This document shows, piece after piece, positions 1 to 64,000 of a stretch of 64,000 nt of DNA. A model generated the notes under the pieces. It saw only the letters and a list, made by a program, of their open reading frames with translations, ran no database searches and was not told where the DNA came from. Both the position numbers and the translations under genes were made by a program. The DNA is from Streptomyces sp. NBC_00464 (GTDB lineage: Bacteria; Actinomycetota; Actinomycetes; Streptomycetales; Streptomycetaceae): positions 5,208,001 to 5,272,000 of the forward strand of contig NZ_CP107899.1 in the NCBI RefSeq assembly GCF_036013915.1, given 5' to 3'. Every line of letters starts with the position of its first letter. Position 1 is the first letter of the stretch.

Positions 1-365
1 GCGCGCCCGCCGTGACTCCCAGACCGCAGTGCCCCCGTCGCCGAGGCGCCAAGTCAGCCGTGTCGTGAAGGGCCCCGGGCCCTCGGCAGTCCTCTCGATG
101 CGGCTCACTTTTCGACCCTAGCCCTTGAGCGGACATTTGCCTCATATGTGGATCGGCATCCGAGAGTGCTAAGTGGCCACCCCATCTTTTCGGTCAGTTC
201 GGCGAGTCACCGCCTACGACAGCCGGTGACAGGTCGGCTACCAGTCCCGTCCCGATCGTGAAGGGCCAGGTCACGGCCACCAGCCGATACGGGTTTCCGT
301 CAAGAGGTGGCCGTCAGGCAAGATGGGGTGTATCTGCCCACTCATCGATTGCCGGACGGTTTCTC
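1..365. other. Intergenic region upstream of ettA
   Basis: No open frame here has the base composition of a gene. The stretch is less GC-rich between about 100 and 240 than the coding DNA around it, as expected for a promoter region, but I could not fix a convincing -35/-10 pair. A GC-rich self-complementary patch lies near position 70-85. The preceding gene, if any, ends before the window. Confidence 0.5.
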
Positions 366-2030
<1,665 letters not shown>

Positions 2031-2035
2031 TCGTC

Positions 2036-2458
2036 TTGGCTCGTCACATCTACAGCTGCCCGCTGCGCTGGTCGGACATGGATGCCTTCGGGCACGTCAA
2101 CAACGTGGTCTTCCTCCGCTACCTGGAGGAGGCGCGCATCGACTTCATGTTCCGGCTGGCGCCGGGGGACGGCTCGCCGTCGTTCGCGGGCGGGTCCGTC
2201 GTGGCCCGGCACGAGATCGACTACGTGCGCCCGCTGGTCCACCGGCATGCTCCGGTGACCGTCGAGTCGTGGGTCACGAAGATAGGCGCCGCGTCGCTCA
2301 CGATCGCGTACGAGATCAAGGACCCGGACCAGGTGTACGTACGGGCGTCGACCATCGTCGTCCCGTACAACCTGGCCGAGGAGCGGCCCCGGCGGATCTC
2401 CGCCGAGGAGAAGCTCTTCCTCCAGAAGTACCTGGCAGAGGAGCCCGCGGCGGCATGA
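2036..2458 (+). CDS. 4HBT-family acyl-CoA thioesterase
   Basis: A 140-residue single hot-dog domain of the YbgC/FcbC type, which hydrolyses acyl-CoA thioesters in the cytoplasm. The N-terminus reads RWSDMDAFGHVNNVVFLRY, the signature helix of the family with the usual Asp and the HVNN turn. Later segments (HEIDYVRPL and VRASTIVVPYN) fit the remaining strands. The TTG start at 2036 is 5 bp after the ettA stop and leaves no N-terminal overhang. Its own stop overlaps the start of the next gene (ATGA), so the three genes form an operon. The substrate cannot be told from sequence. Confidence 0.88.
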   Translation: MARHIYSCPLRWSDMDAFGHVNNVVFLRYLEEARIDFMFRLAPGDGSPSFAGGSVVARHEIDYVRPLVHRHAPVTVESWVTKIGAASLTIAYEIKDPDQVYVRASTIVVPYNLAEERPRRISAEEKLFLQKYLAEEPAAA

Positions 2459-3138
2459 CCGCGCCCGTGCAGTCCCTGCGGTTCGCCGACGCGAGGGAGG
2501 CCGCCGATCTGGCGGCCTTCCTCGGCCGGCTGCTCCACTACGACCGTGCCGCGGCCGTACGGCTGCAGGCCGGCGGCGGTGCGCTGGCCGTGTTCGGCCG
2601 GCCGCCGTCGTTCGAGGTCCTGGCGATCCGGGCCGTGCGGCTGGCGGATCCGTACGACTTCGACGTGACCGTGTCCGCCGGTGAGCTCCTCGAATCACTG
2701 GAGGAGTCGACCGGCTCCGGTGCCGTCCCCTCGCCCGTGACCGGGCCTCCCTGGACCGGTGTGCTGCCTCCGCGCGGCGGCTGGCAGGAACGGCCGGGGC
2801 TGCCCGGTCCCCTCGCCCTGCGCGCGGCGGTGAGCGACGCCGTCGCCGAGTTCCGTACGCGGGACGCGGCACTGCCCGAGGACCGGCGTACGCGGGCGGA
2901 GCGGGATCTCATCGGGCGTGACATCTGGTCGCGGACCGTCGGCGACACGGAGCTTCCGCTGCGCGCCGTGCACGCGGCGCAGGCGCTCGGTTTTCTGCGT
3001 GCCGCCCCCGATTTCCCCGTCGCCCTGCTGGCCACCGGTGCGTGGCTGCGGCTGCGTACTCCTTACGGGGCCATCGCCCTGCGGCGGGCCGGCGCGGCGG
3101 GCGGGCTGGGGACGCTGGCCGTCTCCGTGGGTGGGTAG
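2455..3138 (+). CDS. Conserved hypothetical protein
   Basis: A 227-residue soluble protein whose ATG overlaps the thioesterase stop (ATGA), so it is translationally coupled to that gene. I do not recognise a domain. The middle (around residues 90-105) is rich in Pro and Gly and looks like a linker. The C-terminal half (from RTRAERDLIGRDIW to LRTPYGAIALRRAG) is Arg/Leu/Ala rich and looks helical. There is no signal peptide or membrane segment. GC at third codon positions is very high throughout, which supports it as a real gene. No function is assigned. Confidence 0.75.
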   Translation: MTAPVQSLRFADAREAADLAAFLGRLLHYDRAAAVRLQAGGGALAVFGRPPSFEVLAIRAVRLADPYDFDVTVSAGELLESLEESTGSGAVPSPVTGPPWTGVLPPRGGWQERPGLPGPLALRAAVSDAVAEFRTRDAALPEDRRTRAERDLIGRDIWSRTVGDTELPLRAVHAAQALGFLRAAPDFPVALLATGAWLRLRTPYGAIALRRAGAAGGLGTLAVSVGG

Positions 3139-3156
3139 CACCCTCAGGAAGGCGCG

Positions 3157-4206
3157 TCACCAGCGCATGTGGACGTCCTCGGCCCAGCCCAGCAGGCGTT
3201 CCACGGCGATCTTCGTGCCGTCGTCGGTGCGGATGTGCCCGTCGTAGTACCCGAAGCACTGGTCGGTGCGGTTGTCGATCAGGCCGGTCTCCGTGCGTGT
3301 CGACCGGCTGTGGAACGGGGTGAACGTCAGGTCGACCTGGTCGGACGAGGGCGTGCGGATGGTCCAGGGCGCGAAGAAGTCGGCCGTCGACCACTGCCAG
3401 TCCAGTTCTTCGCCGATCTTGGTGAGCCGGCCGTCCACGCAGAGCCCGTTCTCCGTGGAGCCGGTGCCCGCCGTCCAGCGTCCGCCGAACTGGAGGCCCA
3501 CCGTGTGGCCGTCGGTGCGTCCGGACGCGGCGCCCCAGTTCCAGTCGACCGTGCGCGGCCAGCGGCCGCGGCCGTGGTCCAGGACGGCCCAGGTGTCGTC
3601 CCCGTCGAACTCCAGGAACTCGCTGCCGATCCTGACCCGGCCGGACGCGGGGAGTGCGGTGTGCTTGGAGGTGTACTGGAAGCGCTGCTCGCTCCACGGC
3701 ACGACGACGGAGAGCGACTCGTGCTCCGGCGGGCGGGCGACCAGGAGGTCGACCTCCAGCGGAATCCGGTCCGCGGTCAGGCAGCGGGCCCTCAGCCGGG
3801 TGCCGGCGTTCTCGTCGTGGATCTCGATGCGCACCTTGCCGCGGGCCGGCCGTTCGGGTCCGACCACCACGTCCCGGGAGCCGGGGGCGCCCGCGACGGT
3901 GTCGGGGAGCTCGACTCCGAAGCCGCCGGGGATGACCGCGGTACGTTCCAGTTCGAGGCCGCCCGGTGCGTATTCGAGCAGGTAGACGGTGTTCAGCGCG
4001 AGGAAGTCGAGGTCACTGACGGTCAGCGCCACCAGATGGGTGGGCGTCGTCACACACCAGTACTCCCAGCGCTTGGTGCGGCCCCAGCCGCGCAGATTGG
4101 CGCGGTGCAGAGGCGTCCGGGACCAGCCGACCGCGGCCGGATCGAGAGTGCCGTCGGGCAGGCAGAGGTCGACGGGCTCGGTGATCTCGCGTTCGGTCGT
4201 CGTCAT
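3157..4206 (-). CDS. DUF2804 domain-containing protein
   Basis: A 349-residue protein covered end to end by a DUF2804-type fold. It has the characteristic segments LCLPDGTLDP, GRTKRWEYWC, VLDHGRGRWPR, DWNWGAASG and FGYYDGHI, whose Trp/Gly-rich beta pattern resembles lipocalin-like AttH proteins. There is no signal sequence. The ATG at 4206 is the natural start. It converges on the preceding + strand gene with an 18-bp gap, so neither has room for a long terminator. The biochemical role of the family is not established. Confidence 0.82.
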   Translation of the reverse strand: MTTTEREITEPVDLCLPDGTLDPAAVGWSRTPLHRANLRGWGRTKRWEYWCVTTPTHLVALTVSDLDFLALNTVYLLEYAPGGLELERTAVIPGGFGVELPDTVAGAPGSRDVVVGPERPARGKVRIEIHDENAGTRLRARCLTADRIPLEVDLLVARPPEHESLSVVVPWSEQRFQYTSKHTALPASGRVRIGSEFLEFDGDDTWAVLDHGRGRWPRTVDWNWGAASGRTDGHTVGLQFGGRWTAGTGSTENGLCVDGRLTKIGEELDWQWSTADFFAPWTIRTPSSDQVDLTFTPFHSRSTRTETGLIDNRTDQCFGYYDGHIRTDDGTKIAVERLLGWAEDVHMRW

Positions 4207-4252
4207 GCGCGGATCCTAGGCCAAACCGCTGCTCAGAAATCGGGCCCAGCTG

Positions 4253-5221
4253 CTATTCGGGCCTCGGCTCCGGGCCGTCCGGCCACACCCCGATGTGGTC
4301 CTGCTCCAGTTCCAGCATCACTCGGTGCTCCATGCCCAGCGCCTGGGTGTAGTCCGCGGGCAGTTGGAGCCGGCCCGCCCGGTCGAGCATCGCGTACTCG
4401 CGCGCCACCTGGGACTCCTGGCCCGTCGCCGCGTCGACCTCCGTGCGGCGCAGCACCTCGAAGGAGGTGCGGCCGTCGCGGATGGCCACCGTGCGGCGGA
4501 CCTCGTTCGCGACCGCCTGGTCGTGCGTGACGATCACGATCGTCGTGCCGAGCTCCTCGTTCGCGCGGCGGAAGGCGGCGAAGACCTGTTCGCCGGTGGC
4601 CGAGTCCAGTTCCCCGGTCGGCTCGTCGGCGAGCAGCACCGAGGGCGAGTTGGCCAGCGAGACCGCGATCGCCACCCGCTGCTGCTGACCGCCGGACATC
4701 TGCTGCGGGCGCCGGTCGCGGCAGTCGGCCACGTCCAGCATCTTCAGCAACGACTCGGCGCGCGCGGTGCGTTCGCGATTGCGGCCGCGGCCGCGCAGTT
4801 GCATCGGCAGGGTGACGTTCTGGATCGCGGTCAGATAGGGGAGCAGGTTGCGCGAGGTCTGCTGCCAGACGAAGCCGACGACGTCCCGGCGGTAGCGGAG
4901 CCGTTCCTTCTGGCCCATGGAGAGCAGGTCGCAGCCCGCGACCTTCGCCGCACCTGCCGTGGGTTCGTCCAGGCCCGCCAGGATGTTCATCAACGTCGAC
5001 TTGCCGCTGCCGGACGCGCCGACCAGGGCCAGCAACTCGCCCTCTGTGACCAGGAGATCGAGGCCCTGAAGGGCCTGCACCTCCACTCCGTCCGTGGTGA
5101 AGATGCGGACCAGCCGGTCGCAGGCGATCAGCGCGTCATGTCCGTAGGAGGGCCGGTCGCGGCGGGCGGTGGCCCGCTGTTCGAGCTCCGCGAGTGTGGA
5201 ATCGGTCGACGGCGTCGTCAT
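4253..5221 (-). CDS. ABC transporter ATP-binding protein (MacB/LolD type)
   Basis: A 322-residue ABC ATPase that powers the two FtsX-type permeases encoded just upstream. Walker A is GASGSGKST (68-76), the Q-loop lies at about 120, the signature is MSGGQ (175-179), Walker B is VLLADEP (195-201) and the switch His is at 233 in VTHD. Residues 245-322 form a C-terminal extension beyond the usual ATPase core. The ATG at 5221 overlaps the stop of the upstream permease gene (ATGA). The cassette is of the lipoprotein-translocation/macrolide-export class, which acts by mechanotransmission; the substrate is unknown. Confidence 0.9.
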   Translation of the reverse strand: MTTPSTDSTLAELEQRATARRDRPSYGHDALIACDRLVRIFTTDGVEVQALQGLDLLVTEGELLALVGASGSGKSTLMNILAGLDEPTAGAAKVAGCDLLSMGQKERLRYRRDVVGFVWQQTSRNLLPYLTAIQNVTLPMQLRGRGRNRERTARAESLLKMLDVADCRDRRPQQMSGGQQQRVAIAVSLANSPSVLLADEPTGELDSATGEQVFAAFRRANEELGTTIVIVTHDQAVANEVRRTVAIRDGRTSFEVLRRTEVDAATGQESQVAREYAMLDRAGRLQLPADYTQALGMEHRVMLELEQDHIGVWPDGPEPRPE

Positions 5222-8031
5222 CGGGAGTCTCCTGCCCTGAGTTCGGTGATCGATCCACGGCGGCCGGCCCACCAGGCCTGCACGCCGGCCACCACCGCGG
5301 CGAGGACGATCACGCCCACCGCCGGCAGGACCAGCGACCACGGATCGGTCCGCAGCGGTGCGGTGTCCAGCAGGCCGGAGCCGGGACTGGACGAGAGCGC
5401 GAGGCGTACCAGATCGATGCCCGGTGACAGCAGCGCGATGGTCGCCCAGCCGACGAGGAGTCCGCCCCCGGCGGCCAGCAGTGCCTGCGGCATGGCCTCG
5501 AAGCCGAGGAGACGGCCGCCCTGCCGGGAGGTGAGGCCCATGGTGCGCAGCCGTGCCAGCAGCGTGGTGCGTTCCGGGGCGGTCTGCAGCAGTGAGAGGA
5601 GGACGGCGAGCAGGGCGTATCCGGCCCCGGCCGCGATCGCCGCCAGGTAGATCCGCTCGGCCCCCGTCTGCATGGGGGTGTCGACGTACGTGGCACGCTC
5701 CTCGGCGCGCAGCTGCACGTGGACGTCCTCGCCCGTGTGCCGGGCCGCCGTGCGCAGCGCCCCGGCGTCGAGGCGGTCGCCGGTGAGCAGCAGCGCGGTG
5801 GTCTGCCGATGGGTGAGCGAGGCGGAGTTCACGATGATGAACGAGGAGTCGTCGACGGCGGGCGTGTCGGCGACCGTGCCCGCCACCCGCACCTTGAAGT
5901 CCCCGGCCAGCGACTGGAGATCGCGCGGCCGGTCGCCGAGCCGCTCGGCGACGGACGGTGAGACGAGGACCGGCAGCACCCGGTCCTTCGACGGCATCGT
6001 GCCCTTGGGCGTCGCGGGTCCGGTCGCCTTCAGCCGGTCGGCGGAGAAGGCGCCGATGCCGGTGGAGCGGGCCAGCCGGGCGTAGGCGGCCGGGTCGACG
6101 CCGATCAGGGTGGCCCCCTTGGCGTCCTCGAATCCGCTCTCGGGCGCCGGCAGGGCGACCCCGTACTCGATCTGGACCTGCGCCACGTCCCGTACGCCGT
6201 CCGTCTTCCGCACCGCACGGACCAGACGGTCCGACAGGGGTACGGAGTCGGCCTGGCCACTGACGCGGGCATCGGCGCCGACGGCGCGCACCGCCGCGCC
6301 GTCGCGGGCGTCCGCGACCCCGGCAAGCACCGAGCCGCCGAACGCCGCCGTCGTCAGCGCGACCAGCAGCGCGAGCAGCGGCAGCGTGCCGGCGGCGGAG
6401 GAGCGTCCGGCGCGGGCCAGCGAAAGGAAGCCGACCGCGCCGCGCAGCCGGGACACGGAGCGCAGGGCGAGCCGCAGCGGCAGCGGGTAGAGCCGGACGA
6501 GGACCACGGCGGCGATCAGTCCGACCAGTACGGGGGCCGAGCTGATCAGCAGGTCGGTGCCGCCGGCACCGTCCGTGCCGCGTCGGCGCAGCGCGGCGAC
6601 GGCGCCGACGGCCAGGACCAGCAGGGTGAGTTCGGCGACGGTACGCCGTCGGGACGGGCGGGCGGACACCAGGTCGTCGCGGCCGCCGTGCAGTTGCGGG
6701 GTGCGGTGCAGCAGTGTCGTACGCAGCGGGAGTGCGGCGCAGACGAGGACGACGACCGCGGCGGCTCCGGCGACCGCGGGCCACAGCCGGGCCTCGCCGA
6801 CGGCAAGGACCGCGAGCAGCAGTCCCAGCGCCCCGGCCGGCACCGCCGTCACCGCGGTCTCGGCCAGCAGCCGGCCCCCGATGCCGGTCAGGGACCCGCC
6901 GCGGGCCCGCAGCAGGGCCAGTTCGGCGTGGCGGCGGCCTGCCATCAGCCCGCCCGTCATCAGCAGGACGACGGCGGCGACGGCCCCGATGCCGACGGCG
7001 GCGACCGTGACGACGGGCTGGATCGCGGCCCGCATCCCGTCGTAGGCCGTCAGGACCTCGTCCAGGTCGGTCGAGGCCGTGACCGTTTTACCGGCGACCC
7101 CGCGCATCTTCAGCAGCTCGGGGCCGCCCTCCAGGGAGGCCACCGCGGACCGCAGCCGCGGCACATCGAGCGCGGTGAGCCGCGCACCGTCCGGCGCGAT
7201 CCGCCAGTACAGCTCGGGCTGGCCGGTGGTGGCGAGCAGGGCCGGTGCGGCGTCCGGCGGGAGCAGCAGCGCCGCGATCCAGTAGTAGCGCGGCGTCTCC
7301 TTGGTGGGCTTGGCCACCAGGGACGGGGTACGGAGCAGGGGTTCGGCCGACCAGTAGGAGGCGCCGGGGTCCCGCGGGGTGACGATGCCGGTGATCCGTA
7401 CCGTCAGCGGCTCACCGCCACGCGTGGGGACGGCGATGGTCGCGCCGGGCTTGATCCGCAGGGCCTTCGCGGTCTCCTCGGTGACGGCGGCCTCGACCTC
7501 CCGGGTGGTGAGGGACACCTCGCCGTGGACGGCGGGCCACTTCCCCGTGCGCAGGGTGGAATGGTCGGGCAGCGCGGACTGGGTGACGTACGTCAGCGCG
7601 GGGTCGAGACCGTAGGGGCGGGGGAACCACGGTTCGGCCGCCGGGATCGGCTCCGAGGTGCGCACCCCGTACGCGGACTGGGAGGCGTCGGCCCGCACCG
7701 GGTCGGGGAGTCCGGCCAGGATCCGGCGCTGCACGGAGGACAGCGTGGCCCCGCGCACCGCGGACTCGCGGGCGGCCACCGGAATTTCCAGGCCGGGCTG
7801 GGGTCCGCTCAGTTCCAGGACGCTGCGGGTGGGGTCGACGTCGACGAGGTCGTGGCGCAGCCCCCTGTTCTCGTAGTTGTCGACGGCCCGGGGGAAGGCC
7901 GCGGCGAGGAAGGCCGTCACCACCACCAGGAGCGCGAACGCGCAGGCGGCGCCGGGGGCGGTCCGCAGCCGGGTGCGTACCCAGGGGGCGCAGGCGGTCG
8001 CGGCACGGGGGGTTCTCGTTTCCGGGCTCAT
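5218..8031 (-). CDS. FtsX-like ABC transporter permease (937 aa)
   Basis: A large integral membrane protein with an N-terminal transmembrane helix (AFALLVVVTAFLAAAFP), a long extracytoplasmic region, and clusters of helices near residues 345-420, 450-560 and in the C-terminal 200 residues (for example YLAAIAAGAGYALLAVLLSLL). This is the two-FtsX-unit arrangement. The motif LRARGGSLTGIGG after a helix and LLARLRTMGLTSRQGG near the C-terminus are the coupling elements of FtsX domains. The gene overlaps the downstream ATPase by 4 bp and follows the other permease by 1 bp. Together they probably form an exporter or envelope-remodelling machine. Confidence 0.87.
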   Translation of the reverse strand: MSPETRTPRAATACAPWVRTRLRTAPGAACAFALLVVVTAFLAAAFPRAVDNYENRGLRHDLVDVDPTRSVLELSGPQPGLEIPVAARESAVRGATLSSVQRRILAGLPDPVRADASQSAYGVRTSEPIPAAEPWFPRPYGLDPALTYVTQSALPDHSTLRTGKWPAVHGEVSLTTREVEAAVTEETAKALRIKPGATIAVPTRGGEPLTVRITGIVTPRDPGASYWSAEPLLRTPSLVAKPTKETPRYYWIAALLLPPDAAPALLATTGQPELYWRIAPDGARLTALDVPRLRSAVASLEGGPELLKMRGVAGKTVTASTDLDEVLTAYDGMRAAIQPVVTVAAVGIGAVAAVVLLMTGGLMAGRRHAELALLRARGGSLTGIGGRLLAETAVTAVPAGALGLLLAVLAVGEARLWPAVAGAAAVVVLVCAALPLRTTLLHRTPQLHGGRDDLVSARPSRRRTVAELTLLVLAVGAVAALRRRGTDGAGGTDLLISSAPVLVGLIAAVVLVRLYPLPLRLALRSVSRLRGAVGFLSLARAGRSSAAGTLPLLALLVALTTAAFGGSVLAGVADARDGAAVRAVGADARVSGQADSVPLSDRLVRAVRKTDGVRDVAQVQIEYGVALPAPESGFEDAKGATLIGVDPAAYARLARSTGIGAFSADRLKATGPATPKGTMPSKDRVLPVLVSPSVAERLGDRPRDLQSLAGDFKVRVAGTVADTPAVDDSSFIIVNSASLTHRQTTALLLTGDRLDAGALRTAARHTGEDVHVQLRAEERATYVDTPMQTGAERIYLAAIAAGAGYALLAVLLSLLQTAPERTTLLARLRTMGLTSRQGGRLLGFEAMPQALLAAGGGLLVGWATIALLSPGIDLVRLALSSSPGSGLLDTAPLRTDPWSLVLPAVGVIVLAAVVAGVQAWWAGRRGSITELRAGDSR

Positions 8032-8032
8032 G

Positions 8033-11000
8033 TCAGTTGTCCCCCTGGGTGCGCAGCGATGTCGCCGGGTCGGCGCGGCGCAGCGTGAGGGCCGCGACGA
8101 TGAGCAGCGGCAGCGCCGCCACCCCGGCCAGCAGCGCGGCCACCTGTCCGGCCGGCAGCTGTACCAGCACCGGGGGCACCGGCTGGGCCGCCTGTCCGGT
8201 CAGCACGATCAGCGGCACGACGGCCCGGGTGAGGAGGGCTCCGAGCGCGGCCCCGACGAGCAGCCCGATCGTGATCAGTACGCCCTGTTCGGCGGCGGTC
8301 ATCCGGGCGAGCTGGCGGCGAGGGGTGCCCAGGGCCCGCAGTACGGCGAACTCGGCGGAACGCTCCCGCTGCGATCCGACCGCGGCCACGGCGAAGCCGA
8401 CCGCGGCCAGCGCGGCGGCGATGACCGCCACCGCGAGCAGCGCGGACTGCGGACCGGCCCCCAGCGGGTCGCTGATCAGGTCCTCGGCGACCTCGTCGCG
8501 CACCTGGACCTGTGCGGGGTCGGTGTCGGGCTGCTTGCGCAGCGCGGCCGCGACCTCGGCGGCCCGGCCCGGTTCGGTGCTCAGCCACCACTCGGTGGCG
8601 GTGAGCCGGGCGTTGGGGCGCTCGGCGAAGACCTGGGCCAGGGAGCGGAGGTCGAGAAGCAGGGCCCCGCCGTCCCGCGCCCGCTGCGATTCCCCGGTGG
8701 AGGCGGAGGAGCCCGAGCCGGGTCCGGTGGTCGGCAGCCGGTGCACGGTCCGCGCGATCCGCACCCGGACCGTCTCGCCGGCCAGGGTCACGTCGATGTC
8801 CTGCCCCTGCTTCGCCCCGGTCGCCTTCAGATAGGCGTCCGTGGCCACGGCGTTCAGGGCGGCCGGGGCCTTGGCGCGGGTCGCGGTGATCCGCACGTTG
8901 AGGGCCGGGACCGCCCACACCGCGTCCTCGGCCGTGACGGATCCCGTGGCGTTGTCGAGGCCCAGCGGGGTCGTGGCCGAGGCGGTCGGGTGGGCGGGCG
9001 CACCGGGCTCCACCTCACCGAACGCGTCGGCGGTCACCGCCGCCTCCCAGCGGAAGCCGTCCGGGACCGGGACCCGCTGTTCGGCGCCGCCCGTCCCGAC
9101 GGTCCGCAGGGCGCTCACGGCGAGCCGGTGCGATTCCCCGTGGCCGACGGGCTGCTTGCTGTCCAGCTCGATCCCGGTGAGGGCGAGCTCACCGGCGGCG
9201 GCCACGTCGACCGAGACCGGATGCGCCTTGCCGTCGACGGGCACGGAGCCCACGACCACCTGGTACGGGATGCCGTAGCGGTCCTCAAGACCCACGGTGA
9301 CCAGCGGCCCCATGCCGGACGGCGAGACCTTGCCGGGCGCGGTCACGGCGGAGATCCGTACGTCGAAGCGGAGCTGCGTGCTGTTCTTCGGCAGCAGCAG
9401 TCCGGCGCGGGCCGGCTTCGGCGGGGAGAGCGTGTCGAACAGCCCGTCCACGGACCCGTCGCCGAGGTCGTCGCGCATCAGCATCCGCTCGTCGGCGCGC
9501 GCGGTGTCCAGCGCCAGTACCTCTGCGGTGCGCTCGTCGGAGAGGTCCACCGATGCGCGGAAGGCGGGCGCCGCGTTCCGTACGCCCGGCAGCTTCGCGT
9601 ACGCACCCGATTTCGCCGGGTCCGCGCTGACCCCGCCCGTCATGCGCACCGACGCACCTGACCTGAAGTCGGCCTGGTCGCTCTGCGAACGGTTCCAGGA
9701 GGCGCTCTGCCCGATCGCCAGCATCCCCATCGCCACCGCGAGCACCAGCAGCAGCACCGGCCCGGCCCCGCGCAGGGGGCGGCGGCTGAACTGCCAGCCG
9801 GCCAGTGCCGTCGCCAGACCGCGGCCGCCCGCCGCCCGGCGTTCCGCGAGCCTCGCGGCGGGGGGCAGCAGACGCAGCGTCAGTACGGTGCCGGCGAGCA
9901 GGGCCAGCGCGGGCGCGGCCACCAGCAGCGGATCGATGCCGAGATCGCCCTGGCGGTCGCCGCTGAGCGCGCCGCCGCCCGAGCCCTTGGTCTGCCGGTC
10001 CAGCTGCCAGTACGCGACCGCCGCGATCACCAGCAGAGCGATGTCCGCGCCCGCCCGCACCGGCGCGGGCAGCGCGGCGGAACGGGTGGAGCGCCGCCCC
10101 CCGGCACTGGCGGCCAGCGCCGGGGCCACGACCGCGAGTGCGCAGGCCAGCGCGGTGACGGCCGCGATCAGCCACACCTGGCCGGTGACGCCTCCGTCGA
10201 GCCGCAGCCCGATCCGGGAGAGTTCGCTGCGGTCCGCCAGGAGCCGGGTGAGCGGTCCGGAGAGCAGCGGGGCGACGAGGGCGGCCGGCAGCGCCAGCAG
10301 CAGCGCCTCGACCGCGGCGAGCGAGGTGATCCGGGCGCGCGATCCGCCGCGCGCCCGCAGCAGCTCGGTCTCGCCGCCGCGCTCGCTGCTGAGCAGCCGT
10401 GCCACCAGCAGCAGGGCGTACCCGGCGAGCAGGACCAGCTGCACCGCCACGATCGTCAGCGTGGAGCGGGAGACCAGCAGGGCCCGGTCGATCTGGTCGA
10501 GAACGGTGGGCAGCGAGGTCTGCGCACTGGCCCCGTCCTTGAACTCCGCAACGGCGAGCAGGGCCTTCGGTCCCGTGGTCGCCGACTCGTGCAGCGCGGC
10601 CATCCGGTCCGTGGTGACGGTCCGGAAGTCGGCGGCGGCCAGCCAGGACATCTCGCCGGAACTGATCCGGCCGGAGCCGAGCACGGCCGGGTCGGTGAGC
10701 AGCGGACCGTACGTCGTGAAGACGACCTTGCGGATGCCGCGCCCCCCGAGCGCGTCCAGCTGCCAGTACGGATCGGACTGGTCCGCGGCCTTGTAGAGGC
10801 CGGTGACCAGGATCTGTACGGGCTTCCCGCCGAGCCGGTCGGTGAGCTTCAGCCGGGCTCCGGGCTTCAGCCCGAGGACGTCGGCGGCCGTGGTCGGGAG
10901 CGCGACCTGGACGGGGGCGCCGGCCCTGCCCGCGCCGGCGACCGGCGGGCGGCCCGCGGTGAGCCGGATCCGGCTGCGGTCCAGGGAGGCGAAGTGCGTG

Positions 11001-11356
11001 AGGTCGGGATCGCCGCGACGGGCGGCGGGGTCCTGAAGACTGCGCGGTAGCGCGTACGGCCCGGAGGACTCCAGCTTCCGTACGGTCACCGGGAGCCCGT
11101 CGAACGTGTCACGGGCGGCCTTGCGCGCGGACGCGTCGGCGGCGGCCCGCCGGTCCCGCTCCACCTGCGCGGATATGACGAGGGAGGCGGGCGCGGCGGA
11201 GCGGTGGGTCAGGGTGTGGCGCAGCGCGGCGTCACCGATGGATCCGGAGAAGGCGGTGAGGGCGGCCAGGACCGAGGTGGTCAGGAGGACGGCCAGGACG
11301 GCTGCGGCGAGAAGGAGCCGGTGGGCCCTTATCCGCAGAAAGACGAACCCCGTCAC
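8033..11356 (-). CDS. FtsX-like ABC transporter permease (1107 aa)
   Basis: First gene of a three-gene ABC operon. The N-terminus has a positively charged start and one helix (LLLAAAVLAVLLTTSVLAAL). A large outer domain follows, then several helices with the FtsX signature LLRARGGSRARITSL at about 340 and a second unit ending with EFAVLRALGTPRRQLARM and three further helices. The two permeases of this operon share the layout but differ clearly in sequence, so they probably form a heterodimer with the ATPase encoded at the end of the operon. Upstream lie about 160 bp of AT-richer DNA that must hold the promoter. Confidence 0.87.
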   Translation of the reverse strand: MTGFVFLRIRAHRLLLAAAVLAVLLTTSVLAALTAFSGSIGDAALRHTLTHRSAAPASLVISAQVERDRRAAADASARKAARDTFDGLPVTVRKLESSGPYALPRSLQDPAARRGDPDLTHFASLDRSRIRLTAGRPPVAGAGRAGAPVQVALPTTAADVLGLKPGARLKLTDRLGGKPVQILVTGLYKAADQSDPYWQLDALGGRGIRKVVFTTYGPLLTDPAVLGSGRISSGEMSWLAAADFRTVTTDRMAALHESATTGPKALLAVAEFKDGASAQTSLPTVLDQIDRALLVSRSTLTIVAVQLVLLAGYALLLVARLLSSERGGETELLRARGGSRARITSLAAVEALLLALPAALVAPLLSGPLTRLLADRSELSRIGLRLDGGVTGQVWLIAAVTALACALAVVAPALAASAGGRRSTRSAALPAPVRAGADIALLVIAAVAYWQLDRQTKGSGGGALSGDRQGDLGIDPLLVAAPALALLAGTVLTLRLLPPAARLAERRAAGGRGLATALAGWQFSRRPLRGAGPVLLLVLAVAMGMLAIGQSASWNRSQSDQADFRSGASVRMTGGVSADPAKSGAYAKLPGVRNAAPAFRASVDLSDERTAEVLALDTARADERMLMRDDLGDGSVDGLFDTLSPPKPARAGLLLPKNSTQLRFDVRISAVTAPGKVSPSGMGPLVTVGLEDRYGIPYQVVVGSVPVDGKAHPVSVDVAAAGELALTGIELDSKQPVGHGESHRLAVSALRTVGTGGAEQRVPVPDGFRWEAAVTADAFGEVEPGAPAHPTASATTPLGLDNATGSVTAEDAVWAVPALNVRITATRAKAPAALNAVATDAYLKATGAKQGQDIDVTLAGETVRVRIARTVHRLPTTGPGSGSSASTGESQRARDGGALLLDLRSLAQVFAERPNARLTATEWWLSTEPGRAAEVAAALRKQPDTDPAQVQVRDEVAEDLISDPLGAGPQSALLAVAVIAAALAAVGFAVAAVGSQRERSAEFAVLRALGTPRRQLARMTAAEQGVLITIGLLVGAALGALLTRAVVPLIVLTGQAAQPVPPVLVQLPAGQVAALLAGVAALPLLIVAALTLRRADPATSLRTQGDN

Positions 11357-11515
11357 CTGGCCCCCTAGTCACCGCTCACATCGCCCCCCGGCGCGTCGTC
11401 TCGGATGCTTTCAGACGGCAGCTGCTGCTGGAAACCGCTTACGGGTACACCTTGATGGGATTGTGATCGATATCCGACGGTGGAGTACCGGATTCCGCAC
11501 ACCTGCGACCGGGGC

Positions 11516-11920
11516 TCAGCCCTCGGTGTTCACCATCGAGGCGGCCGCGTAGGTGAGGTAGTCCCACAGCTGCCGCTCGTGCTCCGGGGCCAGCCCCAGT
11601 TCGTCCAGCGCCACCCGCATATGGCTCAGCCAGGCGTCGTGCGCGGCACGGTCCACCCGGAACGGCGCGTGCCGCATCCGCAGCCGGGGATGTCCGCGCT
11701 CGTCGCTGTAGGTGCGGGGGCCGCCCCAGTACTGCATCAGGAACAGCGTGAACCGCTCCTCGGCCGGGCCCAGATCCTCCTCCGGGTACATCGGCCGCAG
11801 CAGCGGGTCCCCGGCCACGCCCTGGTAGAAACGGTGGACCAGGCGCCGGAAGGTCTCCTCGCCGCCGACCAGCTCGTAGAAGGTCTGCTCCTGCAGCGTG
11901 TCGCGCGGATTCTCAGTCAC
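11516..11920 (-). CDS. glbO: Group II truncated haemoglobin (GlbO/trHbO)
   Basis: A 134-residue 2-on-2 globin, a small cytoplasmic haem protein linked in actinobacteria to oxygen, NO or peroxide chemistry. The family-defining block FLMQYWGGPRTYSDERGHPR is almost identical to mycobacterial GlbO. It carries the distal Tyr/Trp region, and RMRHAPFRV contains the proximal His. The GTG at 11920 was chosen because it gives a terminus similar to other GlbO proteins; the frame upstream to 11953 contains no family sequence. It is transcribed on its own, toward the ABC operon. Confidence 0.93.
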   Translation of the reverse strand: MTENPRDTLQEQTFYELVGGEETFRRLVHRFYQGVAGDPLLRPMYPEEDLGPAEERFTLFLMQYWGGPRTYSDERGHPRLRMRHAPFRVDRAAHDAWLSHMRVALDELGLAPEHERQLWDYLTYAAASMVNTEG

Positions 11921-12014
11921 CCGTCCATGGTCGCAGACGCACCGGCCGGGCACGGCGGCCCGGGGCGCGGATCAGGCCATCCCTGCCCGCCGTGGGCCGG
12001 TGCGGCATGACGAA

Positions 12015-12053
12015 CGGCCGGTGAGGGGGTGATCATCACCCCCTCACCGGCCG
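12015..12053 (-). terminator. Terminator after the FHA gene
   Basis: A 39-nt perfect dyad starts CGGCCGGTGAGGGGGTGAT and is mirrored around a single central C. It lies 18 bp beyond the FHA-protein stop. It ends the signalling operon and may also serve the opposite strand. Confidence 0.85.
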
Positions 12054-12070
12054 CGTATGCGTCCGTGCGG

Positions 12071-13570
12071 TCAGTCCCGGCGGATCGTGATCGTCGTCCA
12101 CGCCCCGACGTGCACCTGGTCGCCGTCCTGGAGAGGTACGGGGACGTAGGGCTGGATCGGGTCCTCGGCGCCGTTGAGCGTGGTGCCGTTCGTCGAGTTC
12201 TGGTCGACGACGGCCCAGCTGCTGTCCGGCTGCTGCACCAGCACCGCGTGCTGGTGCGAGACGCCCGGGTCCTCCGGAGGCACGGACAGGTCGATGTCGG
12301 GGGACTCGCCCGTGCTGTGCCGGCGGCGGCCGATGGTGATCTGGTTGCCGATGAGCGGGAGTTGCTGCTCCGGGGAGTACGCCGGGAGGTTGAGCCCGGT
12401 GGCCTCGGGGCCGCTGCGCTGCATCATCGCCAGGAAGTACTCACGGTCGGGCGCGATGACCGCGGTCCAGTTCATGGACTGCGGAGGCTGACCCTGACCC
12501 TGACCGGGGCCCTGAGCCTGACCGGGGCCCTGACCCTGACCGGGGCCCTGAGCCTGGCCCGGTCCCTGGTCCTGGCCCGGATACGGCGGCTGCTGCATCG
12601 GCGCCTGCGGGCCCTGGGCCTGCGAGGGCGGGGACAGCAGCCAGTCGTCACCGCCGGTCAGGGGTCCCTGCGGCTGCGGCGGGGCCGGCGGTCCCGGCTG
12701 CTCGAAGACCGGGGGAGTCGTCTGCTGGAACGCGGGCGGTGCGCTCTGCTGCTGCTGGAACGGCGGGGGCGGGCCCTGCTGTCCCTGCTGCTGGAACGGA
12801 GGCGGCGGGCCCTGCTGCTGGAACGGGGGAGGCGGCGGACCCTGTTCCCCCTGCTGCTGGAAGGGCGGAGGCGGCGGACCCTGCTCCCCCTGCTGGAACG
12901 GCGGCGGGGGCGAGCCCTGAGGGGAGTTCTGCTGCTGGACGTGCTGCTGGCCCTGCGGGAAACCCTGCGGACCGCCCTGCTGTCCCTGCTGCTGGAACGG
13001 CGGCGGAGGCGGCGGGCCCTGGTGCTGGCCCTGCTGCTGTCCTTGCTGCTGGAACGGGTGAGGGGGCTGCTGACCCGGTCCCGGAGGGCCGGGCCGACCA
13101 GGCCCCGGACCGGACGAGAGCGGCTCGGCCGAGCGGTTCACCTGCGAGGGACGCGAGCTCTGGTACTCGAACGGATCGCGGGGCTCGCGCGGCTGCGGCG
13201 GGCCCGGCGGCTGCGCCTGGAAGCCCGGCGGCAGATTCAGACCAGGGACCGGACCGCCCGGACCACCCGGAACGCCGTGCTGCGGTGCCAGGGGTGTGTA
13301 CGACGTCGCGGTGTTCGTGAGGAAGTTCCAGCGGCATTCCTCGCAGTACGGAGCCATGGACTCCCGCGGGGTGCGGCACTGGGGGCAGAGCTCGGCCTGC
13401 TGGGTCGCGTCGGGGCCGGAGCCCTGCGGATATCCGTAGCCGGGCGCGGGTGGCGGGGGAGGCGGCGGGGGAACGGCGCCCGCAGGGGCGCCCGTCCCGG
13501 CCATGCGGTGGCCGCAGACCTCGCACCAGTCCTCGGAACCCGACTGGTGTCCGTTCGGGCAAGTCGGCAT
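12071..13570 (-). CDS. FHA-domain protein with paired N-terminal zinc ribbons and Pro/Gln-rich linker
   Basis: A 499-residue protein that should bind phosphothreonine peptides. Two zinc ribbons open it: CPNGH...CEVC (Cys4, 16, 19) and CPQC...CEEC (Cys62, 65, 76, 79). Residues of about 95-370 are low-complexity Pro/Gln/Gly, with repeated PPPPFQQQG and GPGQAQ units. The C-terminal ~105 residues are the FHA domain: ITIGRRRHS, VSHQHAVL and NSTNGTTLNG are the phosphothreonine-binding loops. It is the last gene of the pknG operon, so it may read PknG-dependent phosphorylation. It is not a GarA orthologue: no ETTV-type N-terminal phospho-motif is present. Confidence 0.9.
   Translation of the reverse strand: MPTCPNGHQSGSEDWCEVCGHRMAGTGAPAGAVPPPPPPPPAPGYGYPQGSGPDATQQAELCPQCRTPRESMAPYCEECRWNFLTNTATSYTPLAPQHGVPGGPGGPVPGLNLPPGFQAQPPGPPQPREPRDPFEYQSSRPSQVNRSAEPLSSGPGPGRPGPPGPGQQPPHPFQQQGQQQGQHQGPPPPPPFQQQGQQGGPQGFPQGQQHVQQQNSPQGSPPPPFQQGEQGPPPPPFQQQGEQGPPPPPFQQQGPPPPFQQQGQQGPPPPFQQQQSAPPAFQQTTPPVFEQPGPPAPPQPQGPLTGGDDWLLSPPSQAQGPQAPMQQPPYPGQDQGPGQAQGPGQGQGPGQAQGPGQGQGQPPQSMNWTAVIAPDREYFLAMMQRSGPEATGLNLPAYSPEQQLPLIGNQITIGRRRHSTGESPDIDLSVPPEDPGVSHQHAVLVQQPDSSWAVVDQNSTNGTTLNGAEDPIQPYVPVPLQDGDQVHVGAWTTITIRRD
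12500..12553. repeat. 18-bp tandem repeat, three units
   Basis: Three consecutive 18-nt units of the form CTGACCGGGGCCCTGAGC lie at 12500-12517, 12518-12535 and 12536-12553, differing at one position. On the minus strand they encode the hexapeptide repeat GPGQ(A/G)Q in the linker of the FHA protein. Unit number is likely to vary between strains. Confidence 0.85.
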
Positions 13571-13678
13571 GTCGGCGCTTCCCCCTCTCCTCGTCCGGCC
13601 CAGGGGGCCGTCATTTTCTCTTGCGTAGCCGCCCGGCGGACCTGGCCGGTCGGGCGGCTCATCAGCGCGGATATGTAG

Positions 13679-15031
13679 TTACTTCTTGACGCGAACCGTC
13701 TTCGTGGAGCGCGTTTCGAGTGTCATCTCGTCCGCATCCGCGACCTTCGCCTTCAGTCGCACAGTACCGGTCGCCGCGTCGACGACGTCTACCACCTTCG
13801 AAAGCAGTTTCGCAGTGTCCTCGTTCCCGGACGCCGATGCCAACTGCACCGCCCGGCCGAGTTTGGCCGTCGCGCCGTCGAAGTCTCCCGACTTGCGCGC
13901 ATCGAGCCCCTGCTGGATGACTTGTGCCAGTTCGGCCTGACCCGTGTAGTGCGCGACCTGCGGATTGATCGAGGTCGACGCCACCATGTCGTCCGTCCAC
14001 ACCGCCCGTACCAGACCCTGCGAGAGCGTCTGGGGCGTCCCGCCCGCAGGGTCGGGAAGGATCAGTGAGACGCGGGCCGCCAGCATCTCCTGCCCGATGC
14101 CGGCCTCCGGCACCTGCACGCACACGTGGTAGTCGCGGGACTCGTCGCCCCAGGAACCGGTGGGATAGTCGCCCGCCCGGGGGCCGGCCTCGGTGCGCCG
14201 GTCGGTCAGTTCGGCCACCGTCGGCGCGACCTGCTTCACGAACTTGATCTCCACGCCGACCGGGGTCCAGAGCCGCAGTGCGACGTCCGCGACCTCCTTG
14301 CCCATCGCGTTCTCCATCATCTGTGTGAAGTCCGCGGCCAGCCCCGACGGGTCGGCGACGATGTCGGCCGTGCCGAGCAGCGCGGAGGCGATCGCTGTGA
14401 CCTCTTTCACCTCCCAGTCGGTGCCCACCCCGCGGGCGTCACACGTGAACCGGCCCGCGCACGCGTCGAGCGCGGCCCGCAGATCCTCCGGGGCCTCGTG
14501 CTCGTTGCGCCCGTCCGTCAGCAGGATCCCGTGCCGGATCTCCACGTCGGCGGCGCCGAGCAGCCGGTCCGTCAGCCGCAGCCAGGTCCCGATCGCCGTA
14601 CCGCCGCCCGCGCTGAGCCGGCGCAGGGCCTCCTTCGCCTGGGCCCTGGTCTGCGCATCGGCGACGGCGAGCCGGCCGTTGCCCGGGTAGACCTCCTTGG
14701 CCACGTGCGTGCCGCCCACCACGGCGAAGGACGTGCCGTCGCGCAAGGTGTCGATGGCCGCCGCCGTCGCGTCGCGGGCGTTGCGCATCTTCGTCGGCGG
14801 GTAGTCCATCGAACCCGAGCAGTCCACCATGATCACCACGGCTGCCTTCGCCGTGCCGCCCGTCAGGTGCGAGGGCGGCGCACCCGTCAGCGGAACGCCG
14901 CCGGTGGTGCCGCCCCCGGTCGAGGTGACCGTGATGATGCCGTTGACCTCACGGCCGCCCTCGGGCAGATATTCGTTCTGATACACCTCGACGGAGAACT
15001 GCGGCACGTTCGACTTGGAGAAGTTGGCCAT
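13679..15031 (-). CDS. von Willebrand factor A domain protein
   Basis: A 450-residue cytoplasmic protein. The N-terminal ~60 residues (MANFSKSNVPQFSVEVYQNE) form a conserved beta-rich lead. The vWA domain (about 64-250) has a complete MIDAS: DCSGSM at 70-75 (DxSxS), a Thr in the RDGTSFAVVGG region, and LLTDGRNEHE. A C-terminal beta and helical part follows (PEAGIGQEMLAARV..., then a tetratricopeptide-like stretch around ARKSGDFDGATAKLGRAV). The ATG at 15031 has AAGGAG 8 nt upstream; the frame start at 15055 does not. Such proteins act as metal-dependent protein-binding adaptors and here sit between the phosphatase and the FHA protein. Confidence 0.9.
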   Translation of the reverse strand: MANFSKSNVPQFSVEVYQNEYLPEGGREVNGIITVTSTGGGTTGGVPLTGAPPSHLTGGTAKAAVVIMVDCSGSMDYPPTKMRNARDATAAAIDTLRDGTSFAVVGGTHVAKEVYPGNGRLAVADAQTRAQAKEALRRLSAGGGTAIGTWLRLTDRLLGAADVEIRHGILLTDGRNEHEAPEDLRAALDACAGRFTCDARGVGTDWEVKEVTAIASALLGTADIVADPSGLAADFTQMMENAMGKEVADVALRLWTPVGVEIKFVKQVAPTVAELTDRRTEAGPRAGDYPTGSWGDESRDYHVCVQVPEAGIGQEMLAARVSLILPDPAGGTPQTLSQGLVRAVWTDDMVASTSINPQVAHYTGQAELAQVIQQGLDARKSGDFDGATAKLGRAVQLASASGNEDTAKLLSKVVDVVDAATGTVRLKAKVADADEMTLETRSTKTVRVKK

Positions 15032-15120
15032 CTGATCGGCTCCTTGAGGCTCCATGTGTCAGATGAAGACAGAGTTACGGACAAAGGCATCGGAGGTGCA
15101 CGGGGCGGACGGAACGGGAC

Positions 15121-16458
15121 TCACCCGCTGCTGTAGGCGGATCCTGCCCCTTGAGGTGCCACGGCGAACGGCACCAGTGCCACTGTTACGTTGTCGTGGC
15201 CCCCGCCGTCCAGGGCGTGACCCACCAGCACCTGGGCTCCGTGCAGCGGCCGTTCGTACGCGTCCTCGGGCACCGCGGCGGCCATGTCGGCCGCGGACTC
15301 CGCGTAGTTCCACAGGCCGTCCGTGCAGACCACCACGAGTCCCGGCCGGTCCGGCTTGAACGACGCGGTGTGCGGCTCCAGTTCGTAGGCGTCCGCGCCG
15401 AGCCAGCCCGTGATGGCGTGGGCGCGCTCGTCCGCGTACGCCTCCGCCTCGTTCATCAGACCGGCCGCGACCATCTGCGCGGCCCAGGAGTCGTCCTCGG
15501 TGAGCCGGGCCGGCGGACTGCTCCGGTCCTCGGGCACCCAGTACACGCGGCTGTCACCGACCCAGCCGACGACCAGCAGGCCGCTCGCCATGATCGCGCC
15601 GACCAGGGTGCACGCCGGGGCGTTCTGGTGGCGGTGCGGATCCTGCTCCTGGCCCTGACCGGGGTCCTGCGCCAGCAGGTTGACCGACTCGCCGGCGGCG
15701 ACGATCGCCTCGTGCATCGCCTGCTGCGGATGCGTGCCACGCGGCAGCGACTCCAGCAGCGCCTCGTTGGCGGCGTACGCGGCAGCGGCCGAGGCCTCGT
15801 CGGGCCGGCTGGCCGACGACACCCCGTCGCAGACGATCGCGACGACGGCCGGGGAGCCGTCAGGCAACGCGGTCGTCGACACCGCGAAGGAGTCCTCGTT
15901 GCGGTGATGACGCAGCCCGCGGTCACTGACGGCGGCGACCGACTCCAGCTCCTGCTCCATGTGGTCGCGCTCGCGCGGCTGGGCGTGGCCGCAGTTCTCG
16001 CAGTAGCCGTCGTTGTCGACCCGGCCGGCCCGGCAGGCCACACACACCTTGGTGCCGGCCGACGGGGTCAGTGCGGGGTCGGGGGAGGTACGGGGATCGG
16101 GCGCCGCCCCCGCGGCCACGGGCGCGGCCAGCTCGAAGTCCCCCGACGCGGCGGGGCCGTCGAAACCGACCTCCGGCGCGGCGGCGGGCGGCGGCGGGGC
16201 CGAATGCTCCGCCCCCGGGGCGGAGCCGGGCACCCGCCCGGGGCCGGGCTCCGCCGCCCCGGGGGCCGGCCCGAAGCCGGCACCCGGCGCGGTCCGCCCG
16301 GCAGGGGTGGTGATGGCGATCGTCGGATGGTCCTGCGGCGGCTCGGGCACGGCCGACAGGTCGTATCCGCACGCGCCGCAGAACAGGTCCCCCGGCTCCA
16401 GCGGCTCCGCGCAGCCGGGACACCTCGACAAGGCAGTTTCCTGGTGGTTCTGCGACAT
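15121..16458 (-). CDS. PP2C-family Ser/Thr protein phosphatase with two zinc ribbons
   Basis: A 445-residue protein. Zinc ribbon 1 (CPGC...CGAC, Cys13/16/27/30) opens the protein. A Pro/Ala/Gly linker follows, then zinc ribbon 2 (CVAC...CENC) directly before the PP2C domain. Catalytic metal-binding motifs are present: SDRGLRHHRNEDSF, IVCDGVSS, GWVGDSRVYWV, VVCTDGLWN and GGHDNVTVALV. It should reverse PknG phosphorylation. The ATG at 16458 lies 2 bp after the pknG stop. A GTG at 16464 that overlaps that stop (GTGA) is equally possible. Either way the phosphatase is translated together with the kinase. Confidence 0.92.
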   Translation of the reverse strand: MSQNHQETALSRCPGCAEPLEPGDLFCGACGYDLSAVPEPPQDHPTIAITTPAGRTAPGAGFGPAPGAAEPGPGRVPGSAPGAEHSAPPPPAAAPEVGFDGPAASGDFELAAPVAAGAAPDPRTSPDPALTPSAGTKVCVACRAGRVDNDGYCENCGHAQPRERDHMEQELESVAAVSDRGLRHHRNEDSFAVSTTALPDGSPAVVAIVCDGVSSASRPDEASAAAAYAANEALLESLPRGTHPQQAMHEAIVAAGESVNLLAQDPGQGQEQDPHRHQNAPACTLVGAIMASGLLVVGWVGDSRVYWVPEDRSSPPARLTEDDSWAAQMVAAGLMNEAEAYADERAHAITGWLGADAYELEPHTASFKPDRPGLVVVCTDGLWNYAESAADMAAAVPEDAYERPLHGAQVLVGHALDGGGHDNVTVALVPFAVAPQGAGSAYSSG

Positions 16459-16460
16459 GT

Positions 16461-19283
16461 TCACACCCACGTTCGGGGGCGGAAACGGTTGGCCCGCTCC
16501 ACCAGTTCGATCCTCTCGTCACCGGGCTCCGCAAGCCGGGCGAGCATCCGGTACGACCGCTCCAGCCCGAAACGCAGGCCGCGCTCGTCCAACTCACTGC
16601 CGAGCAGCGTCCTCGGACCCTGCGCCCCGGCGTGCGGGGGCGACTTCGGGTCCGAGGGGCGAGCCGTGGGACTACCGGAGAGTACCCAGTCGAGGGCCGT
16701 CCCCAGCACCTCGGTCGACAACTGCTCCCGGCGCACCGCGTCCAGACCGAGCCCGGCCAGCCCCGAGACCTGGGCCGACGCCGCCATCAGATCGGTGATC
16801 AGCGGCTCGTCCGGGGCCCGTTCCCGCAGCCGGGCCCGCACCGCGGCGACCCGGGCCGCTGTGAAGTGGATCGACGCCTCCGGCACCGACTCCAGGGTCC
16901 TGACGGCACCGCCCCGGTCCCCGGCCGCGAGCTGCACCCGGGCCAGGCCGAACGCCGCGCTCACGAAGCTCGGGTCGGTCATCCACACCAGCCGGTAGTA
17001 CTCGGCGGCGTTGTCCAGCTGGCCCAGGACCTCCGCGCAGATGCCCAGAGCCAGCTTCGGCGCGGGCTCCCCGGGAAACGCGTCGTAGACCGCGTCGAAC
17101 GACAGCGCCGCGTTCTCCTTGTCGCCGGCCACCAGGGAGGTGAGCCCGCGATACCAGACCACCCGCCAGTCGTCCGCGTGCTGCGCCTCCAGCGAGGCCA
17201 GGGTTCTGGTCGCGCCGCCGAGGTCGTTCATCTCCAGGGCGGCGCGCAGCTCGCGCAGCCGCGTCTCCAGCGAGGCGGCCGGCACGGCCTGCAGTGCGGC
17301 AATCAGTTCGGCGGGCGCCGATGCCATCACCCCGGCGAGGAAACCCGCGTTGGGGTCACTCGCGTCGACCCGGGGGACCGGCAGCGCGAGCGAGGTCCCG
17401 CGCACATCGAGCCCGGCCAGCCGGGGGCCGTTCGCGCTGTACGGCCCCGGCACGGGTCCCGGACTCGCGACCGGGACCCGGGGAGCCGGAATGGCCGCCT
17501 GGGACTGCGCGTACGGAACGGGGGCGCCGTTCCCCTCGCCGCCCGGGGCGCCGCCTCGGACGTGGGTGGTCGTGGAGGGCAGCGGTCCGGCCCCCGCGGC
17601 GAACCCGGGAGGCGGGCCGGCCGGCAGGGCGCCCGGCATGCCGCCGGGCGGTGCCACCGCGGCCGGCGGGGAGACGGGCGGGGCCACCGGCGCCCCGCCG
17701 CGCCGCCGGCCGAAGAGCCCGGACCGGCCCGGCGCCGGCGACCTGGCCCCCAGGCGCGAGACCTCACCGGTCTGGAGGGTGAAGAGCTCCGTGTCGGTGA
17801 CCCGCAGCTCCGCACCGAACAGCGTCGACAGAGCCGGGCGCGGGCGCCCCGTCTGCAACGACACCACCTCGCGCAGCACCCCCGTCAGCTGCTCCGCCAT
17901 CTCCGAGGCGGAGGCGAACCGCCGCGCCGGATCGGGATCGGTCGCCCGCACCAGCAGCCGGTAGAACGACTCGTAGGTCCGGAACACCTCGATGTTGTCC
18001 GGGTCCGGCAGCGAGTCCACGAAGACGTTCGTATAGCCCTGGAAGTCGAAGGTGAGCACCGCGAGCGTCCGCGCGACCGTGTACAGGTCGGAAGCCACCG
18101 AAGGACCCACCTCCGCGACCTCCGGCGCCTGGTAACCCACCGTGCCGTAGATGGCCGACTCCTCGTCGTCCATCCTGCGGACCGCACCCATGTCGATCAG
18201 CTTCAGCTGGTCCTCGGTCTGGATCGCGTTGTCGACCTTGAAGTCGCAGTACAGCAGGTTGCGGCTGTGCAGATGCCCCAACGCCTCCAGCGCCTCGATG
18301 CCGAACGCGCACGCCTGCTCGACCGGCAGCGGATCCCGCTTCCCGGACGGGGTGCGGCGATCGTTGGCGATCTCCTTGAGCGCCTTGCCGCCGACGTACT
18401 CCATGACGATGTAGCCGTCGAGGGAGCCGGTCCGCTGGTCGAGGTGCTCGACGAAGTTGTAGATCCGGACGATGTTGGAGTGCTCGATCTCGGCGAGGAA
18501 CCGGCGCTCCGAGATGGCCGCCGCCATGGCGTCCTGGTCACCGGTGTCGAGCAGACCCTTGAGCACCACCCACCGGTCGGAGACCGCCCGGTCCACCGCG
18601 AGGTAGACCCAGCCGAGCCCGCCGTGCGCCAGACAGCCCGCGACCTCGTACTGCCCGTGGACGATGTCGCCCCCCTGGAGCTTGGGCACGAAGGAGTACG
18701 GGTGGCCGCACTTGGTGCAGAACCCCTCCGTACGCCCCGTCCGCTCGCCCCTGGACCGGCCCACCGGCGCCCCGCAGTCCGAACGCGAACAGAACCGCTT
18801 GCGCTCCGGCACCTCCGGGTTCTCCATCACCGCGGTACGCGGATCGGGGCGCGGCACGTCCGGTACGAGCACCAGCCCGGCCCCCAGCCGGTTGCGGCCC
18901 GAGGAACCGGTCGACCTGGCCGAGGAACGCACCGAGACCGAAGGCGAGGTGGCATTGCCCGACAGCGCGCGCGAAAGCCGCCCCGACACCGAGCGCCGCG
19001 AGGTCGACGAGCGTGAGGACGACCGCGAGGACGCCCTCGACGACGCCTGCGAACTGCTGCGGGACGAGGAGTTGTTGCTGCCCCTGCTGCTCCGGCCACC
19101 GCCCGCGATACCCGTGGCCGGCGAACTCACCATGCCATCCCCGAGTTCTCGGCTTCGCTCGAACAGGGGAGACCCCATTGGTGACACGACCGGCGCCAGA
19201 CCGCAGGTGTCGCAGTACAGCTCACCGCTGCCCATGTCCTCGTAACTGCCCTCGCACGCGGGGCGCTGGCACTGCGTACTCAT
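16461..19283 (-). CDS. pknG: Serine/threonine protein kinase PknG
   Basis: A 940-residue soluble kinase. Order: zinc ribbon (Cys5, 10, 24, 27); Ser/Arg-rich tract (about 64-130); second, rubredoxin-like ribbon (Cys165, 170, 189, 192); kinase domain from about 211, with AHGGLGWVYLA as glycine loop, Lys242 in VVLKGL, the non-RD catalytic loop CDFKVDN (Asp347) and DMG in place of DFG (Asp364); a Pro/Ala linker; and a C-terminal TPR-like helical region. This is the mycobacterial PknG architecture, longer because of the extra N-terminal ribbon and linker. In mycobacteria PknG controls glutamate metabolism through GarA. The ATG at 19283 has AGGGGG at good distance; another ATG at 19289 is too close to it. 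Confidence 0.93.
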   Translation of the reverse strand: MSTQCQRPACEGSYEDMGSGELYCDTCGLAPVVSPMGSPLFERSRELGDGMVSSPATGIAGGGRSSRGSNNSSSRSSSQASSRASSRSSSRSSTSRRSVSGRLSRALSGNATSPSVSVRSSARSTGSSGRNRLGAGLVLVPDVPRPDPRTAVMENPEVPERKRFCSRSDCGAPVGRSRGERTGRTEGFCTKCGHPYSFVPKLQGGDIVHGQYEVAGCLAHGGLGWVYLAVDRAVSDRWVVLKGLLDTGDQDAMAAAISERRFLAEIEHSNIVRIYNFVEHLDQRTGSLDGYIVMEYVGGKALKEIANDRRTPSGKRDPLPVEQACAFGIEALEALGHLHSRNLLYCDFKVDNAIQTEDQLKLIDMGAVRRMDDEESAIYGTVGYQAPEVAEVGPSVASDLYTVARTLAVLTFDFQGYTNVFVDSLPDPDNIEVFRTYESFYRLLVRATDPDPARRFASASEMAEQLTGVLREVVSLQTGRPRPALSTLFGAELRVTDTELFTLQTGEVSRLGARSPAPGRSGLFGRRRGGAPVAPPVSPPAAVAPPGGMPGALPAGPPPGFAAGAGPLPSTTTHVRGGAPGGEGNGAPVPYAQSQAAIPAPRVPVASPGPVPGPYSANGPRLAGLDVRGTSLALPVPRVDASDPNAGFLAGVMASAPAELIAALQAVPAASLETRLRELRAALEMNDLGGATRTLASLEAQHADDWRVVWYRGLTSLVAGDKENAALSFDAVYDAFPGEPAPKLALGICAEVLGQLDNAAEYYRLVWMTDPSFVSAAFGLARVQLAAGDRGGAVRTLESVPEASIHFTAARVAAVRARLRERAPDEPLITDLMAASAQVSGLAGLGLDAVRREQLSTEVLGTALDWVLSGSPTARPSDPKSPPHAGAQGPRTLLGSELDERGLRFGLERSYRMLARLAEPGDERIELVERANRFRPRTWV

Positions 19284-19377
19284 GGTCATTCCCCCTGTTC
19301 GCCCCGCCGCCGCGGCGGCCACGATGCTCCGTCACTACTCGTCCCGCACACCCTGTGCCCCAAGAACCCCGGACGTT

Positions 19378-20709
19378 TCATGGGCGCCCCCGCCGGTCCT
19401 CGGGGCCGGACGGCCCGCGCCCGGCCAGCATGTCCAGCGCAGCGTCCTGATAGCGCTGCACCGTCAGCGCGGCGACCCGCAGATCGCACGGCGCGCTCCA
19501 CAGCATCCGGCGGGCCGCGTCGTAACGCTCGATGAGGACCGGATCCTCCGCCAGGCCGTGCCGGGCCACCTTCGCCTTGTACGCGTCGAGCCGGCCGCGC
19601 AGCTCCGCCCGGACCGCCAGCGGAGCCGTGACCGCGGTCAACTGCTCCCGGGCCCGCAGCAACTCCTCGCCCGCCTGCTCCTCCAGGGACTCCAGGAGCG
19701 GTGAGAGCCGGTGCCACTGCGCATGCCTGCGGTACTCCGACGCCGTGGCCAGACGCTCCTGGAGCGCCGTCGGCGGACCGTTGACCACGGGCACCTCGGA
19801 CGCGGCGATCTTCGCGAGCACCTCGCCGCGCGCCGACCTGGCCTCGGCCAGCGTGCGGTCGGCCCGGGACAGGACATCGCGCAGTTGGACGAGGCGCTGC
19901 TCGGCGTCCTGCCGGACCGCGAGGACGGCCTCGACCTCCCGCCGTACCTCGTCCAGCGCCCGCGCCGCACGGTCGTAGCGCGTCGTGTCCGGACGGCCGC
20001 CGCCCGGCGCCGAACTGCCGGGCCCCGGCAGCCAGAACGCCAGCGGGTCGGAGATCACCTGCACCCGCAGCGTGGTCAGCTCCTGGACGATCGCCTCCAG
20101 ATCGTCACCCGCCGGGTGCTCCCCGGGCCGAACGCCGACCGAGTGCGCCAGCGAGTGGGTGCGGCGCAGTTCGGCGGCGAGCAGATCTATCCGGGCGGGC
20201 ATCGCCGACCACACGGAGTCGGAGGCGACGACCATGTCGAGCGAGCGCGCGTACAGCTCGTTCATCCGCTGGACCAGTTCCTCCAGCGAGAAGTGCTGCG
20301 AGAGCCGGGCCGGGCCGGTGACCGACGGATCGTGGGCGGCGGCGTGCGCCACCGTGACCCCCTGGCCACGCAGCAGTTCGGTGAGGGCCACCAGGTCCTC
20401 GCGGTTGGGCTGACGACGCCGGGCCCGCACCTCGCGCGCCCGGTTCAGGGCTCCCGCGTACGCGTCGAAGTAGGTCCACAGCAGGGTGATCGACTGCTCG
20501 GTGGTGCTCCAGCGCTCCTTGGTGACACCGGTGAGGTCGGCGCCCTCCAGCAGCCGGCGCCCGGCGTGGTCCTGCAGGGCGAGGAGCGAGGTCTCGATCG
20601 CCTCGTGCTCCGCACCGAGCCGGGCCAGCGCTCGGTCGGCCTCGTCCCGGTCCATGACCGGGCCGGGGGGCCGGGCCGCGTAGCTGGGGAAGGGGCCCGC
20701 GACGCCCAT
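19378..20709 (-). CDS. Coiled-coil protein of the pknG-glnH operon
   Basis: A 443-residue soluble, almost wholly helical protein with no domain I can name. Heptad-like stretches occur at about 15-45, 85-115 and 245-350 (for example RAARALDEVRREVEAVLAVR and VQLRDVLSRADRTLAEARSA). The middle segment (NELYARSLDMVVASDSVWSAM) resembles a four-helix bundle. The N-terminus is Pro-rich, with no signal peptide. The start at 20709 is preceded by GGAGAGG. It sits between glnH and pknG in the same orientation, so it may physically link membrane sensing to the kinase; this is inference from position only. Confidence 0.8.
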   Translation of the reverse strand: MGVAGPFPSYAARPPGPVMDRDEADRALARLGAEHEAIETSLLALQDHAGRRLLEGADLTGVTKERWSTTEQSITLLWTYFDAYAGALNRAREVRARRRQPNREDLVALTELLRGQGVTVAHAAAHDPSVTGPARLSQHFSLEELVQRMNELYARSLDMVVASDSVWSAMPARIDLLAAELRRTHSLAHSVGVRPGEHPAGDDLEAIVQELTTLRVQVISDPLAFWLPGPGSSAPGGGRPDTTRYDRAARALDEVRREVEAVLAVRQDAEQRLVQLRDVLSRADRTLAEARSARGEVLAKIAASEVPVVNGPPTALQERLATASEYRRHAQWHRLSPLLESLEEQAGEELLRAREQLTAVTAPLAVRAELRGRLDAYKAKVARHGLAEDPVLIERYDAARRMLWSAPCDLRVAALTVQRYQDAALDMLAGRGPSGPEDRRGRP

Positions 20710-20809
20710 CGATCACCTCTCCGCTCTTGCTGCCGGGCGGGGGCCCGGCAGGATCAGTGCTGTCGACCGCCGGCCGGTCGTCAGTTGCTCGCCGGCCGGG
20801 AACCAGGTC

Positions 20810-21907
20810 CTAGTTCCGGTACTTGGGCGCCGGCGGCGCCGATATCCCGGGCAGGCCGTCCTTCAGCCACTTTCGGTACGACTGCATCCAGGGGCTGCTG
20901 TCGCCACCGGCGCGGTAGCCGACCAGCACCTTGTTGACCCGGGACACCAGGTCGTCCGCGCCCTTCTTCGTGGCCACGCCGTAGTACTCGGTGGTGAAGG
21001 GGGCGCCCTTGAGCTCCACGGCCGGGTCCTGGGCGGCCTGGCCGGCCGCGAGGGCGTTGTCCGTGACGACCGCGTCGACCTCACCCATCTGGAGCCGCAC
21101 CAGGCAGTCCAGCTGGTTGGGGACGGTGAGCTTGTCCTCGTCGGCCGCGGTGCCGTCGTGCTCGTCCTTGAACACGGAGCCGAACGACTCCTTCTCCAGC
21201 GCCTCGTACGCGGTGGAGCCCTCGGCGGTACAGACCCGCTTGCCGGCCAGTGAGGAGTTGAAGCCGGTGATCGCGTCATCCTCCGCGGGGTCGGCCTTCG
21301 GGTCCGCCTTCGGTGCGAGGACCTGCTGACCGGCCTGGAAGTAGGCCGTGGAGAACGACACCTGGTCCAGCCGGGCGCAGTTGATCGTCATCGTCCGGAC
21401 GACGACGTCGACCTTGTCGTTCTCCAGCGCGGCGATGCGCTGGTTGGTGGGGATCGCCCGGAAGATCACCTTGTCCGGGCTGCCGAGGATGTCCTCGGCG
21501 ACGGCCCGCACCAGGTCGATGTCGAAGCCTTCGAGATTGCCGGACTCCGGGTTGCGGAAGCCCCACTGGAAGCTGTTCTGGTCGACGCCGGCGATCAGCT
21601 TGCCGCGCTCCTTGATCCGCTTGATCGCGTCGCCCTCCGCCAGGCCGGGCAGCAGGCTGGCCTCCGGGTCCGTGCAGTCGTCGGCCCGCGTCTGAACGGC
21701 GTGAGTCGTCCCGGTCCCCGCGTCCTTCGCGTCGAAGGCGCCCCGGCCGCCGTGGGAGAGCGGCAGCAGGGTCAGCGATGCCGTCACCGCGCAGGCCGCG
21801 GCCATGGCGGTCACCCCGCCCCAGCCGCGCAGCCGGTTCAGCCGGCCCCCGCGGGCCGTCCCCGGGCCCGTCCTCGGGTCCTTCGCTGTCATCGCTCCCC
21901 CTGTCAC
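20810..21907 (-). CDS. glnH: GlnH-like amino-acid binding protein (SBP family 3)
   Basis: A 365-residue extracytoplasmic binding protein. The N-terminus (to about 55) carries basic residues and a hydrophobic segment (TAMAAACAVTASLTLLPL). The Cys inside it is followed by further hydrophobic residues, so it is not a clear lipobox; the protein may stay membrane-tethered. The rest is a type-3 solute-binding fold: LIAGVDQNSFQWGFRNP, GFDIDLVRAVAEDI, VDVVVRTMTINCARL, GKRVCTAEGSTAYE, GEVDAVVTDN. The GTG at 21907 overlaps the glnX stop (GTGA); an ATG at 21892 is an alternative. No transport permease is adjacent, which supports a sensing role with GlnX. Confidence 0.9.
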   Translation of the reverse strand: MTGGAMTAKDPRTGPGTARGGRLNRLRGWGGVTAMAAACAVTASLTLLPLSHGGRGAFDAKDAGTGTTHAVQTRADDCTDPEASLLPGLAEGDAIKRIKERGKLIAGVDQNSFQWGFRNPESGNLEGFDIDLVRAVAEDILGSPDKVIFRAIPTNQRIAALENDKVDVVVRTMTINCARLDQVSFSTAYFQAGQQVLAPKADPKADPAEDDAITGFNSSLAGKRVCTAEGSTAYEALEKESFGSVFKDEHDGTAADEDKLTVPNQLDCLVRLQMGEVDAVVTDNALAAGQAAQDPAVELKGAPFTTEYYGVATKKGADDLVSRVNKVLVGYRAGGDSSPWMQSYRKWLKDGLPGISAPPAPKYRN

Positions 21908-23307
21908 CGGAACTCCGAGAGCCTGCGGTTGACCCCGACGATCGCCGCCACCGCGCCCAGCACCGCGAGGGCCGCGGCGCCGATCGGCAGTCCGCCCAGG
22001 GCCCCGCGCCCGTCCTCGGCGGCCCGGGTGAATTCACTCTGCTCGTGGGCGAGCGCCTTGCGCAGCGCTTCGTCCACCCGGCTGAAGGACTGACCCGTCG
22101 AGTTCTTCGACCCGATGATCTGCTCCAGCGCGGTGTCGTAGTCGCCGGCGTCGTCGGTCTTGCGGGCGGTCCGGTGGCGGCCCTGCCACTCGGTCACAGC
22201 CTTGACGGCATCCGCCACCGGCTTGCCGCCCTCGGCGTCGTCGGTGTCGGCGGCGAGCTTCGCGGCCGTGCTCAGCTCTTCGCCGAGTGCCTTCATGCTC
22301 GTGCCGTAGTCGGTCTCGTACTTGTCGTTCTTGCCGTCCGCCGTGAGCACCGCGCCGCGGGCGACCACGGTGAGGTTCTCGCTGGAGCGCGCCTTCAGCG
22401 AGTCGATGCGCGCCCGGTTGAGCACGTCCAGGGACTGCTGCCCGTGCGTGTTGGCCTCGGCCAGATCGGACCTGGCCACCGTGTGCCCCACCGCCAGCCA
22501 CAGCAGCACCACGGTCGCCGCCGCGGTTGCCGCGAGCAGACCCTGGTTGAACACCCGGTTCGTCCTGCGGTAATTGCGCCGCTGTGCCCAGAACAGCACG
22601 GCCAGCGCGATGACACCGATGCCGAGGGAGAAGAACGGCCATGTCCGGGCGGAGTGGTAGTCCTGGTCGAGCCGGTCCGTCTCCGCCGTGTAGAGCCGCT
22701 CGGCGGCCGGCAGCAGCTCGTTGGACATCTTCTGGTTCGCGTACCGGAGGTAGGCGCCGCCCAGCGGCAGCCCCTGCCGGTTGCTGGCGCGGGCGCGCTC
22801 GATCAGCCCGGTGTAGCGCGGGAGTTCCTTGTTGAGCGTGGTGATCTCGTGGCCGGACGTCGTCGACGCGTCCGTGTTGGCCGCGGCCCTCACCAGCAGC
22901 CGGGAGGCGTCGTCGATGTCCTTCACATACTGGTCGTGGACCGCCTTCGGCTCCTGCGGTCCGGCCAGGAAGCCGCTCGCGGCCGCCGCGTCCGCATCGG
23001 CCAGCGAGCGGTAGATGCCCGCCGCGTCCGCGCTGAGCGGCTGACTGCGCTCCACCACGTCGTTCGCAGCCGCCGCGCGGTCGCTGATCTCGAACGCCGT
23101 CACCGCCCCGAACGCGACGACGAGCAGCGCCAGCACGGCTCCGATGATCTGGAGCCGGCCCGGCTCGGTGGTCGCCGCGGCGCGAAGCCGTTCGGTCACC
23201 AGGGCCCGGACGCTGTGCGGCGGCGGCGCGGGCACGGCCGCCGTCGGCGCAGGCTGCTGCTCCGGCGCGTGCTGCGGCGCCGGGCGTACATTCGGCGGGT
23301 ATGTCAC
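21904..23307 (-). CDS. glnX: GlnX-like membrane sensor protein
   Basis: A 467-residue membrane protein with four predicted helices (about 53-73, 223-241, 255-274, 439-458). A Pro/Ala-rich cytoplasmic N-terminus precedes two long helical extracytoplasmic domains (75-220 and 276-436), each like half of a chemoreceptor sensor bundle. The two halves look like an internal duplication. In mycobacteria GlnX is encoded with GlnH and PknG and relays external amino acids to the kinase. The GTG at 23307 has GGGGGAGG 4 nt upstream; the frame extension to 23481 is not coding. It is the first gene of the seven-gene operon. Confidence 0.87.
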   Translation of the reverse strand: MTYPPNVRPAPQHAPEQQPAPTAAVPAPPPHSVRALVTERLRAAATTEPGRLQIIGAVLALLVVAFGAVTAFEISDRAAAANDVVERSQPLSADAAGIYRSLADADAAAASGFLAGPQEPKAVHDQYVKDIDDASRLLVRAAANTDASTTSGHEITTLNKELPRYTGLIERARASNRQGLPLGGAYLRYANQKMSNELLPAAERLYTAETDRLDQDYHSARTWPFFSLGIGVIALAVLFWAQRRNYRRTNRVFNQGLLAATAAATVVLLWLAVGHTVARSDLAEANTHGQQSLDVLNRARIDSLKARSSENLTVVARGAVLTADGKNDKYETDYGTSMKALGEELSTAAKLAADTDDAEGGKPVADAVKAVTEWQGRHRTARKTDDAGDYDTALEQIIGSKNSTGQSFSRVDEALRKALAHEQSEFTRAAEDGRGALGGLPIGAAALAVLGAVAAIVGVNRRLSEFR

Positions 23308-23608
23308 TTGACCTCCCCCTCGGTCACTGACGGTGGCCCGCCCCCCGGCCGATCGGGGAACTGGTACCCGGCCAGAAGTATGGCCGCAGGGACCGGTGTC
23401 CACATGGTGAACGCCCGGATCCTGCACCGGTCCATGAAGCAGCCAACAGTGATCAGCCGCGGTCACACAGCATTCGATCAAGGTCGACGCCGTCGATCAA
23501 GACGATCGGCGGAGCAATCCCCGAAGCGACCCGAAGCATTCTCTGCAGCGGATCGATCTCCCCACTCATGAACACGTTCCCGGCAACTGATCGGTTCCCG
23601 TACGCAGA
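23308..23608. other. Intergenic region upstream of glnX
   Basis: No gene-like frame is present. The stretch must hold the promoter of the glnX-to-FHA operon on the minus strand, but I could not settle a convincing -35/-10 pair. Together with the adjoining terminator it separates the signalling operon from the sugar operon. Confidence 0.45.
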
Positions 23609-23642
23609 AGGCGTCCCATGACCCGAAGGTTACGGGACGCCT
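23609..23642 (-). terminator. Terminator after the BadF-type kinase gene
   Basis: A 9-bp perfect outer stem (AGGCGTCCC with GGGACGCCT) continues after one mismatch into TGACC/GGTTA around a CGAA tetraloop. It lies 27 bp past the stop of the last gene of the sugar operon. Confidence 0.8.
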
Positions 23643-23668
23643 CCGACACCCGCCGGTGCGGCCGTCCG

Positions 23669-24637
23669 TCAGACGTACTGCGCCCGCAGCCTGGCGTGCA
23701 CCTCCGGCGCCGCGCCCGTGTGGTCCAGGCCCAGCAGCCCGGCACCCAGCACCGGGGACTCCTGCACCACCCGCACCACCGCCTTGGGGGCGCGCAGGGC
23801 GAGGAGTTCGGTGATCCGGTCGTCCAACTGCGGGTGGCGGGCCGCCAGCACGCTGCCGCCCAGCAGCACCGGTGCCACCTCGTCGAGCAGACCGAGCCGG
23901 GACAGCGCGACCGCGGACAGCGCCACGACCTCATCGGCCAGCCGGTCCACGAGCCCGCGCGCCACCGCGTCGCCGGACGCGGCGGTCGCGAACAGCACCG
24001 GCGACAGCTCGTGCCGCCGCCCGGACTCGATCCGGCCCAGATGCAGCGCCTCGATCAGTGCGTACATCGATGCGAGCCCGAAGTGCGCGGGCAGCGTACG
24101 GGCCAGCTCGGTCGGTTCACCGCGGCCGTCCTCGGCGCGCGCGGCGAACCACATCGCCTCCTCGGAGAGCCCCGAACCGCCGCCCCAGTCACCGGAGATC
24201 CGGCCGATGGCGGGAAAGCGCGCGGTCCGCCCGTCCGGCACCATGCCGACACAGTTGATCCCCGCACCGCACACGACGGCCACTCCGCGCGGCTCGTCGA
24301 TCCCGGCGCGCAGGATCGCGAAGGTGTCGTTGCGCACCTCCACCGTGCGACCCCAGCCACGGGCGCGCAGGGCCTCGCCCAACTGCGCCTCCTCGACCGG
24401 AAGATCGGCGTTGGCGAGACACGCGGACACATGGGCGACGGAACCGGCGCCCGCACCGGCCGAGGCCAGCACCTGGTCCACCGCGGCGCCGAGCACATCC
24501 ACGGCCGTGTCTGTACCGACCACCGGCGGCTGGAAGCCGCCGCCGCGGGACGTGGACAGCACGGTGCCGTCCTCACCGATGAGTGCCACATCGGTCTTGC
24601 TGTTCCCCGCGTCTATCGCGAGGACGGAACCGTTCAC
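23669..24637 (-). CDS. BadF/BadG/BcrA/BcrD-type ATPase, probable N-acetylglucosamine or sugar kinase
   Basis: A 322-residue member of the ASKHA ATPase superfamily, branch BadF, which includes N-acetylglucosamine kinases. The phosphate-1 motif is LAIDAGNSKTDVAL at the very N-terminus; phosphate-2/adenosine motifs are VVCGAGINCVGM and the later APVLLGGSVLAARH. The glycine-rich ISGDWGGGSGLSEEAMW is typical of sugar-kinase-like members. The GTG at 24637 overlaps the GH4 stop (GTGA); a GTG two codons earlier (24643) is possible. As last gene of the ABC/GH4 operon it probably phosphorylates the imported sugar or its cleavage product. The exact sugar is unknown. Confidence 0.85.
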   Translation of the reverse strand: MNGSVLAIDAGNSKTDVALIGEDGTVLSTSRGGGFQPPVVGTDTAVDVLGAAVDQVLASAGAGAGSVAHVSACLANADLPVEEAQLGEALRARGWGRTVEVRNDTFAILRAGIDEPRGVAVVCGAGINCVGMVPDGRTARFPAIGRISGDWGGGSGLSEEAMWFAARAEDGRGEPTELARTLPAHFGLASMYALIEALHLGRIESGRRHELSPVLFATAASGDAVARGLVDRLADEVVALSAVALSRLGLLDEVAPVLLGGSVLAARHPQLDDRITELLALRAPKAVVRVVQESPVLGAGLLGLDHTGAAPEVHARLRAQYV

Positions 24638-25899
24638 GCCCACGCGAGGTGCTCCCGGTTGTGCGCGATCAGCTTGTCGGTGAGCGCCTCGGCGTACTCG
24701 AACTGGCCGATCAGGGGGTGCGCGAGCAGCGCCTTGAACACCCGGTCACGTCCACCGCGCAGCGCGGCCTCCAGCGCCAGGTCCTCGTACGCCGTCACGT
24801 TGGCGATCAGGCCGGCGTACAGCGGGTCCAGCTCCGGCACGGCGAGCGGCGTCGCACCCGTCCCGTCGACCCTCGCCTGCACCTCGATCACCGCGTCGTC
24901 CGGCAGGAACGGCAGCGTCCCCCTGTTGTACGTGTTGACCACCTGGTGCGTGGAGCCGGCACCGCCCAGGAGTGAGGCCGCCAGGTCGACAGCCGCCTCC
25001 GAGTAGAAGGCGCCGCCGCGCTTGGCGAGCAGCGCGGGCTTCTCGTCCAGCGCCGGGTCGCCGTACATGGCGAGGAGTTCCTTCTCCATCGCGGCGACCT
25101 CGGCCGCCCGCGAGGGCTTGGTGCCGAGCTCGCGCACGACCTCGTCGTGCGCGTAGAAGTAGCGCAGGTAGTACGAGGGGACGACGCCGAGGCGGTCCAC
25201 GATCGCCCGCGGCATGTGCAGGTCGTCCGCGATCGCGTCGCCGTGCTCGGCGATCAGCCGCGGCAGCACGTTCTCGCCCTCGGGACCGCCGAGGCGCACC
25301 CCGAGCTCCCAGCTCAGGTGGTTCAGCCCGACGTGGTCGAGGTGCACCTCACCGGGGGTCACGTCGAGCAGAGCTGCGAACTTGCGCTGGAAGCCGATGG
25401 CCACGTTGCACAGGCCGACGGCCTTGTGGCCGGCCTGGAGCAGCGCCCGGGTGACGATGCCGACCGGGTTGGTGAAGTCGATGATCCACGCGTTCGGGTT
25501 GGTGCGCCGGACACGCTCGGCGATGTCCAGGACGACGGGGACGGTGCGCAGGGCCTTGGCGAGGCCGCCGGCCCCGGTGGTCTCCTGGCCGATGCAGCCG
25601 CACTCCAGGGGCCACGTCTCGTCCTGGTTGCGGGCGGCCTGGCCGCCCACGCGCAGTTGGAGCAGGACCGCGTCGGCGTCGGCGACGCCCGCGTCGATGT
25701 CCGAGGTGGTGACGATCCGCCCCGGGTGGCCCTGCTTGGCGAAGATCCGCCGGGCGAGGCCGCCGACGAGTGCGAGCCGTTCGGCGTCCGGGTCGACGAG
25801 CACGAGCTCCTCGACCGGCAGGGTGTCCCGCAGCCGTGCGAATCCGTCGATCAGTTCAGGTGTGTAGGTGGACCCGCCACCCACTACTGCGAGCTTCAT
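24634..25899 (-). CDS. Glycoside hydrolase family 4 (6-phospho-beta-glucosidase type)
   Basis: A 421-residue GH4 enzyme, a family that uses NAD+ and a divalent metal and cleaves by oxidation and elimination. The N-terminal NAD site is KLAVVGGGSTYTPELIDG. The metal-binding Cys is in LCNVAIGFQ and the metal-binding His in DHVGLNHLSW. WIIDFTNPVGIVT and the AIVDRLGVVPSYYLRYFY segment are typical of the 6-phospho-beta-glucosidase subgroup. It overlaps the kinase gene and follows the inner permease by 3 bp. The usual GH4 substrate is a 6-phosphoglycoside made by a PTS; here the neighbours are an ABC importer and a kinase. Confidence 0.92.
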   Translation of the reverse strand: MKLAVVGGGSTYTPELIDGFARLRDTLPVEELVLVDPDAERLALVGGLARRIFAKQGHPGRIVTTSDIDAGVADADAVLLQLRVGGQAARNQDETWPLECGCIGQETTGAGGLAKALRTVPVVLDIAERVRRTNPNAWIIDFTNPVGIVTRALLQAGHKAVGLCNVAIGFQRKFAALLDVTPGEVHLDHVGLNHLSWELGVRLGGPEGENVLPRLIAEHGDAIADDLHMPRAIVDRLGVVPSYYLRYFYAHDEVVRELGTKPSRAAEVAAMEKELLAMYGDPALDEKPALLAKRGGAFYSEAAVDLAASLLGGAGSTHQVVNTYNRGTLPFLPDDAVIEVQARVDGTGATPLAVPELDPLYAGLIANVTAYEDLALEAALRGGRDRVFKALLAHPLIGQFEYAEALTDKLIAHNREHLAWA

Positions 25900-25902
25900 G
25901 AA

Positions 25903-26814
25903 TCAGCCCTTTACTCCGGTCAGTGTGACGCCCTCGACAAATGCCTTCTGTGCGAAGAAGAAGACGACGATCACAGGGGCCATGACCAGAACGGTCGCGG
26001 CCATGGTCAGGTTCCAGTCGGTGTGGTGTGCGCCCTTGAAGGACTCCAGTCCGTAACTCAGCGTCCAGGCCGCCGGGTTCTCGGAGGCGTAGATCTGCGG
26101 GCCGAAGTAGTCGTTCCAGGCGTAGAAGAACTGGAAGAGGGCGACGGCGGCGATGCCCGGCTTGGCCATCGGGATCACGACGCGCAGCAGGGTGCGGAAC
26201 TCGCCGCAGCCGTCGACCTTCGCCGCGTCCAGGTACTCGTTGGGGATGGTCAGCAGGAACTGCCGCAGCAGGAAGATGGAGAACGCGTCGCCGAACGCCA
26301 TCGGGATGATCAGCGGCCAGAGCGTGCCGGACATGTCCAGCTGCTTGGCCCAGAACAGGTACATCGGGATGACGACGACCTGCGGCGGCAGCATCATCAT
26401 CGAGATGACGAGCATCAGCGACAGATGCCGGCCGCGGAAGCGGAACTTGGCGAGCGCGTAGGCCACGGGCAGCGAGGACACGACCGTGAGGACGGTGCCG
26501 AGCCCCGCGTACAGCAGGGTGTTCTTCCACCAGGTCAGAAAGCCCGGGGTGTTGAACACCTCCTTGTAGTTGCTCCACTCGAAGGGGTGCGGCCACAGGT
26601 CACGGGTCAGTGCCTGCTGGTCGCCCATCAGCGAGGTGAGCAGGAGGAAGACGAACGGCAGCACGAAGAAGAGCGCGGCCGCGACGCCGAGCGAGTGCAC
26701 ACCGATCCAGTGCAGCAGCGCCTTGCGGCGTGCCACCCGCTCGGCCGGGGTGACGGGGTCACTCACCGGGCCGGCGGCCTTCGGGGTGTCGAGAACCTGC
26801 GCCACGTCACTCAC
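25903..26814 (-). CDS. Carbohydrate ABC transporter permease, MalG type
   Basis: A 303-residue inner-membrane permease with six predicted helices. The ATPase-contacting EAA loop reads EYLDAAKVDGCGEFRTLLRV and is followed by IPMAKPG. The N-terminal ~35 residues are cytoplasmic and charged. It overlaps the preceding permease gene by 8 bp. As in most Streptomyces sugar ABC systems no ATPase is encoded in the operon, so a shared MsiK-type ATPase elsewhere presumably energises it (inference from family practice). Confidence 0.93.
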   Translation of the reverse strand: MSDVAQVLDTPKAAGPVSDPVTPAERVARRKALLHWIGVHSLGVAAALFFVLPFVFLLLTSLMGDQQALTRDLWPHPFEWSNYKEVFNTPGFLTWWKNTLLYAGLGTVLTVVSSLPVAYALAKFRFRGRHLSLMLVISMMMLPPQVVVIPMYLFWAKQLDMSGTLWPLIIPMAFGDAFSIFLLRQFLLTIPNEYLDAAKVDGCGEFRTLLRVVIPMAKPGIAAVALFQFFYAWNDYFGPQIYASENPAAWTLSYGLESFKGAHHTDWNLTMAATVLVMAPVIVVFFFAQKAFVEGVTLTGVKG

Positions 26815-27748
26815 CTGCCTGGATCAGTCCGCTGCGGCGCCGCATCAGGAGTGCGGTGAACGCCATGGCGAGGACGAAGAGAACGAGCGCGACCACACAG
26901 GCGGAGCCGTAGTCGAAGCGCTGGAAACCGAGGTTGTAGACCAGCTGCGGAAGCGTCAGTGTCGATTTGTCGGGATAGCCGGGCTCGAACTGCTGCCCGG
27001 AGCCGCCCATGACACCGGACGCGACTTTCCCGGCCACCAGGGGCTGGGTGTAGTACTGCATCGTCTGGATGATGCCGGTGACCACGGCGAACATGATGAT
27101 CGGCGAGATGTTCGGCAGCGTGACGAAGCGGAACCGCTGGTACGAGGACGCCCCGTCCAGCTCCGCCGCCTCGTACTGCTCCTTCGGTACGTCGAGGAGT
27201 GCGGCCATGAAGATCACCATCAGGTCGCCCACCCCCCACACCGCGAGGGCGGTCAGCGCCGGCTTGGACCAGGTGGCGTCCGTGAACCAGCCCGGGGTCG
27301 GAAGCCCGAGGTCGCCGAGGATCGAATTGACCGGTCCCGTACCCGGGTTGAGCAGGAAGACGAAGCCCAGCGTGGCGGCGACCGGCGGGGCCAGGTACGG
27401 CAGGTAGAACAGCGTCCGGAAGACGCCGGTCCCCGTCTTGATCTTGGTGATCAGCATGCCGATGCCGAGACCGAAGATCACCCGGCAGGTCACCATGACC
27501 AGGACCAGCCACAGCGTGTTGCGCAGGGCGGGCCAGAACAGCGGGTAGTCGTTGAAGACGTACGACCAGTTCTTCAGCCCGCTGAACTCGGGGGCCGAGA
27601 AGCCGTCGTAGCTGGTGAAGGAGAAATAGAGCGTGGAGATCAGCGGGTAGGCGAAGAAGACGCAGAACCCGATCAGCCACGGCGACATGAAGGCCGCCGT
27701 CCGAAGCGCCGAGCGGCGGCGCTTCGAACGGAGTGTGTACGTGCTCAT
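26807..27748 (-). CDS. Carbohydrate ABC transporter permease, MalF type
   Basis: A 313-residue permease with six helices. The EAA loop is EQYEAAELDGASSYQRFRFV, followed by TLPNISP. The N-terminus (STYTLRSKRRRSALRTAAFM) is strongly basic, as expected for the cytoplasmic end. It lies 10 bp downstream of the binding-protein gene and overlaps the MalG-type gene. Together the two form the heterodimeric channel of the sugar importer. Confidence 0.93.
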   Translation of the reverse strand: MSTYTLRSKRRRSALRTAAFMSPWLIGFCVFFAYPLISTLYFSFTSYDGFSAPEFSGLKNWSYVFNDYPLFWPALRNTLWLVLVMVTCRVIFGLGIGMLITKIKTGTGVFRTLFYLPYLAPPVAATLGFVFLLNPGTGPVNSILGDLGLPTPGWFTDATWSKPALTALAVWGVGDLMVIFMAALLDVPKEQYEAAELDGASSYQRFRFVTLPNISPIIMFAVVTGIIQTMQYYTQPLVAGKVASGVMGGSGQQFEPGYPDKSTLTLPQLVYNLGFQRFDYGSACVVALVLFVLAMAFTALLMRRRSGLIQAGE

Positions 27749-27758
27749 CGCGTCGGCT

Positions 27759-29096
27759 CTACTTCGCCTGTGCGATCGCCGCGTCGATTTCCTTCGCGGT
27801 CTTCTCCAGGCCCGCCCCGATGTCCTTCTGCGTGCCCTTCTCGACCTCGAAGCCGAGGTTCTGCAGGGACGTCAGGTACGCGCCGCCGTTCACCGAGGGC
27901 GGGGTGGTGGTGGACTTCGGGTTGGCCGCGATGTCCAGGAAGGTCTTGAAGCGCGGGTCGTACTTCAGCTTCGGCGACTTGAGCGCGGCGAGCGTGGAGG
28001 GCACGTTGTGGATGGCGTTGGCGAAGTTCACCACCGCGTCGGTGTCGGTCGTCATGAACTTCACCAGCTCCCAGGCGGCGTTCTGCTTGCCGGAGGTGGC
28101 GGCGATCCCGGCGATGGTGCCGGTCAGATAGCCCTTGCCGTAGGTGTCGGCCTCGTCGTCGGCGACGGGCATCGGGGCCACGCCGATCTCGAACTTCGGC
28201 TTGGTGTCCTCGGCCATGCCGAGCCGCCACTCGCCGTCCAGCTGCATGGCCACCTGGCCGGTGTGGAACGGGTGCTTGGCGCCCCACTCGTCACCGAAGC
28301 CGGTACGGAACTTCTCCAGCTTCCGGTAGCCGCCCAGCGAGTCGACCAGCTTCTTCTGGCTGGTGAGCATGGAGGCGAATGCCGGGTCCTTGGCGATGTT
28401 CGACTTGCCGTCGGCGTCGAAGTACGTCGGGTTCCAGCTGCCGAGGTAGTGCTCGGTCGTCGACTCGTAGCCGTGGTAGTTCGGCATGAAGCCGAGCTGC
28501 TCGTACGAGTCGCCCTTGGTCTTCGTCAGCTTCTTCGCGTCGGCGGCGAACTCGGTCCAGGTCTTCGGCGGGCTGGTGATGCCGGCCGCCTCGAACGCGT
28601 CCTTGTTGTAGTAGAGGCCGTACGCGTCGCCCAGCAGCGGCACCGTGCAGCGCACGCCCTCGAACTGGGTGTACTCGTTCATCGCCTTCGGGAAGGTCGC
28701 GTCCGCGTCGATCCCGTCCTTCTTCAGGAACGGGTTGAGGTCGACGAAGGCCTTCGACTTGCAGAACTTGCCCACGTTGTTCGTGGTGAACGACGAGACG
28801 ACGTCCGGCGCCTTGGAACCGCCGGCGCGCAGCGCCTGGTTGATCTTGTCGTCGGTCATGTTGCCGACGACCTTCACGTGAATGTTGGGGTGGGCCTTCT
28901 CGAAGGCGTCGATGGTGGCCTGGATTCCCTTGACCTCGCCCGGGGCACTCCAGCCGTGCCAGAAGTTGATGGTCGTCTCCTTGGACGCGTCATCACTGGC
29001 ACCGGAACTGCTCTGCCCGGTACAGGCGGAGGCGAACAGGGCTATCGCGGCGGTCGCGGCGAGCGCGACGGCCGGCTTCCGGCGGTTTCCGGACAT
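27759..29096 (-). CDS. Sugar-binding lipoprotein of the ABC importer (SBP family 1)
   Basis: A 445-residue secreted lipoprotein. A basic start (MSGNRRK), a hydrophobic stretch and the lipobox LFASAC (Cys about 25) give a typical lipoprotein signal. The mature part begins with a Ser/Gly-rich spacer, then ETTINFWHGWSAPGEVKGIQ. It is a family-1 solute-binding fold, with FEKAHPNIHVKVVG and AWELVKFMTTDTDAVVNF. It captures the sugar outside the cell and delivers it to the two downstream permeases. The gene lies 72 bp after the ROK regulator, with no palindrome in the gap, so it is probably read from the regulator's promoter. Confidence 0.93.
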   Translation of the reverse strand: MSGNRRKPAVALAATAAIALFASACTGQSSSGASDDASKETTINFWHGWSAPGEVKGIQATIDAFEKAHPNIHVKVVGNMTDDKINQALRAGGSKAPDVVSSFTTNNVGKFCKSKAFVDLNPFLKKDGIDADATFPKAMNEYTQFEGVRCTVPLLGDAYGLYYNKDAFEAAGITSPPKTWTEFAADAKKLTKTKGDSYEQLGFMPNYHGYESTTEHYLGSWNPTYFDADGKSNIAKDPAFASMLTSQKKLVDSLGGYRKLEKFRTGFGDEWGAKHPFHTGQVAMQLDGEWRLGMAEDTKPKFEIGVAPMPVADDEADTYGKGYLTGTIAGIAATSGKQNAAWELVKFMTTDTDAVVNFANAIHNVPSTLAALKSPKLKYDPRFKTFLDIAANPKSTTTPPSVNGGAYLTSLQNLGFEVEKGTQKDIGAGLEKTAKEIDAAIAQAK

Positions 29097-29168
29097 GGTG
29101 GTGTCTCCCGATGAAGGGTTGGGACGGGGAAAGGGGTGTGGGGTGTGGGTGTACGGAAGGTGTGCGGG

Positions 29169-30392
29169 TCAGCGCGAGGTGTCGAACACTTCGTCGCGAG
29201 TGGTGGCGAGCGCGCTCTCCAGCGCGCCGCGCAGTACGGGCCGGTGGGTGACGTCACCGGCGATCAGCCGCGGCCGGGACGCGGCCAGCTCGGCGAGTTC
29301 GGCGGCCACCCGGCTGCGCAGCGGTTCCCCGCCGCGCGAGATCAGCTCACCGGACAGCACGACGACCTCGGGGTCGAGGACGGCGACCATGGAGGCGAGA
29401 CCGGTGGCCAGACCGGTGGCGAACAGATCGAGGAGCCGGCCGTACGGCCCGCCCTCGCCCTGCTCCACGGCCGCGGCCGCCCGGCCCACCAGCTCGGCGG
29501 CGACCTCGTGATGGGTGCCCGGACCGCGCACGGCCTCGTCGTCGATGCCGAGTTCACGGGCCAGCCGGGCGAGCACCTGGGCGCCCGCCAGCTCCTGGAA
29601 GCCGCCCGCGTTCGCCTTGGTGACCTGGCGGACCAGGGGGGCGCCGGGCACCGGCAGGAAGCCGACCTCGCCGGCGCCGCCGGTGAAGCCGCGGTGCAGC
29701 CGGCCGTTGATGACGAGGGCGGCGCCGAGCCCCTCCTCGTTCCACAGCAGCATGAAGTCGTCGTACCCCCGCGCCGCGCCGAGCCGTTGTTCGGCCACCG
29801 CGACGAGGTTCACGTCGTTCTCGTACTCCACCGGCATCGGCAGGAAGGCCGCCAGCTCGTCCAGCAGGGTGGGGGAGTGCCAGCCGGGCAGGTGCGAGGC
29901 GTACCGCAGCCGGCCCGTGCCCGGGTCGAACGCGCCCGGCGTGCCGATGACGACCCGGTGCACGTCGGACCGGGTCAGTCCGGCCTCCTTGACCGCACCG
30001 TCCAGCGCCTCCGCCACCTGGCGCACCACGCTGTCGGCGCGCCGTCCGGGGGTCCGCAGTTCGAACTCCCCGACGGTCTCGCCCGTCACATCGGCGACGG
30101 CGGCGACGATCCGCTGGGCGTTCACGTCGAGGCCCGCGACATGGGCGGCCGAGGCGTTGACGGCGTACAGCTGAGCGTTGGGTCCGGGCCGTCCGGCCGC
30201 GGTCCCGGTGGCGACGACCAGTCCGGCCGCCTCCAGCCGGGCCAGCAGTTGGGAGGCGGTGGGCTTCGACAGGCCCGTCAGCTTCCCGATCCTGGTCCGC
30301 GACAGGGGCCCGTGCTCCAGCAGCAGGTCGAGGGCGGCGCGGTCGTTCATGGCGCGCAGAACGCGGGGGGTACCCGGCGTGGTTCCGGCCAT
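29169..30392 (-). CDS. ROK-family transcriptional regulator
   Basis: A 407-residue repressor-type ROK protein. A winged helix-turn-helix occupies the N-terminus (LSRTRIGKLTGLSKPTASQL as the recognition region), followed by the ROK sugar-kinase-like domain (VAGLDVNAQRIVAAVADVTG; IGTPGAFDPGTG; VEYENDVNLVAVAE). The canonical ROK zinc motif (CxCGxxGCxE) is missing: the equivalent stretch reads PLVRQVTKANAGGFQELAG. It heads the sugar operon and lies just behind a perfect palindrome, so it probably represses its own operon until the sugar binds. The ATG at 30392 fits the AGGTG ribosome site; a GTG at 30398 is also possible. Confidence 0.92.
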   Translation of the reverse strand: MAGTTPGTPRVLRAMNDRAALDLLLEHGPLSRTRIGKLTGLSKPTASQLLARLEAAGLVVATGTAAGRPGPNAQLYAVNASAAHVAGLDVNAQRIVAAVADVTGETVGEFELRTPGRRADSVVRQVAEALDGAVKEAGLTRSDVHRVVIGTPGAFDPGTGRLRYASHLPGWHSPTLLDELAAFLPMPVEYENDVNLVAVAEQRLGAARGYDDFMLLWNEEGLGAALVINGRLHRGFTGGAGEVGFLPVPGAPLVRQVTKANAGGFQELAGAQVLARLARELGIDDEAVRGPGTHHEVAAELVGRAAAAVEQGEGGPYGRLLDLFATGLATGLASMVAVLDPEVVVLSGELISRGGEPLRSRVAAELAELAASRPRLIAGDVTHRPVLRGALESALATTRDEVFDTSR

Positions 30393-30414
30393 GGTCACTG
30401 CACCTGCCCTCTGT

Positions 30415-30429
30415 TAGGAAAGTTTCCTA
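30415..30429. promoter_or_regulatory. Palindromic operator of the sugar operon
   Basis: TAGGAAA-G-TTTCCTA is a perfect 15-bp inverted repeat, strikingly AT-rich for this genome. It lies between the predicted -10 box and the ROK start codon. Position and symmetry suggest it is the binding site of the adjacent ROK repressor. Confidence 0.75.
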
Positions 30430-30441
30430 TTCGGTGAGAGG

Positions 30442-30471
30442 ACCGTAGGGCGCGTGTCACCAGGGCGTCAA
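30442..30471 (-). promoter_or_regulatory. Promoter of the ROK/sugar ABC operon
   Basis: On the minus strand TTGACG (30471-30466) and TACGGT (30447-30442) are separated by 18 bp, a good vegetative sigma-HrdB type promoter. The operator palindrome begins 12 bp downstream of the -10 box, so a bound repressor would cover the transcription start. Confidence 0.65.
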
Positions 30472-30595
30472 TGGTCTGCACCGCGGTGGCAACCAAAGCG
30501 TTACCTGGGCGGGAGCGGTGCCGCCCCGGCCGGGGCGGCGTCACGGATGCGTGGATACCCAACACCGCACTTGACGAACCAAGTTGGCCTGGAAA

Positions 30596-30643
30596 CACGG
30601 CTGAGGGGCACCCCGCGGACCTCGCGGGTGCCCCTCAGCCGTG
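30596..30643 (-). terminator. Terminator after the MscS channel gene
   Basis: An 18-bp perfect stem (CACGGCTGAGGGGCACCC with its mirror) can extend inward past one bulged C. It lies 17 bp beyond the MscS stop and is followed on the minus strand by GTTTCC. It isolates mscS from the sugar operon. Confidence 0.85.
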
Positions 30644-30660
30644 ATGCGTACGGCCGTGCG

Positions 30661-31728
30661 CTACTTCGTGATGTTCGGCGGCGGGGTGATCGGCGTCGCC
30701 GCCAGGGACTGGGGTGAGGTGGCCGAGGCGTAGGCCGAAGGGGCGGCCATCGCGGCCGTGGGGTCCGCGGCGGAGGGCTCGTCCGGCTGGGCCGGGATGC
30801 CGCCGACCATGCGGATGCCCGCCGCGTCGAAGGCGCGCTTGATGCGCCAGCGCAGCTCGCGCTCCACGCCCAGGGCCTTGCCCGGCATCGTCTTCGCGGT
30901 CACCCGGACCGTCATCGAGTCGAGCAGCACCGAGTCCAGGCCCAGGATCTCCACCGGGCCCCACAGGCGCTCGGTCCACGGGTCGTCCTTGGCCATCAGC
31001 TGGGCGGCCTCGGTGATCACCGTACGTACCCGGTCGAGGTCCTCCGTGGGACGCACCTGTACGTCGACGCCGGCGGTGGACCAGCCCTGGCTGAGGTTGC
31101 CGATCCGCTTCACCTCGCCGTTGCGGACGTACCAGATCTCACCGTTGTCGCCGCGCAGCTTGGTGACCCGCAGGCCGACTTCGATGACCTCGCCGGAGGC
31201 GACGCCCGCGTCGATGGTGTCGCCGACGCCGTACTGGTCCTCAAGGATCATGAAGACGCCGGACAGGAAGTCGGTGACGAGGTTGCGCGCACCGAAGCCG
31301 AGCGCCACCCCGGCGACCCCCGCGGAGGCCAGCAGCGGGGCCAGATTGATCTCGAACGCGCCCAGGATCATCAGGGCTGCCGTGCCGAGGATCAGGAACG
31401 AGGCCACCGAACGGAGTACCGAACCGATCGCCTCCGAGCGCTGGCGGCGCCGTTCCGCGTTGACCAGCAGGCCGCCGAGCGCGGTGCCCTCCACCGCCTG
31501 GGCGCTGCGGTTCATGCGCTCGATGAGCTTGGTCAGGGTGCGGCGGACGGCGATGCGCAACGCGATCGCGATCGCGGCGATGAGCACGATCCGCAGACCG
31601 GTGTTCAGCCAGGTGGACCAGTTCTCCTCCACCCAGCTCGCGGCGTTGCCGGCCTGCTTCGCGGCTTCGTCCAGCGAGCCACCGGGCTCGGGTGACGGGG
31701 CTGCAGCCAACAGGGCGGACAGGGACAC
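30661..31728 (-). CDS. MscS-family mechanosensitive channel
   Basis: A 355-residue membrane protein that releases solutes on hypo-osmotic shock. Hydrophobic segments lie at about 45-62, 125-145 and 150-175. The pore helix region APLLASAGVAGVALGFGARN carries the Gly/Ala pattern of TM3 and is followed by the MscS beta-domain start LVTDFLSGVFMILEDQYGVG. The C-terminal ~60 residues are Pro/Ala-rich and probably disordered. The GTG at 31728 is preceded by GGAGG 7 nt upstream; the longer frame to 32550 runs over the HNH gene and is a shadow. It is transcribed divergently from the HNH gene. Confidence 0.93.
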   Translation of the reverse strand: MSLSALLAAAPSPEPGGSLDEAAKQAGNAASWVEENWSTWLNTGLRIVLIAAIAIALRIAVRRTLTKLIERMNRSAQAVEGTALGGLLVNAERRRQRSEAIGSVLRSVASFLILGTAALMILGAFEINLAPLLASAGVAGVALGFGARNLVTDFLSGVFMILEDQYGVGDTIDAGVASGEVIEVGLRVTKLRGDNGEIWYVRNGEVKRIGNLSQGWSTAGVDVQVRPTEDLDRVRTVITEAAQLMAKDDPWTERLWGPVEILGLDSVLLDSMTVRVTAKTMPGKALGVERELRWRIKRAFDAAGIRMVGGIPAQPDEPSAADPTAAMAAPSAYASATSPQSLAATPITPPPNITK

Positions 31729-32094
31729 GGCGAAACCTCCAGTTGGGCGAGCGCTGAACAACCACACTAACGGGGCATCCGGAATGCTCCGTTGCCGTGA
31801 TGGAGGGGAGAGACGCGTCTCACCCGGGGATATGGACGAGGTAAGGGACGTGTCCCGCGAGGGCGGATGCGCGAGCGGCCTGTGGCCGATCGCACACCGG
31901 GCGCGCTCGCGGCGGGCAGGCCCCCGAAGCGCCTGTTCCGGCGCGTCCCGGCGTACGGGCGGCAGGGCCCGGGAGGAAAATCCTTCCGGCCCGTTACCCG
32001 CACGTGGTGGCGCTCCGACCAGGCCGGAGGGGAGACTGAGACCGGATCGTCCCGGCGCGAGCCACGCGCCGCCGGCGTACAAGGAGGCGTCCAC
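31729..32094. other. Divergent intergenic region mscS / HNH
   Basis: 366 bp without a gene. It must hold the two divergent promoters. It contains a 12-bp perfect palindrome GAGACGCGTCTC (31810-31821) that extends to a 20-bp quasi-palindrome with one A/A mismatch per arm. Around 31900-31960 it is very GC-rich without clear structure. I could not assign -35/-10 boxes with confidence. Confidence 0.5.
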
Positions 32095-32631
32095 GTGCCG
32101 CATGTCCTGGTTCTCAACGCGTCGTACGAGCCGCTCGGCGTCGTACCGCTCCGCCGCGCGCTCGTCCTCGTCCTCGAGAACAAGGCCATTTGTCTCGAGG
32201 AGTCCGGCGCCTTCATGCACAGTGCCACCCGTGCCGTCCCGGCCCCCAGCGTCGTCCGCCTGAAGCGGTTCGTGCGCGTCCCCTACCGGGGGCCCGTCCC
32301 GCTGACCCGCCGGGCGCTCTTCGCCAGGGACGGAGGGCGCTGCATGTACTGCGGCGCCGCCGCGACCAGCGTCGACCACGTCATTCCACGAAGCCGCGGC
32401 GGGCAGCACGCCTGGGACAACGTGGTGGCCGCCTGCCGCCGCTGCAACCACGTCAAGGCCGACCGTCATCTGCCCGAGCTCGGCTGGCGGCTGCACCAGC
32501 AGCCCGCGCCGCCGACCGGACTGGCCTGGCGGATCATCGGTACGGGGCACCGCGACCCGCGCTGGCTGCCCTACCTGCAGCCGTTCGGCGCGGACGACGC
32601 GATGGCCAGGATCGACGGGATCTCGGCCTGA
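32095..32631 (+). CDS. HNH endonuclease family protein
   Basis: A 178-residue protein with a C-terminal zinc-bound HNH nuclease fold. CMYCGAAATSVDHVIPRSRG supplies the first Cys pair and the catalytic His, and NVVAACRRCNHVKADR supplies the second Cys pair, Asn and His. The N-terminal ~75 residues (VLVLNASYEPLGVVPLRRAL) are the conserved lead of this actinobacterial HNH group. The GTG at 32095 has AAGGAGG 7 nt upstream. No restriction or defence genes are adjacent, so its physiological target is unknown. Confidence 0.92.
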   Translation: MPHVLVLNASYEPLGVVPLRRALVLVLENKAICLEESGAFMHSATRAVPAPSVVRLKRFVRVPYRGPVPLTRRALFARDGGRCMYCGAAATSVDHVIPRSRGGQHAWDNVVAACRRCNHVKADRHLPELGWRLHQQPAPPTGLAWRIIGTGHRDPRWLPYLQPFGADDAMARIDGISA

Positions 32632-32637
32632 GCATCC

Positions 32638-32660
32638 GGGCCCCGGCAGTTCCGGGGCCC
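32638..32660. terminator. Bidirectional terminator HNH / GH84
   Basis: A 9-bp perfect stem GGGCCCCGG/CCGGGGCCC with a 5-nt loop sits between the convergent HNH and GH84 stops. Confidence 0.8.
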
Positions 32661-32677
32661 GGGACTGCCGGGGTGCG

Positions 32678-35600
32678 TCAGTCGTCCTGCCCGGCCACGG
32701 CGAAGGCCTGTACCGACCAGAGCGAGTAGCCGTACTCGGTGGCCCGCCCGTCGCCCTGGATCCTGATGAAACGGGTGTCCTTCGCGTCCATCCGGACCGA
32801 TTCGTGCCCGCCGCCGCCGTTGCGGACGGTGGCCGCCGTGCGCCAGGTGCGGCCGTCCGCGGAGACCTGTACGCGATAGCGGGAGGCGTACGCGTCCTGC
32901 CAGTCCAGCACGACCTGGCCGACCCGGGCCGTGGCCGACAGCTCGGCCTGCCACCAGGCGCCGTCCTCGGCCGGTGAGGACCAGCGGGTCTTCGGATCGC
33001 CGTCCGACGCGGCAGCCGCCGGGAAGTCCGTGGTCTCGTCGCCGGACGAGGAGGGCGTGGCGGTACGCAGCAGATCGGGGCCGGCCGTACGGGGGAAGGC
33101 CCGGACGGTCAGGGTGGTCTCCTCGGTGCCGAACGAGAACGGCACCTCGTACTCACCCGCAGGCGTGCCCGCGGGGACCGTGATCTCCACGGGCACCCCG
33201 GTAAGGGAACCGCGCGGCACGGTCGTCTGCTTCGGCACCCGCACCTCGATGCCCTTGGGCGCCTTCGCCTTGAGCGCGCCGCGCACCTCGGCCGGGCGGC
33301 GCGCGGAGAGCCGTGCCTCGACCCGCAGCGGCTTGCCGCCGATCTCGGCGTCCGTCTCCCCGCGTGCGAGAGCGAGCCGGGCGGCGGGCTCGTCGCCGAA
33401 CCACGGGACGAGCGAGCGCACCCGGGGGGCCGTTCCGGCGGACGGGGCGGCGCCCGCGAGCGGAGGGATGATCAGGGGCGGTGCGCCGGTGACCGCCGGA
33501 GTGGCGGTCGGCCAGCTGATCCGGACCGCGTCGGCCCGCACACCCTGGCCCGGCGACTGCGTCCAGCCCCGCGCCGACAGGGCGCCGAGGCTGCGCCAGC
33601 CCTCGCCGGGCACATGGGCCTGGACCGTGGCCCCCGACACCGTCGTGTCGTCGCCGGGCACCGTCATCGCGGTGACGGCCTCCAGCGGGCGCACCCGGGC
33701 GAACCGCACCGTATAGCTGCCCGGAGCCTCGGTCACCGTGCCGTTGTCGCGGTCCGATCCGGCCCAGGCGTCGGCCTCCTTGCGCACCCGGTCGAGGAAC
33801 GGGCCGAGCACGCCCTTGCCGACCGTCGCACCGCCCGTCTTCACGGCCTTGAGGGCCGGTTCCAGGGCCAGCGAGGCCTCCCAGGCTGCCGCACCGTCGT
33901 CGCGCGCCTGTGCCTGGAGCAGATCGACGGCCAGCTCGCCCGCCCTGCCGTAGCGGGCCAACTGCTCGCTCCACGGCCGCACTTCGTCATCGAGGCGCCC
34001 GTCGGCCAGCCCGGCCAGCCGCTGCGGGGTCTCGCGCATCACCGTGAACGCGGCCCGCAGACGGCGCGCCGCCTCGTCGCGCGCCGGGGTGCCCTCGCCC
34101 GCACGGGACTTCCAGAACGCGGCGAACAGCGGCTGCAGATACGCCGACTCGTCGCCGCCCAGCACGGACCCCGCGCTGTTGCCCGCCAGCGCGCGCAGCG
34201 CGTCCCTGCTGCGGGCGTCGCCGCCCGCGAGATCGTCCAGGGCCGCCTGCCAGGACTCCTGCGCCTGGTACCCCTTCGGGTTCCAGGCGAAGTCGGCGGC
34301 GGTGAACAGCGGGATCCGGGACGCGGACGGCTGCTCCATCGCATTGGCCAGCAGCGCCGCCGAACCGATGGCGACCGCCGGGTCCCGGCCCGTGTAGGGG
34401 CCCAGGAAGATCCGGTCCTGCGCGTAGTCGTTGACCGGGTAGTTGTCCATCGTGACCAGCGGATGGCGGAACGTGGTGCGGGCACCCGCCAGTTCGCCGC
34501 CGGTGATGGTCCTCGGTACGACCCCGACGCCGGTCCAGGCGACCTGCACCCGGTCGTCGAGTTCCCCGGCGAGCGCGGTGCGGTAGTCCGTCGCCCCGTC
34601 CTGGTAGAACTCCGTCGGCATCATCGACAGCGGTTCCGAGCCCGGGTGGCGGTCCGCGAGGTGCTGCGCCACCCGGCTCACGACGCGGGCCTGCGCCCTG
34701 GCCGCCGCCTCCGGGCCGCTGCCGAAGGTGTCGGCGTCGGCCGAGCAGTGCCATTCGCTGTAGCTGACGTCCTGGAACTGCACCTGGAAGACCCGCACGC
34801 CCAGCGCCCACATCGCGTCGATCTTCTTCGTCAGCGCCTTCACGTCACGGTCCGACGACAGGCACATGGACTGGCCCGGAGCCACCGCCCAGCCGAGCGT
34901 CACATGCTCGGCGGCGGCCCGTTCGGCCAGCGCGCGGAATTCCGCACGCCGCTCGGCGGGATAGGGGTCGCGCCAGCGGTCCTGCCGGTACGGGTCGTCA
35001 CCGGCCGCGTAGAGGTACCGGTTCTGCTTGGTGCGCCCCATGAAGCCGAGCTGGGAGAGCCGTTCCTCCTGGGACCAGGGCTGTCCGTAGAAACCCTCGG
35101 TCATCCCGCGTACGGCACCGGCCGGCCAGTCCCGGACGGTGACGCCGGCGATGCGGCCGCCCCCGGTCAGCTGACGCAGCGTCTGCACCGCGTGGAACAG
35201 GCCGTCGTCCCCGACGCCGTCCACCGCGACGGTGTCCCGGCCCGCGACCCGGCCGACCGCGATCCGGTAGCCGCCGGAGGGGAGATCGGCGCGGTCGGGC
35301 GTGCGCAGCGTGCGCAGGGCGTCCAGGGCGCCGTCCCCGCCGAACCGGATGACGGGCCCGCCGCCGGGCAGCGCCTCGTGGACGGTCCGTACGCCCGCGT
35401 CGCGCAGCACCGTGCGGAGCGCGTCGACCGCGTACGGGTCGGCCCCGTCGCCGACGACGAGGGTGGCCTCGGAGGAGAGCGGGACCGAGGATCCGGACGC
35501 CTTGATGCTCTGCGGCCGCGGCCACACGGCGGGCGGCGCGGCGTCGTCGGTGCGGTCCGGGGTGGCGACGGCGGGGGTGCCGGGCGTCGAGGGGGCGGCG

Positions 35601-35686
35601 ACGGCGGCCGGGGCCCCCGCGGAGAGCAGCCCGCCGAGCACGGCCACGGCGACGGCCGTCGCGTGCTTCCTGCGCCTGAGCTGCAT
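32678..35686 (-). CDS. Secreted GH84 family beta-N-acetylglucosaminidase-like protein
   Basis: A 1002-residue secreted protein. The signal peptide covers about residues 1-30. A GH84 N-terminal alpha/beta domain (about 52-190) is followed by the catalytic barrel, with RGMTEGFYGQPWS (193-205) and the region ending FQVQFQD (300-306). Behind it come a helical region, a NEW3-like beta domain (PAGTPAGEYEVPFSF) and a C-terminal F5/8-type (CBM32-like) domain (residues from about 885). In characterised GH84 enzymes two Asp residues stand where this protein has Gln305-Asp306. The fold is clear, but activity on ordinary N-acetylglucosaminides is uncertain. The ATG at 35686 has AGGGGAG 7 nt upstream. Confidence 0.9.
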   Translation of the reverse strand: MQLRRRKHATAVAVAVLGGLLSAGAPAAVAAPSTPGTPAVATPDRTDDAAPPAVWPRPQSIKASGSSVPLSSEATLVVGDGADPYAVDALRTVLRDAGVRTVHEALPGGGPVIRFGGDGALDALRTLRTPDRADLPSGGYRIAVGRVAGRDTVAVDGVGDDGLFHAVQTLRQLTGGGRIAGVTVRDWPAGAVRGMTEGFYGQPWSQEERLSQLGFMGRTKQNRYLYAAGDDPYRQDRWRDPYPAERRAEFRALAERAAAEHVTLGWAVAPGQSMCLSSDRDVKALTKKIDAMWALGVRVFQVQFQDVSYSEWHCSADADTFGSGPEAAARAQARVVSRVAQHLADRHPGSEPLSMMPTEFYQDGATDYRTALAGELDDRVQVAWTGVGVVPRTITGGELAGARTTFRHPLVTMDNYPVNDYAQDRIFLGPYTGRDPAVAIGSAALLANAMEQPSASRIPLFTAADFAWNPKGYQAQESWQAALDDLAGGDARSRDALRALAGNSAGSVLGGDESAYLQPLFAAFWKSRAGEGTPARDEAARRLRAAFTVMRETPQRLAGLADGRLDDEVRPWSEQLARYGRAGELAVDLLQAQARDDGAAAWEASLALEPALKAVKTGGATVGKGVLGPFLDRVRKEADAWAGSDRDNGTVTEAPGSYTVRFARVRPLEAVTAMTVPGDDTTVSGATVQAHVPGEGWRSLGALSARGWTQSPGQGVRADAVRISWPTATPAVTGAPPLIIPPLAGAAPSAGTAPRVRSLVPWFGDEPAARLALARGETDAEIGGKPLRVEARLSARRPAEVRGALKAKAPKGIEVRVPKQTTVPRGSLTGVPVEITVPAGTPAGEYEVPFSFGTEETTLTVRAFPRTAGPDLLRTATPSSSGDETTDFPAAAASDGDPKTRWSSPAEDGAWWQAELSATARVGQVVLDWQDAYASRYRVQVSADGRTWRTAATVRNGGGGHESVRMDAKDTRFIRIQGDGRATEYGYSLWSVQAFAVAGQDD

Positions 35687-35996
35687 GCCTGGCTCCCCTC
35701 GCTTCCACCGGTGGGCCCCGAGCCCACCACCCGCGCGCGAGGGTGTCAATGCGCATGGTCGCTGTGGGGTGAATGCCCCGTATGTCGGGCGGCGTGAAGG
35801 GTGCGCCGTGATCGTCGGCGCACGCGAAAGACGGCGCCGAATGGCCGAAACAAGCGGACGTCTTACGGGCAACAGGCCTCCCGGGAACGGATTGTGACCC
35901 GGAGCACGTTGAACTCGTTGTCATAACGCCTACGTCTGCGGCCGCGTCCGCTGGGTAGGCCTGCTGTGTCCTGTTCCCCACGGCCAGGAGGCCACC
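35687..35996. other. Divergent intergenic region GH84 / malQ operon
   Basis: 310 bp without a gene. A candidate + strand promoter for the repeat-protein/malQ unit is TTGAAC (35909-35914) with TACGTC (35931-35936), 16-bp spacer. The GH84 promoter on the minus strand was not resolved. No maltose-type (TTGCAA) operator is visible. Confidence 0.45.
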
Positions 35997-36293
35997 ATGC
36001 CCGCCGCTGCGCAGCTTCTGCTCTCCGCCCTGACCCCGCAGGTGCCGGGCGCCCTGACTGAACAGGTGCCGGTTCCCGCCCCACTGATCAGCGCATGCCC
36101 GGCGACCGTTCCCGGTTCCGGCCCGCTCACCAGCGAAGCGCCGCTGGCCGACGCCATACCCCTGACCAGCGAGCCTCCGCTCGCCGATGCCACACCCCTG
36201 ACCAGCGAACCCCCGCTCGCCGTCCTCGCCCCGCTGACCAGCGAGCCGGCTTCTTCCGGCAGCGCTCGGGGCATGGAGTTCCCAGGAGTCTGA
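35997..36293 (+). CDS. Small repeat-containing protein upstream of malQ
   Basis: A 98-residue frame with a strong ribosome site (AGGAGG, 5-nt spacer) that ends directly at the malQ start codon, with malQ's own AGGAG lying inside its last codons. From residue 43 it consists of three 12-residue units, PLTSE(A/P)PLADA-, plus a partial fourth; the DNA units are at 36123-36158, 36159-36194 and 36195-36230. Between units most base differences are silent third-position changes (CTC/CTG, GAA/GAG, GAC/GAT), which argues that the protein is translated and selected. The composition is Pro/Ala/Leu/Thr with no charge clusters, signal or membrane helix. Function unknown. It may be a translated leader of malQ. 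Confidence 0.6.
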   Translation: MPAAAQLLLSALTPQVPGALTEQVPVPAPLISACPATVPGSGPLTSEAPLADAIPLTSEPPLADATPLTSEPPLAVLAPLTSEPASSGSARGMEFPGV

Positions 36294-38516
36294 ATGGGCT
36301 TGTCCCGGCTCGCCGCACTGCACGGCGTCGCCACCTCCTTCTCCCCGTCCGCCGACGTCACGGTGCCCGTCCCCGAGGGCACGGTCGTCGCGGTGCTCGC
36401 CGCGCTCGGTGTCGACGCCGCCACCCCGGAAGCGGTACGGGAGGCGCTCGCCGCCGCCGAGTCCGCGGCCGGCTCCCGGCTGCTCCCGGCCACGCTGGTG
36501 GTGTGGACCGGGGAGCCGCTGCCCCCGGCCCTGACCGCGCTGCCGCCCGGCACGGTGCTGACGGTCCGTCCGGAGGAGCCCGCTCCGGCGCCTCCGTCCC
36601 CGATGCGCGTCCCCGCCGGGGGTACGGTTCCGGCCGTTTCCGGCCCGGGTGCCGTCCGGGCCGCGAGGGACCCAGCGGCACCCGAGGTACCCGCGACGTA
36701 TGAGACCCCGCCGCAGGCCGTCCCCGCGCCCGGCTGGTGGACCGAGCCGCCGCCCGGGGTGCACCGGCTGACCGTCCGGGCGCCGGGTGCGCAGGCCGAG
36801 ACCTGCACGCTCGTGGTGGCCCCGGCCCGGGTCCCACAGCCGCCGGGGCGCAGCCACGGCTTCCTCGTCCAGCTCTACTCCCTGCTCTCCGCCCGCTCCT
36901 GGGGCATGGGTGACCTCGGCGACCTCGCCGATCTCGCCTCCTGGTCCGGGCGCTCGCTCGGTGCCGGCTTCGTCCAGGTCAACCCGCTGCACGCCGCGGT
37001 CCTTGGCACCCCCACCGACCCCTCGCCCTACCGCCCGTCCTCGCGGCGGTTCCCCGACCCCGTGCACCTGCACATCGAGTCCGTCCCGGAGTACGGCCAC
37101 GCGCCCGACCCCGCCGCCCTCGACGACCTGCGCCGCCGGGCCGCCGAACTCAGCGAGGCCGTGCTGAACAAGGGCGCCCTGATCGACCGGGACGCCGTCT
37201 GGTCGCTCAAGCGGCAGGCCCTCGACATCCTCGTCGCCGTGCCCCTGACGCCCGGCCGCCGCGCCGCCTACTGCGACTTCCTCGCCGCGCAGGGGCAGGC
37301 CCTGGAGGACCACGCCCTGTGGTGCGCCCTCGCCGAGGTGCACGGCTCCGACTGGCACACCTGGCCGGCCGGCCTGCGCGACCCCCGCTCCAAGGAGACC
37401 GCCCGCGCCCGCGCCGAACTGCTGCACCGGGTTGACTTCCACTGCCGGCTCGCCTGGCTGACCGACGCTCAGCTCGCCGCCGCCCAGCGCGCCGCGAAGG
37501 ACGCCGGGATGGCCGTAGGGATCGTCCACGACCTCGCCGTGGGCGTGCACCCCGGCGGCGCCGACACCTGGGCCCAGCAGGACGCCTTCGCGCACGGCAT
37601 GTCCGTCGGCGCACCCCCGGACGCCTTCAACGCCCGCGGCCAGGACTGGGGGCTGCCGCCCTGGAGACCCGACGCGCTCGCCGCGTCCGGCTACGCCCCG
37701 TACCGAGGACTGCTGCGCGGGCTCCTCGCCCACGCGGGCGCCCTGCGCATCGACCACGTCATGGGCCTGTTCCGCCTCTGGTGGGTGCCCGAGGGGCGCC
37801 CGCCCACCGAGGGCACCTACGTCAGCCACGACGCCGAGGCGATGCTCGCCGTCCTCGTCCTGGAGGCCCACCGCGCCGGCACCGTCGTCATAGGGGAGGA
37901 CCTCGGCACCGTGGAACCGGGCGTCCGCGAGGCACTCGCCCGGCGCGGCGTCCTCGGCACCTCCGTGCTCTGGTTCGAGCGCGACTGGTCCGGCACCGGC
38001 CGCCCCCTCGCCCCCGAGCAGTGGCGCGAGGACTGCCTGGCCACCGCCACCACCCACGACCTGCCGTCCACCGCCGCCCGGCTGACCGGCGACCATGTGG
38101 CGCTGCGCCACCGCCTGGGCCTGCTCACCCGCCCGCTGGACGAGGAACGGACCGAGGACGGCACCGACACCGCCGAGTGGCTCGGCCTGCTCTCCCGCCT
38201 CGGCATGCTCCCCGAGGGCGGCGACGACGAGGAGGCCGCCGTCCGCGCCGTCCACCGCTTCCTGCTGCGCACCCCCGCACGCATGGCCGGGGTCTGGCTG
38301 CCGGACACCATCGGCGACCGCCGCCCGCAGAACCTGCCGGGCACCTGGGACCAGTACCCCAACTGGCGGCTGCCCATCGCCGACGCGGAGGGCCACCCGG
38401 TCACCCTGGAGGAACTCGCCGCCTCACCCCGGCTGCACCGGCTGATGGACGTCCTCAGACCCCGTCAGGAGCCCCCGAGGACCCGTACGGCACCCCCGGG
38501 CGAGCGGCCCTCGTAG
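36294..38516 (+). CDS. malQ: 4-alpha-glucanotransferase (amylomaltase, GH77)
   Basis: A 740-residue cytoplasmic GH77 enzyme that transfers glucan chains between maltodextrins during glycogen and maltose metabolism. An N-terminal extension (to about 170) with a Pro-rich linker precedes the barrel. GMGDLGDLADL and NPLHAAVLGTPTDPSPY are typical family blocks. The nucleophile Asp is in LRIDHVMGLFRLWWVPEG and the acid/base Glu in VVIGEDLGTVEPGV. ATTHDLPSTAARLTGDH supplies the third carboxylate. The ATG follows immediately on the stop of the small repeat-protein frame, with AGGAG 5 nt upstream, so the two are coupled. Confidence 0.94.
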   Translation: MGLSRLAALHGVATSFSPSADVTVPVPEGTVVAVLAALGVDAATPEAVREALAAAESAAGSRLLPATLVVWTGEPLPPALTALPPGTVLTVRPEEPAPAPPSPMRVPAGGTVPAVSGPGAVRAARDPAAPEVPATYETPPQAVPAPGWWTEPPPGVHRLTVRAPGAQAETCTLVVAPARVPQPPGRSHGFLVQLYSLLSARSWGMGDLGDLADLASWSGRSLGAGFVQVNPLHAAVLGTPTDPSPYRPSSRRFPDPVHLHIESVPEYGHAPDPAALDDLRRRAAELSEAVLNKGALIDRDAVWSLKRQALDILVAVPLTPGRRAAYCDFLAAQGQALEDHALWCALAEVHGSDWHTWPAGLRDPRSKETARARAELLHRVDFHCRLAWLTDAQLAAAQRAAKDAGMAVGIVHDLAVGVHPGGADTWAQQDAFAHGMSVGAPPDAFNARGQDWGLPPWRPDALAASGYAPYRGLLRGLLAHAGALRIDHVMGLFRLWWVPEGRPPTEGTYVSHDAEAMLAVLVLEAHRAGTVVIGEDLGTVEPGVREALARRGVLGTSVLWFERDWSGTGRPLAPEQWREDCLATATTHDLPSTAARLTGDHVALRHRLGLLTRPLDEERTEDGTDTAEWLGLLSRLGMLPEGGDDEEAAVRAVHRFLLRTPARMAGVWLPDTIGDRRPQNLPGTWDQYPNWRLPIADAEGHPVTLEELAASPRLHRLMDVLRPRQEPPRTRTAPPGERPS

Positions 38517-38524
38517 GCGTTCGC

Positions 38525-38530
38525 TACGTT
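38525..38530 (+). promoter_or_regulatory. Probable -10 box of a leaderless transcript
   Basis: TACGTT ends 6 nt before the GTG of the small membrane-protein gene. Transcription would start at or next to the start codon, giving a leaderless mRNA; no ribosome-binding site is visible. The -35 region is not consensus. Confidence 0.45.
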
Positions 38531-38536
38531 TGCACC

Positions 38537-38767
38537 GTGGACAAGAAGAACGCTATGCGCGCCGGCGCCGTCGCTGCCGGAACGACGCTGATGATGCTGC
38601 TGATGTCGTCCCCCGCGCTCGCGCTCACCCGCGACGACGGCGACGACCCGGGTCCGGGCCTGAGCGTGATCGACACGATCGGTCTGTTCGTCGTGGCGCC
38701 CATCGCCCTGTTCGCGGTCATCGCGGGCCTGGTCATGGTCCTCGACAAGTCGAAGAAGCAGGCCTAG
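38537..38767 (+). CDS. Small membrane protein
   Basis: A 76-residue protein. MDKKNAMRAGAVAAGTT leads into a hydrophobic stretch ending SSPALALT (a signal peptide or first helix, possible cleavage after ALA). A short acidic segment (RDDGDDPGPG) and a second helix (IGLFVVAPIALFAVIAGLVMVL) follow, ending in DKSKKQA. The topology suggests a small anchored protein with an acidic loop outside and a basic tail inside. The start is GTG at 38537. Such short membrane proteins recur in Streptomyces but have no known role. Confidence 0.75.
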   Translation: MDKKNAMRAGAVAAGTTLMMLLMSSPALALTRDDGDDPGPGLSVIDTIGLFVVAPIALFAVIAGLVMVLDKSKKQA

Positions 38768-38798
38768 AGCCTCTCCGGACACCCCGGAACATCCCGGG

Positions 38799-38831
38799 TG
38801 CGCCGCCGGTACCGAGGTACCGAGCGGCGCA
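38799..38831 (+). terminator. Terminator after the small membrane-protein gene
   Basis: Outer stem TGCGCCGC/GCGGCGCA and inner stem GGTACC/GGTACC with small bulges. It lies 32 bp past the stop. Confidence 0.75.
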
Positions 38832-38895
38832 TTCGCATGTCCGGAGCGGGGACGGGAGCCGGGGCGGAGCGCAGCGCGCCCGGTAGGTTGCGGCC

Positions 38896-39816
38896 ATGAC
38901 CGAGTGGGACGTCAAGAAGCTCCGCATCCTGCGCACCCTGCGCGACCGGGGCACCGTCACCGCTGCCGCGGAGGCGCTGCGGATGACCCCGTCGGCCGTC
39001 TCCCAGCAGCTCTCCAACCTCTCCCGACAGCTCGGCGTACCACTGCTGGAGGCGCAGGGCCGGCGCGTCCGCCTCACCGACGCCGCCCATCTGGTGCTGC
39101 GGCACGCCGAGGTGGTCTTCGCCCAACTGGAGCGCGCCGACGCCGAACTGACCGGCTATCTGCACGGCGAGGCGGGCGAGGTGCGGATCGCCGCGTTCGC
39201 CACCGCCGTCCCCGCCCTGGTGGTGCCGGCCGTGCAGGCGCTGCGCGGCGAGGACCGCCCGGGGCCGGACGTGCGGGTCCGGGAGGCCGAGGCGGCGCAG
39301 GCGTACGAACTTCTCGTCGCGGGCGAGGTGGACCTGGCCCTCTCGCTGGCCGCCCACGCCCCGACCGCCCGTGCCCCCCGGTTCGCCGTGCTGCCGCTGC
39401 TCGCGGACCCGCTGGACGTGGCACTGCCGGCCGGCCACCGGCTCGCTGCCGCGCCCGGACTGCGGCTGGCGGACCTGTCGGCCGAGCCGTGGATCTTCGG
39501 CGGATCGGGGCCCTGGTCCGAGATCACCACGGCCGCGTGCGAGGCCGCGGGCTTCGTCCCGGAGCAGGCGCACAGCGCGTCCGGCTGGACGGCGATCCTC
39601 GCCATGGTCGAGGCGGACATGGGGGTCGCGCTGATCCCGCGCATGGCGTCGGCGGAGTGACAGGGCCGGGACGGTGTGGTGATGCGGGTCCTGGACGAGG
39701 ACCGGCCGCGCCGCCATGTGGTGGTCGCGGTCCGGCAGGGCGCCGAGCGGGGCCCTGCGGTGGCCCGGGTGCTCGCGGCGCTGCGCGAGGCCGCGAAACC
39801 ATTCAGTAAGCCTTAA
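38896..39816 (+). pseudogene. LysR-family regulator interrupted by an in-frame TGA
   Basis: The first 254 codons encode a LysR regulator: an N-terminal helix-turn-helix (RTLRDRGTVTAAAEALRMTP, SAVSQQLSNL) and a periplasmic-binding-like effector domain. At 39658-39660 a TGA ends the frame, but the same frame continues for 51 more sense codons to TAA at 39814-39816. The continuation reads QGRDGVVMRVLDEDRPRRHV and then VVVAVRQGAERGPAVARVLA, exactly the expected C-terminal strand and helix of the family, and it keeps a very high GC3 until its last few codons. The full frame (306 codons) has the usual length. It may be a recent nonsense mutation, a truncated but working regulator, read-through (TGA followed by C), or a sequencing error. 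Confidence 0.8.
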
Positions 39817-39825
39817 TGATTCATA

Positions 39826-39837
39826 CGAAAACTTTCG
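39826..39837. promoter_or_regulatory. Palindrome upstream of allantoicase
   Basis: CGAAA-AC-TTTCG, a 12-bp inverted repeat in a locally AT-rich patch 38 bp before the allantoicase start codon. It is a candidate operator, for example for an IclR- or LysR-type purine regulator; which protein binds is not known. Confidence 0.45.
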
Positions 39838-39874
39838 ATGGACCTAATGGCTTCCGTCGTACGACAGTGAACGC

Positions 39875-41014
39875 ATGACCTTCGAACAGAATGAGAACCA
39901 CCACGAGGACCCCCACGCCAACGACGCGGCCCCGTACGGCGGCGGTGACCCGTACGCCGACTACCGCACCACCGACCTCCCCTTCACCGAACTGGTCGAC
40001 CTCGCCGACCGCCGCCTCGGCGCGGGCGTGATCGCCGCCAACGACGAGTTCTTCGCCCAGCGCGAGAACCTCCTGGTCCGCGAGCGCGCCGTCTTCGACC
40101 CCGAGCACTTCGGCCACAAGGGCAAGATCATGGACGGCTGGGAGACCCGCCGCAGGCGCGGCGCGGACGCCGCCCACCCGTTCCCCGCCCCGGACGAGCA
40201 CGACTGGGCCCTGATCCGTCTCGGCGCCCCCGGCATCATCCGCGGCATCGTCGTCGACACCGCGCACTTCCGCGGCAACTACCCGCAGCGCGTCTCGGTC
40301 CGGGCCACGTCGGTCGAGGGCTCGCCCGGCCCGGCCGAACTCCTCGCCGACGACGTGAAGTGGGAGGAGATCATCCCGCCCACCCCCGTACGCGGCCACG
40401 CCGCCAACGGCTTCGAGATCACCGGCGGCCGCCGCTACACCCACCTGCGCCTCTGCCAGCACCCCGACGGCGGCATCGCCCGTCTCCGCGTGCACGGCGA
40501 AGTGCTCCCCGATCCGTCCTGGCTCGCGACGCTCGGCACGTTCGACCTGATCTCGGTCCTGAACGGCGGCAGTTACGAGGACGCCTCGGACCGCTTCTAC
40601 TCCTCGCCGACCCAGATCATCCTGCCCGGCACGTCCCGCAAGATGGACGACGGCTGGGAGAACCGCCGCCGCCGCGTCCGCGACACCAACGACTGGGTCC
40701 GCTTCCGGCTGCCCGCGCAGGGCGCGGTCCGCGCGGTCGAGATCGACACCGCCTACCTCAAGGGGAACGCGGCCGGCTGGATCGCCCTCCAGGGCCGCAA
40801 CGGCGAGACGGGCGAATGGTTCGAGATCATCCCGCGCACCAGGCTCCAGCCCGACACCCTGCACCGCTTCCCGCTGCGCGCCCAGGCCGTCGTCACCCAC
40901 GTCCGCCTCGACGCCTTCCCCGACGGCGGAGTGGCCAGGATGCGCCTGCACGGCTCGCTGACGGAGTCGGGCACGGCCGAACTGGCCCGCCGCTACGAGG
41001 AGTCGGGCGCGTAG
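39875..41014 (+). CDS. alc: Allantoicase
   Basis: A 379-residue enzyme that hydrolyses allantoate to ureidoglycolate and urea in purine catabolism. Two homologous allantoicase domains are evident. The first carries MDGWETRRRR, IVVDTAHFRGNYP and RLCQHPDGGIARLRVHGE; the second carries MDDGWENRRRR, VEIDTAYLKGNAAG and RLDAFPDGGVARMRLHG. The N-terminal ~30 residues are a charged extra tail. The ATG at 39875 is the first sensible start, with only a weak ribosome site. The expected partners (allantoinase, glyoxylate genes) are not adjacent in this window; upstream is the broken LysR gene. Confidence 0.94.
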   Translation: MTFEQNENHHEDPHANDAAPYGGGDPYADYRTTDLPFTELVDLADRRLGAGVIAANDEFFAQRENLLVRERAVFDPEHFGHKGKIMDGWETRRRRGADAAHPFPAPDEHDWALIRLGAPGIIRGIVVDTAHFRGNYPQRVSVRATSVEGSPGPAELLADDVKWEEIIPPTPVRGHAANGFEITGGRRYTHLRLCQHPDGGIARLRVHGEVLPDPSWLATLGTFDLISVLNGGSYEDASDRFYSSPTQIILPGTSRKMDDGWENRRRRVRDTNDWVRFRLPAQGAVRAVEIDTAYLKGNAAGWIALQGRNGETGEWFEIIPRTRLQPDTLHRFPLRAQAVVTHVRLDAFPDGGVARMRLHGSLTESGTAELARRYEESGA

Positions 41015-41187
41015 CCGGCCGGCTTTTCAGACTCCCGCCCGACGGACGGCTGCGCTCCTCGCGCCTGCCCGCCGGGCGGGCTTCCACGCCCCGGGCGGTC
41101 GAGGGGGACGCCCGGGGGAGAGGCCCCGAAGGACGGACTGGTCTGCCCACGGTCGGTCCCGTTACTTCGCTCCCGTGGGGATGGCAG

Positions 41188-41667
41188 ATGGCAGAGCTCG
41201 TGCTGTGCACCGGACTGGATCCGGACGAACCGGACTCCGTGACGCTCGTCGTGATCGTCGCCGAGGGAGTCGAGGGAGTCGAGGGAGACGCCGCGGACGA
41301 GGACGCTGTCGCGAGGCTCGGACTGTTCGGCTACGAAGGCGACGGCTGCCTCTACTTCGTGCAGACGGACGGCTGGGCCGAGCGGCGGCTGGACGGCGAG
41401 CTGCTCACCGTGGACATCGTCGCCTACCCCGCCGTGCTGAAGGGCCTTGAGGCCGCGGCGGACCTGTTCCTCGAACGGTCGGCGGCCGATCCGGAGGCGC
41501 TGCGGCTGCTGCGGGTGAGCGCACAGGTCAGCCCCGGTACGTACGCACAGGCTGCGGACATCACCGCCGTACTGACCGCACCCGCCGGGATGCCGGCCGA
41601 ACAGGTCCTGGCGGAAGCCCGGTCGGGCGGGTACTGGCCGCTCATCCTGGCGCCGCAGCCGGAGTGA
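41188..41667 (+). CDS. Hypothetical protein
   Basis: A 159-residue acidic soluble protein (MAELVLCTGLDPDEPDSVTLV). I do not recognise a family. It contains the short duplication GVEGVEG and an alternating beta/helix pattern (GCLYFVQTDGWAERRLDGEL, then GLEAAADLFLERSAADPEAL). There is no signal peptide or membrane segment. The ATG at 41188 follows GGGG at 7 nt. GC3 is high along the whole frame, and a terminator lies just downstream, both supporting a real gene. Confidence 0.65.
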   Translation: MAELVLCTGLDPDEPDSVTLVVIVAEGVEGVEGDAADEDAVARLGLFGYEGDGCLYFVQTDGWAERRLDGELLTVDIVAYPAVLKGLEAAADLFLERSAADPEALRLLRVSAQVSPGTYAQAADITAVLTAPAGMPAEQVLAEARSGGYWPLILAPQPE

Positions 41668-41689
41668 TGCGATAACGGCCCGAACGCGA

Positions 41690-41716
41690 AGGGGCGCCCC
41701 CGAAGGAGGCGCCCCT
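41690..41716. terminator. Bidirectional terminator
   Basis: A 9-bp perfect stem AGGGGCGCC/GGCGCCCCT around a 9-nt loop, placed between the convergent hypothetical and pepN genes. Confidence 0.75.
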
Positions 41717-41739
41717 CACGCATGCGGTGGTTGCGCCGC

Positions 41740-44316
41740 TTACGCGGTCGCCGCCTCCGCGTCCGCCGAACGGGCCTTCAGCGCACGCTCCACACCCGAC
41801 CGCGACTCCGACATCAGCCGGCGCAGCGCGGCGCTCGGCTCGGCCGAGGCCAGCCAGGCGTCCGTGGCGTCCAGGGTCTCCTGCGAGACATGGAGCGCCG
41901 GGTAGAGACCGATGGCGACCTGCTGCGCCATCTCGTGGCTCCGCGAGTCCCAGACGTCCTTCACCGCGGCGAAGAACTTCTCCGCGTACGGCGCCAGCAG
42001 CTCGCGCTGGTCCGTCTGCACGAACCCGGCGATGACCGCCTCCTGGAGGGAGTTCGGCAGCTTGTCGGACTCGACGACCGAGGCCCACGCCTCCGCCTTC
42101 GCCTCCTGGGAGGGCCGTGCCGCACGGGCGGCCGCCGCGTGGCGCTCGCCCGCCGCGGTCCGGTCGCGCGCGTACTCGGCGTCGATCTCCTCGTCGTCGA
42201 GCAGACCGGTGGCGGCCAGCCGCTGGACGAAGGCCCAGCGCAGCTCGGTGTCGACGGCCAGGCCCTCGATCGCCTCCGTGCCGTCGAGCAGTGCCTGGAG
42301 CAGGTCGAGCTGCTGCGGGTTGCGGGCCGTGTCCGCGAACGCGCGGGCCCAGGCCAGCTGGTGGTCGCTGCCCGGCTCCGCCGCGCGCAGGTGCGCGAGC
42401 GTCGCCTCGGTCCACTGGGTCAGACCCGCCTCGCGCCACTCCGGCGCCGCGTACAGGTCGAGCGCCAGCTTCACCTGACGGTGCAGCGACTGGACGACGC
42501 CGATGTCCGACTCCTTGCCCACCCCGGACAGGACGAGCGAGAGGTAGTCACGCGTGGCCAGTTCGCCGTCGCGGGTCATGTCCCAGGCGGACGCCCAGCA
42601 CAGGGCGCGCGGCAGCGACTCGGTGAAGTCTCCCAGGTGCTCCGTGACGACCCGCAGCGACTCCTCGTCGAGGCGGACCTTCGCGTACGAGAGGTCGTCG
42701 TCGTTGAGGAGGATGACGGCGGGGCGCGCGGTGCCGGCCGGGAACGGCACGGTGGTGCGCTCGCCGTCGACGTCCAGCTCGATCCGGTCCGTACGGACCA
42801 GCTTCCCGGCCGCGTCGAGGTCGTAGCAGCCGATGGCGATCCGGTGCGGCCGCAGCGTCGGCTCGCCCTTCGCGCCGGCGGGCAGCGCGGGAGCCTCTTG
42901 GAGGACGGTGAACGAGGTGACGTGACCGTCGCCGTCCGTCTCGATCTCCGGGCGCAGGATGTTGATCCCGGCCGTCTCCAGCCACGCCTTCGACCAGGTC
43001 TTCAGGTCGCGGCCCGAGGTCTTCTCCAGCGCGCCCAGCAGGTCGGACAGGCGCGTGTTGCCGAACGCGTGCGCCTTGAAGTACGCCTGGACGCCCTGGA
43101 AGAACGCGTCCATGCCGACGTACGCCACCAGCTGCTTCAGGACCGAGGCGCCCTTGGCGTACGTGATGCCGTCGAAGTTGACCAGGACGTCGTCCAGGTC
43201 ACGGATGTCCGCCATGATCGGGTGCGTCGAGGGCAGCTGGTCCTGGCGGTACGCCCACGTCTTCATGGAGTTGGCGAACGTGGTCCAGGAGTGCGGCCAC
43301 TGCGAGCCCTCGGCGTACGCGAGGCAGGCGATCGAGGTGTAGGTGGCGAACGACTCGTTCAGCCACAGGTCGTTCCACCACTCCATCGTCACGAGGTCGC
43401 CGAACCACATGTGGGCCAGCTCGTGCAGGATCGTCTCGGCCCGCGTCTCGTACGCCGCGTCCGTCACCTTGGAACGGAAGACGTACTGGTCGCGGATGGT
43501 GACCGCGCCCGCGTTCTCCATCGCACCGGCGTTGAACTCCGGGACGAAGAGCTGGTCGTACTTGGCGAAGGGGTACGCGTAGTCGAACTTCTCCTGGAAC
43601 CAGTCGAAGCCCAGCCGGGTCACGTCGAAGATCGCGTCCGCGTCGAGGAACTCGGCGAGCGAGGGGCGGCAGTAGATGCCGAGCGGGACGGACTGGCCGT
43701 CCTTCTCGTAGCTGCTGTGCACCGAGTGGTACGGACCGACGATCAGGGCGGTGATGTACGAGGAGATGCGAGGCGTCGGCTCGAACGACCAGACGTCGTC
43801 CGTGGGCTCCGGCGTCGGCGAGTTGGAGATCACGGTCCAGCCGGACGGGGCCTTCACGGTGAACCGGAAGGTCGCCTTCAGGTCGGGCTGTTCGAAGCTC
43901 GCGAAGACACGGCGCGCGTCCGGAACCTCGAACTGGGTGTACAGATAGGCCTGCTCGTCGACCGGGTCGACGAAGCGGTGCAGGCCCTCACCGGTGTTGG
44001 TGTACGAGCAGTCGGCGACGACCTTCAGCTCGTTGGAACCCGCCACCAGGTGCGGCAGCGTGATGCGCGAGTCGCGGAACACGGCCGCGACGTCCAGGGC
44101 CTTGCCGTTCAGCTCGACCTCGTGCACCGCGGGGGCGACCAGGTCGATGAAGGTCTCCGCACCGGCTTCGGCGGAGTCGAAGCGCACGGTGGTGACGGAC
44201 CGGTAGGTCCCGCCCTCCTGCGCTCCGGAGAGGTCGAGATCGATCTCGTACGCGTCCACGGTCAGCAGGCGCGCCCGCTCCTGTGCCTCTTCGCGGGTCA
44301 GATTCGTGCCAGGCAC
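41740..44316 (-). CDS. pepN: Aminopeptidase N (M1 family), copy 1
   Basis: An 858-residue cytoplasmic zinc metallopeptidase that removes N-terminal amino acids from peptides. The exopeptidase motif GAMENAG and the zinc site HELAHMWFGDLVTMEWWNDL, followed by WLNESFATY (third ligand Glu), are intact. The N-terminal beta domain starts at NLTREEAQERARLLTV, and the C-terminal half is the helical ERAP1-like domain. The GTG at 44316 has AAGGAG 8 nt upstream; the frame upstream to 44448 has no family sequence. A paralogue lies about 7 kb away at 51139-53736 in the same orientation. Confidence 0.95.
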   Translation of the reverse strand: MPGTNLTREEAQERARLLTVDAYEIDLDLSGAQEGGTYRSVTTVRFDSAEAGAETFIDLVAPAVHEVELNGKALDVAAVFRDSRITLPHLVAGSNELKVVADCSYTNTGEGLHRFVDPVDEQAYLYTQFEVPDARRVFASFEQPDLKATFRFTVKAPSGWTVISNSPTPEPTDDVWSFEPTPRISSYITALIVGPYHSVHSSYEKDGQSVPLGIYCRPSLAEFLDADAIFDVTRLGFDWFQEKFDYAYPFAKYDQLFVPEFNAGAMENAGAVTIRDQYVFRSKVTDAAYETRAETILHELAHMWFGDLVTMEWWNDLWLNESFATYTSIACLAYAEGSQWPHSWTTFANSMKTWAYRQDQLPSTHPIMADIRDLDDVLVNFDGITYAKGASVLKQLVAYVGMDAFFQGVQAYFKAHAFGNTRLSDLLGALEKTSGRDLKTWSKAWLETAGINILRPEIETDGDGHVTSFTVLQEAPALPAGAKGEPTLRPHRIAIGCYDLDAAGKLVRTDRIELDVDGERTTVPFPAGTARPAVILLNDDDLSYAKVRLDEESLRVVTEHLGDFTESLPRALCWASAWDMTRDGELATRDYLSLVLSGVGKESDIGVVQSLHRQVKLALDLYAAPEWREAGLTQWTEATLAHLRAAEPGSDHQLAWARAFADTARNPQQLDLLQALLDGTEAIEGLAVDTELRWAFVQRLAATGLLDDEEIDAEYARDRTAAGERHAAAARAARPSQEAKAEAWASVVESDKLPNSLQEAVIAGFVQTDQRELLAPYAEKFFAAVKDVWDSRSHEMAQQVAIGLYPALHVSQETLDATDAWLASAEPSAALRRLMSESRSGVERALKARSADAEAATA

Positions 44317-44429
44317 GCGGTCATCTCCTTGATATGCGATGTTTCCGGTCATCCTTCCACGTGACCCGCACCCAGGGCGATGTCCAATTTCCGCCGGACC
44401 GCGGCGGCGGGGCGGGCCATTCTCGTCAT

Positions 44430-44975
44430 ATGACCAGTTACGAGGCACGCGCGATCGACCCGGCCGCGCTGAAGGAACTCCGGCACACCGACGACGCGGG
44501 ACGCCCCTGCGTCCCGTACACCGCCACGGACGCGGGCAGCCCGCTGCGGTGCTGTCTGCGGGGCAACGAGGTGGGGGAGACGATCGCCCTCGTCTCGTAC
44601 GCGCCGCTGCGGCGCTGGGCGGCCGCGAACTGGGCCCGCCCCGGGGCGTACGACGAGCAGGGCCCGGTCTTCATCCACGCCGAGGAGTGCGAGGGGCCCG
44701 TGACCGGCCGGCCCGGCTATCCGTTCTCCCGGGCGGGTGCGCTGCGCACGGTCCGCCGCTACAACGCGGACGGGCATATCGTCGGCGGCCGTCTGATGGA
44801 GATCCCGGCGGACGAGGAGCAGGGCTACGACGAGGCCTTCGCGGAGGCCTTCGCCGACCCGGAGGTGGCGCTGGTGCACGTCAGGGCCGTGGAGTACGGC
44901 TGCTGGCACTTCGAGGTACGGCGAGGGGGCTTGCACGCCGGACGCGGCGGAAATTCAAGCCCGTCCGGCGATTGA
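44430..44975 (+). CDS. DUF1203 domain-containing protein
   Basis: A 181-residue soluble protein with the DUF1203 pattern: GRPCVPYTATDAGSPLRCCL, ETIALVSYAPL, PVFIHAEECEG, AYDEQG and YNADGHIVGGRLM. The C-terminal tail SSPSGD and the stop codon come from a copy of the interspersed repeat at 44955-44979, so the natural C-terminus has probably been replaced. The gene is divergent from pepN, with 113 bp between them. No biochemical role is known for the family. Confidence 0.82.
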   Translation: MTSYEARAIDPAALKELRHTDDAGRPCVPYTATDAGSPLRCCLRGNEVGETIALVSYAPLRRWAAANWARPGAYDEQGPVFIHAEECEGPVTGRPGYPFSRAGALRTVRRYNADGHIVGGRLMEIPADEEQGYDEAFAEAFADPEVALVHVRAVEYGCWHFEVRRGGLHAGRGGNSSPSGD

Positions 44976-44979
44976 GGAC
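44955..44979 (+). repeat. Interspersed repeat, copy 1
   Basis: A 25-bp copy of the repeat with core CAAGCCCGTCCGGCGATTGA followed by GGAC. It overlaps the end of the DUF1203 gene and contains its TGA stop (44973-44975). Identical or near-identical copies lie near 62.2, 62.3 and 62.4 kb, with a variant at 51.06 kb. Confidence 0.85.
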
Positions 44980-44987
44980 AACGGGGC

Positions 44988-45005
44988 CCGGGGGTCTGCC
45001 CCCGG
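44988..45005 (+). terminator. Terminator after the DUF1203 gene
   Basis: CCGGGGG-TCTG-CCCCCGG hairpin followed by TTTC, 12 bp past the stop. Confidence 0.7.
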
Positions 45006-45072
45006 TTTCGGGAAGGGGCGGGGAGGGGACGGCTCCGCGCAGCGGCACCGCACCCGCACCCGCCCCCCGGCG

Positions 45073-46257
<1,185 letters not shown>

Positions 46258-46280
46258 TCACATGTTCAGCGCGATGACCG

Positions 46281-49200
46281 TTACGGCGTGACCTTCTCGA
46301 TCACGACGCTGCCGGTGCCCGCGGCGGTGCCGCGGGAATTCACCAGCTGGACCTCGCCGAAGAACTGCCGGCCCTCGGGGGCAGCCCCGGCGACCGCGAC
46401 CTCGGCACCGACCTGGGCCGATGCGCCGTTGGCCAGGTCCACGGCCTTCGACTCGTCGACGTTGATCGTGCCGAGCGACGGCGAGTAGTACACGTCGCGG
46501 TAGTCGTACTCGGTGGTGCCGGCGGGGACGTCGTACCCGTCGATGACGACCGTGTACGTACCGGCGGCCGGCTTCACCAGGCTGACGGACTCCTCGGAGC
46601 CCGCCGTGGTGGAGGTGCCCACCTCGGCCGCGCCCTTGTAGACGTACAGGTCCAGGTCGGCGTTGGCGTCCGAGGTGCCGCCGATGGCGAAGTCGAGCTT
46701 CTCGACGCCCTCACCGATGGTGACCTCCTTGACGTACTCGCCGCCCGTGGAGATCGACGGACGCTCGACGTCGGCCGAGCCCAGCGAGCCGCCCTTGAGC
46801 TTGCCCGCCAGGTCACCCGCGTTGTTGGTGACCGTCCAGTTCACCGCGGCCGGGGTGCCGATCTTCGCCTCGGCGATGGTCTGCACCGCCGGGTCGAAGG
46901 TGGCGCCGAGCAGCGAGACATCCAGCTTGTACGGGTTGTCCAGCAGCGGCGACGTACGCCGGGCCTCGACCTCGATCTCCCAGACACCGGCCTGCGGGTC
47001 GGCGTACGAGCGCACGTCGGGGCGGCAGGTGTTGGCCGGGTTCTCGTAGTTCGGGTAGCAGAACGGCGTCCCGCTGTCCTCCACCGCGACCCCGTAGGGG
47101 TGGATGGAGATGAAGCGGGTCTGGCTGCCCGAGCGCAGGGCGCTCATGGCGACCTCAAGGGTCTTGGAGCCCTCCGGCACGTTGACGAAGTACGACGTGG
47201 TGCCGTTGCGCTGCACCGAGCCGGACGCCGTGTACGCGTAACCCGGCTTCACCAGGTCCTTGGCGACGACGACCGTCGTCAGGATCTGCTGGTCCACACC
47301 GGAGGTCTTCGCGTCGTCGAGCTGCAGGATCGCGCTGTGCACGCCCGCGCTGCCCGGCTTCGCCTGGACCTTGACCGTCACCGGCTTGCCGAGCGGCAGC
47401 GAGACGGTGCTCGGGCCCGTCAGCTCGAAGGTGCCGTCGTTGTACTTCCAGGACAGCTTGTGCCTGACGTCCTTGTCCGCGCCCGTGGTGCGGGTGACCG
47501 TGACGTCGTACGACTTCTTCTGGCCGGCCTTGAGGCCGCCCTCGCGGTCGTACAGACCGGTGCCGAAGCCCGGGGTCTTCAGCGCGAAGTCGATCGCGGT
47601 GTCGACCGGGGCCTTGACCGTGTACTCGTGCGCCGGGGCGCCCTGCTTCTCGATCTGCTTCCAGGCGCTGATGATGTTGATCAGACCGGCACCCTGGGCG
47701 TGCGCGGGCACTCCCTTGATCTGGGTGGCGGTGCTGGTCAGCGCGGTGCGCAGATCGGCCGGGGGCAGCTCGATGTGCTTCTGCTTCGCGGCGGACAGCA
47801 GCAGCGCGGTCGCGCCGGCGGCCTGCGGGGAGGCCATCGACGTGCCCTGGAGCATGGAGTAGCCGGCGGGGAGGGAGTAACCCGCCTCCTTGACCGGACC
47901 GCCGGGCAGCCAGGTCTGCGTCGAGTTGATCGACGCGCCGGGGGCCGTCAGGGTCGGCGTGAAGCCGCCGTCCTCACGCGGACCGCGCGAGGAGAACGGC
48001 ATCATGTCGTACTTCTTGGTGACGCCGGAGCCGTAGTTCGAGGCCCAGGTCTCCTTGGAGATGGACGCGCCGACCGAGATGACGTGGTCGGCGAGGCCGG
48101 GGTCACCGATGGTGTTGACACCCGGACCGTCGTTGCCGGCCGAGATGACCAGCTGGACGCCGTAGATGTCGATGAGGCGCTTGTAGAGCTCCGAGCGGGC
48201 GTTGTTGCCGTCGTTGAGCGGCGGCAGTCCGCCGATCGACATGTTGACGACGTCGACGCCGCGGTTCACGACGAGGTCGATCATGCCCTCGGTGAGCGCG
48301 ATGTTGGTGCAGCCGCCGGACCAGGTGCAGGCGCGCGAGGAGACGATCTTCGCGCCGGGCGCGGCACCGTTCATCTTGCCGCCGAACAGGCCGTTCGCGG
48401 CGGTGATGCCCGCGACGTGGGTGCCGTGCTCGGACTCGATGACACCGATGGAGACGTAGTCGGAGGTGTTCCCGGCCGCGTCGTACACGACGTTCTTGCG
48501 GGTCTCCACGACGAACGGGATGCGCTCGACGACGTCGGTGCGCGGGTCGTCCGTACCGAAGTAGGAGACCTGGTGCTTCTCCTTGTACGGCCTCAGGACG
48601 GCGTCGTCGGAGAAGTCCGCGTTGTTGTTCAGGTCCACCCGGGTGGTGCCGGTGACCGGGTCGTACAGGACGCCCCACGTGTCGGTGGTGTCACCGTCGC
48701 GGTTGAGGTCGCCCGCCATGTCGCCGCCGCTGGTGGCGGCCTCCTTGAACACCTTGATCCGGTACGAGCCCTCGGGGGCCGAGTAGGTGCGGCCGCCGTA
48801 GGTGAACGTCGGGCCGGACACGGCGTCCGTCATCCGCAGCCAGGTGCCGTCGCCGTCACTGACCGGGTCGGTGGCCGTCACCCAGTCGGTGATCTTGCGC
48901 TCACCGGTGCTGGTCTTCTGGAGCGCGGGGTGTCCGAGGTCGACACCCGAGTCGAGGATGCCGATGGTCACGCCGCGGCCGTCGGCCTTCGGGTGCTGCT
49001 TGACGAAGTCGACCGCGCCCGTCTCGAAGGACGGGTTGTACGGGTTCTTCGCCGGGGTCTTCTTCCCGGGCGCGGGGTAGGTCCCGGTCGACTTCACCGC
49101 GGTCCGGCTGCCGGTCGCCCGGTCGGCCGCGGGAGTCGGGTCGTCCAGGACGATCTCCTGCTTGAGATCGATGCCGTGGACGGAGGTCAGCTTCGAGGCC

Positions 49201-49586
49201 GCCTTGATGGTGGCCTCGGCGGTCGCGGTGGGCACGGTGGCCCGCACGTAACCGAGTTTGTCGTACGCACGCCCCAGCACGGAGCCCTTGACGGCGTCCA
49301 GCTGCTCGGTGACCTGCTCGGTCGCACCGGGGGCGGTGGCGACCATCATCGTGACGTTCTTCTCGCCCTTGGCCTTGGCCTTGGCGAGAACATCGGCGTC
49401 CGCCGTGCCGAGCTTGTCCGCCGAGGCGTTGCCGGCGGCAGCCTTGACGGGGGCGGTGGCCGGGTCGTCGGCCGCGAAGACGGGAACGGCGCCGGTGGCG
49501 GCCAGCGCGGCCACCAGTCCGGCAGCGGCCGCGACGCGGGCCACGCGTCTCGCCCCGGGTATGGAGCTGGGGGATTCGGAGGTCAT
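46281..49586 (-). CDS. Secreted S8 family serine protease (subtilase)
   Basis: An 1101-residue secreted protease. The signal peptide ends around AVPVFAADD. A propeptide (I9-like, about 40-160) precedes the catalytic domain: Asp in TIGILDSGVDLGHP, His in SEHGTHVAGI, oxyanion Asn in ISAGNDGPG, nucleophile Ser in GTSMASPQAAG. A large insertion lies between Asp and His. The C-terminal ~500 residues are beta-rich, probably including a PPC-like domain (YTVVIDGYDVPAGTTEYDY), and may bind substrate or the cell wall. The ATG at 49586 was chosen because the ATG at 49592 lies directly on the ribosome site. Confidence 0.93.
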   Translation of the reverse strand: MTSESPSSIPGARRVARVAAAAGLVAALAATGAVPVFAADDPATAPVKAAAGNASADKLGTADADVLAKAKAKGEKNVTMMVATAPGATEQVTEQLDAVKGSVLGRAYDKLGYVRATVPTATAEATIKAASKLTSVHGIDLKQEIVLDDPTPAADRATGSRTAVKSTGTYPAPGKKTPAKNPYNPSFETGAVDFVKQHPKADGRGVTIGILDSGVDLGHPALQKTSTGERKITDWVTATDPVSDGDGTWLRMTDAVSGPTFTYGGRTYSAPEGSYRIKVFKEAATSGGDMAGDLNRDGDTTDTWGVLYDPVTGTTRVDLNNNADFSDDAVLRPYKEKHQVSYFGTDDPRTDVVERIPFVVETRKNVVYDAAGNTSDYVSIGVIESEHGTHVAGITAANGLFGGKMNGAAPGAKIVSSRACTWSGGCTNIALTEGMIDLVVNRGVDVVNMSIGGLPPLNDGNNARSELYKRLIDIYGVQLVISAGNDGPGVNTIGDPGLADHVISVGASISKETWASNYGSGVTKKYDMMPFSSRGPREDGGFTPTLTAPGASINSTQTWLPGGPVKEAGYSLPAGYSMLQGTSMASPQAAGATALLLSAAKQKHIELPPADLRTALTSTATQIKGVPAHAQGAGLINIISAWKQIEKQGAPAHEYTVKAPVDTAIDFALKTPGFGTGLYDREGGLKAGQKKSYDVTVTRTTGADKDVRHKLSWKYNDGTFELTGPSTVSLPLGKPVTVKVQAKPGSAGVHSAILQLDDAKTSGVDQQILTTVVVAKDLVKPGYAYTASGSVQRNGTTSYFVNVPEGSKTLEVAMSALRSGSQTRFISIHPYGVAVEDSGTPFCYPNYENPANTCRPDVRSYADPQAGVWEIEVEARRTSPLLDNPYKLDVSLLGATFDPAVQTIAEAKIGTPAAVNWTVTNNAGDLAGKLKGGSLGSADVERPSISTGGEYVKEVTIGEGVEKLDFAIGGTSDANADLDLYVYKGAAEVGTSTTAGSEESVSLVKPAAGTYTVVIDGYDVPAGTTEYDYRDVYYSPSLGTINVDESKAVDLANGASAQVGAEVAVAGAAPEGRQFFGEVQLVNSRGTAAGTGSVVIEKVTP

Positions 49587-49768
49587 CAGCATCCCTGTAT
49601 GTGAAAGAGAGAGTCCGGAAATCGGTACCGGATGACCGCTTACCCTTTCGTAAATGACAGGGGTTTGTGGAGACTTGTGGGGGGTGAGTTACGGACATGG
49701 CGGACTTCCGCCACTGGGGCTGAAGCGTCATGCGGGACGAAACGGTGGATACGTGGCGCCTGAGGCCC

Positions 49769-50830
49769 TCACCTGGGCAGGATCATCACGTACGCGGCCG
49801 GCTCGCGGTCGGCCGACGCCATCAGCGCCGTCCGGACGACGGCCGCCTGCTGCTCCCTCGTCTCACGCAACTTCTTCGGCGTGAGGTGGACGACGGTGAC
49901 GCCGAGCCGTTCCAGGTGCTCGCGCCGGGCGGCGTACGCGGACCACTCGGCCTCGTGCTCCTCCTGGCGGCGGTCGTCGTCGAGCCGGCTGTGGCGCGGG
50001 GCCCTGGTGTCCAGCTCCACGGCGACCGACTCCTCGGGCCAGTAGGCGTCGACCGCGCCCAGGTGCGGGCCGCCGGGCAGCCGCAGGTCCACGTTCCACA
50101 GCGGTTCCGGGAGCTCGTAGGTCCGCACCATGTCGTACAGCCGCTCCTCCGCCAGTGCCCGGCCCTCGGCGAGCAGCGAGTCCACGGCGTTCACCACCTG
50201 AGGGCGGTCGAGCACCTTGGCGCGGTTCAACTCGCCGACCACGACAGCGGGTTCGCAGTGGCCACCGCGGACCGCCTCGGTGAGCAGCCGACGTACGGCA
50301 TGGGCGTCCGCGAGACCGGCGACGGTGTCCGCGAGTGCTCGGGCCACCGGCGCCACCGGCATTCCGTCCAGCTGTTCGGGCCGGGGCAGCTCGGGTGTCC
50401 GCACCAGACGGACGTACCGGACCGACCGCAGCCGGCGGATTCGGGGCACCAGCACGTCGATGCGCCCGCGGTCCGTGGAGACCGCGGGCGGCGCGGCGGC
50501 GAAGCCGTACAGGGAGAGTGCGGCCAGCCCGGTGATCATCGCCTCGCCGTATCCGGCGTCCGTGCCACGGGTCTGCGCCGGCAGGGCCCGCCGCCCGGTG
50601 CCCGCGTACAGCAGAGCCGATCGCAGCCGCTCCCGGCCGCTGAGCGGTCCCGGGTGCAGCACGAAGACTCCGGGCAGCGGCTGCTGCCACGGCCCACCGG
50701 TCCGGCACTGCTCGCCGGCCTGTGCGGGGGAGACCCCGTACGCCTTCAACTGGGCGGCTGACAGCACGCGTTGCCGGATGTCGGAGGTGATGCGGAGGTG
50801 GCAGGGGGAGGGCGGGGTGTTCTGGGTCAT
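49769..50830 (-). CDS. DUF559-type protein with AbiEi-like N-terminal region
   Basis: A 353-residue protein. The N-terminus (RQRVLSAAQLKAYGVSPAQA, PLPGVFVLHPGPL) has the winged-helix pattern seen in AbiEi-antitoxin-like actinobacterial proteins. The C-terminal ~110 residues look like a Vsr/DUF559 endonuclease fold: AVDAYWPEESVAVELDTRAP gives the Asp and Glu-x-Asp, followed by HEAEWSAYAARREHLERLG and VTVVHLTPKKL. No toxin gene lies beside it, so it is probably a stand-alone protein of this common group; function unknown. The ATG at 50830 is likely, though its ribosome site is weak. Confidence 0.75.
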   Translation of the reverse strand: MTQNTPPSPCHLRITSDIRQRVLSAAQLKAYGVSPAQAGEQCRTGGPWQQPLPGVFVLHPGPLSGRERLRSALLYAGTGRRALPAQTRGTDAGYGEAMITGLAALSLYGFAAAPPAVSTDRGRIDVLVPRIRRLRSVRYVRLVRTPELPRPEQLDGMPVAPVARALADTVAGLADAHAVRRLLTEAVRGGHCEPAVVVGELNRAKVLDRPQVVNAVDSLLAEGRALAEERLYDMVRTYELPEPLWNVDLRLPGGPHLGAVDAYWPEESVAVELDTRAPRHSRLDDDRRQEEHEAEWSAYAARREHLERLGVTVVHLTPKKLRETREQQAAVVRTALMASADREPAAYVMILPR

Positions 50831-51060
50831 GCTCCGGTGTATCCCGCTCGCGACCGGGACCTGAACCCCTGTTACACGCCCGTCGACAATCCCGGACAAG
50901 GCCGTCCTGAAGTACGGACGTTCGACGGTCGAAATGGCCCGACCCGCCGGGGAATATGAGCCGCTCCGAGGGGGCGCGCCGCCACGGCCGAGCGCCGCAC
51001 GCGTACGCCCCCCGGCGCTTCGGGGCCGGCCCGTGCGACTGACCCGGTCCGACCGGCACA

Positions 51061-51085
51061 TCCAGCCCGTCCGGCGTTTGAGGAC
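51061..51085 (+). repeat. Interspersed repeat, variant copy
   Basis: The same repeat as at 44.96 and 62.2-62.4 kb, with two differences in the core (TCCAGCCC for TCAAGCCC, GCGTTTGA for GCGATTGA). It directly abuts the terminator hairpin of the second pepN gene. Confidence 0.75.
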
Positions 51086-51089
51086 GGAA

Positions 51090-51122
51090 CCCTCGCCGGG
51101 TTGAGCGGCACCCCGGCGAGGG
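51090..51122 (-). terminator. Terminator after pepN copy 2
   Basis: An 11-bp perfect stem CCCTCGCCGGG/CCCGGCGAGGG with an 11-nt loop, 16 bp past the stop. Confidence 0.85.
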
Positions 51123-51138
51123 CTTCACACCGAACGCC

Positions 51139-53736
51139 TCAGACGGCTACGCCGTCACACGCCTGAGCGCGCAGCCCACGGGCGAGGTCGTCCCGGGCCT
51201 CAAGCACCAGCCGCCGCAGCGCCGGCGCCGCGTCCGCGTGCGCCGCCAGCCACGCGTCCGTCGCCTCCAGCGTGGCGGGATCGTCCTGAAGGGCCGGGAA
51301 CAGGCCCCTCACCACGGCCATCCCGATCTGGATGGACCGCTCGGCCCAGACCCGCTCGATCACCTCGAAGTACCTGGCCGCGTACGGGGCCAGCAACTCC
51401 CGCTGCGACGACTGCGCGAACCCCGCGATCGTCGCCTCCACCAGCGCGTTGGACAGCGCGTCCGACTCCACGACGCCCGCCCAGGCCTGCGCCTTGACCG
51501 CGGCCGACGGCCGCGAGGCCAGGCACCGCACCTGGTGGCGCTTGCCGGACGCGGTGTCGTCCCGGGCCAGTTCGGCACCGATGGCCGCCTCGTCGGCCGC
51601 ACCGTGCGAGGCCAGCGGCGACAGGAACGCCCAGCGCAGCTCCTGGTCGACGTCCAGCCCGTCGATCCTGGCCGTGCCGTCGAGCAGCCCGGACAGCAGC
51701 TGGAAGTCCGTGTCCGAGGCGGCGACCGCCGCGAAGAAGCGGGCCCAGGCCAGCTGGTGCTCACTGCCCGGCACGGCGAGCCGCAGCTCGCGCAGCGCGC
51801 CCTCGGCCAGCGCCCGGCCGCCCTCCTCACGCCATGCGGGAACCGCGTAGTGCACCAGCGCGGTCCGGGTCCAGGCGTGCAGCATCTGGAGCACGCCGAT
51901 GTCCGTCTCCCGGCCGGAGAACGCCAGGACCAGCGAGACGAAGTCGCGGGCCGGCATCAGCCCGTCCCGGGTCAGGTTCCACAGCGCGGACCAGCACAGT
52001 GCCCGCGCGAGGGGGTCGGTGAGGTCACCGAGGTGCGAGCGCAGCGTCGTCAGCGACACCTCGTCGAAGCGGACCTTGCAGTACGTCAGGTCGTCGTCGT
52101 TGACCAGGATCAGCTCGGGCCGCTCGGCCCCTGCCAGCTCCGTGATCACGGTGCGCGGCCCCGCCACGTCCGCCTCGGCCCGCGCGTAACGCACCAGATC
52201 GCCGTCGGGTGTGCGCCGGTACAGGCCGACCGCGACCCGGTGGGGCCGCAGCTCCGGGTGGGACTCGGCCGCCTCCTGGAGGACCGCCAGTTCGGTGATC
52301 CGGTCCGCGGCGTCGTAGACCGCCACCGGGGTCAGCGAGTTGACCCCGGCGGTCTGCAGCCAGGAGCGCGACCACGAGGTCATGTCCCGGCCGGACGTCT
52401 CGGCCAGCACCGACAGCAGGTCGCCCAGCTGGGTGTTGCCGTACGCGTGCTTCTTGAAGTAGCGCCGTGCGCCCTCCAGGAACGCGTCCCGTCCCACGTA
52501 CGCCACCAGCTGCTTGAGCACCGAGGCGCCCTTGGCGTAGGTGATGCCGTCGAAGTTCAGCTTGGCGTCCTCCAGGTCACGGATGTCGGCCGTGATCGGG
52601 TGCGTGGACGGCAGCTGGTCGGCCCGGTACGCCCAGGACTTGCGGTTGTTGGCGAAGGTGATCCAGCCGTCCTTGAACCGGGTGGACTCCACCATGGCGA
52701 AGACACCCATGAAGTCGGCGAAGGACTCCTTGAGCCACAGGTCGTCCCACCACTGCATGGTGACGAGGTCGCCGAACCACATGTGCGCCATCTCGTGCAG
52801 GATGACGTTGGCCCGGCTCTCGTACGCCGCCCGCGTCACCTTGCCGCGGAAGATGTACTCCTCGCGGAACGTGACACAGCCCGGGTTCTCCATCGCGCCG
52901 AGGTTGTACTCGGGCACGAAGGCCTGGTCGTACTTGCCGAACGGGTACGGGTAGTCGAAGTTGTCGTGGAAGAAGTCCAGGCCCTGCTTGGTGATCAGGA
53001 AGACGTCGTCGGCGTCGAAGTGCCGGGCGAGCCCCTTGCGGCACATCGCGCCGAGCGGGATGTCCAGCGTCGTGCCGTCGTTGAGCGTGCGGCTGTAGGA
53101 GTCGGTCACGTAGTGGTACGGACCGGCGACGACCGCCGTGATGTACGTCGAGATCGGCTCCGTCTCGGCGAACCGCCACACCCCGCCGTCGTGGGACTCC
53201 TCGGCGCCGTTGCTCCAGACCGTCCACTCCTCGGGGGCCGTCACCTGGAAGCGGTAGGGCGCCTTGAGGTCGGGCTGCTCGAAGTTGGCGAAGACGCGTC
53301 GCGCGTCCGCCGGCTCGTACTGCGTGTAGAGGTAGACCTCGCCGTCCTCGGGGTCGACGAAGCGGTGCATGCCCTCGCCGGTCCTGCTGTACGCGCACTG
53401 CGCGTCGACCACCAGGACGTGTTCGCCCTCCGGCAGATCCGCCAGGGTCACCCGCACGCCGTCGAAGACGGTGGCCGGGTCGAGTGCCGTGCCGTCCAGG
53501 GTCACCGCGTTCACGGACGGGGCGATCAGATCGGCGAACGTCGTCGCACCGGCACGCGCCGAGCGGAACCGGATCGTCGTCACCGAGCGGAAGGTCCGCG
53601 GACCGGAGGTCTGCTCGCCCTCCCCGTCGGGCCCACCGATCGCGGAACGGACGTCGAGGACGACGTCGTAACCGTCGACGGTCAGCAGCTCGGCCCGCTC
53701 ACGGGCCTCGTCGCGGGACAGGTTCTCACCGGGCAC
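51139..53736 (-). CDS. pepN: Aminopeptidase N (M1 family), copy 2
   Basis: An 865-residue M1 metallopeptidase, paralogous along its full length to the copy at 41740-44316. The motif GAMENPG and zinc site HEMAHMWFGDLVTMQWWDDL with WLKESFADF are intact. Relative to copy 1 the residue before the third zinc ligand Glu is Lys, not Asn, and residues 30-50 contain an extra Gly/Glu-rich insert (IGGPDGEGEQTSGPRT). The GTG at 53736 has AAAGGAG 8 nt upstream. Both copies start VPG(T/E)NL(T/S)R(E/D)EA, which supports both start choices. The catalytic residues look functional. Confidence 0.95.
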   Translation of the reverse strand: MPGENLSRDEARERAELLTVDGYDVVLDVRSAIGGPDGEGEQTSGPRTFRSVTTIRFRSARAGATTFADLIAPSVNAVTLDGTALDPATVFDGVRVTLADLPEGEHVLVVDAQCAYSRTGEGMHRFVDPEDGEVYLYTQYEPADARRVFANFEQPDLKAPYRFQVTAPEEWTVWSNGAEESHDGGVWRFAETEPISTYITAVVAGPYHYVTDSYSRTLNDGTTLDIPLGAMCRKGLARHFDADDVFLITKQGLDFFHDNFDYPYPFGKYDQAFVPEYNLGAMENPGCVTFREEYIFRGKVTRAAYESRANVILHEMAHMWFGDLVTMQWWDDLWLKESFADFMGVFAMVESTRFKDGWITFANNRKSWAYRADQLPSTHPITADIRDLEDAKLNFDGITYAKGASVLKQLVAYVGRDAFLEGARRYFKKHAYGNTQLGDLLSVLAETSGRDMTSWSRSWLQTAGVNSLTPVAVYDAADRITELAVLQEAAESHPELRPHRVAVGLYRRTPDGDLVRYARAEADVAGPRTVITELAGAERPELILVNDDDLTYCKVRFDEVSLTTLRSHLGDLTDPLARALCWSALWNLTRDGLMPARDFVSLVLAFSGRETDIGVLQMLHAWTRTALVHYAVPAWREEGGRALAEGALRELRLAVPGSEHQLAWARFFAAVAASDTDFQLLSGLLDGTARIDGLDVDQELRWAFLSPLASHGAADEAAIGAELARDDTASGKRHQVRCLASRPSAAVKAQAWAGVVESDALSNALVEATIAGFAQSSQRELLAPYAARYFEVIERVWAERSIQIGMAVVRGLFPALQDDPATLEATDAWLAAHADAAPALRRLVLEARDDLARGLRAQACDGVAV

Positions 53737-53870
53737 GAGCACACTCCTTTGTGTCACCTTCGAATATTTTGATCCTCCCATGCCGCCTTCCGGCCACGCG
53801 TTCGGGAATGGCCGGGGCGTCCGGCGGTGTTCTCGGTCACAGCATGCGAACGGCCCTCATGAGGAGAGAG

Positions 53871-54521
53871 ATGTCTGACAACAGCACGGTGACCGGCAAG
53901 ACCCCCGCCGATTTCTGGTTCGACCCGCTCTGCCCCTGGGCCTGGATGACCTCCCGCTGGATGCTGGAGGTGGAGAAGGTCCGCGACGTCGAGGTCCGCT
54001 GGCACGTGATGAGCCTGGCCGTGCTCAACGAGAACCGGCTGGACGAGCTTCCCGACGAGTACCGCGACATGCTGGAGAACAAGGCCTGGGGCCCGGTCCG
54101 CGTGGTGATCGCCGCCCAGCAGAAGCACGGCGACGACATCGTCGGCCCGCTGTACACGGCGCTCGGCACCCGTTTCCACAACCAGGGCGAGGGCCCCACC
54201 CGCGAGGCGATCGAGGGCGCGCTGAAGGACGTCGGCCTGCCGGCCGAACTCGCGGAGTACGCCGACTCCGACGCGTACGACACCGAGCTGCGCGCCTCCC
54301 ACCAGGAGGGCATCGACAAGGTCGGCCAGGACGTCGGTACACCGGTCATCGCGGTGCCCGGCGCGGACGGCGAGCAGATCGCCTTCTTCGGCCCGGTCGT
54401 CACCCCCGCCCCCAAGGGCGAGGACGCGGCGAAGCTGTGGGACGGCACGCTGCTGGTCGCGTCGATCCCGGGCTTCTACGAGATCAAGCGGACCCGGACG
54501 CAGGGCCCGGTCTTCGACTGA
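53871..54521 (+). CDS. DsbA-family protein, mycothiol-dependent nitroreductase (Rv2466c) type
   Basis: A 216-residue thioredoxin-fold protein closely resembling mycobacterial Rv2466c: DFWFDPLCPW near the start, then VRWHVMSLAVLNENR, AWGPVRVVIAAQQKHG, FHNQGEGP, VGTPVIAVPG with the cis-Pro, and IPGFYEIKRTRT. Rv2466c has a CPWC active site; here it is CPWA (Cys21-Ala24), so the resolving cysteine is absent and the protein should work by a monothiol mechanism, probably with mycothiol. The ATG at 53871 is preceded by AGGAG. It is transcribed divergently from pepN copy 2. Confidence 0.9.
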   Translation: MSDNSTVTGKTPADFWFDPLCPWAWMTSRWMLEVEKVRDVEVRWHVMSLAVLNENRLDELPDEYRDMLENKAWGPVRVVIAAQQKHGDDIVGPLYTALGTRFHNQGEGPTREAIEGALKDVGLPAELAEYADSDAYDTELRASHQEGIDKVGQDVGTPVIAVPGADGEQIAFFGPVVTPAPKGEDAAKLWDGTLLVASIPGFYEIKRTRTQGPVFD

Positions 54522-54531
54522 GCGTCCTGCG

Positions 54532-54557
54532 GTGCGGGGTCCCGCCGGACCCCGCAC
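54532..54557 (+). terminator. Terminator after the DsbA-like gene
   Basis: An 11-bp perfect stem GTGCGGGGTCC/GGACCCCGCAC with a CGCC loop, 10 bp past the stop. Confidence 0.85.
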
Positions 54558-54639
54558 TCTCCGCTGTTGTGACGCCACCGTGACGCGATATGTGACCTGG
54601 AGCACAGCCGGGGCTGGCGGCCCCTGATCTTCTGGGCGC

Positions 54640-55530
54640 ATGCGTACCGCCACTCCTCTCGCCCTGGGCGCCGCCCTCGCGGGCATTGCCCTGCTCGCCG
54701 GATGCGGGACGGAGGCGGCCGGTGGCCCGGGGGCCGCTGCCTCCTCCGCCGCGTGCGCATCCGCCTCACCCGTCGCCGATCCCGCCGGCCGGACGTGGGA
54801 CAACGTGACCCTCGTCAACCGGGTCTGCGGCCCCTCCGGGGCCCCGGTCACCGAGTTCGAGGTCACCAACACCGAGAAGGAAGCGCTCACCTTCACCCTC
54901 ACGTTCACCCTGATGAACGAGTCCGGTCAGGCCATGGACAACACCACGCGCACGGTCGAGTCGGTGCAGCCCGGTCAGACCGTGCGGCGCACCCTCGACA
55001 CGGACGACGAACCGGTCATGGCCCGGGGGAGAGCGGCCCGGATCATCAAGGTGCGGACCGTCGCGGCGGACGAGGCGTCCTCCGGGTCCGGCGCCTGCCC
55101 GTCCTCGGGGATCCGCGTCACGGCCGACCGGGGCGACGCCGCCATGGGGCTGCGCGTGGTGGGCCTCCACCTGCTCAACTGCGGCACCGCCGCGTACGAG
55201 GTCGAGGGGTATCCCGGACTCCAGCTGCTGGACGAGGGCCGCGAGCCGGTGAGCGGCGTCAAGATCCTCCACGGCACCGACAAGATCTCCACCGGGATCG
55301 GCGGCGATGCCGCGCCCCGGCCCGTGACCCTGCAACCGGGCGAGTCCGCGTACGCCAACCTGGCGTGGCGCAACACCACCGGCGCGGGCGACGCGGTGAA
55401 CGCCCCGTACGTCAGGGTCACGGCGAAGGCCGGTGCCGCGCCCGTCACGGTGACCCCGGAACTCGACCTCGGGACCACGGGCCGGCTCGGCGTCGGCCCG
55501 TGGACGAAGGACGAAACCTCGGCCCGGTGA
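54640..55530 (+). CDS. DUF4232 domain lipoprotein
   Basis: A 296-residue exported lipoprotein. The signal ends in the lipobox LLAGC (Cys at 22), followed by a Gly/Ala/Ser-rich spacer. Residues of about 50-140 form a beta-rich unit with a Cys pair (VCGPSGAPVTEFEVTN). The C-terminal ~140 residues match the DUF4232 pattern: CPSSGIRVTADRGDAAMGLR, LLNCGTAAYEVEGYPGLQLL and PGESAYANLAW, with a second Cys pair. The role is unknown; proteins of this kind are common on the Streptomyces surface. It is monocistronic with its own terminator. Confidence 0.87.
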   Translation: MRTATPLALGAALAGIALLAGCGTEAAGGPGAAASSAACASASPVADPAGRTWDNVTLVNRVCGPSGAPVTEFEVTNTEKEALTFTLTFTLMNESGQAMDNTTRTVESVQPGQTVRRTLDTDDEPVMARGRAARIIKVRTVAADEASSGSGACPSSGIRVTADRGDAAMGLRVVGLHLLNCGTAAYEVEGYPGLQLLDEGREPVSGVKILHGTDKISTGIGGDAAPRPVTLQPGESAYANLAWRNTTGAGDAVNAPYVRVTAKAGAAPVTVTPELDLGTTGRLGVGPWTKDETSAR

Positions 55531-55560
55531 GTTCCCCGGAGCCCCGCGGCACAGCAGAGA

Positions 55561-55591
55561 GCCCCCTGCGAGTCACGTCCTCGCAGGGGGC
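55561..55591. terminator. Bidirectional terminator lipoprotein / sodF
   Basis: A 12-bp perfect stem GCCCCCTGCGAG/CTCGCAGGGGGC with a 7-nt loop, between convergent genes. Confidence 0.85.
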
Positions 55592-55662
55592 CCTCCTTCA
55601 TCCGCCTGCCCGGTGAAGGCTGAGAAGACGATCACGAGGCAGGACGTCCGGGATGCCCCCGG

Positions 55663-56304
55663 TCAGGGGGCGAGCAGCAGGACGTCGGCGCGCTCCTTGG
55701 CGGCCGCGTAACGCTTCGCCACGTCCTGCCAGTTGACGACGCGCCACATCGCCTCGATGAAGTCGACCTTCTGGTTCTTGTACTGGAGGTAGAAGGCGTG
55801 CTCCCAGGCGTCGAAGACCAGGACCGGCACCGAGCCCTGGCCGACGTTGCCCTGGTGGTCGTAGACCTGCTCGACGATCAGCTTGCCGCTGACCGGCTCG
55901 TAAGCGAGGACGCCCCAGCCGGAGCCCTGCGTGGTGGCCGCGGCCTTCGTCAGCTGGGACTTGAAGCCCGCGAAGGAGCCGAAGGAGTCGGTGATCGCGT
56001 CCGCGAGGTCGCCGACACCGTCCGCCGCGAGGGGCTCGCCACCGCCGTCGCCGGTCATGTTGTGCCAGTAGATCGAGTGCAGGATGTGGCCGGAGAGGTG
56101 GAAGGCGAGGCTCTTCTGGAGCCCGTTGACCGCGCCCCAGGCCTCCTTGTCCCGCGCCTCCGCCAGCTGCTCCAGGGTGTCGTTCGCGCCCTTCACGTAC
56201 GCGGCGTGGTGCTTGTCGTGGTGGAGCTCGATGATCTGCGGATTGATGACCGGTTCGAGCGCCGCGTAGTCGTACGGGAGTTCCGGAAGCGTGTACGTGG
56301 CCAT
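55663..56304 (-). CDS. sodF: Superoxide dismutase, Fe(Mn) type
   Basis: A 213-residue SOD that converts superoxide to oxygen and peroxide in the cytoplasm. Metal ligands are visible: His in [13 protein letters not shown], His in [14 protein letters not shown], and Asp and His in [13 protein letters not shown]. It is the iron-type enzyme that in Streptomyces complements the nickel SOD. A Nur-type box lies just upstream (56338-56354), so it should be repressed when nickel is plentiful. The ATG at 56304 is standard, with GGAGGG upstream. Confidence 0.95.
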
Positions 56305-56337
56305 GGTTCGAACCCTCCAGCTGCTGCTCTGTTGTTA

Positions 56338-56354
56338 TTGCAACCTATATGCAA
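56338..56354. promoter_or_regulatory. Nur box of sodF
   Basis: TTGCAA-CCTAT-ATGCAA matches the published Streptomyces Nur operator pattern tTGCaa-N5-ttGCAA. It lies 34 bp upstream of the sodF start codon, over the likely promoter. Nickel-bound Nur should repress sodF here. Confidence 0.85.
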
Positions 56355-56440
56355 GAGCAGGCTAACAGCAGGAAGAGGTGAGAGGGGATCAGCCCTTCGG
56401 CGTAGGACCACGGCCCCCACGGGCAGTCCGGCGCACACGA

Positions 56441-56482
56441 AAACGCCGGGCGGGCCCGAGTGATCGGGCCCGCCCGGCGTTT
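56441..56482 (-). terminator. Terminator after amino-acid permease 1
   Basis: A 19-bp stem beginning AAACGCCGGGCGGG with a GTGA loop and T-rich ends on both strands, 11 bp past the permease stop. Confidence 0.9.
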
Positions 56483-56492
56483 CGCGTACGGG

Positions 56493-57914
56493 TTACTTGT
56501 CCGTGGCGGTGGCGGCGCGCCGCTGCCGTACGACACCGATCGCGATCAGGACCGCCGTCAGCGCACCCGTCGCCAGCAGCTGGTCACGGGTGTCGGGCTG
56601 GCGGAGCATCAGGAAGAAGATGCCGGCCATGGCCAGGAGCGCCACCACCGTCAGGCCGGGGAAGAGCCACATCCGTACCACCAGCTTCTCGGGCGCCTCG
56701 CGCTCCAGCCGGGCGCGCAGGATCAGCTGGGAGACGGCGATGAAGATCCAGACGACCAGGATCACCGCTCCGATCATGTTGAGCAGCCAGGGGAACACGT
56801 CGTCCGGCCGCCAGTAGCTCAGCAGCACGCACAGGAAGCCGAACACGGACGAGACCAGGACCGCCGTGCGCGGTACGCCGGAGGTGACCCGGCCGAGCCG
56901 CTTCGGGCCCTGGCCGCGGGCGACCAGGGAGCAGGCCATGCGGGAGGCGCCGTAGATGTTGGCGTTCATCGCCGAGAGCAGGGCGACCAGGATGACCACG
57001 TTCATGATCTCCGCCGCACCGCTGATGCCGAGGTGGTCCAGGGCCGCGTAGAACGGTCCCACCTCCACCACCTTCGGGTCGTCCCACGGGACCAGCGTGA
57101 CGATGACCGCCATCGAGCCGACGTAGAACAGCGCGATCCGCCACATCGCCGTCCGCACGGCCTTCGCGACGCCCTGCACCGGGTTCTCGGACTCCGCCGC
57201 GGCGATGGTGACGGTCTCCAGACCGCCGTACGCGAAGACGGAGGCGAGCAGCCCGATGACCAGCCCCTCGGAGCCGTTCGGCATGAAGCCGCCCTCGCCG
57301 CTGAGGTTGGCGGTGCCCGGGGCGTCCGTACCCGGGAGCACGCCGAGGATCGCCAGCACGCCCAGCACCAGGAACAGCGTGATCGCGGCGACCTTGAGCG
57401 CCGCGAACCAGAACTCGAACTCACCGAACTTCGTCACCGAGGCCAGGTTCGCCCCCAGGAACACCACCATGAACAGTGCCACCCAGGCCCACTCCGGGGT
57501 TCCGGGCAGCCAGCCGGTGACGATCTTGGCGGCACCGATGCCCTCCAGGCCGACGGCCACACAGAGCAGCACCCAGAAGCCCCAGCCCGCCGTGAACCCC
57601 GCCCAGGGCCCGATCGCCCGTTCGGCGTGGACGGAGAACGAACCGGAGGCCGGGTTGGCCGCCGACATCTCGCCGAGCATGCGCATCACGAGCATGACCA
57701 GCAGCCCGGAGATCGCGTACGCGATGACGATCGACGGTCCCGCGGCGGCGATGCCCGCGCCGGAGCCGACGAACAGCCCGGCGCCGATGACACCGCCGAG
57801 GGCGATCATCGACAGGTGGCGCTGCTTGAGGCCGTGGGTGAGGGCCGAGTCGCTTCCGGTGTCGGAGGCGGCGGCCGGGGAGCCTGTGGGGGGAGGCGCG
57901 GAGGTCCGAGGCAT
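56493..57914 (-). CDS. Amino-acid permease (APC superfamily, AAT family), copy 1
   Basis: A 473-residue transporter with 12 predicted helices. The family signature GGVIGAGLFVGSGAGIAAAG in TM1 and EMSAANPASGSFSVHAERAI after TM2 are typical of GABA/aromatic/basic amino-acid permeases. The conserved cytoplasmic segment ESENPVQGVAKAVRTAMWRI lies mid-protein. The ATG at 57914 (MPRTSAPPP...) is chosen because the upstream frame is Pro/Ser-rich filler. It is paralogous to the permease at 59076-60536. Substrate not determinable from sequence. Confidence 0.92.
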   Translation of the reverse strand: MPRTSAPPPTGSPAAASDTGSDSALTHGLKQRHLSMIALGGVIGAGLFVGSGAGIAAAGPSIVIAYAISGLLVMLVMRMLGEMSAANPASGSFSVHAERAIGPWAGFTAGWGFWVLLCVAVGLEGIGAAKIVTGWLPGTPEWAWVALFMVVFLGANLASVTKFGEFEFWFAALKVAAITLFLVLGVLAILGVLPGTDAPGTANLSGEGGFMPNGSEGLVIGLLASVFAYGGLETVTIAAAESENPVQGVAKAVRTAMWRIALFYVGSMAVIVTLVPWDDPKVVEVGPFYAALDHLGISGAAEIMNVVILVALLSAMNANIYGASRMACSLVARGQGPKRLGRVTSGVPRTAVLVSSVFGFLCVLLSYWRPDDVFPWLLNMIGAVILVVWIFIAVSQLILRARLEREAPEKLVVRMWLFPGLTVVALLAMAGIFFLMLRQPDTRDQLLATGALTAVLIAIGVVRQRRAATATDK

Positions 57915-58350
57915 GGACGAGCTCTGTTCGGTCGGTGAGACGGGGAAGGTGTGGGGGGTGTGCGGGGGAGGTGCTGGGGGGCGTGCGGGGGACGATGACA
58001 CAGTCTGAACACGCACGCCGTTCACGGGGAACAGCCGTCCGCTATACGGGCACCAGGCTCACACAAGGCACACACCGGGCCTCGACGAGTCGCCCGTCGT
58101 CATCAACCGGCCCTTTAGAGGGAATTCACAGTCATCCCTCCGAAGGTGTCCCCCGAAGCCGGGGGTGGAATCGGCCCCCACCTCAGTGACGAGCATCACG
58201 CCTCGACGTGATTGCGTGCCGTCCTTTGTGTGAACCCAACCAATCCCTCAACCGCCGCTTTGTCGGCCGCTGATGGTGATCCGGCGATACTCCGTCGGCT
58301 AACGTCAGCCTCAGTCTGTCCCCACCTGCCCTCACCCCTGCGGAGTCCCG
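57915..58350. other. Divergent intergenic region permease / bioY
   Basis: 436 bp without a gene-like frame. It must contain the permease promoter (minus strand) and the bioY promoter (plus strand). A small hairpin CCCCCG-AAGC-CGGGGG lies at 58150-58165. Between about 58200 and 58300 the DNA is AT-richer and probably holds the bioY promoter; GATACT near 58293 could be its -10. No recognised riboswitch pattern was seen. Confidence 0.5.
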
Positions 58351-58947
58351 ATGAGCACTGCTGCCGCCGCCCCCGTCCGTACCGGAGCGGTCCTCGCCGA
58401 TCTGCTGCCCGCCGCCCGGCACCGCTACGCCGTGGACACCGCCCTGGTGCTCGGCGGCGCCGCGCTGACCGGTATAGCGGCCCAGATCGCCGTTCCGGTC
58501 CCCGGCTCCCCGGTTCCGGTCACCGGCCAGACCTTCGCCGCGCTCCTGGTCGGCACCGCGCTCGGCGCCCGCCGCGGCTTCCTGGCTCTCGCCGTGTACG
58601 CGCTGGTCGGCATGGCCGGCATGCCGTGGTTCTCCGCCGGCAGCTCCGGTGCGGGCGGCGCCTCCTTCGGCTACGTGCTCGGCATGCTCCTCGCCGCCAC
58701 CGTCGTCGGCGGCCTCGCCCGCCGCGGCGGCGACCGCTCCGCGCTGCGCACCGCGGGCACGATGGTGCTCGGCTCGGCGATCATCTACGCGGTCGGCGTG
58801 CCCTACCTGGCGCTGTCCACCGGCATGTCGGCGAGCGCCGCGATCGCGGCCGGTCTGACGCCGTTCCTGCTCGGCGACGCGCTGAAGGCCGCGCTCGCCA
58901 TGGGCGCGCTGCCCGCGTCCTGGAAGCTCATCGGCCGTCGCGGCTGA
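58351..58947 (+). CDS. bioY: Biotin transporter BioY
   Basis: A 198-residue membrane protein, the substrate-binding S component of ECF-type biotin uptake, with six predicted helices. The family blocks are present: AALTGIAAQIAVPVPGSPVP, VTGQTFAALLVGTALGARRG, YALVGMAGMPWFSAGSSG and GYVLGMLLAA. No ATPase (BioM) or T-component (BioN) gene is adjacent, so it works alone or with a shared energising module. The ATG at 58351 follows GCGGAG. It lies between two related amino-acid permease genes on the opposite strand. Confidence 0.95.
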   Translation: MSTAAAAPVRTGAVLADLLPAARHRYAVDTALVLGGAALTGIAAQIAVPVPGSPVPVTGQTFAALLVGTALGARRGFLALAVYALVGMAGMPWFSAGSSGAGGASFGYVLGMLLAATVVGGLARRGGDRSALRTAGTMVLGSAIIYAVGVPYLALSTGMSASAAIAAGLTPFLLGDALKAALAMGALPASWKLIGRRG

Positions 58948-58978
58948 CGGCTCGGCTCCTGATGCCGTAGCTCCCACC

Positions 58979-59021
58979 GAAGAGGCTCGCCCGGTCCGTA
59001 CGAGACCGGGCGAGCCTCTTC
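58979..59021. terminator. Bidirectional terminator bioY / permease 2
   Basis: An 18-bp perfect stem (GAAGAGGCTCGCCCGGTC and mirror) with a 7-nt loop, between convergent genes. Confidence 0.9.
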
Positions 59022-59075
59022 CGCGTTTCCGGGGCGTGGAGGCCCCACCTGACAACACCCGTCAGGCAGGGACGA

Positions 59076-60536
59076 TCAGCTGCCGGCGGACCCGGCCTGC
59101 GCACCGCTCCGGCGCCTGCGCGCCTCCCGTACCAGCGAGACGCCCACCACCAGCACCGCGACCAGCAGCGAGAGCAGCACCTGCTCGCGACCGGCGTCGT
59201 CGGTCAGCATGTAGACCAGTACGAACGAGATCATCGCGATGGTCGCCCAGGTCAGATACGGGAAGAGCCACATCCGTACGACCAGCTTCTCGGGCGACTC
59301 GCGCAGGATGATGCCGCGCATCCGCAGCTGGGTGAAGCAGATGACCAGCCAGACGAACAGCGCGACCGCGCCGGAGGAGTTCAGCAGGAACGCGAAGACG
59401 GTGTCGGGCCACTGGTAGTTGAAGAACACGGCGACGAAGCCGAAGACGACGGAGGAGAGGATCGCCGCCTGCGGCACGCCCCGCTTGTTGGTCCGGGCGA
59501 ACGCCTTGGGGGCGTCGCCGCGGCCGCCGAGCGAGAACGCCATCCGGGAGGCCGTGTAGAGGCCCGAGTTGAGGCAGGACAGCACGGCCGTCAGCACGAT
59601 GACGTCCATCACCTGGCCGGCGTGCGGGATGCCGATGACGTCGAGCGCCGCGACGTAGCTGCCCTTTTCGAGGATCGACGGGTCGTTCCACGGGAGCAGC
59701 GTCAGCACGACGAAGATCGAGCCCAGGTAGAAGACGGCGATGCGCCAGATGACGCTGTTGGTGGCCTTCTGGACGGCGCGCTGCGGGTTCTCCGACTCGC
59801 CGGCGGCCAGGGTCACGATCTCGCTGCCCATGAAGGAGAAGACGACCATCAGCACCCCGGTGAGGATGGCGCCGGGCCCTTCGGGGAAGAAGCCGCCGGT
59901 GTCGGTGAGGTGGGAAAAGCCCGATCCGGCGTGGTCCGAGCCGGGCAGCACGCCGAAGACGGCGAGCAGGCCGACGATGACGAACGCGCCGATCGCGACC
60001 ACCTTGATCCCGGCGAACCAGAACTCGAACTCACCGTACGACCCGACCGAGACCAGGTTCGTCGCGGTCAGCACCAGCATCACGATCAGGGCCCAGCCCC
60101 ACTGCGGTACGCCCGGCACCCAGCTCTCCAGGATCTTGGCACCCGCCGTGGCCTCGACGGCGAGCACCACGACCCAGAAGAACCAGTACAGCCAGCCGAT
60201 CGAGAATCCGGCCCAGCGGCCCAGCGCCTGGTCGGCGTAGGTGGAGAAGGAGCCCGATGCGGGGCGGGCGGCCGCCATCTCGCCGAGCATCCGCATCACG
60301 AAGACGACCATCAGGCCGACCAGTGCGTACGACAGCAGAATGGCCGGTCCGGCGGCGGCGATCCCGGCCCCGGAGCCCACGAACAGGCCCGCGCCGATCA
60401 CACCGCCGATCGCGATCATCGAGAGGTGACGGTTCTTGAGACCGGCCTGGAGCCCGCCCTGGGACTCCGTCCGGTCCGCACGGTCCGGCCCGTCGGGCTG
60501 TTGGCCCGGCCCTGCCAGAGTCGTCTGCGACGTCAT
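59076..60536 (-). CDS. Amino-acid permease (APC superfamily, AAT family), copy 2
   Basis: A 486-residue transporter with 12 predicted helices, clearly homologous to the permease at 56493-57914 (both share HLSMIA(L/I)GGVIGAGLFVG and PEKLVVRMWLFP). MGSEIVTLAAGESENPQRAV is the conserved mid-protein loop. The C-terminal tail (REARRRRSGAQAG) is basic. The ATG at 60536 gives a ~35-residue polar N-terminus. It probably arose by duplication of the neighbour, with bioY between. Substrate range unknown. Confidence 0.92.
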   Translation of the reverse strand: MTSQTTLAGPGQQPDGPDRADRTESQGGLQAGLKNRHLSMIAIGGVIGAGLFVGSGAGIAAAGPAILLSYALVGLMVVFVMRMLGEMAAARPASGSFSTYADQALGRWAGFSIGWLYWFFWVVVLAVEATAGAKILESWVPGVPQWGWALIVMLVLTATNLVSVGSYGEFEFWFAGIKVVAIGAFVIVGLLAVFGVLPGSDHAGSGFSHLTDTGGFFPEGPGAILTGVLMVVFSFMGSEIVTLAAGESENPQRAVQKATNSVIWRIAVFYLGSIFVVLTLLPWNDPSILEKGSYVAALDVIGIPHAGQVMDVIVLTAVLSCLNSGLYTASRMAFSLGGRGDAPKAFARTNKRGVPQAAILSSVVFGFVAVFFNYQWPDTVFAFLLNSSGAVALFVWLVICFTQLRMRGIILRESPEKLVVRMWLFPYLTWATIAMISFVLVYMLTDDAGREQVLLSLLVAVLVVGVSLVREARRRRSGAQAGSAGS

Positions 60537-60767
60537 GGATCGAATCCTTACGTTTTCGGATCACTCGGTTGCGTTGCCGGCCGCCCCGCGGTGGCGGAGC
60601 GGCAAGCGATGCATTGAAGCCCGGGGAACCCCGAAAGCGGAACCCATTCCTCCGATTCGTTGACCGGATCGTTGCCTCTGTGGCATCCCGCACACAGGGT
60701 CCGCACACGGGGGCCACACCGCACCCCGTCGTCGGCTACCCGGTGTCACTCGTGCCACACTCCTCCC

Positions 60768-61256
60768 ATGCGCGTGTACCTCGGATCCGACCATGCCGGT
60801 TACGAACTCAAGAACCACCTCGTCGAGTGGCTCAAGGCACAGGGCCACGAAGTCGTCGACTGCGGTCCCCACATCTATGACGCCCAGGACGACTACCCGC
60901 CGTTCTGCCTCCGCGCCGCCGAGAAGACGGCCGCGGACCCGGACAGCCTCGGCATCGTGATCGGTGGCTCCGGCAACGGCGAGCAGATGGCCGCGAACAA
61001 GGTCAAGGGCGTCCGCGCCGCACTCGCCTGGAGCGAGCAGACCGCCGCACTGGGCCGCGAGCACAACAACGCCAACGTGATCTCCATCGGCGGCCGGATG
61101 CACACGGCCGAGGAGTCCACCAAGTTCGTCGAGATCTTCCTCTCCACCCCGTACTCGGGCGAGGAGCGGCACACCCGCCGCATCGAGATGCTCACGGCGT
61201 ACGAGAACACCGGCGAGCTCCCCCCGATCCCGGCCCACCACCCGCAGCAGGGCTGA
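60768..61256 (+). CDS. rpiB: Ribose-5-phosphate isomerase B
   Basis: A 162-residue RpiB that interconverts ribose 5-phosphate and ribulose 5-phosphate in the pentose phosphate pathway. The N-terminus RVYLGSDHAGYELKNHL binds phosphate. IVIGGSGNGEQMAANKVKG is the mycobacterial-type active-site loop, in which Glu acts as base instead of the Cys of the E. coli enzyme. EHNNANVISIGGRMH is conserved. The ATG at 60768 has no evident ribosome site, so the mRNA may have a very short leader. The nei-type gene follows after 72 bp with a small hairpin between. Confidence 0.95.
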   Translation: MRVYLGSDHAGYELKNHLVEWLKAQGHEVVDCGPHIYDAQDDYPPFCLRAAEKTAADPDSLGIVIGGSGNGEQMAANKVKGVRAALAWSEQTAALGREHNNANVISIGGRMHTAEESTKFVEIFLSTPYSGEERHTRRIEMLTAYENTGELPPIPAHHPQQG

Positions 61257-61275
61257 CCACCCCATATCCTGAACC

Positions 61276-61300
61276 GTGCCGCCGGTACCCCCGGCGGCAC
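61276..61300 (+). terminator. Hairpin between rpiB and the Fpg/Nei gene
   Basis: A 10-bp perfect stem GTGCCGCCGG/CCGGCGGCAC with a 5-nt loop. It lacks a T tract and may only partly terminate. Confidence 0.6.
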
Positions 61301-61328
61301 AGCCATGTCGTCAAGGAGAGCCGCAGCC

Positions 61329-62138
61329 GTGCCCGAGGGACACACCATCCACCGTCTCGCGGCGGACCACCGGGACCGGTTCACCGGCCGGCCGGTGCGG
61401 GTGAGCAGCCCGCAGGGGAAGTTCGCCGGCAGCGCCGCCCTGCTCGACGGCCGGGTGCTGGCCGGAGCGGAAGCCCACGGCAAGCACCTCTTCCTCGGCT
61501 TCCGGGACACCGGCTGGGTCCACATCCACCTCGGCCTGTTCGGCAAGCTCGGATTCGGTACGGTCCCGGCCCCGCCGCCCACCGACACGGTCCGGCTGCG
61601 CCTCCTGAACGACGAGCACCACGCGGATCTGCGCGGCCCCACCACCTGCGCCCTGATCACCGACGCCGAGAAGCGCGCGATACACGACCGGCTCGGCCCC
61701 GACCCGCTGCGCCCCGCCGACGACGGCGAGCGGGCCTGGCAGCGGATCTCCCGCAGCCGGATCACCGTGGCCGCGCTGCTCATGGACCAGAAGGTCGTCG
61801 CGGGCGTCGGCAACGTCTACCGCGCGGAGGTGCTGTTCCGGCACGGCATCGACCCCTACCGGGCCGGCAAGGACCTCACCCGCCGCGAGTGGGACGCGAT
61901 CTGGGCGGACCTGGGCGCGCTGATGCGCGAGGGCGTACGGAACAACCGCATCGACACCGTGCGCCCCGAGCACCTGCCCGAGGCGATGGGCCGCCCGCCG
62001 CGCGTGGACGACCACGGCGGCGAGGTGTACGTCTACCGGCGCGCACGCCAGTCCTGCCACATCTGCGGCACGGAGATCCGCACGGCGGACCTGGCAGCCC
62101 GGAACCTGTTCTGGTGCCCGGACTGCCAGTCCCGCTGA
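61329..62138 (+). CDS. Fpg/Nei family DNA glycosylase (Nei2 type)
   Basis: A 269-residue base-excision repair enzyme that removes oxidised bases and nicks the strand. The start GTG at 61329 places the catalytic Pro and Glu at positions 2-3 (VPEGHTIHRLA), which defines the right start; the ATG at 61305 would bury them. The helix-two-turn-helix region is VAGVGNVYRAEVLFRHGIDP. The C-terminal zinc finger is CHICGTEIRTADLAARNLFW followed by CPDC. The MPEGHT opening and finger spacing suit the actinobacterial Nei2 group better than MutM. Ribosome site AAGGAG lies 10 nt upstream. Confidence 0.92.
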   Translation: MPEGHTIHRLAADHRDRFTGRPVRVSSPQGKFAGSAALLDGRVLAGAEAHGKHLFLGFRDTGWVHIHLGLFGKLGFGTVPAPPPTDTVRLRLLNDEHHADLRGPTTCALITDAEKRAIHDRLGPDPLRPADDGERAWQRISRSRITVAALLMDQKVVAGVGNVYRAEVLFRHGIDPYRAGKDLTRREWDAIWADLGALMREGVRNNRIDTVRPEHLPEAMGRPPRVDDHGGEVYVYRRARQSCHICGTEIRTADLAARNLFWCPDCQSR

Positions 62139-62191
62139 GTGAAAGTCGCGCTGGCCGCGCGGTCGGTGCGACCCGCACGGGCCGTGCGGTC

Positions 62192-62216
62192 GTCCTCAAT
62201 CGCCGGACGGGCTTGA
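62192..62216 (-). repeat. Interspersed repeat, inverted copy
   Basis: Core TCAATCGCCGGACGGGCTTG, the exact reverse complement of the copy at 62320-62344 over 25 bp. Confidence 0.9.
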
Positions 62217-62319
62217 TTCCGCCCCCGGCTTTCGCCCCTCCCGGCTTTCGCCCCGAGACCTTCGCCCCTCCCGGCTTTCGCCTCCTCCGGTTTTCGCCCT
62301 GAGGGCACGAGCAGCCATC

Positions 62320-62344
62320 TCAAGCCCGTCCGGCGATTGAGGAC
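62320..62344 (+). repeat. Interspersed repeat, direct copy
   Basis: Core CAAGCCCGTCCGGCGATTGA followed by GGAC; identical to the copy at 44955-44979. Confidence 0.9.
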
Positions 62345-62411
62345 AGAGCGCCCGAAGGGCGCTGCGCGACAGCCCGCGGCGCTGAGCCGCAACACGCGCG
62401 CCCGGCGAAAC

Positions 62412-62435
62412 CAAGCCCGTCCGGCGATTGAGGAC
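62412..62435 (+). repeat. Interspersed repeat, direct copy
   Basis: Same 24-bp core plus GGAC; the preceding base is C instead of T. It lies 67 bp after the previous copy. Confidence 0.9.
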
Positions 62436-62464
62436 AAGGCCGGCCGCCGGACGCACCCGGCACC

Positions 62465-63697
62465 CTAGAACCCCCGCGGCAACCACGGCGCCACGTCGGA
62501 CAGGAACGCCGCCGACGCCTCCGCCACCGCCCCGGCCCGCAACTCCCGCACCCGCCCGGCCAGCGCCAGCGAACTCAGCGCCTCGCCGCCCAGATACGCG
62601 GAACCCAGCTCCCGTACCGAAAGCGCCAGATCCGCCGCGTCCTCGGTGCGCTTGCACGACGCGCCGCCCTTCGCGTCGGCCGTCAGCCGCCAACGTCCGG
62701 CGTTCCAGGGGCAGAACGCGTCCTCGACCTCGAACACCACGTCCAGTGGCCCCCGGTAGGTCCGCGCCTCCAGCGCCGCGCCCACGTCCACCAGCCGCAC
62801 ATGGAGCGAGTCCCGCAGCCGGATGTCGCACCGCCGCACGTCCGACACCAGGTGCAGCACCGCGTCGTCCGCCGGCCTGTTCCGTGCCTCGACCGTCGAT
62901 GTCAGGTCGATCCCGAACACGAACTGCCACAGCGCCGCGTATGCCGCCGGATCCAGCGCCGCCAGATCGCTCACCACGACGCGCCCCTTGGGGCCCGCAT
63001 CATCCCATTCCGGCTTGATGTGGTAGGTCGCGTAGCCGACGAGTTCGCCGTCGCGCTCCGCCAGCAGGCACTGCAACGCCGAGCCGCCCGCGCGTGAACT
63101 CTCCGGGTCGATCAGCGACTTGCGCTCCCAGCCGGGACCGTGGGCCGGGGTGCCCGGCCGGCCCGGTACCAGCCGCGCGTACACGCTCTCGCAGGCCGCG
63201 ACCGCCTCGTCCTTCTTCGCGTACCGGAGCCGGACCTCGTCCGTGCCCTCGGGCACGGACAGCCGCACCCGGTCCGTGTCGATCGCCAGAGACATCTGCC
63301 GGGTCGCCGCCCCGTACCCGAAGCGGCCGTAGATCGCGGGTTCCGACGCGGTCAGCAGGGCGAGAGGCTCACCCAGCGCCCGTACGTCGTCGAGCTGGCG
63401 GCGCATCATCGAGGTCAGCAGACCGCGCCTGCGGTGCGTGGACGCGACGCTCACCATCGTGACGCCGGCCGCCGGCACCAGCGCCCCGCCGGGCACGGCC
63501 ACCCGGAAGCTGAACGCCCCCGCCGTCGCGACCACGTCGTCGCCGTCCCAGATCCCGATCGACCGCTCGTACTCGGTCACGGACTGATACTGCTCCCGCT
63601 GCTCGGCGGGCTCCTCGGCCCCTCCGAACGCAAGCTCCAGGGACGAAAACCACTGGTTCCACTCGGACGGTTGCAATACGCGGAGCTCTGTTGTCAT
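62465..63697 (-). CDS. Eis-type GNAT N-acetyltransferase
   Basis: A 410-residue protein with the Eis architecture: an N-terminal GNAT domain (VSVASTHRRRGLLTSMMRRQ is the acetyl-CoA loop), a second degenerate GNAT domain (around RLRYAKKDEAVAACESVYAR) and a C-terminal SCP2-like sterol-carrier domain. YGRFGYGAAT carries the conserved Tyr, and the chain ends in Phe (PRGF), whose carboxylate completes the active site in Eis. Mycobacterial Eis acetylates aminoglycosides and lysines; the natural substrate here is unknown. ATG at 63697. Confidence 0.92.
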   Translation of the reverse strand: MTTELRVLQPSEWNQWFSSLELAFGGAEEPAEQREQYQSVTEYERSIGIWDGDDVVATAGAFSFRVAVPGGALVPAAGVTMVSVASTHRRRGLLTSMMRRQLDDVRALGEPLALLTASEPAIYGRFGYGAATRQMSLAIDTDRVRLSVPEGTDEVRLRYAKKDEAVAACESVYARLVPGRPGTPAHGPGWERKSLIDPESSRAGGSALQCLLAERDGELVGYATYHIKPEWDDAGPKGRVVVSDLAALDPAAYAALWQFVFGIDLTSTVEARNRPADDAVLHLVSDVRRCDIRLRDSLHVRLVDVGAALEARTYRGPLDVVFEVEDAFCPWNAGRWRLTADAKGGASCKRTEDAADLALSVRELGSAYLGGEALSSLALAGRVRELRAGAVAEASAAFLSDVAPWLPRGF

Positions 63698-63802
63698 ATG
63701 CCATCCCTACCAGGGCTTTCGCAGCCGGGCGAGTCGTTTTCGAACGCATTGTCACAGGGGTCCCCCTGCACCGGAGCCCGCGGGGTGGATAAGGTCCCCG
63801 CA

Positions 63803-64000
63803 ATGGCCCGACGCGCAGGAGCAGAGACGTACCCGGCCCGATTGCGGAAATCGGCGCACCGGGTACGCACCACGCTGCGCAGGTCCGGGGTCGACTACTT
63901 CCGCGGGGACGGATCGGACTGGATCGCCCTGGCCGCCCTGCTGCTGACCATCCCGGCCATCACCTGCGGCACCCTGCTGAACCCGGTGTGGTGCTCGCCC
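63803..64000 (+). CDS. Membrane protein, 5' part only (possible PP2C/SpoIIE-type phosphatase)
   Basis: A frame of 66 codons starting ATG at 63803 runs off the window end. It encodes a basic N-terminus (MARRAGAETYPARLRKSAHR), then VDYFRGDGSDWIALAALLLT and the start of a membrane helix. From memory, Streptomyces membrane-anchored PP2C/SpoIIE phosphatases open this way (FRGDGSDWIALAALLL), but the catalytic domain is outside the window, so the assignment is tentative. It is divergent from the Eis-type gene, with 105 bp between. Confidence 0.6.
   Translation, partial: MARRAGAETYPARLRKSAHRVRTTLRRSGVDYFRGDGSDWIALAALLLTIPAITCGTLLNPVWCSP

Follow-up and report, generated by a model that had tools for sequence, protein, structure and literature searches.

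Signalling through GlnH, GlnX, PknG and GarA/OdhI is known in mycobacteria and corynebacteria, and the accessible portion of the PknG literature treats the kinase in a three-gene setting, glnX-glnH-pknG. According to the accessible part of PMC6069109, the sensor and effector proteins are conserved across Actinobacteria, Streptomyces included. A kinase, a PP2C and a standalone vWA protein also occur in the neighbourhoods of GAP1-N2, which belong to GTPase-centred conflict systems (eLife 2020, PMC7159879, available in part); PknG has 0 occurrences in the available text of that paper. A literature search over titles and abstract openings, with most subscription papers outside its reach, returned none about an operon in which pknG is joined by PP2C, VWA and FHA genes. 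The window analysed here, 64,000 nucleotides of Streptomyces sp. NBC_00464 (contig NZ_CP107899.1), holds such an operon, which is a real, conserved unit and a variant of the GlnX-GlnH-PknG pathway.

The minus strand of the window is filled from 12071 to 23307 by seven ORFs, in the order glnX, glnH, a gene for a putative coiled-coil protein (cc), pknG, and the genes for a PP2C phosphatase, a VWA protein and an FHA protein. The intergenic distances from glnX to the FHA gene are, in order, −4, 100, 55, −10, 65 and 108 nt, and the pknG-PP2C spacing becomes 2 nt if PP2C starts at ATG 16458. These values agree with the earlier note on this DNA, which had read seven same-strand genes with overlaps or short gaps, closed by a terminator. 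The latter corresponds to a terminator-like hairpin 3′ of the FHA gene (12015–12053, minus strand), a perfect inverted repeat with 19-nt arms and 1 nt between them, which folds at −50 kcal/mol (z −7.7 against shuffles) and has no T-run. A consensus promoter and terminator scan of the window yielded 2 sites against 2.8 expected; no promoter-like site was found, and the hairpin was not among the matches. A second hairpin, internal to the VWA-FHA gap (13627–13659), was dropped since its folding equalled that of shuffles (z 0.46). Upstream of glnX there is a 361-nt gap followed by a BadF-type ATPase gene on the same strand, and a globin gene adjoins the set on its downstream side.

The gene identities proposed earlier were borne out by Pfam and NCBIfam profiles for every gene except cc. 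GlnX (21904–23307, 467 aa), a membrane signal transducer, passed the subfamily cut-off of NF058618 (480 bits, cut-off 250) and fell below that of the narrower equivalog NF041460 (181 bits, cut-off 780). GlnH (20810–21907, 365 aa), an extracytoplasmic amino-acid-binding protein (SBP_bac_3, 83 bits), had M. tuberculosis GlnH 6h1u as its best PDB match (E 7e-46). The side-chain contacts of that protein with its ligand include R147, T162 and W232, as described in the accessible part of PMC6069109. Relative to M. tuberculosis GlnH, the Streptomyces protein retains R147, T162, R169 and D250, with K161 replaced by Arg, S164 by Thr and W232 by Gln. Gln occupies position 232 in 25 of 26 sequences from the genus and in 32 of 36 additional named ones, mostly from Streptomyces; all 14 sequences of family f84 have Tyr there, and Trp is found in Mycobacteriales, in 12 of 13 sequences from three-gene loci and 24 of 25 from seven-gene loci. 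An acidic ligand still seems plausible, and its affinity may depart from that of M. tuberculosis GlnH. Among nine GlnH N-termini inspected by eye, own-genus proteins carry a Cys in an AAAC, AAGC, AGVC or TAAC context, one (L029) has no Cys, and two from Nocardia (L121 and L042) show SGC and GGC; the classic lipobox was absent from the five own-genus N-termini in this set.

PknG (16461–19322, 953 aa) consists of an N-terminal zinc-ribbon-like motif, a Ser/Arg-rich linker, and rubredoxin, kinase and TPR domains, the last three each above the Pfam cut-off (PknG_rubred 113, Pkinase 86 and PknG_TPR 289 bits), and it matches PDB 2pzi with an E of 2e-164. The Lys of VVLK, the catalytic Asp, Lys and Asn, and the Asp of LID.G are at least 95% conserved in an alignment of 123 sequences. 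The extra N-terminal Cys motif (C18–C40, 19203–19271, minus strand), zinc-ribbon-like by its pattern, was found in 25 of 26 own-genus sequences, 8 of 12 from family f84, 3 of 10 from family f85 and none of 13 three-gene mycobacterial sequences. The PP2C phosphatase (15121–16470, with ATG 16458 as the likely start; PP2C_2, 49 bits) bears N-terminal zinc ribbons, one scoring 25.3 bits with Zn_Ribbon_1 (cut-off 25) and a second Cys motif being seen by eye. The DG, DG and GGxDN motifs of PP2C enzymes are metal ligands, and these active-site motifs are at least 93% conserved in 117 aligned sequences. Within the genus the N-terminal Cys pattern recurs in 24 of 24 PP2C and 18 of 24 FHA sequences.

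The third gene (19378–20709, 443 aa) encodes a conserved protein of unassigned function, with zero Pfam or NCBIfam model matches at E ≤ 0.01; its name comes from annotations and its coiled coil remains putative. Of 7994 candidates scored, 2635 were relatives of this protein; among the best 120, two carry the coiled-coil label and all organism-named ones are Streptomyces, with up to 97% identity.

The VWA protein (13679–15055, 458 aa, with an internal ATG near 15031 as the likelier start) carries a VWA_3_C domain (82.9 bits), which has this single match in the source genome and none in 14 control genomes; 137 of 143 VWA sequences conform to the metal-site pattern. Its C-terminal tail, DEMTLETRSTKTVRVKK (13679–13732, minus strand), is a candidate phospho-site. 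The tail is identical in 19 of 24 own-genus sequences (the broken L037 excluded), and an S-T-K/R-T stretch is conserved, a loose pattern being found in 118 of 128 distinct tails. We considered the tail as a copy of the GarA ETTS site (ETRST versus ETTST in the source genome), an idea weakened when, by pattern, the first Thr was present in 90 of 128 distinct tails. The FHA protein (12071–13570, 499 aa; FHA, 56 bits) carries at its N-terminus two Cys motifs that resemble zinc ribbons by eye and have no Pfam match, and further contains a Pro/Gln/Gly linker and a C-terminal FHA domain at residues 411–489. FHA domains prefer pThr. Of 147 FHA sequences, 128 conform to the core pattern; in the five misses printed, all from Nocardia, GK replaces GR. 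The earlier statement that this protein is unlike GarA holds, given that it scores 18.9 bits with the OdhI model (cut-off 200) and lacks ETTS. It is 31% identical to the GarA-type protein of the source genome across the FHA part.

The survey of gene order that the earlier note had named as a check covered a class-wide sample of 296 genomes, with GlnX matches in 112 (86 above cut-off). A ‘phylum’ sample had been set aside in its favour, as it held few close relatives (GlnX in 35 of 296, 18 above cut-off). GlnX-centred stretches came from the window and 79 of the other 111 genomes (80 + 20 stretches, some from the same genome), and order was sorted by stop codon in 101 sources, several being second stretches of one genome. 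The exact seven-gene order was observed in 38 of these 101 sources, and in six more (L025, L037, L054, L061, L066 and L067) the seven families are all present, but with frames split or a further glnH. Within the genus all seven genes stand in order in 24 of 28 genomes, including L025 with pknG in two frames; of the exceptions, L020 and L035 are cut by contig ends, L037 has several broken genes and G547 is without GlnX or VWA_3_C. Of 80 named loci, 63 also show the exact order, among them Nocardia, Mycolicibacterium and Saccharothrix, although the named set was chosen by VWA-profile similarity, limited to 80, and hence does not measure operon frequency; of the remaining 17, nine lie on stretches shorter than 19 kb and the others are rearranged, split or short of a gene. 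Such recurrence places the set beyond chance. Moreover, 67 of the 71 class genomes with VWA_3_C also have GlnX (Fisher p 6e-31, with genomes treated as independent and kinship ignored); the other four are G310 and the weakly matching G378, G402 and G422. Some f85 genomes carry extra VWA_3_C copies away from the GlnX match.

The set also survives changes of order. In family f84 the genes run cc-pknG-pp2c-vwa-fha-glnX-glnH, and the full set is present in 9 of the 15 f84 genomes with an upstream stretch, vwa and cc scoring weakly in G355. The others lack vwa (G467, G459), have no cc seen (G502, G520, G401) or are reduced to pknG-glnX-glnH (G485), and two f84 genomes without an upstream stretch show pknG-pp2c-glnX-glnH (G393) or are cut (G326). 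The f84 order is also found in Actinomadura L166 and, as far as glnX, in Kutzneria L141, and in L139 glnH and glnX lie on the opposite strand. That gene content outlasts order in this way argues for a shared function.

To place the textbook operon, we compared trees of two of its proteins. In the PknG tree (52 sequences) the three-gene loci of Mycobacteriales form a single clade (support 1.00), sister (0.96) to the seven-gene loci of Nocardia, Mycobacterium and Mycolicibacterium; the GlnX tree (43 sequences) returned the same clade (0.98) and the same join (0.99). PknG_TPR matched at least twice in each of the 15 tested Mycobacterium, Mycolicibacterium and Nocardia genomes that carry a seven-gene locus, and in 14 of them there is a separate three-gene glnX-glnH-pknG locus; in G567 the contig ends right after pknG. 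A lone pknG appears in G577, where one stretch was covered, and on six Nocardia stretches. Taken together, the trees and the coexistence of both loci make the three-gene form look pared-down, which reverses the earlier description of the Streptomyces operon as ‘extended’: the seven-gene set is likely the older form and the mycobacterial operon a reduced paralogue. The simplest reading would be that the operon was duplicated in early Mycobacteriales and that one copy then lost four genes. The opposite course, in which a three-gene ancestor later gained the other four, draws on the poor support for the deep PknG root (0.10–0.27), owing to which the case for ancestry depends chiefly on distribution. 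Nevertheless, we regard it as very improbable, because all three-gene loci in the trees bar L069 fall into one nested Mycobacteriales clade, whereas seven-gene loci are spread over many further families and include one on a contig labelled as a Solirubrobacteraceae MAG. Outside that clade, reduced loci include L069, L097 and, in part, L059; the first two look like losses, which again speaks against a three-gene ancestor.

On balance, we consider it rather probable that the operon encodes a conserved, amino-acid-sensing Ser/Thr phosphorylation unit whose seven-gene form is older than the three-gene mycobacterial operon, its reduced paralogue. GlnH, outside the membrane, would bind an amino acid, probably an acidic one, and GlnX would relay the signal through the membrane to activate PknG via its TPR domain. 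PknG, PP2C and the FHA protein would act as writer, eraser and reader, probably in one assembly, for which the VWA and putative coiled-coil proteins may provide a scaffold or adaptor. PknG would probably phosphorylate Thr residues in its operon partners, the VWA tail being a candidate site; the product would be bound by the FHA protein and reset by PP2C, with GarA as a likely second substrate. Gene content, conservation, the association, the trees and the retained catalytic motifs were observed directly, and all interactions and substrates within the operon are inferred. The conserved order, the survival of the rearranged set and the VWA_3_C-GlnX association support one functional unit. The kinase, phosphatase and phospho-reader logic of the earlier note stands. 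Several observations weigh against this scheme. VWA_3_C is missing from 45 of the 112 GlnX genomes; a Nocardia locus (L126) has the other six families with pknG not seen, and in L147 glnH was not seen. FHA domains favour pThr, yet the PknG N-terminus is Ser-rich; where the VWA tail has its first Thr, many loci carry Ala, Val, Ile or Ser instead, and 19 of 147 FHA sequences miss the core pattern. The Cys motifs of PknG, PP2C and FHA are patterns, with a single PP2C ribbon passing the Pfam cut-off, the deep PknG root is weak, and the 55–108-nt gaps leave room for internal promoters.

The earlier note's view of the output is not supported. It had proposed a self-contained switch with a different output; however, the source genome encodes a GarA/OdhI-type protein with an ETTS motif (C1:6860679, 189.9 bits, cut-off 200), and GarA/OdhI-type matches (E ≤ 1e-25) occur in 285 of the 296 class genomes (31 above cut-off), including all 28 of the genus, the motif having been checked in the source genome only. 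The classic output can thus coexist with the operon. The GarA-type gene adjoins a frame that resembles, by eye, a MerR-type regulator. An output unrelated to GarA is consistent with the operon having its own phosphatase and reader, with an FHA protein unlike GarA, with both operon types lying side by side in Mycobacteriales and with the altered GlnH pocket (Gln for Trp232), but the operon contains no obvious target gene, and together with the GarA-type protein this makes it rather unlikely. Still somewhat less likely, in our judgement, is that the locus simply runs the classic GlnH-GlnX-PknG-GarA pathway, with the PP2C as GarA phosphatase, the FHA protein as competitor or docking aid, and all four additional proteins merely aiding GarA switching. 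The ETTS-bearing protein and the breadth of GarA/OdhI-type matches fit such an arrangement, as does the conservation of the operon arrangement in Actinomycetales described in the accessible part of PMC6069109. Yet GarA-type proteins are far more widespread than GlnX (285 versus 112 of 296), indicating that GarA is independent of this operon, and Mycobacteriales with a three-gene pknG locus retain a separate seven-gene copy, which suggests a second job. These coexisting operon types and the operon's own reader suggest a separate output; most likely, the unit acts on GarA, on an FHA/VWA branch of its own, or on both. A further idea, which we offer tentatively and with some doubt, is that PknG was originally the kinase of a closed complex with PP2C, FHA, VWA and coiled-coil proteins, gated by amino acids outside the cell and with an output of its own, that its mycobacterial GarA role falls to the stripped duplicate, and that some Mycobacteriales run both.

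Should the seven-gene set be the parental one, current PknG models lack four partners (a likely phosphatase, a phospho-reader, a VWA and a coiled-coil protein), and the resetting of PknG signalling and its further targets in antibiotic producers become testable in Streptomyces, which is harmless. The source genome has a second PknG-like locus (C1:1695544–1701781), where a PknG-like kinase with TPR is accompanied by a VWA protein and a protein weakly resembling GlnX, and where a trypsin-like protease precedes the kinase; no glnH, PP2C, FHA or cc match was found within the 19 kb covered, and no VWA_3_C. PkaF/SCO2110, a possible S. coelicolor counterpart, was not confirmed and is not claimed; S. 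coelicolor locus tags were not found.

Collectively, the locus compares most closely with the GlnH-GlnX-PknG-GarA/OdhI pathway of mycobacteria and Corynebacterium glutamicum. Similar to that pathway, it has homologous GlnX, GlnH and PknG (rubredoxin, kinase and TPR) in the same relative order, in a genome that likewise encodes a GarA-type protein. Unlike that pathway, its operon also contains cc, PP2C, VWA and FHA genes, its PknG carries a Ser/Arg linker and, at the N-terminus, an additional Cys motif, and its GlnH has Gln at the Trp232 position and, in the five own-genus N-termini, no classic lipobox. The GAP1-N2 systems differ in being built around a GTPase, whereas neither a GTPase nor an effector was recognised by Pfam among the seven operon genes.

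On the downstream side, the operon hairpin is directly followed by a gene for a bacterial-like globin (window 11516-11953, same strand as the operon), and two large open frames with FtsX-like permease domains lie on the minus strand at 5218-11356. Just upstream of glnX, mutually overlapping genes for a glycosyl hydrolase of family 4 and a BadF/BadG-type ATPase occupy 23669-25899 on the operon strand.

Within Streptomyces, the operon is decayed in one genome (G423, locus L037), with glnX, glnH, pknG and vwa all fragmented, and a search of a second genome (G547) for GlnX and VWA_3_C recovered neither; both cases probably represent natural losses. The complete seven-gene operon was also found on a contig labelled as a Solirubrobacteraceae MAG (L153), possibly reflecting transfer or a binning error.

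The Nocardia alni locus (L126) contains glnX, glnH, cc (the putative coiled-coil gene), PP2C, VWA and FHA, with no pknG match in the interval from cc to PP2C. Solitary pknG genes occur in other Nocardia loci (L231, L234 and L239-L242), with glnX and glnH matches absent nearby.

The source genome itself carries a second PknG-like locus at C1:1695544-1701781 (L011:7545-13782), which encodes a trypsin-like protease, a PknG-like kinase with a weak rubredoxin match, a VWA protein with a weak zinc-ribbon match in its C-terminal part and a weakly GlnX-like protein.
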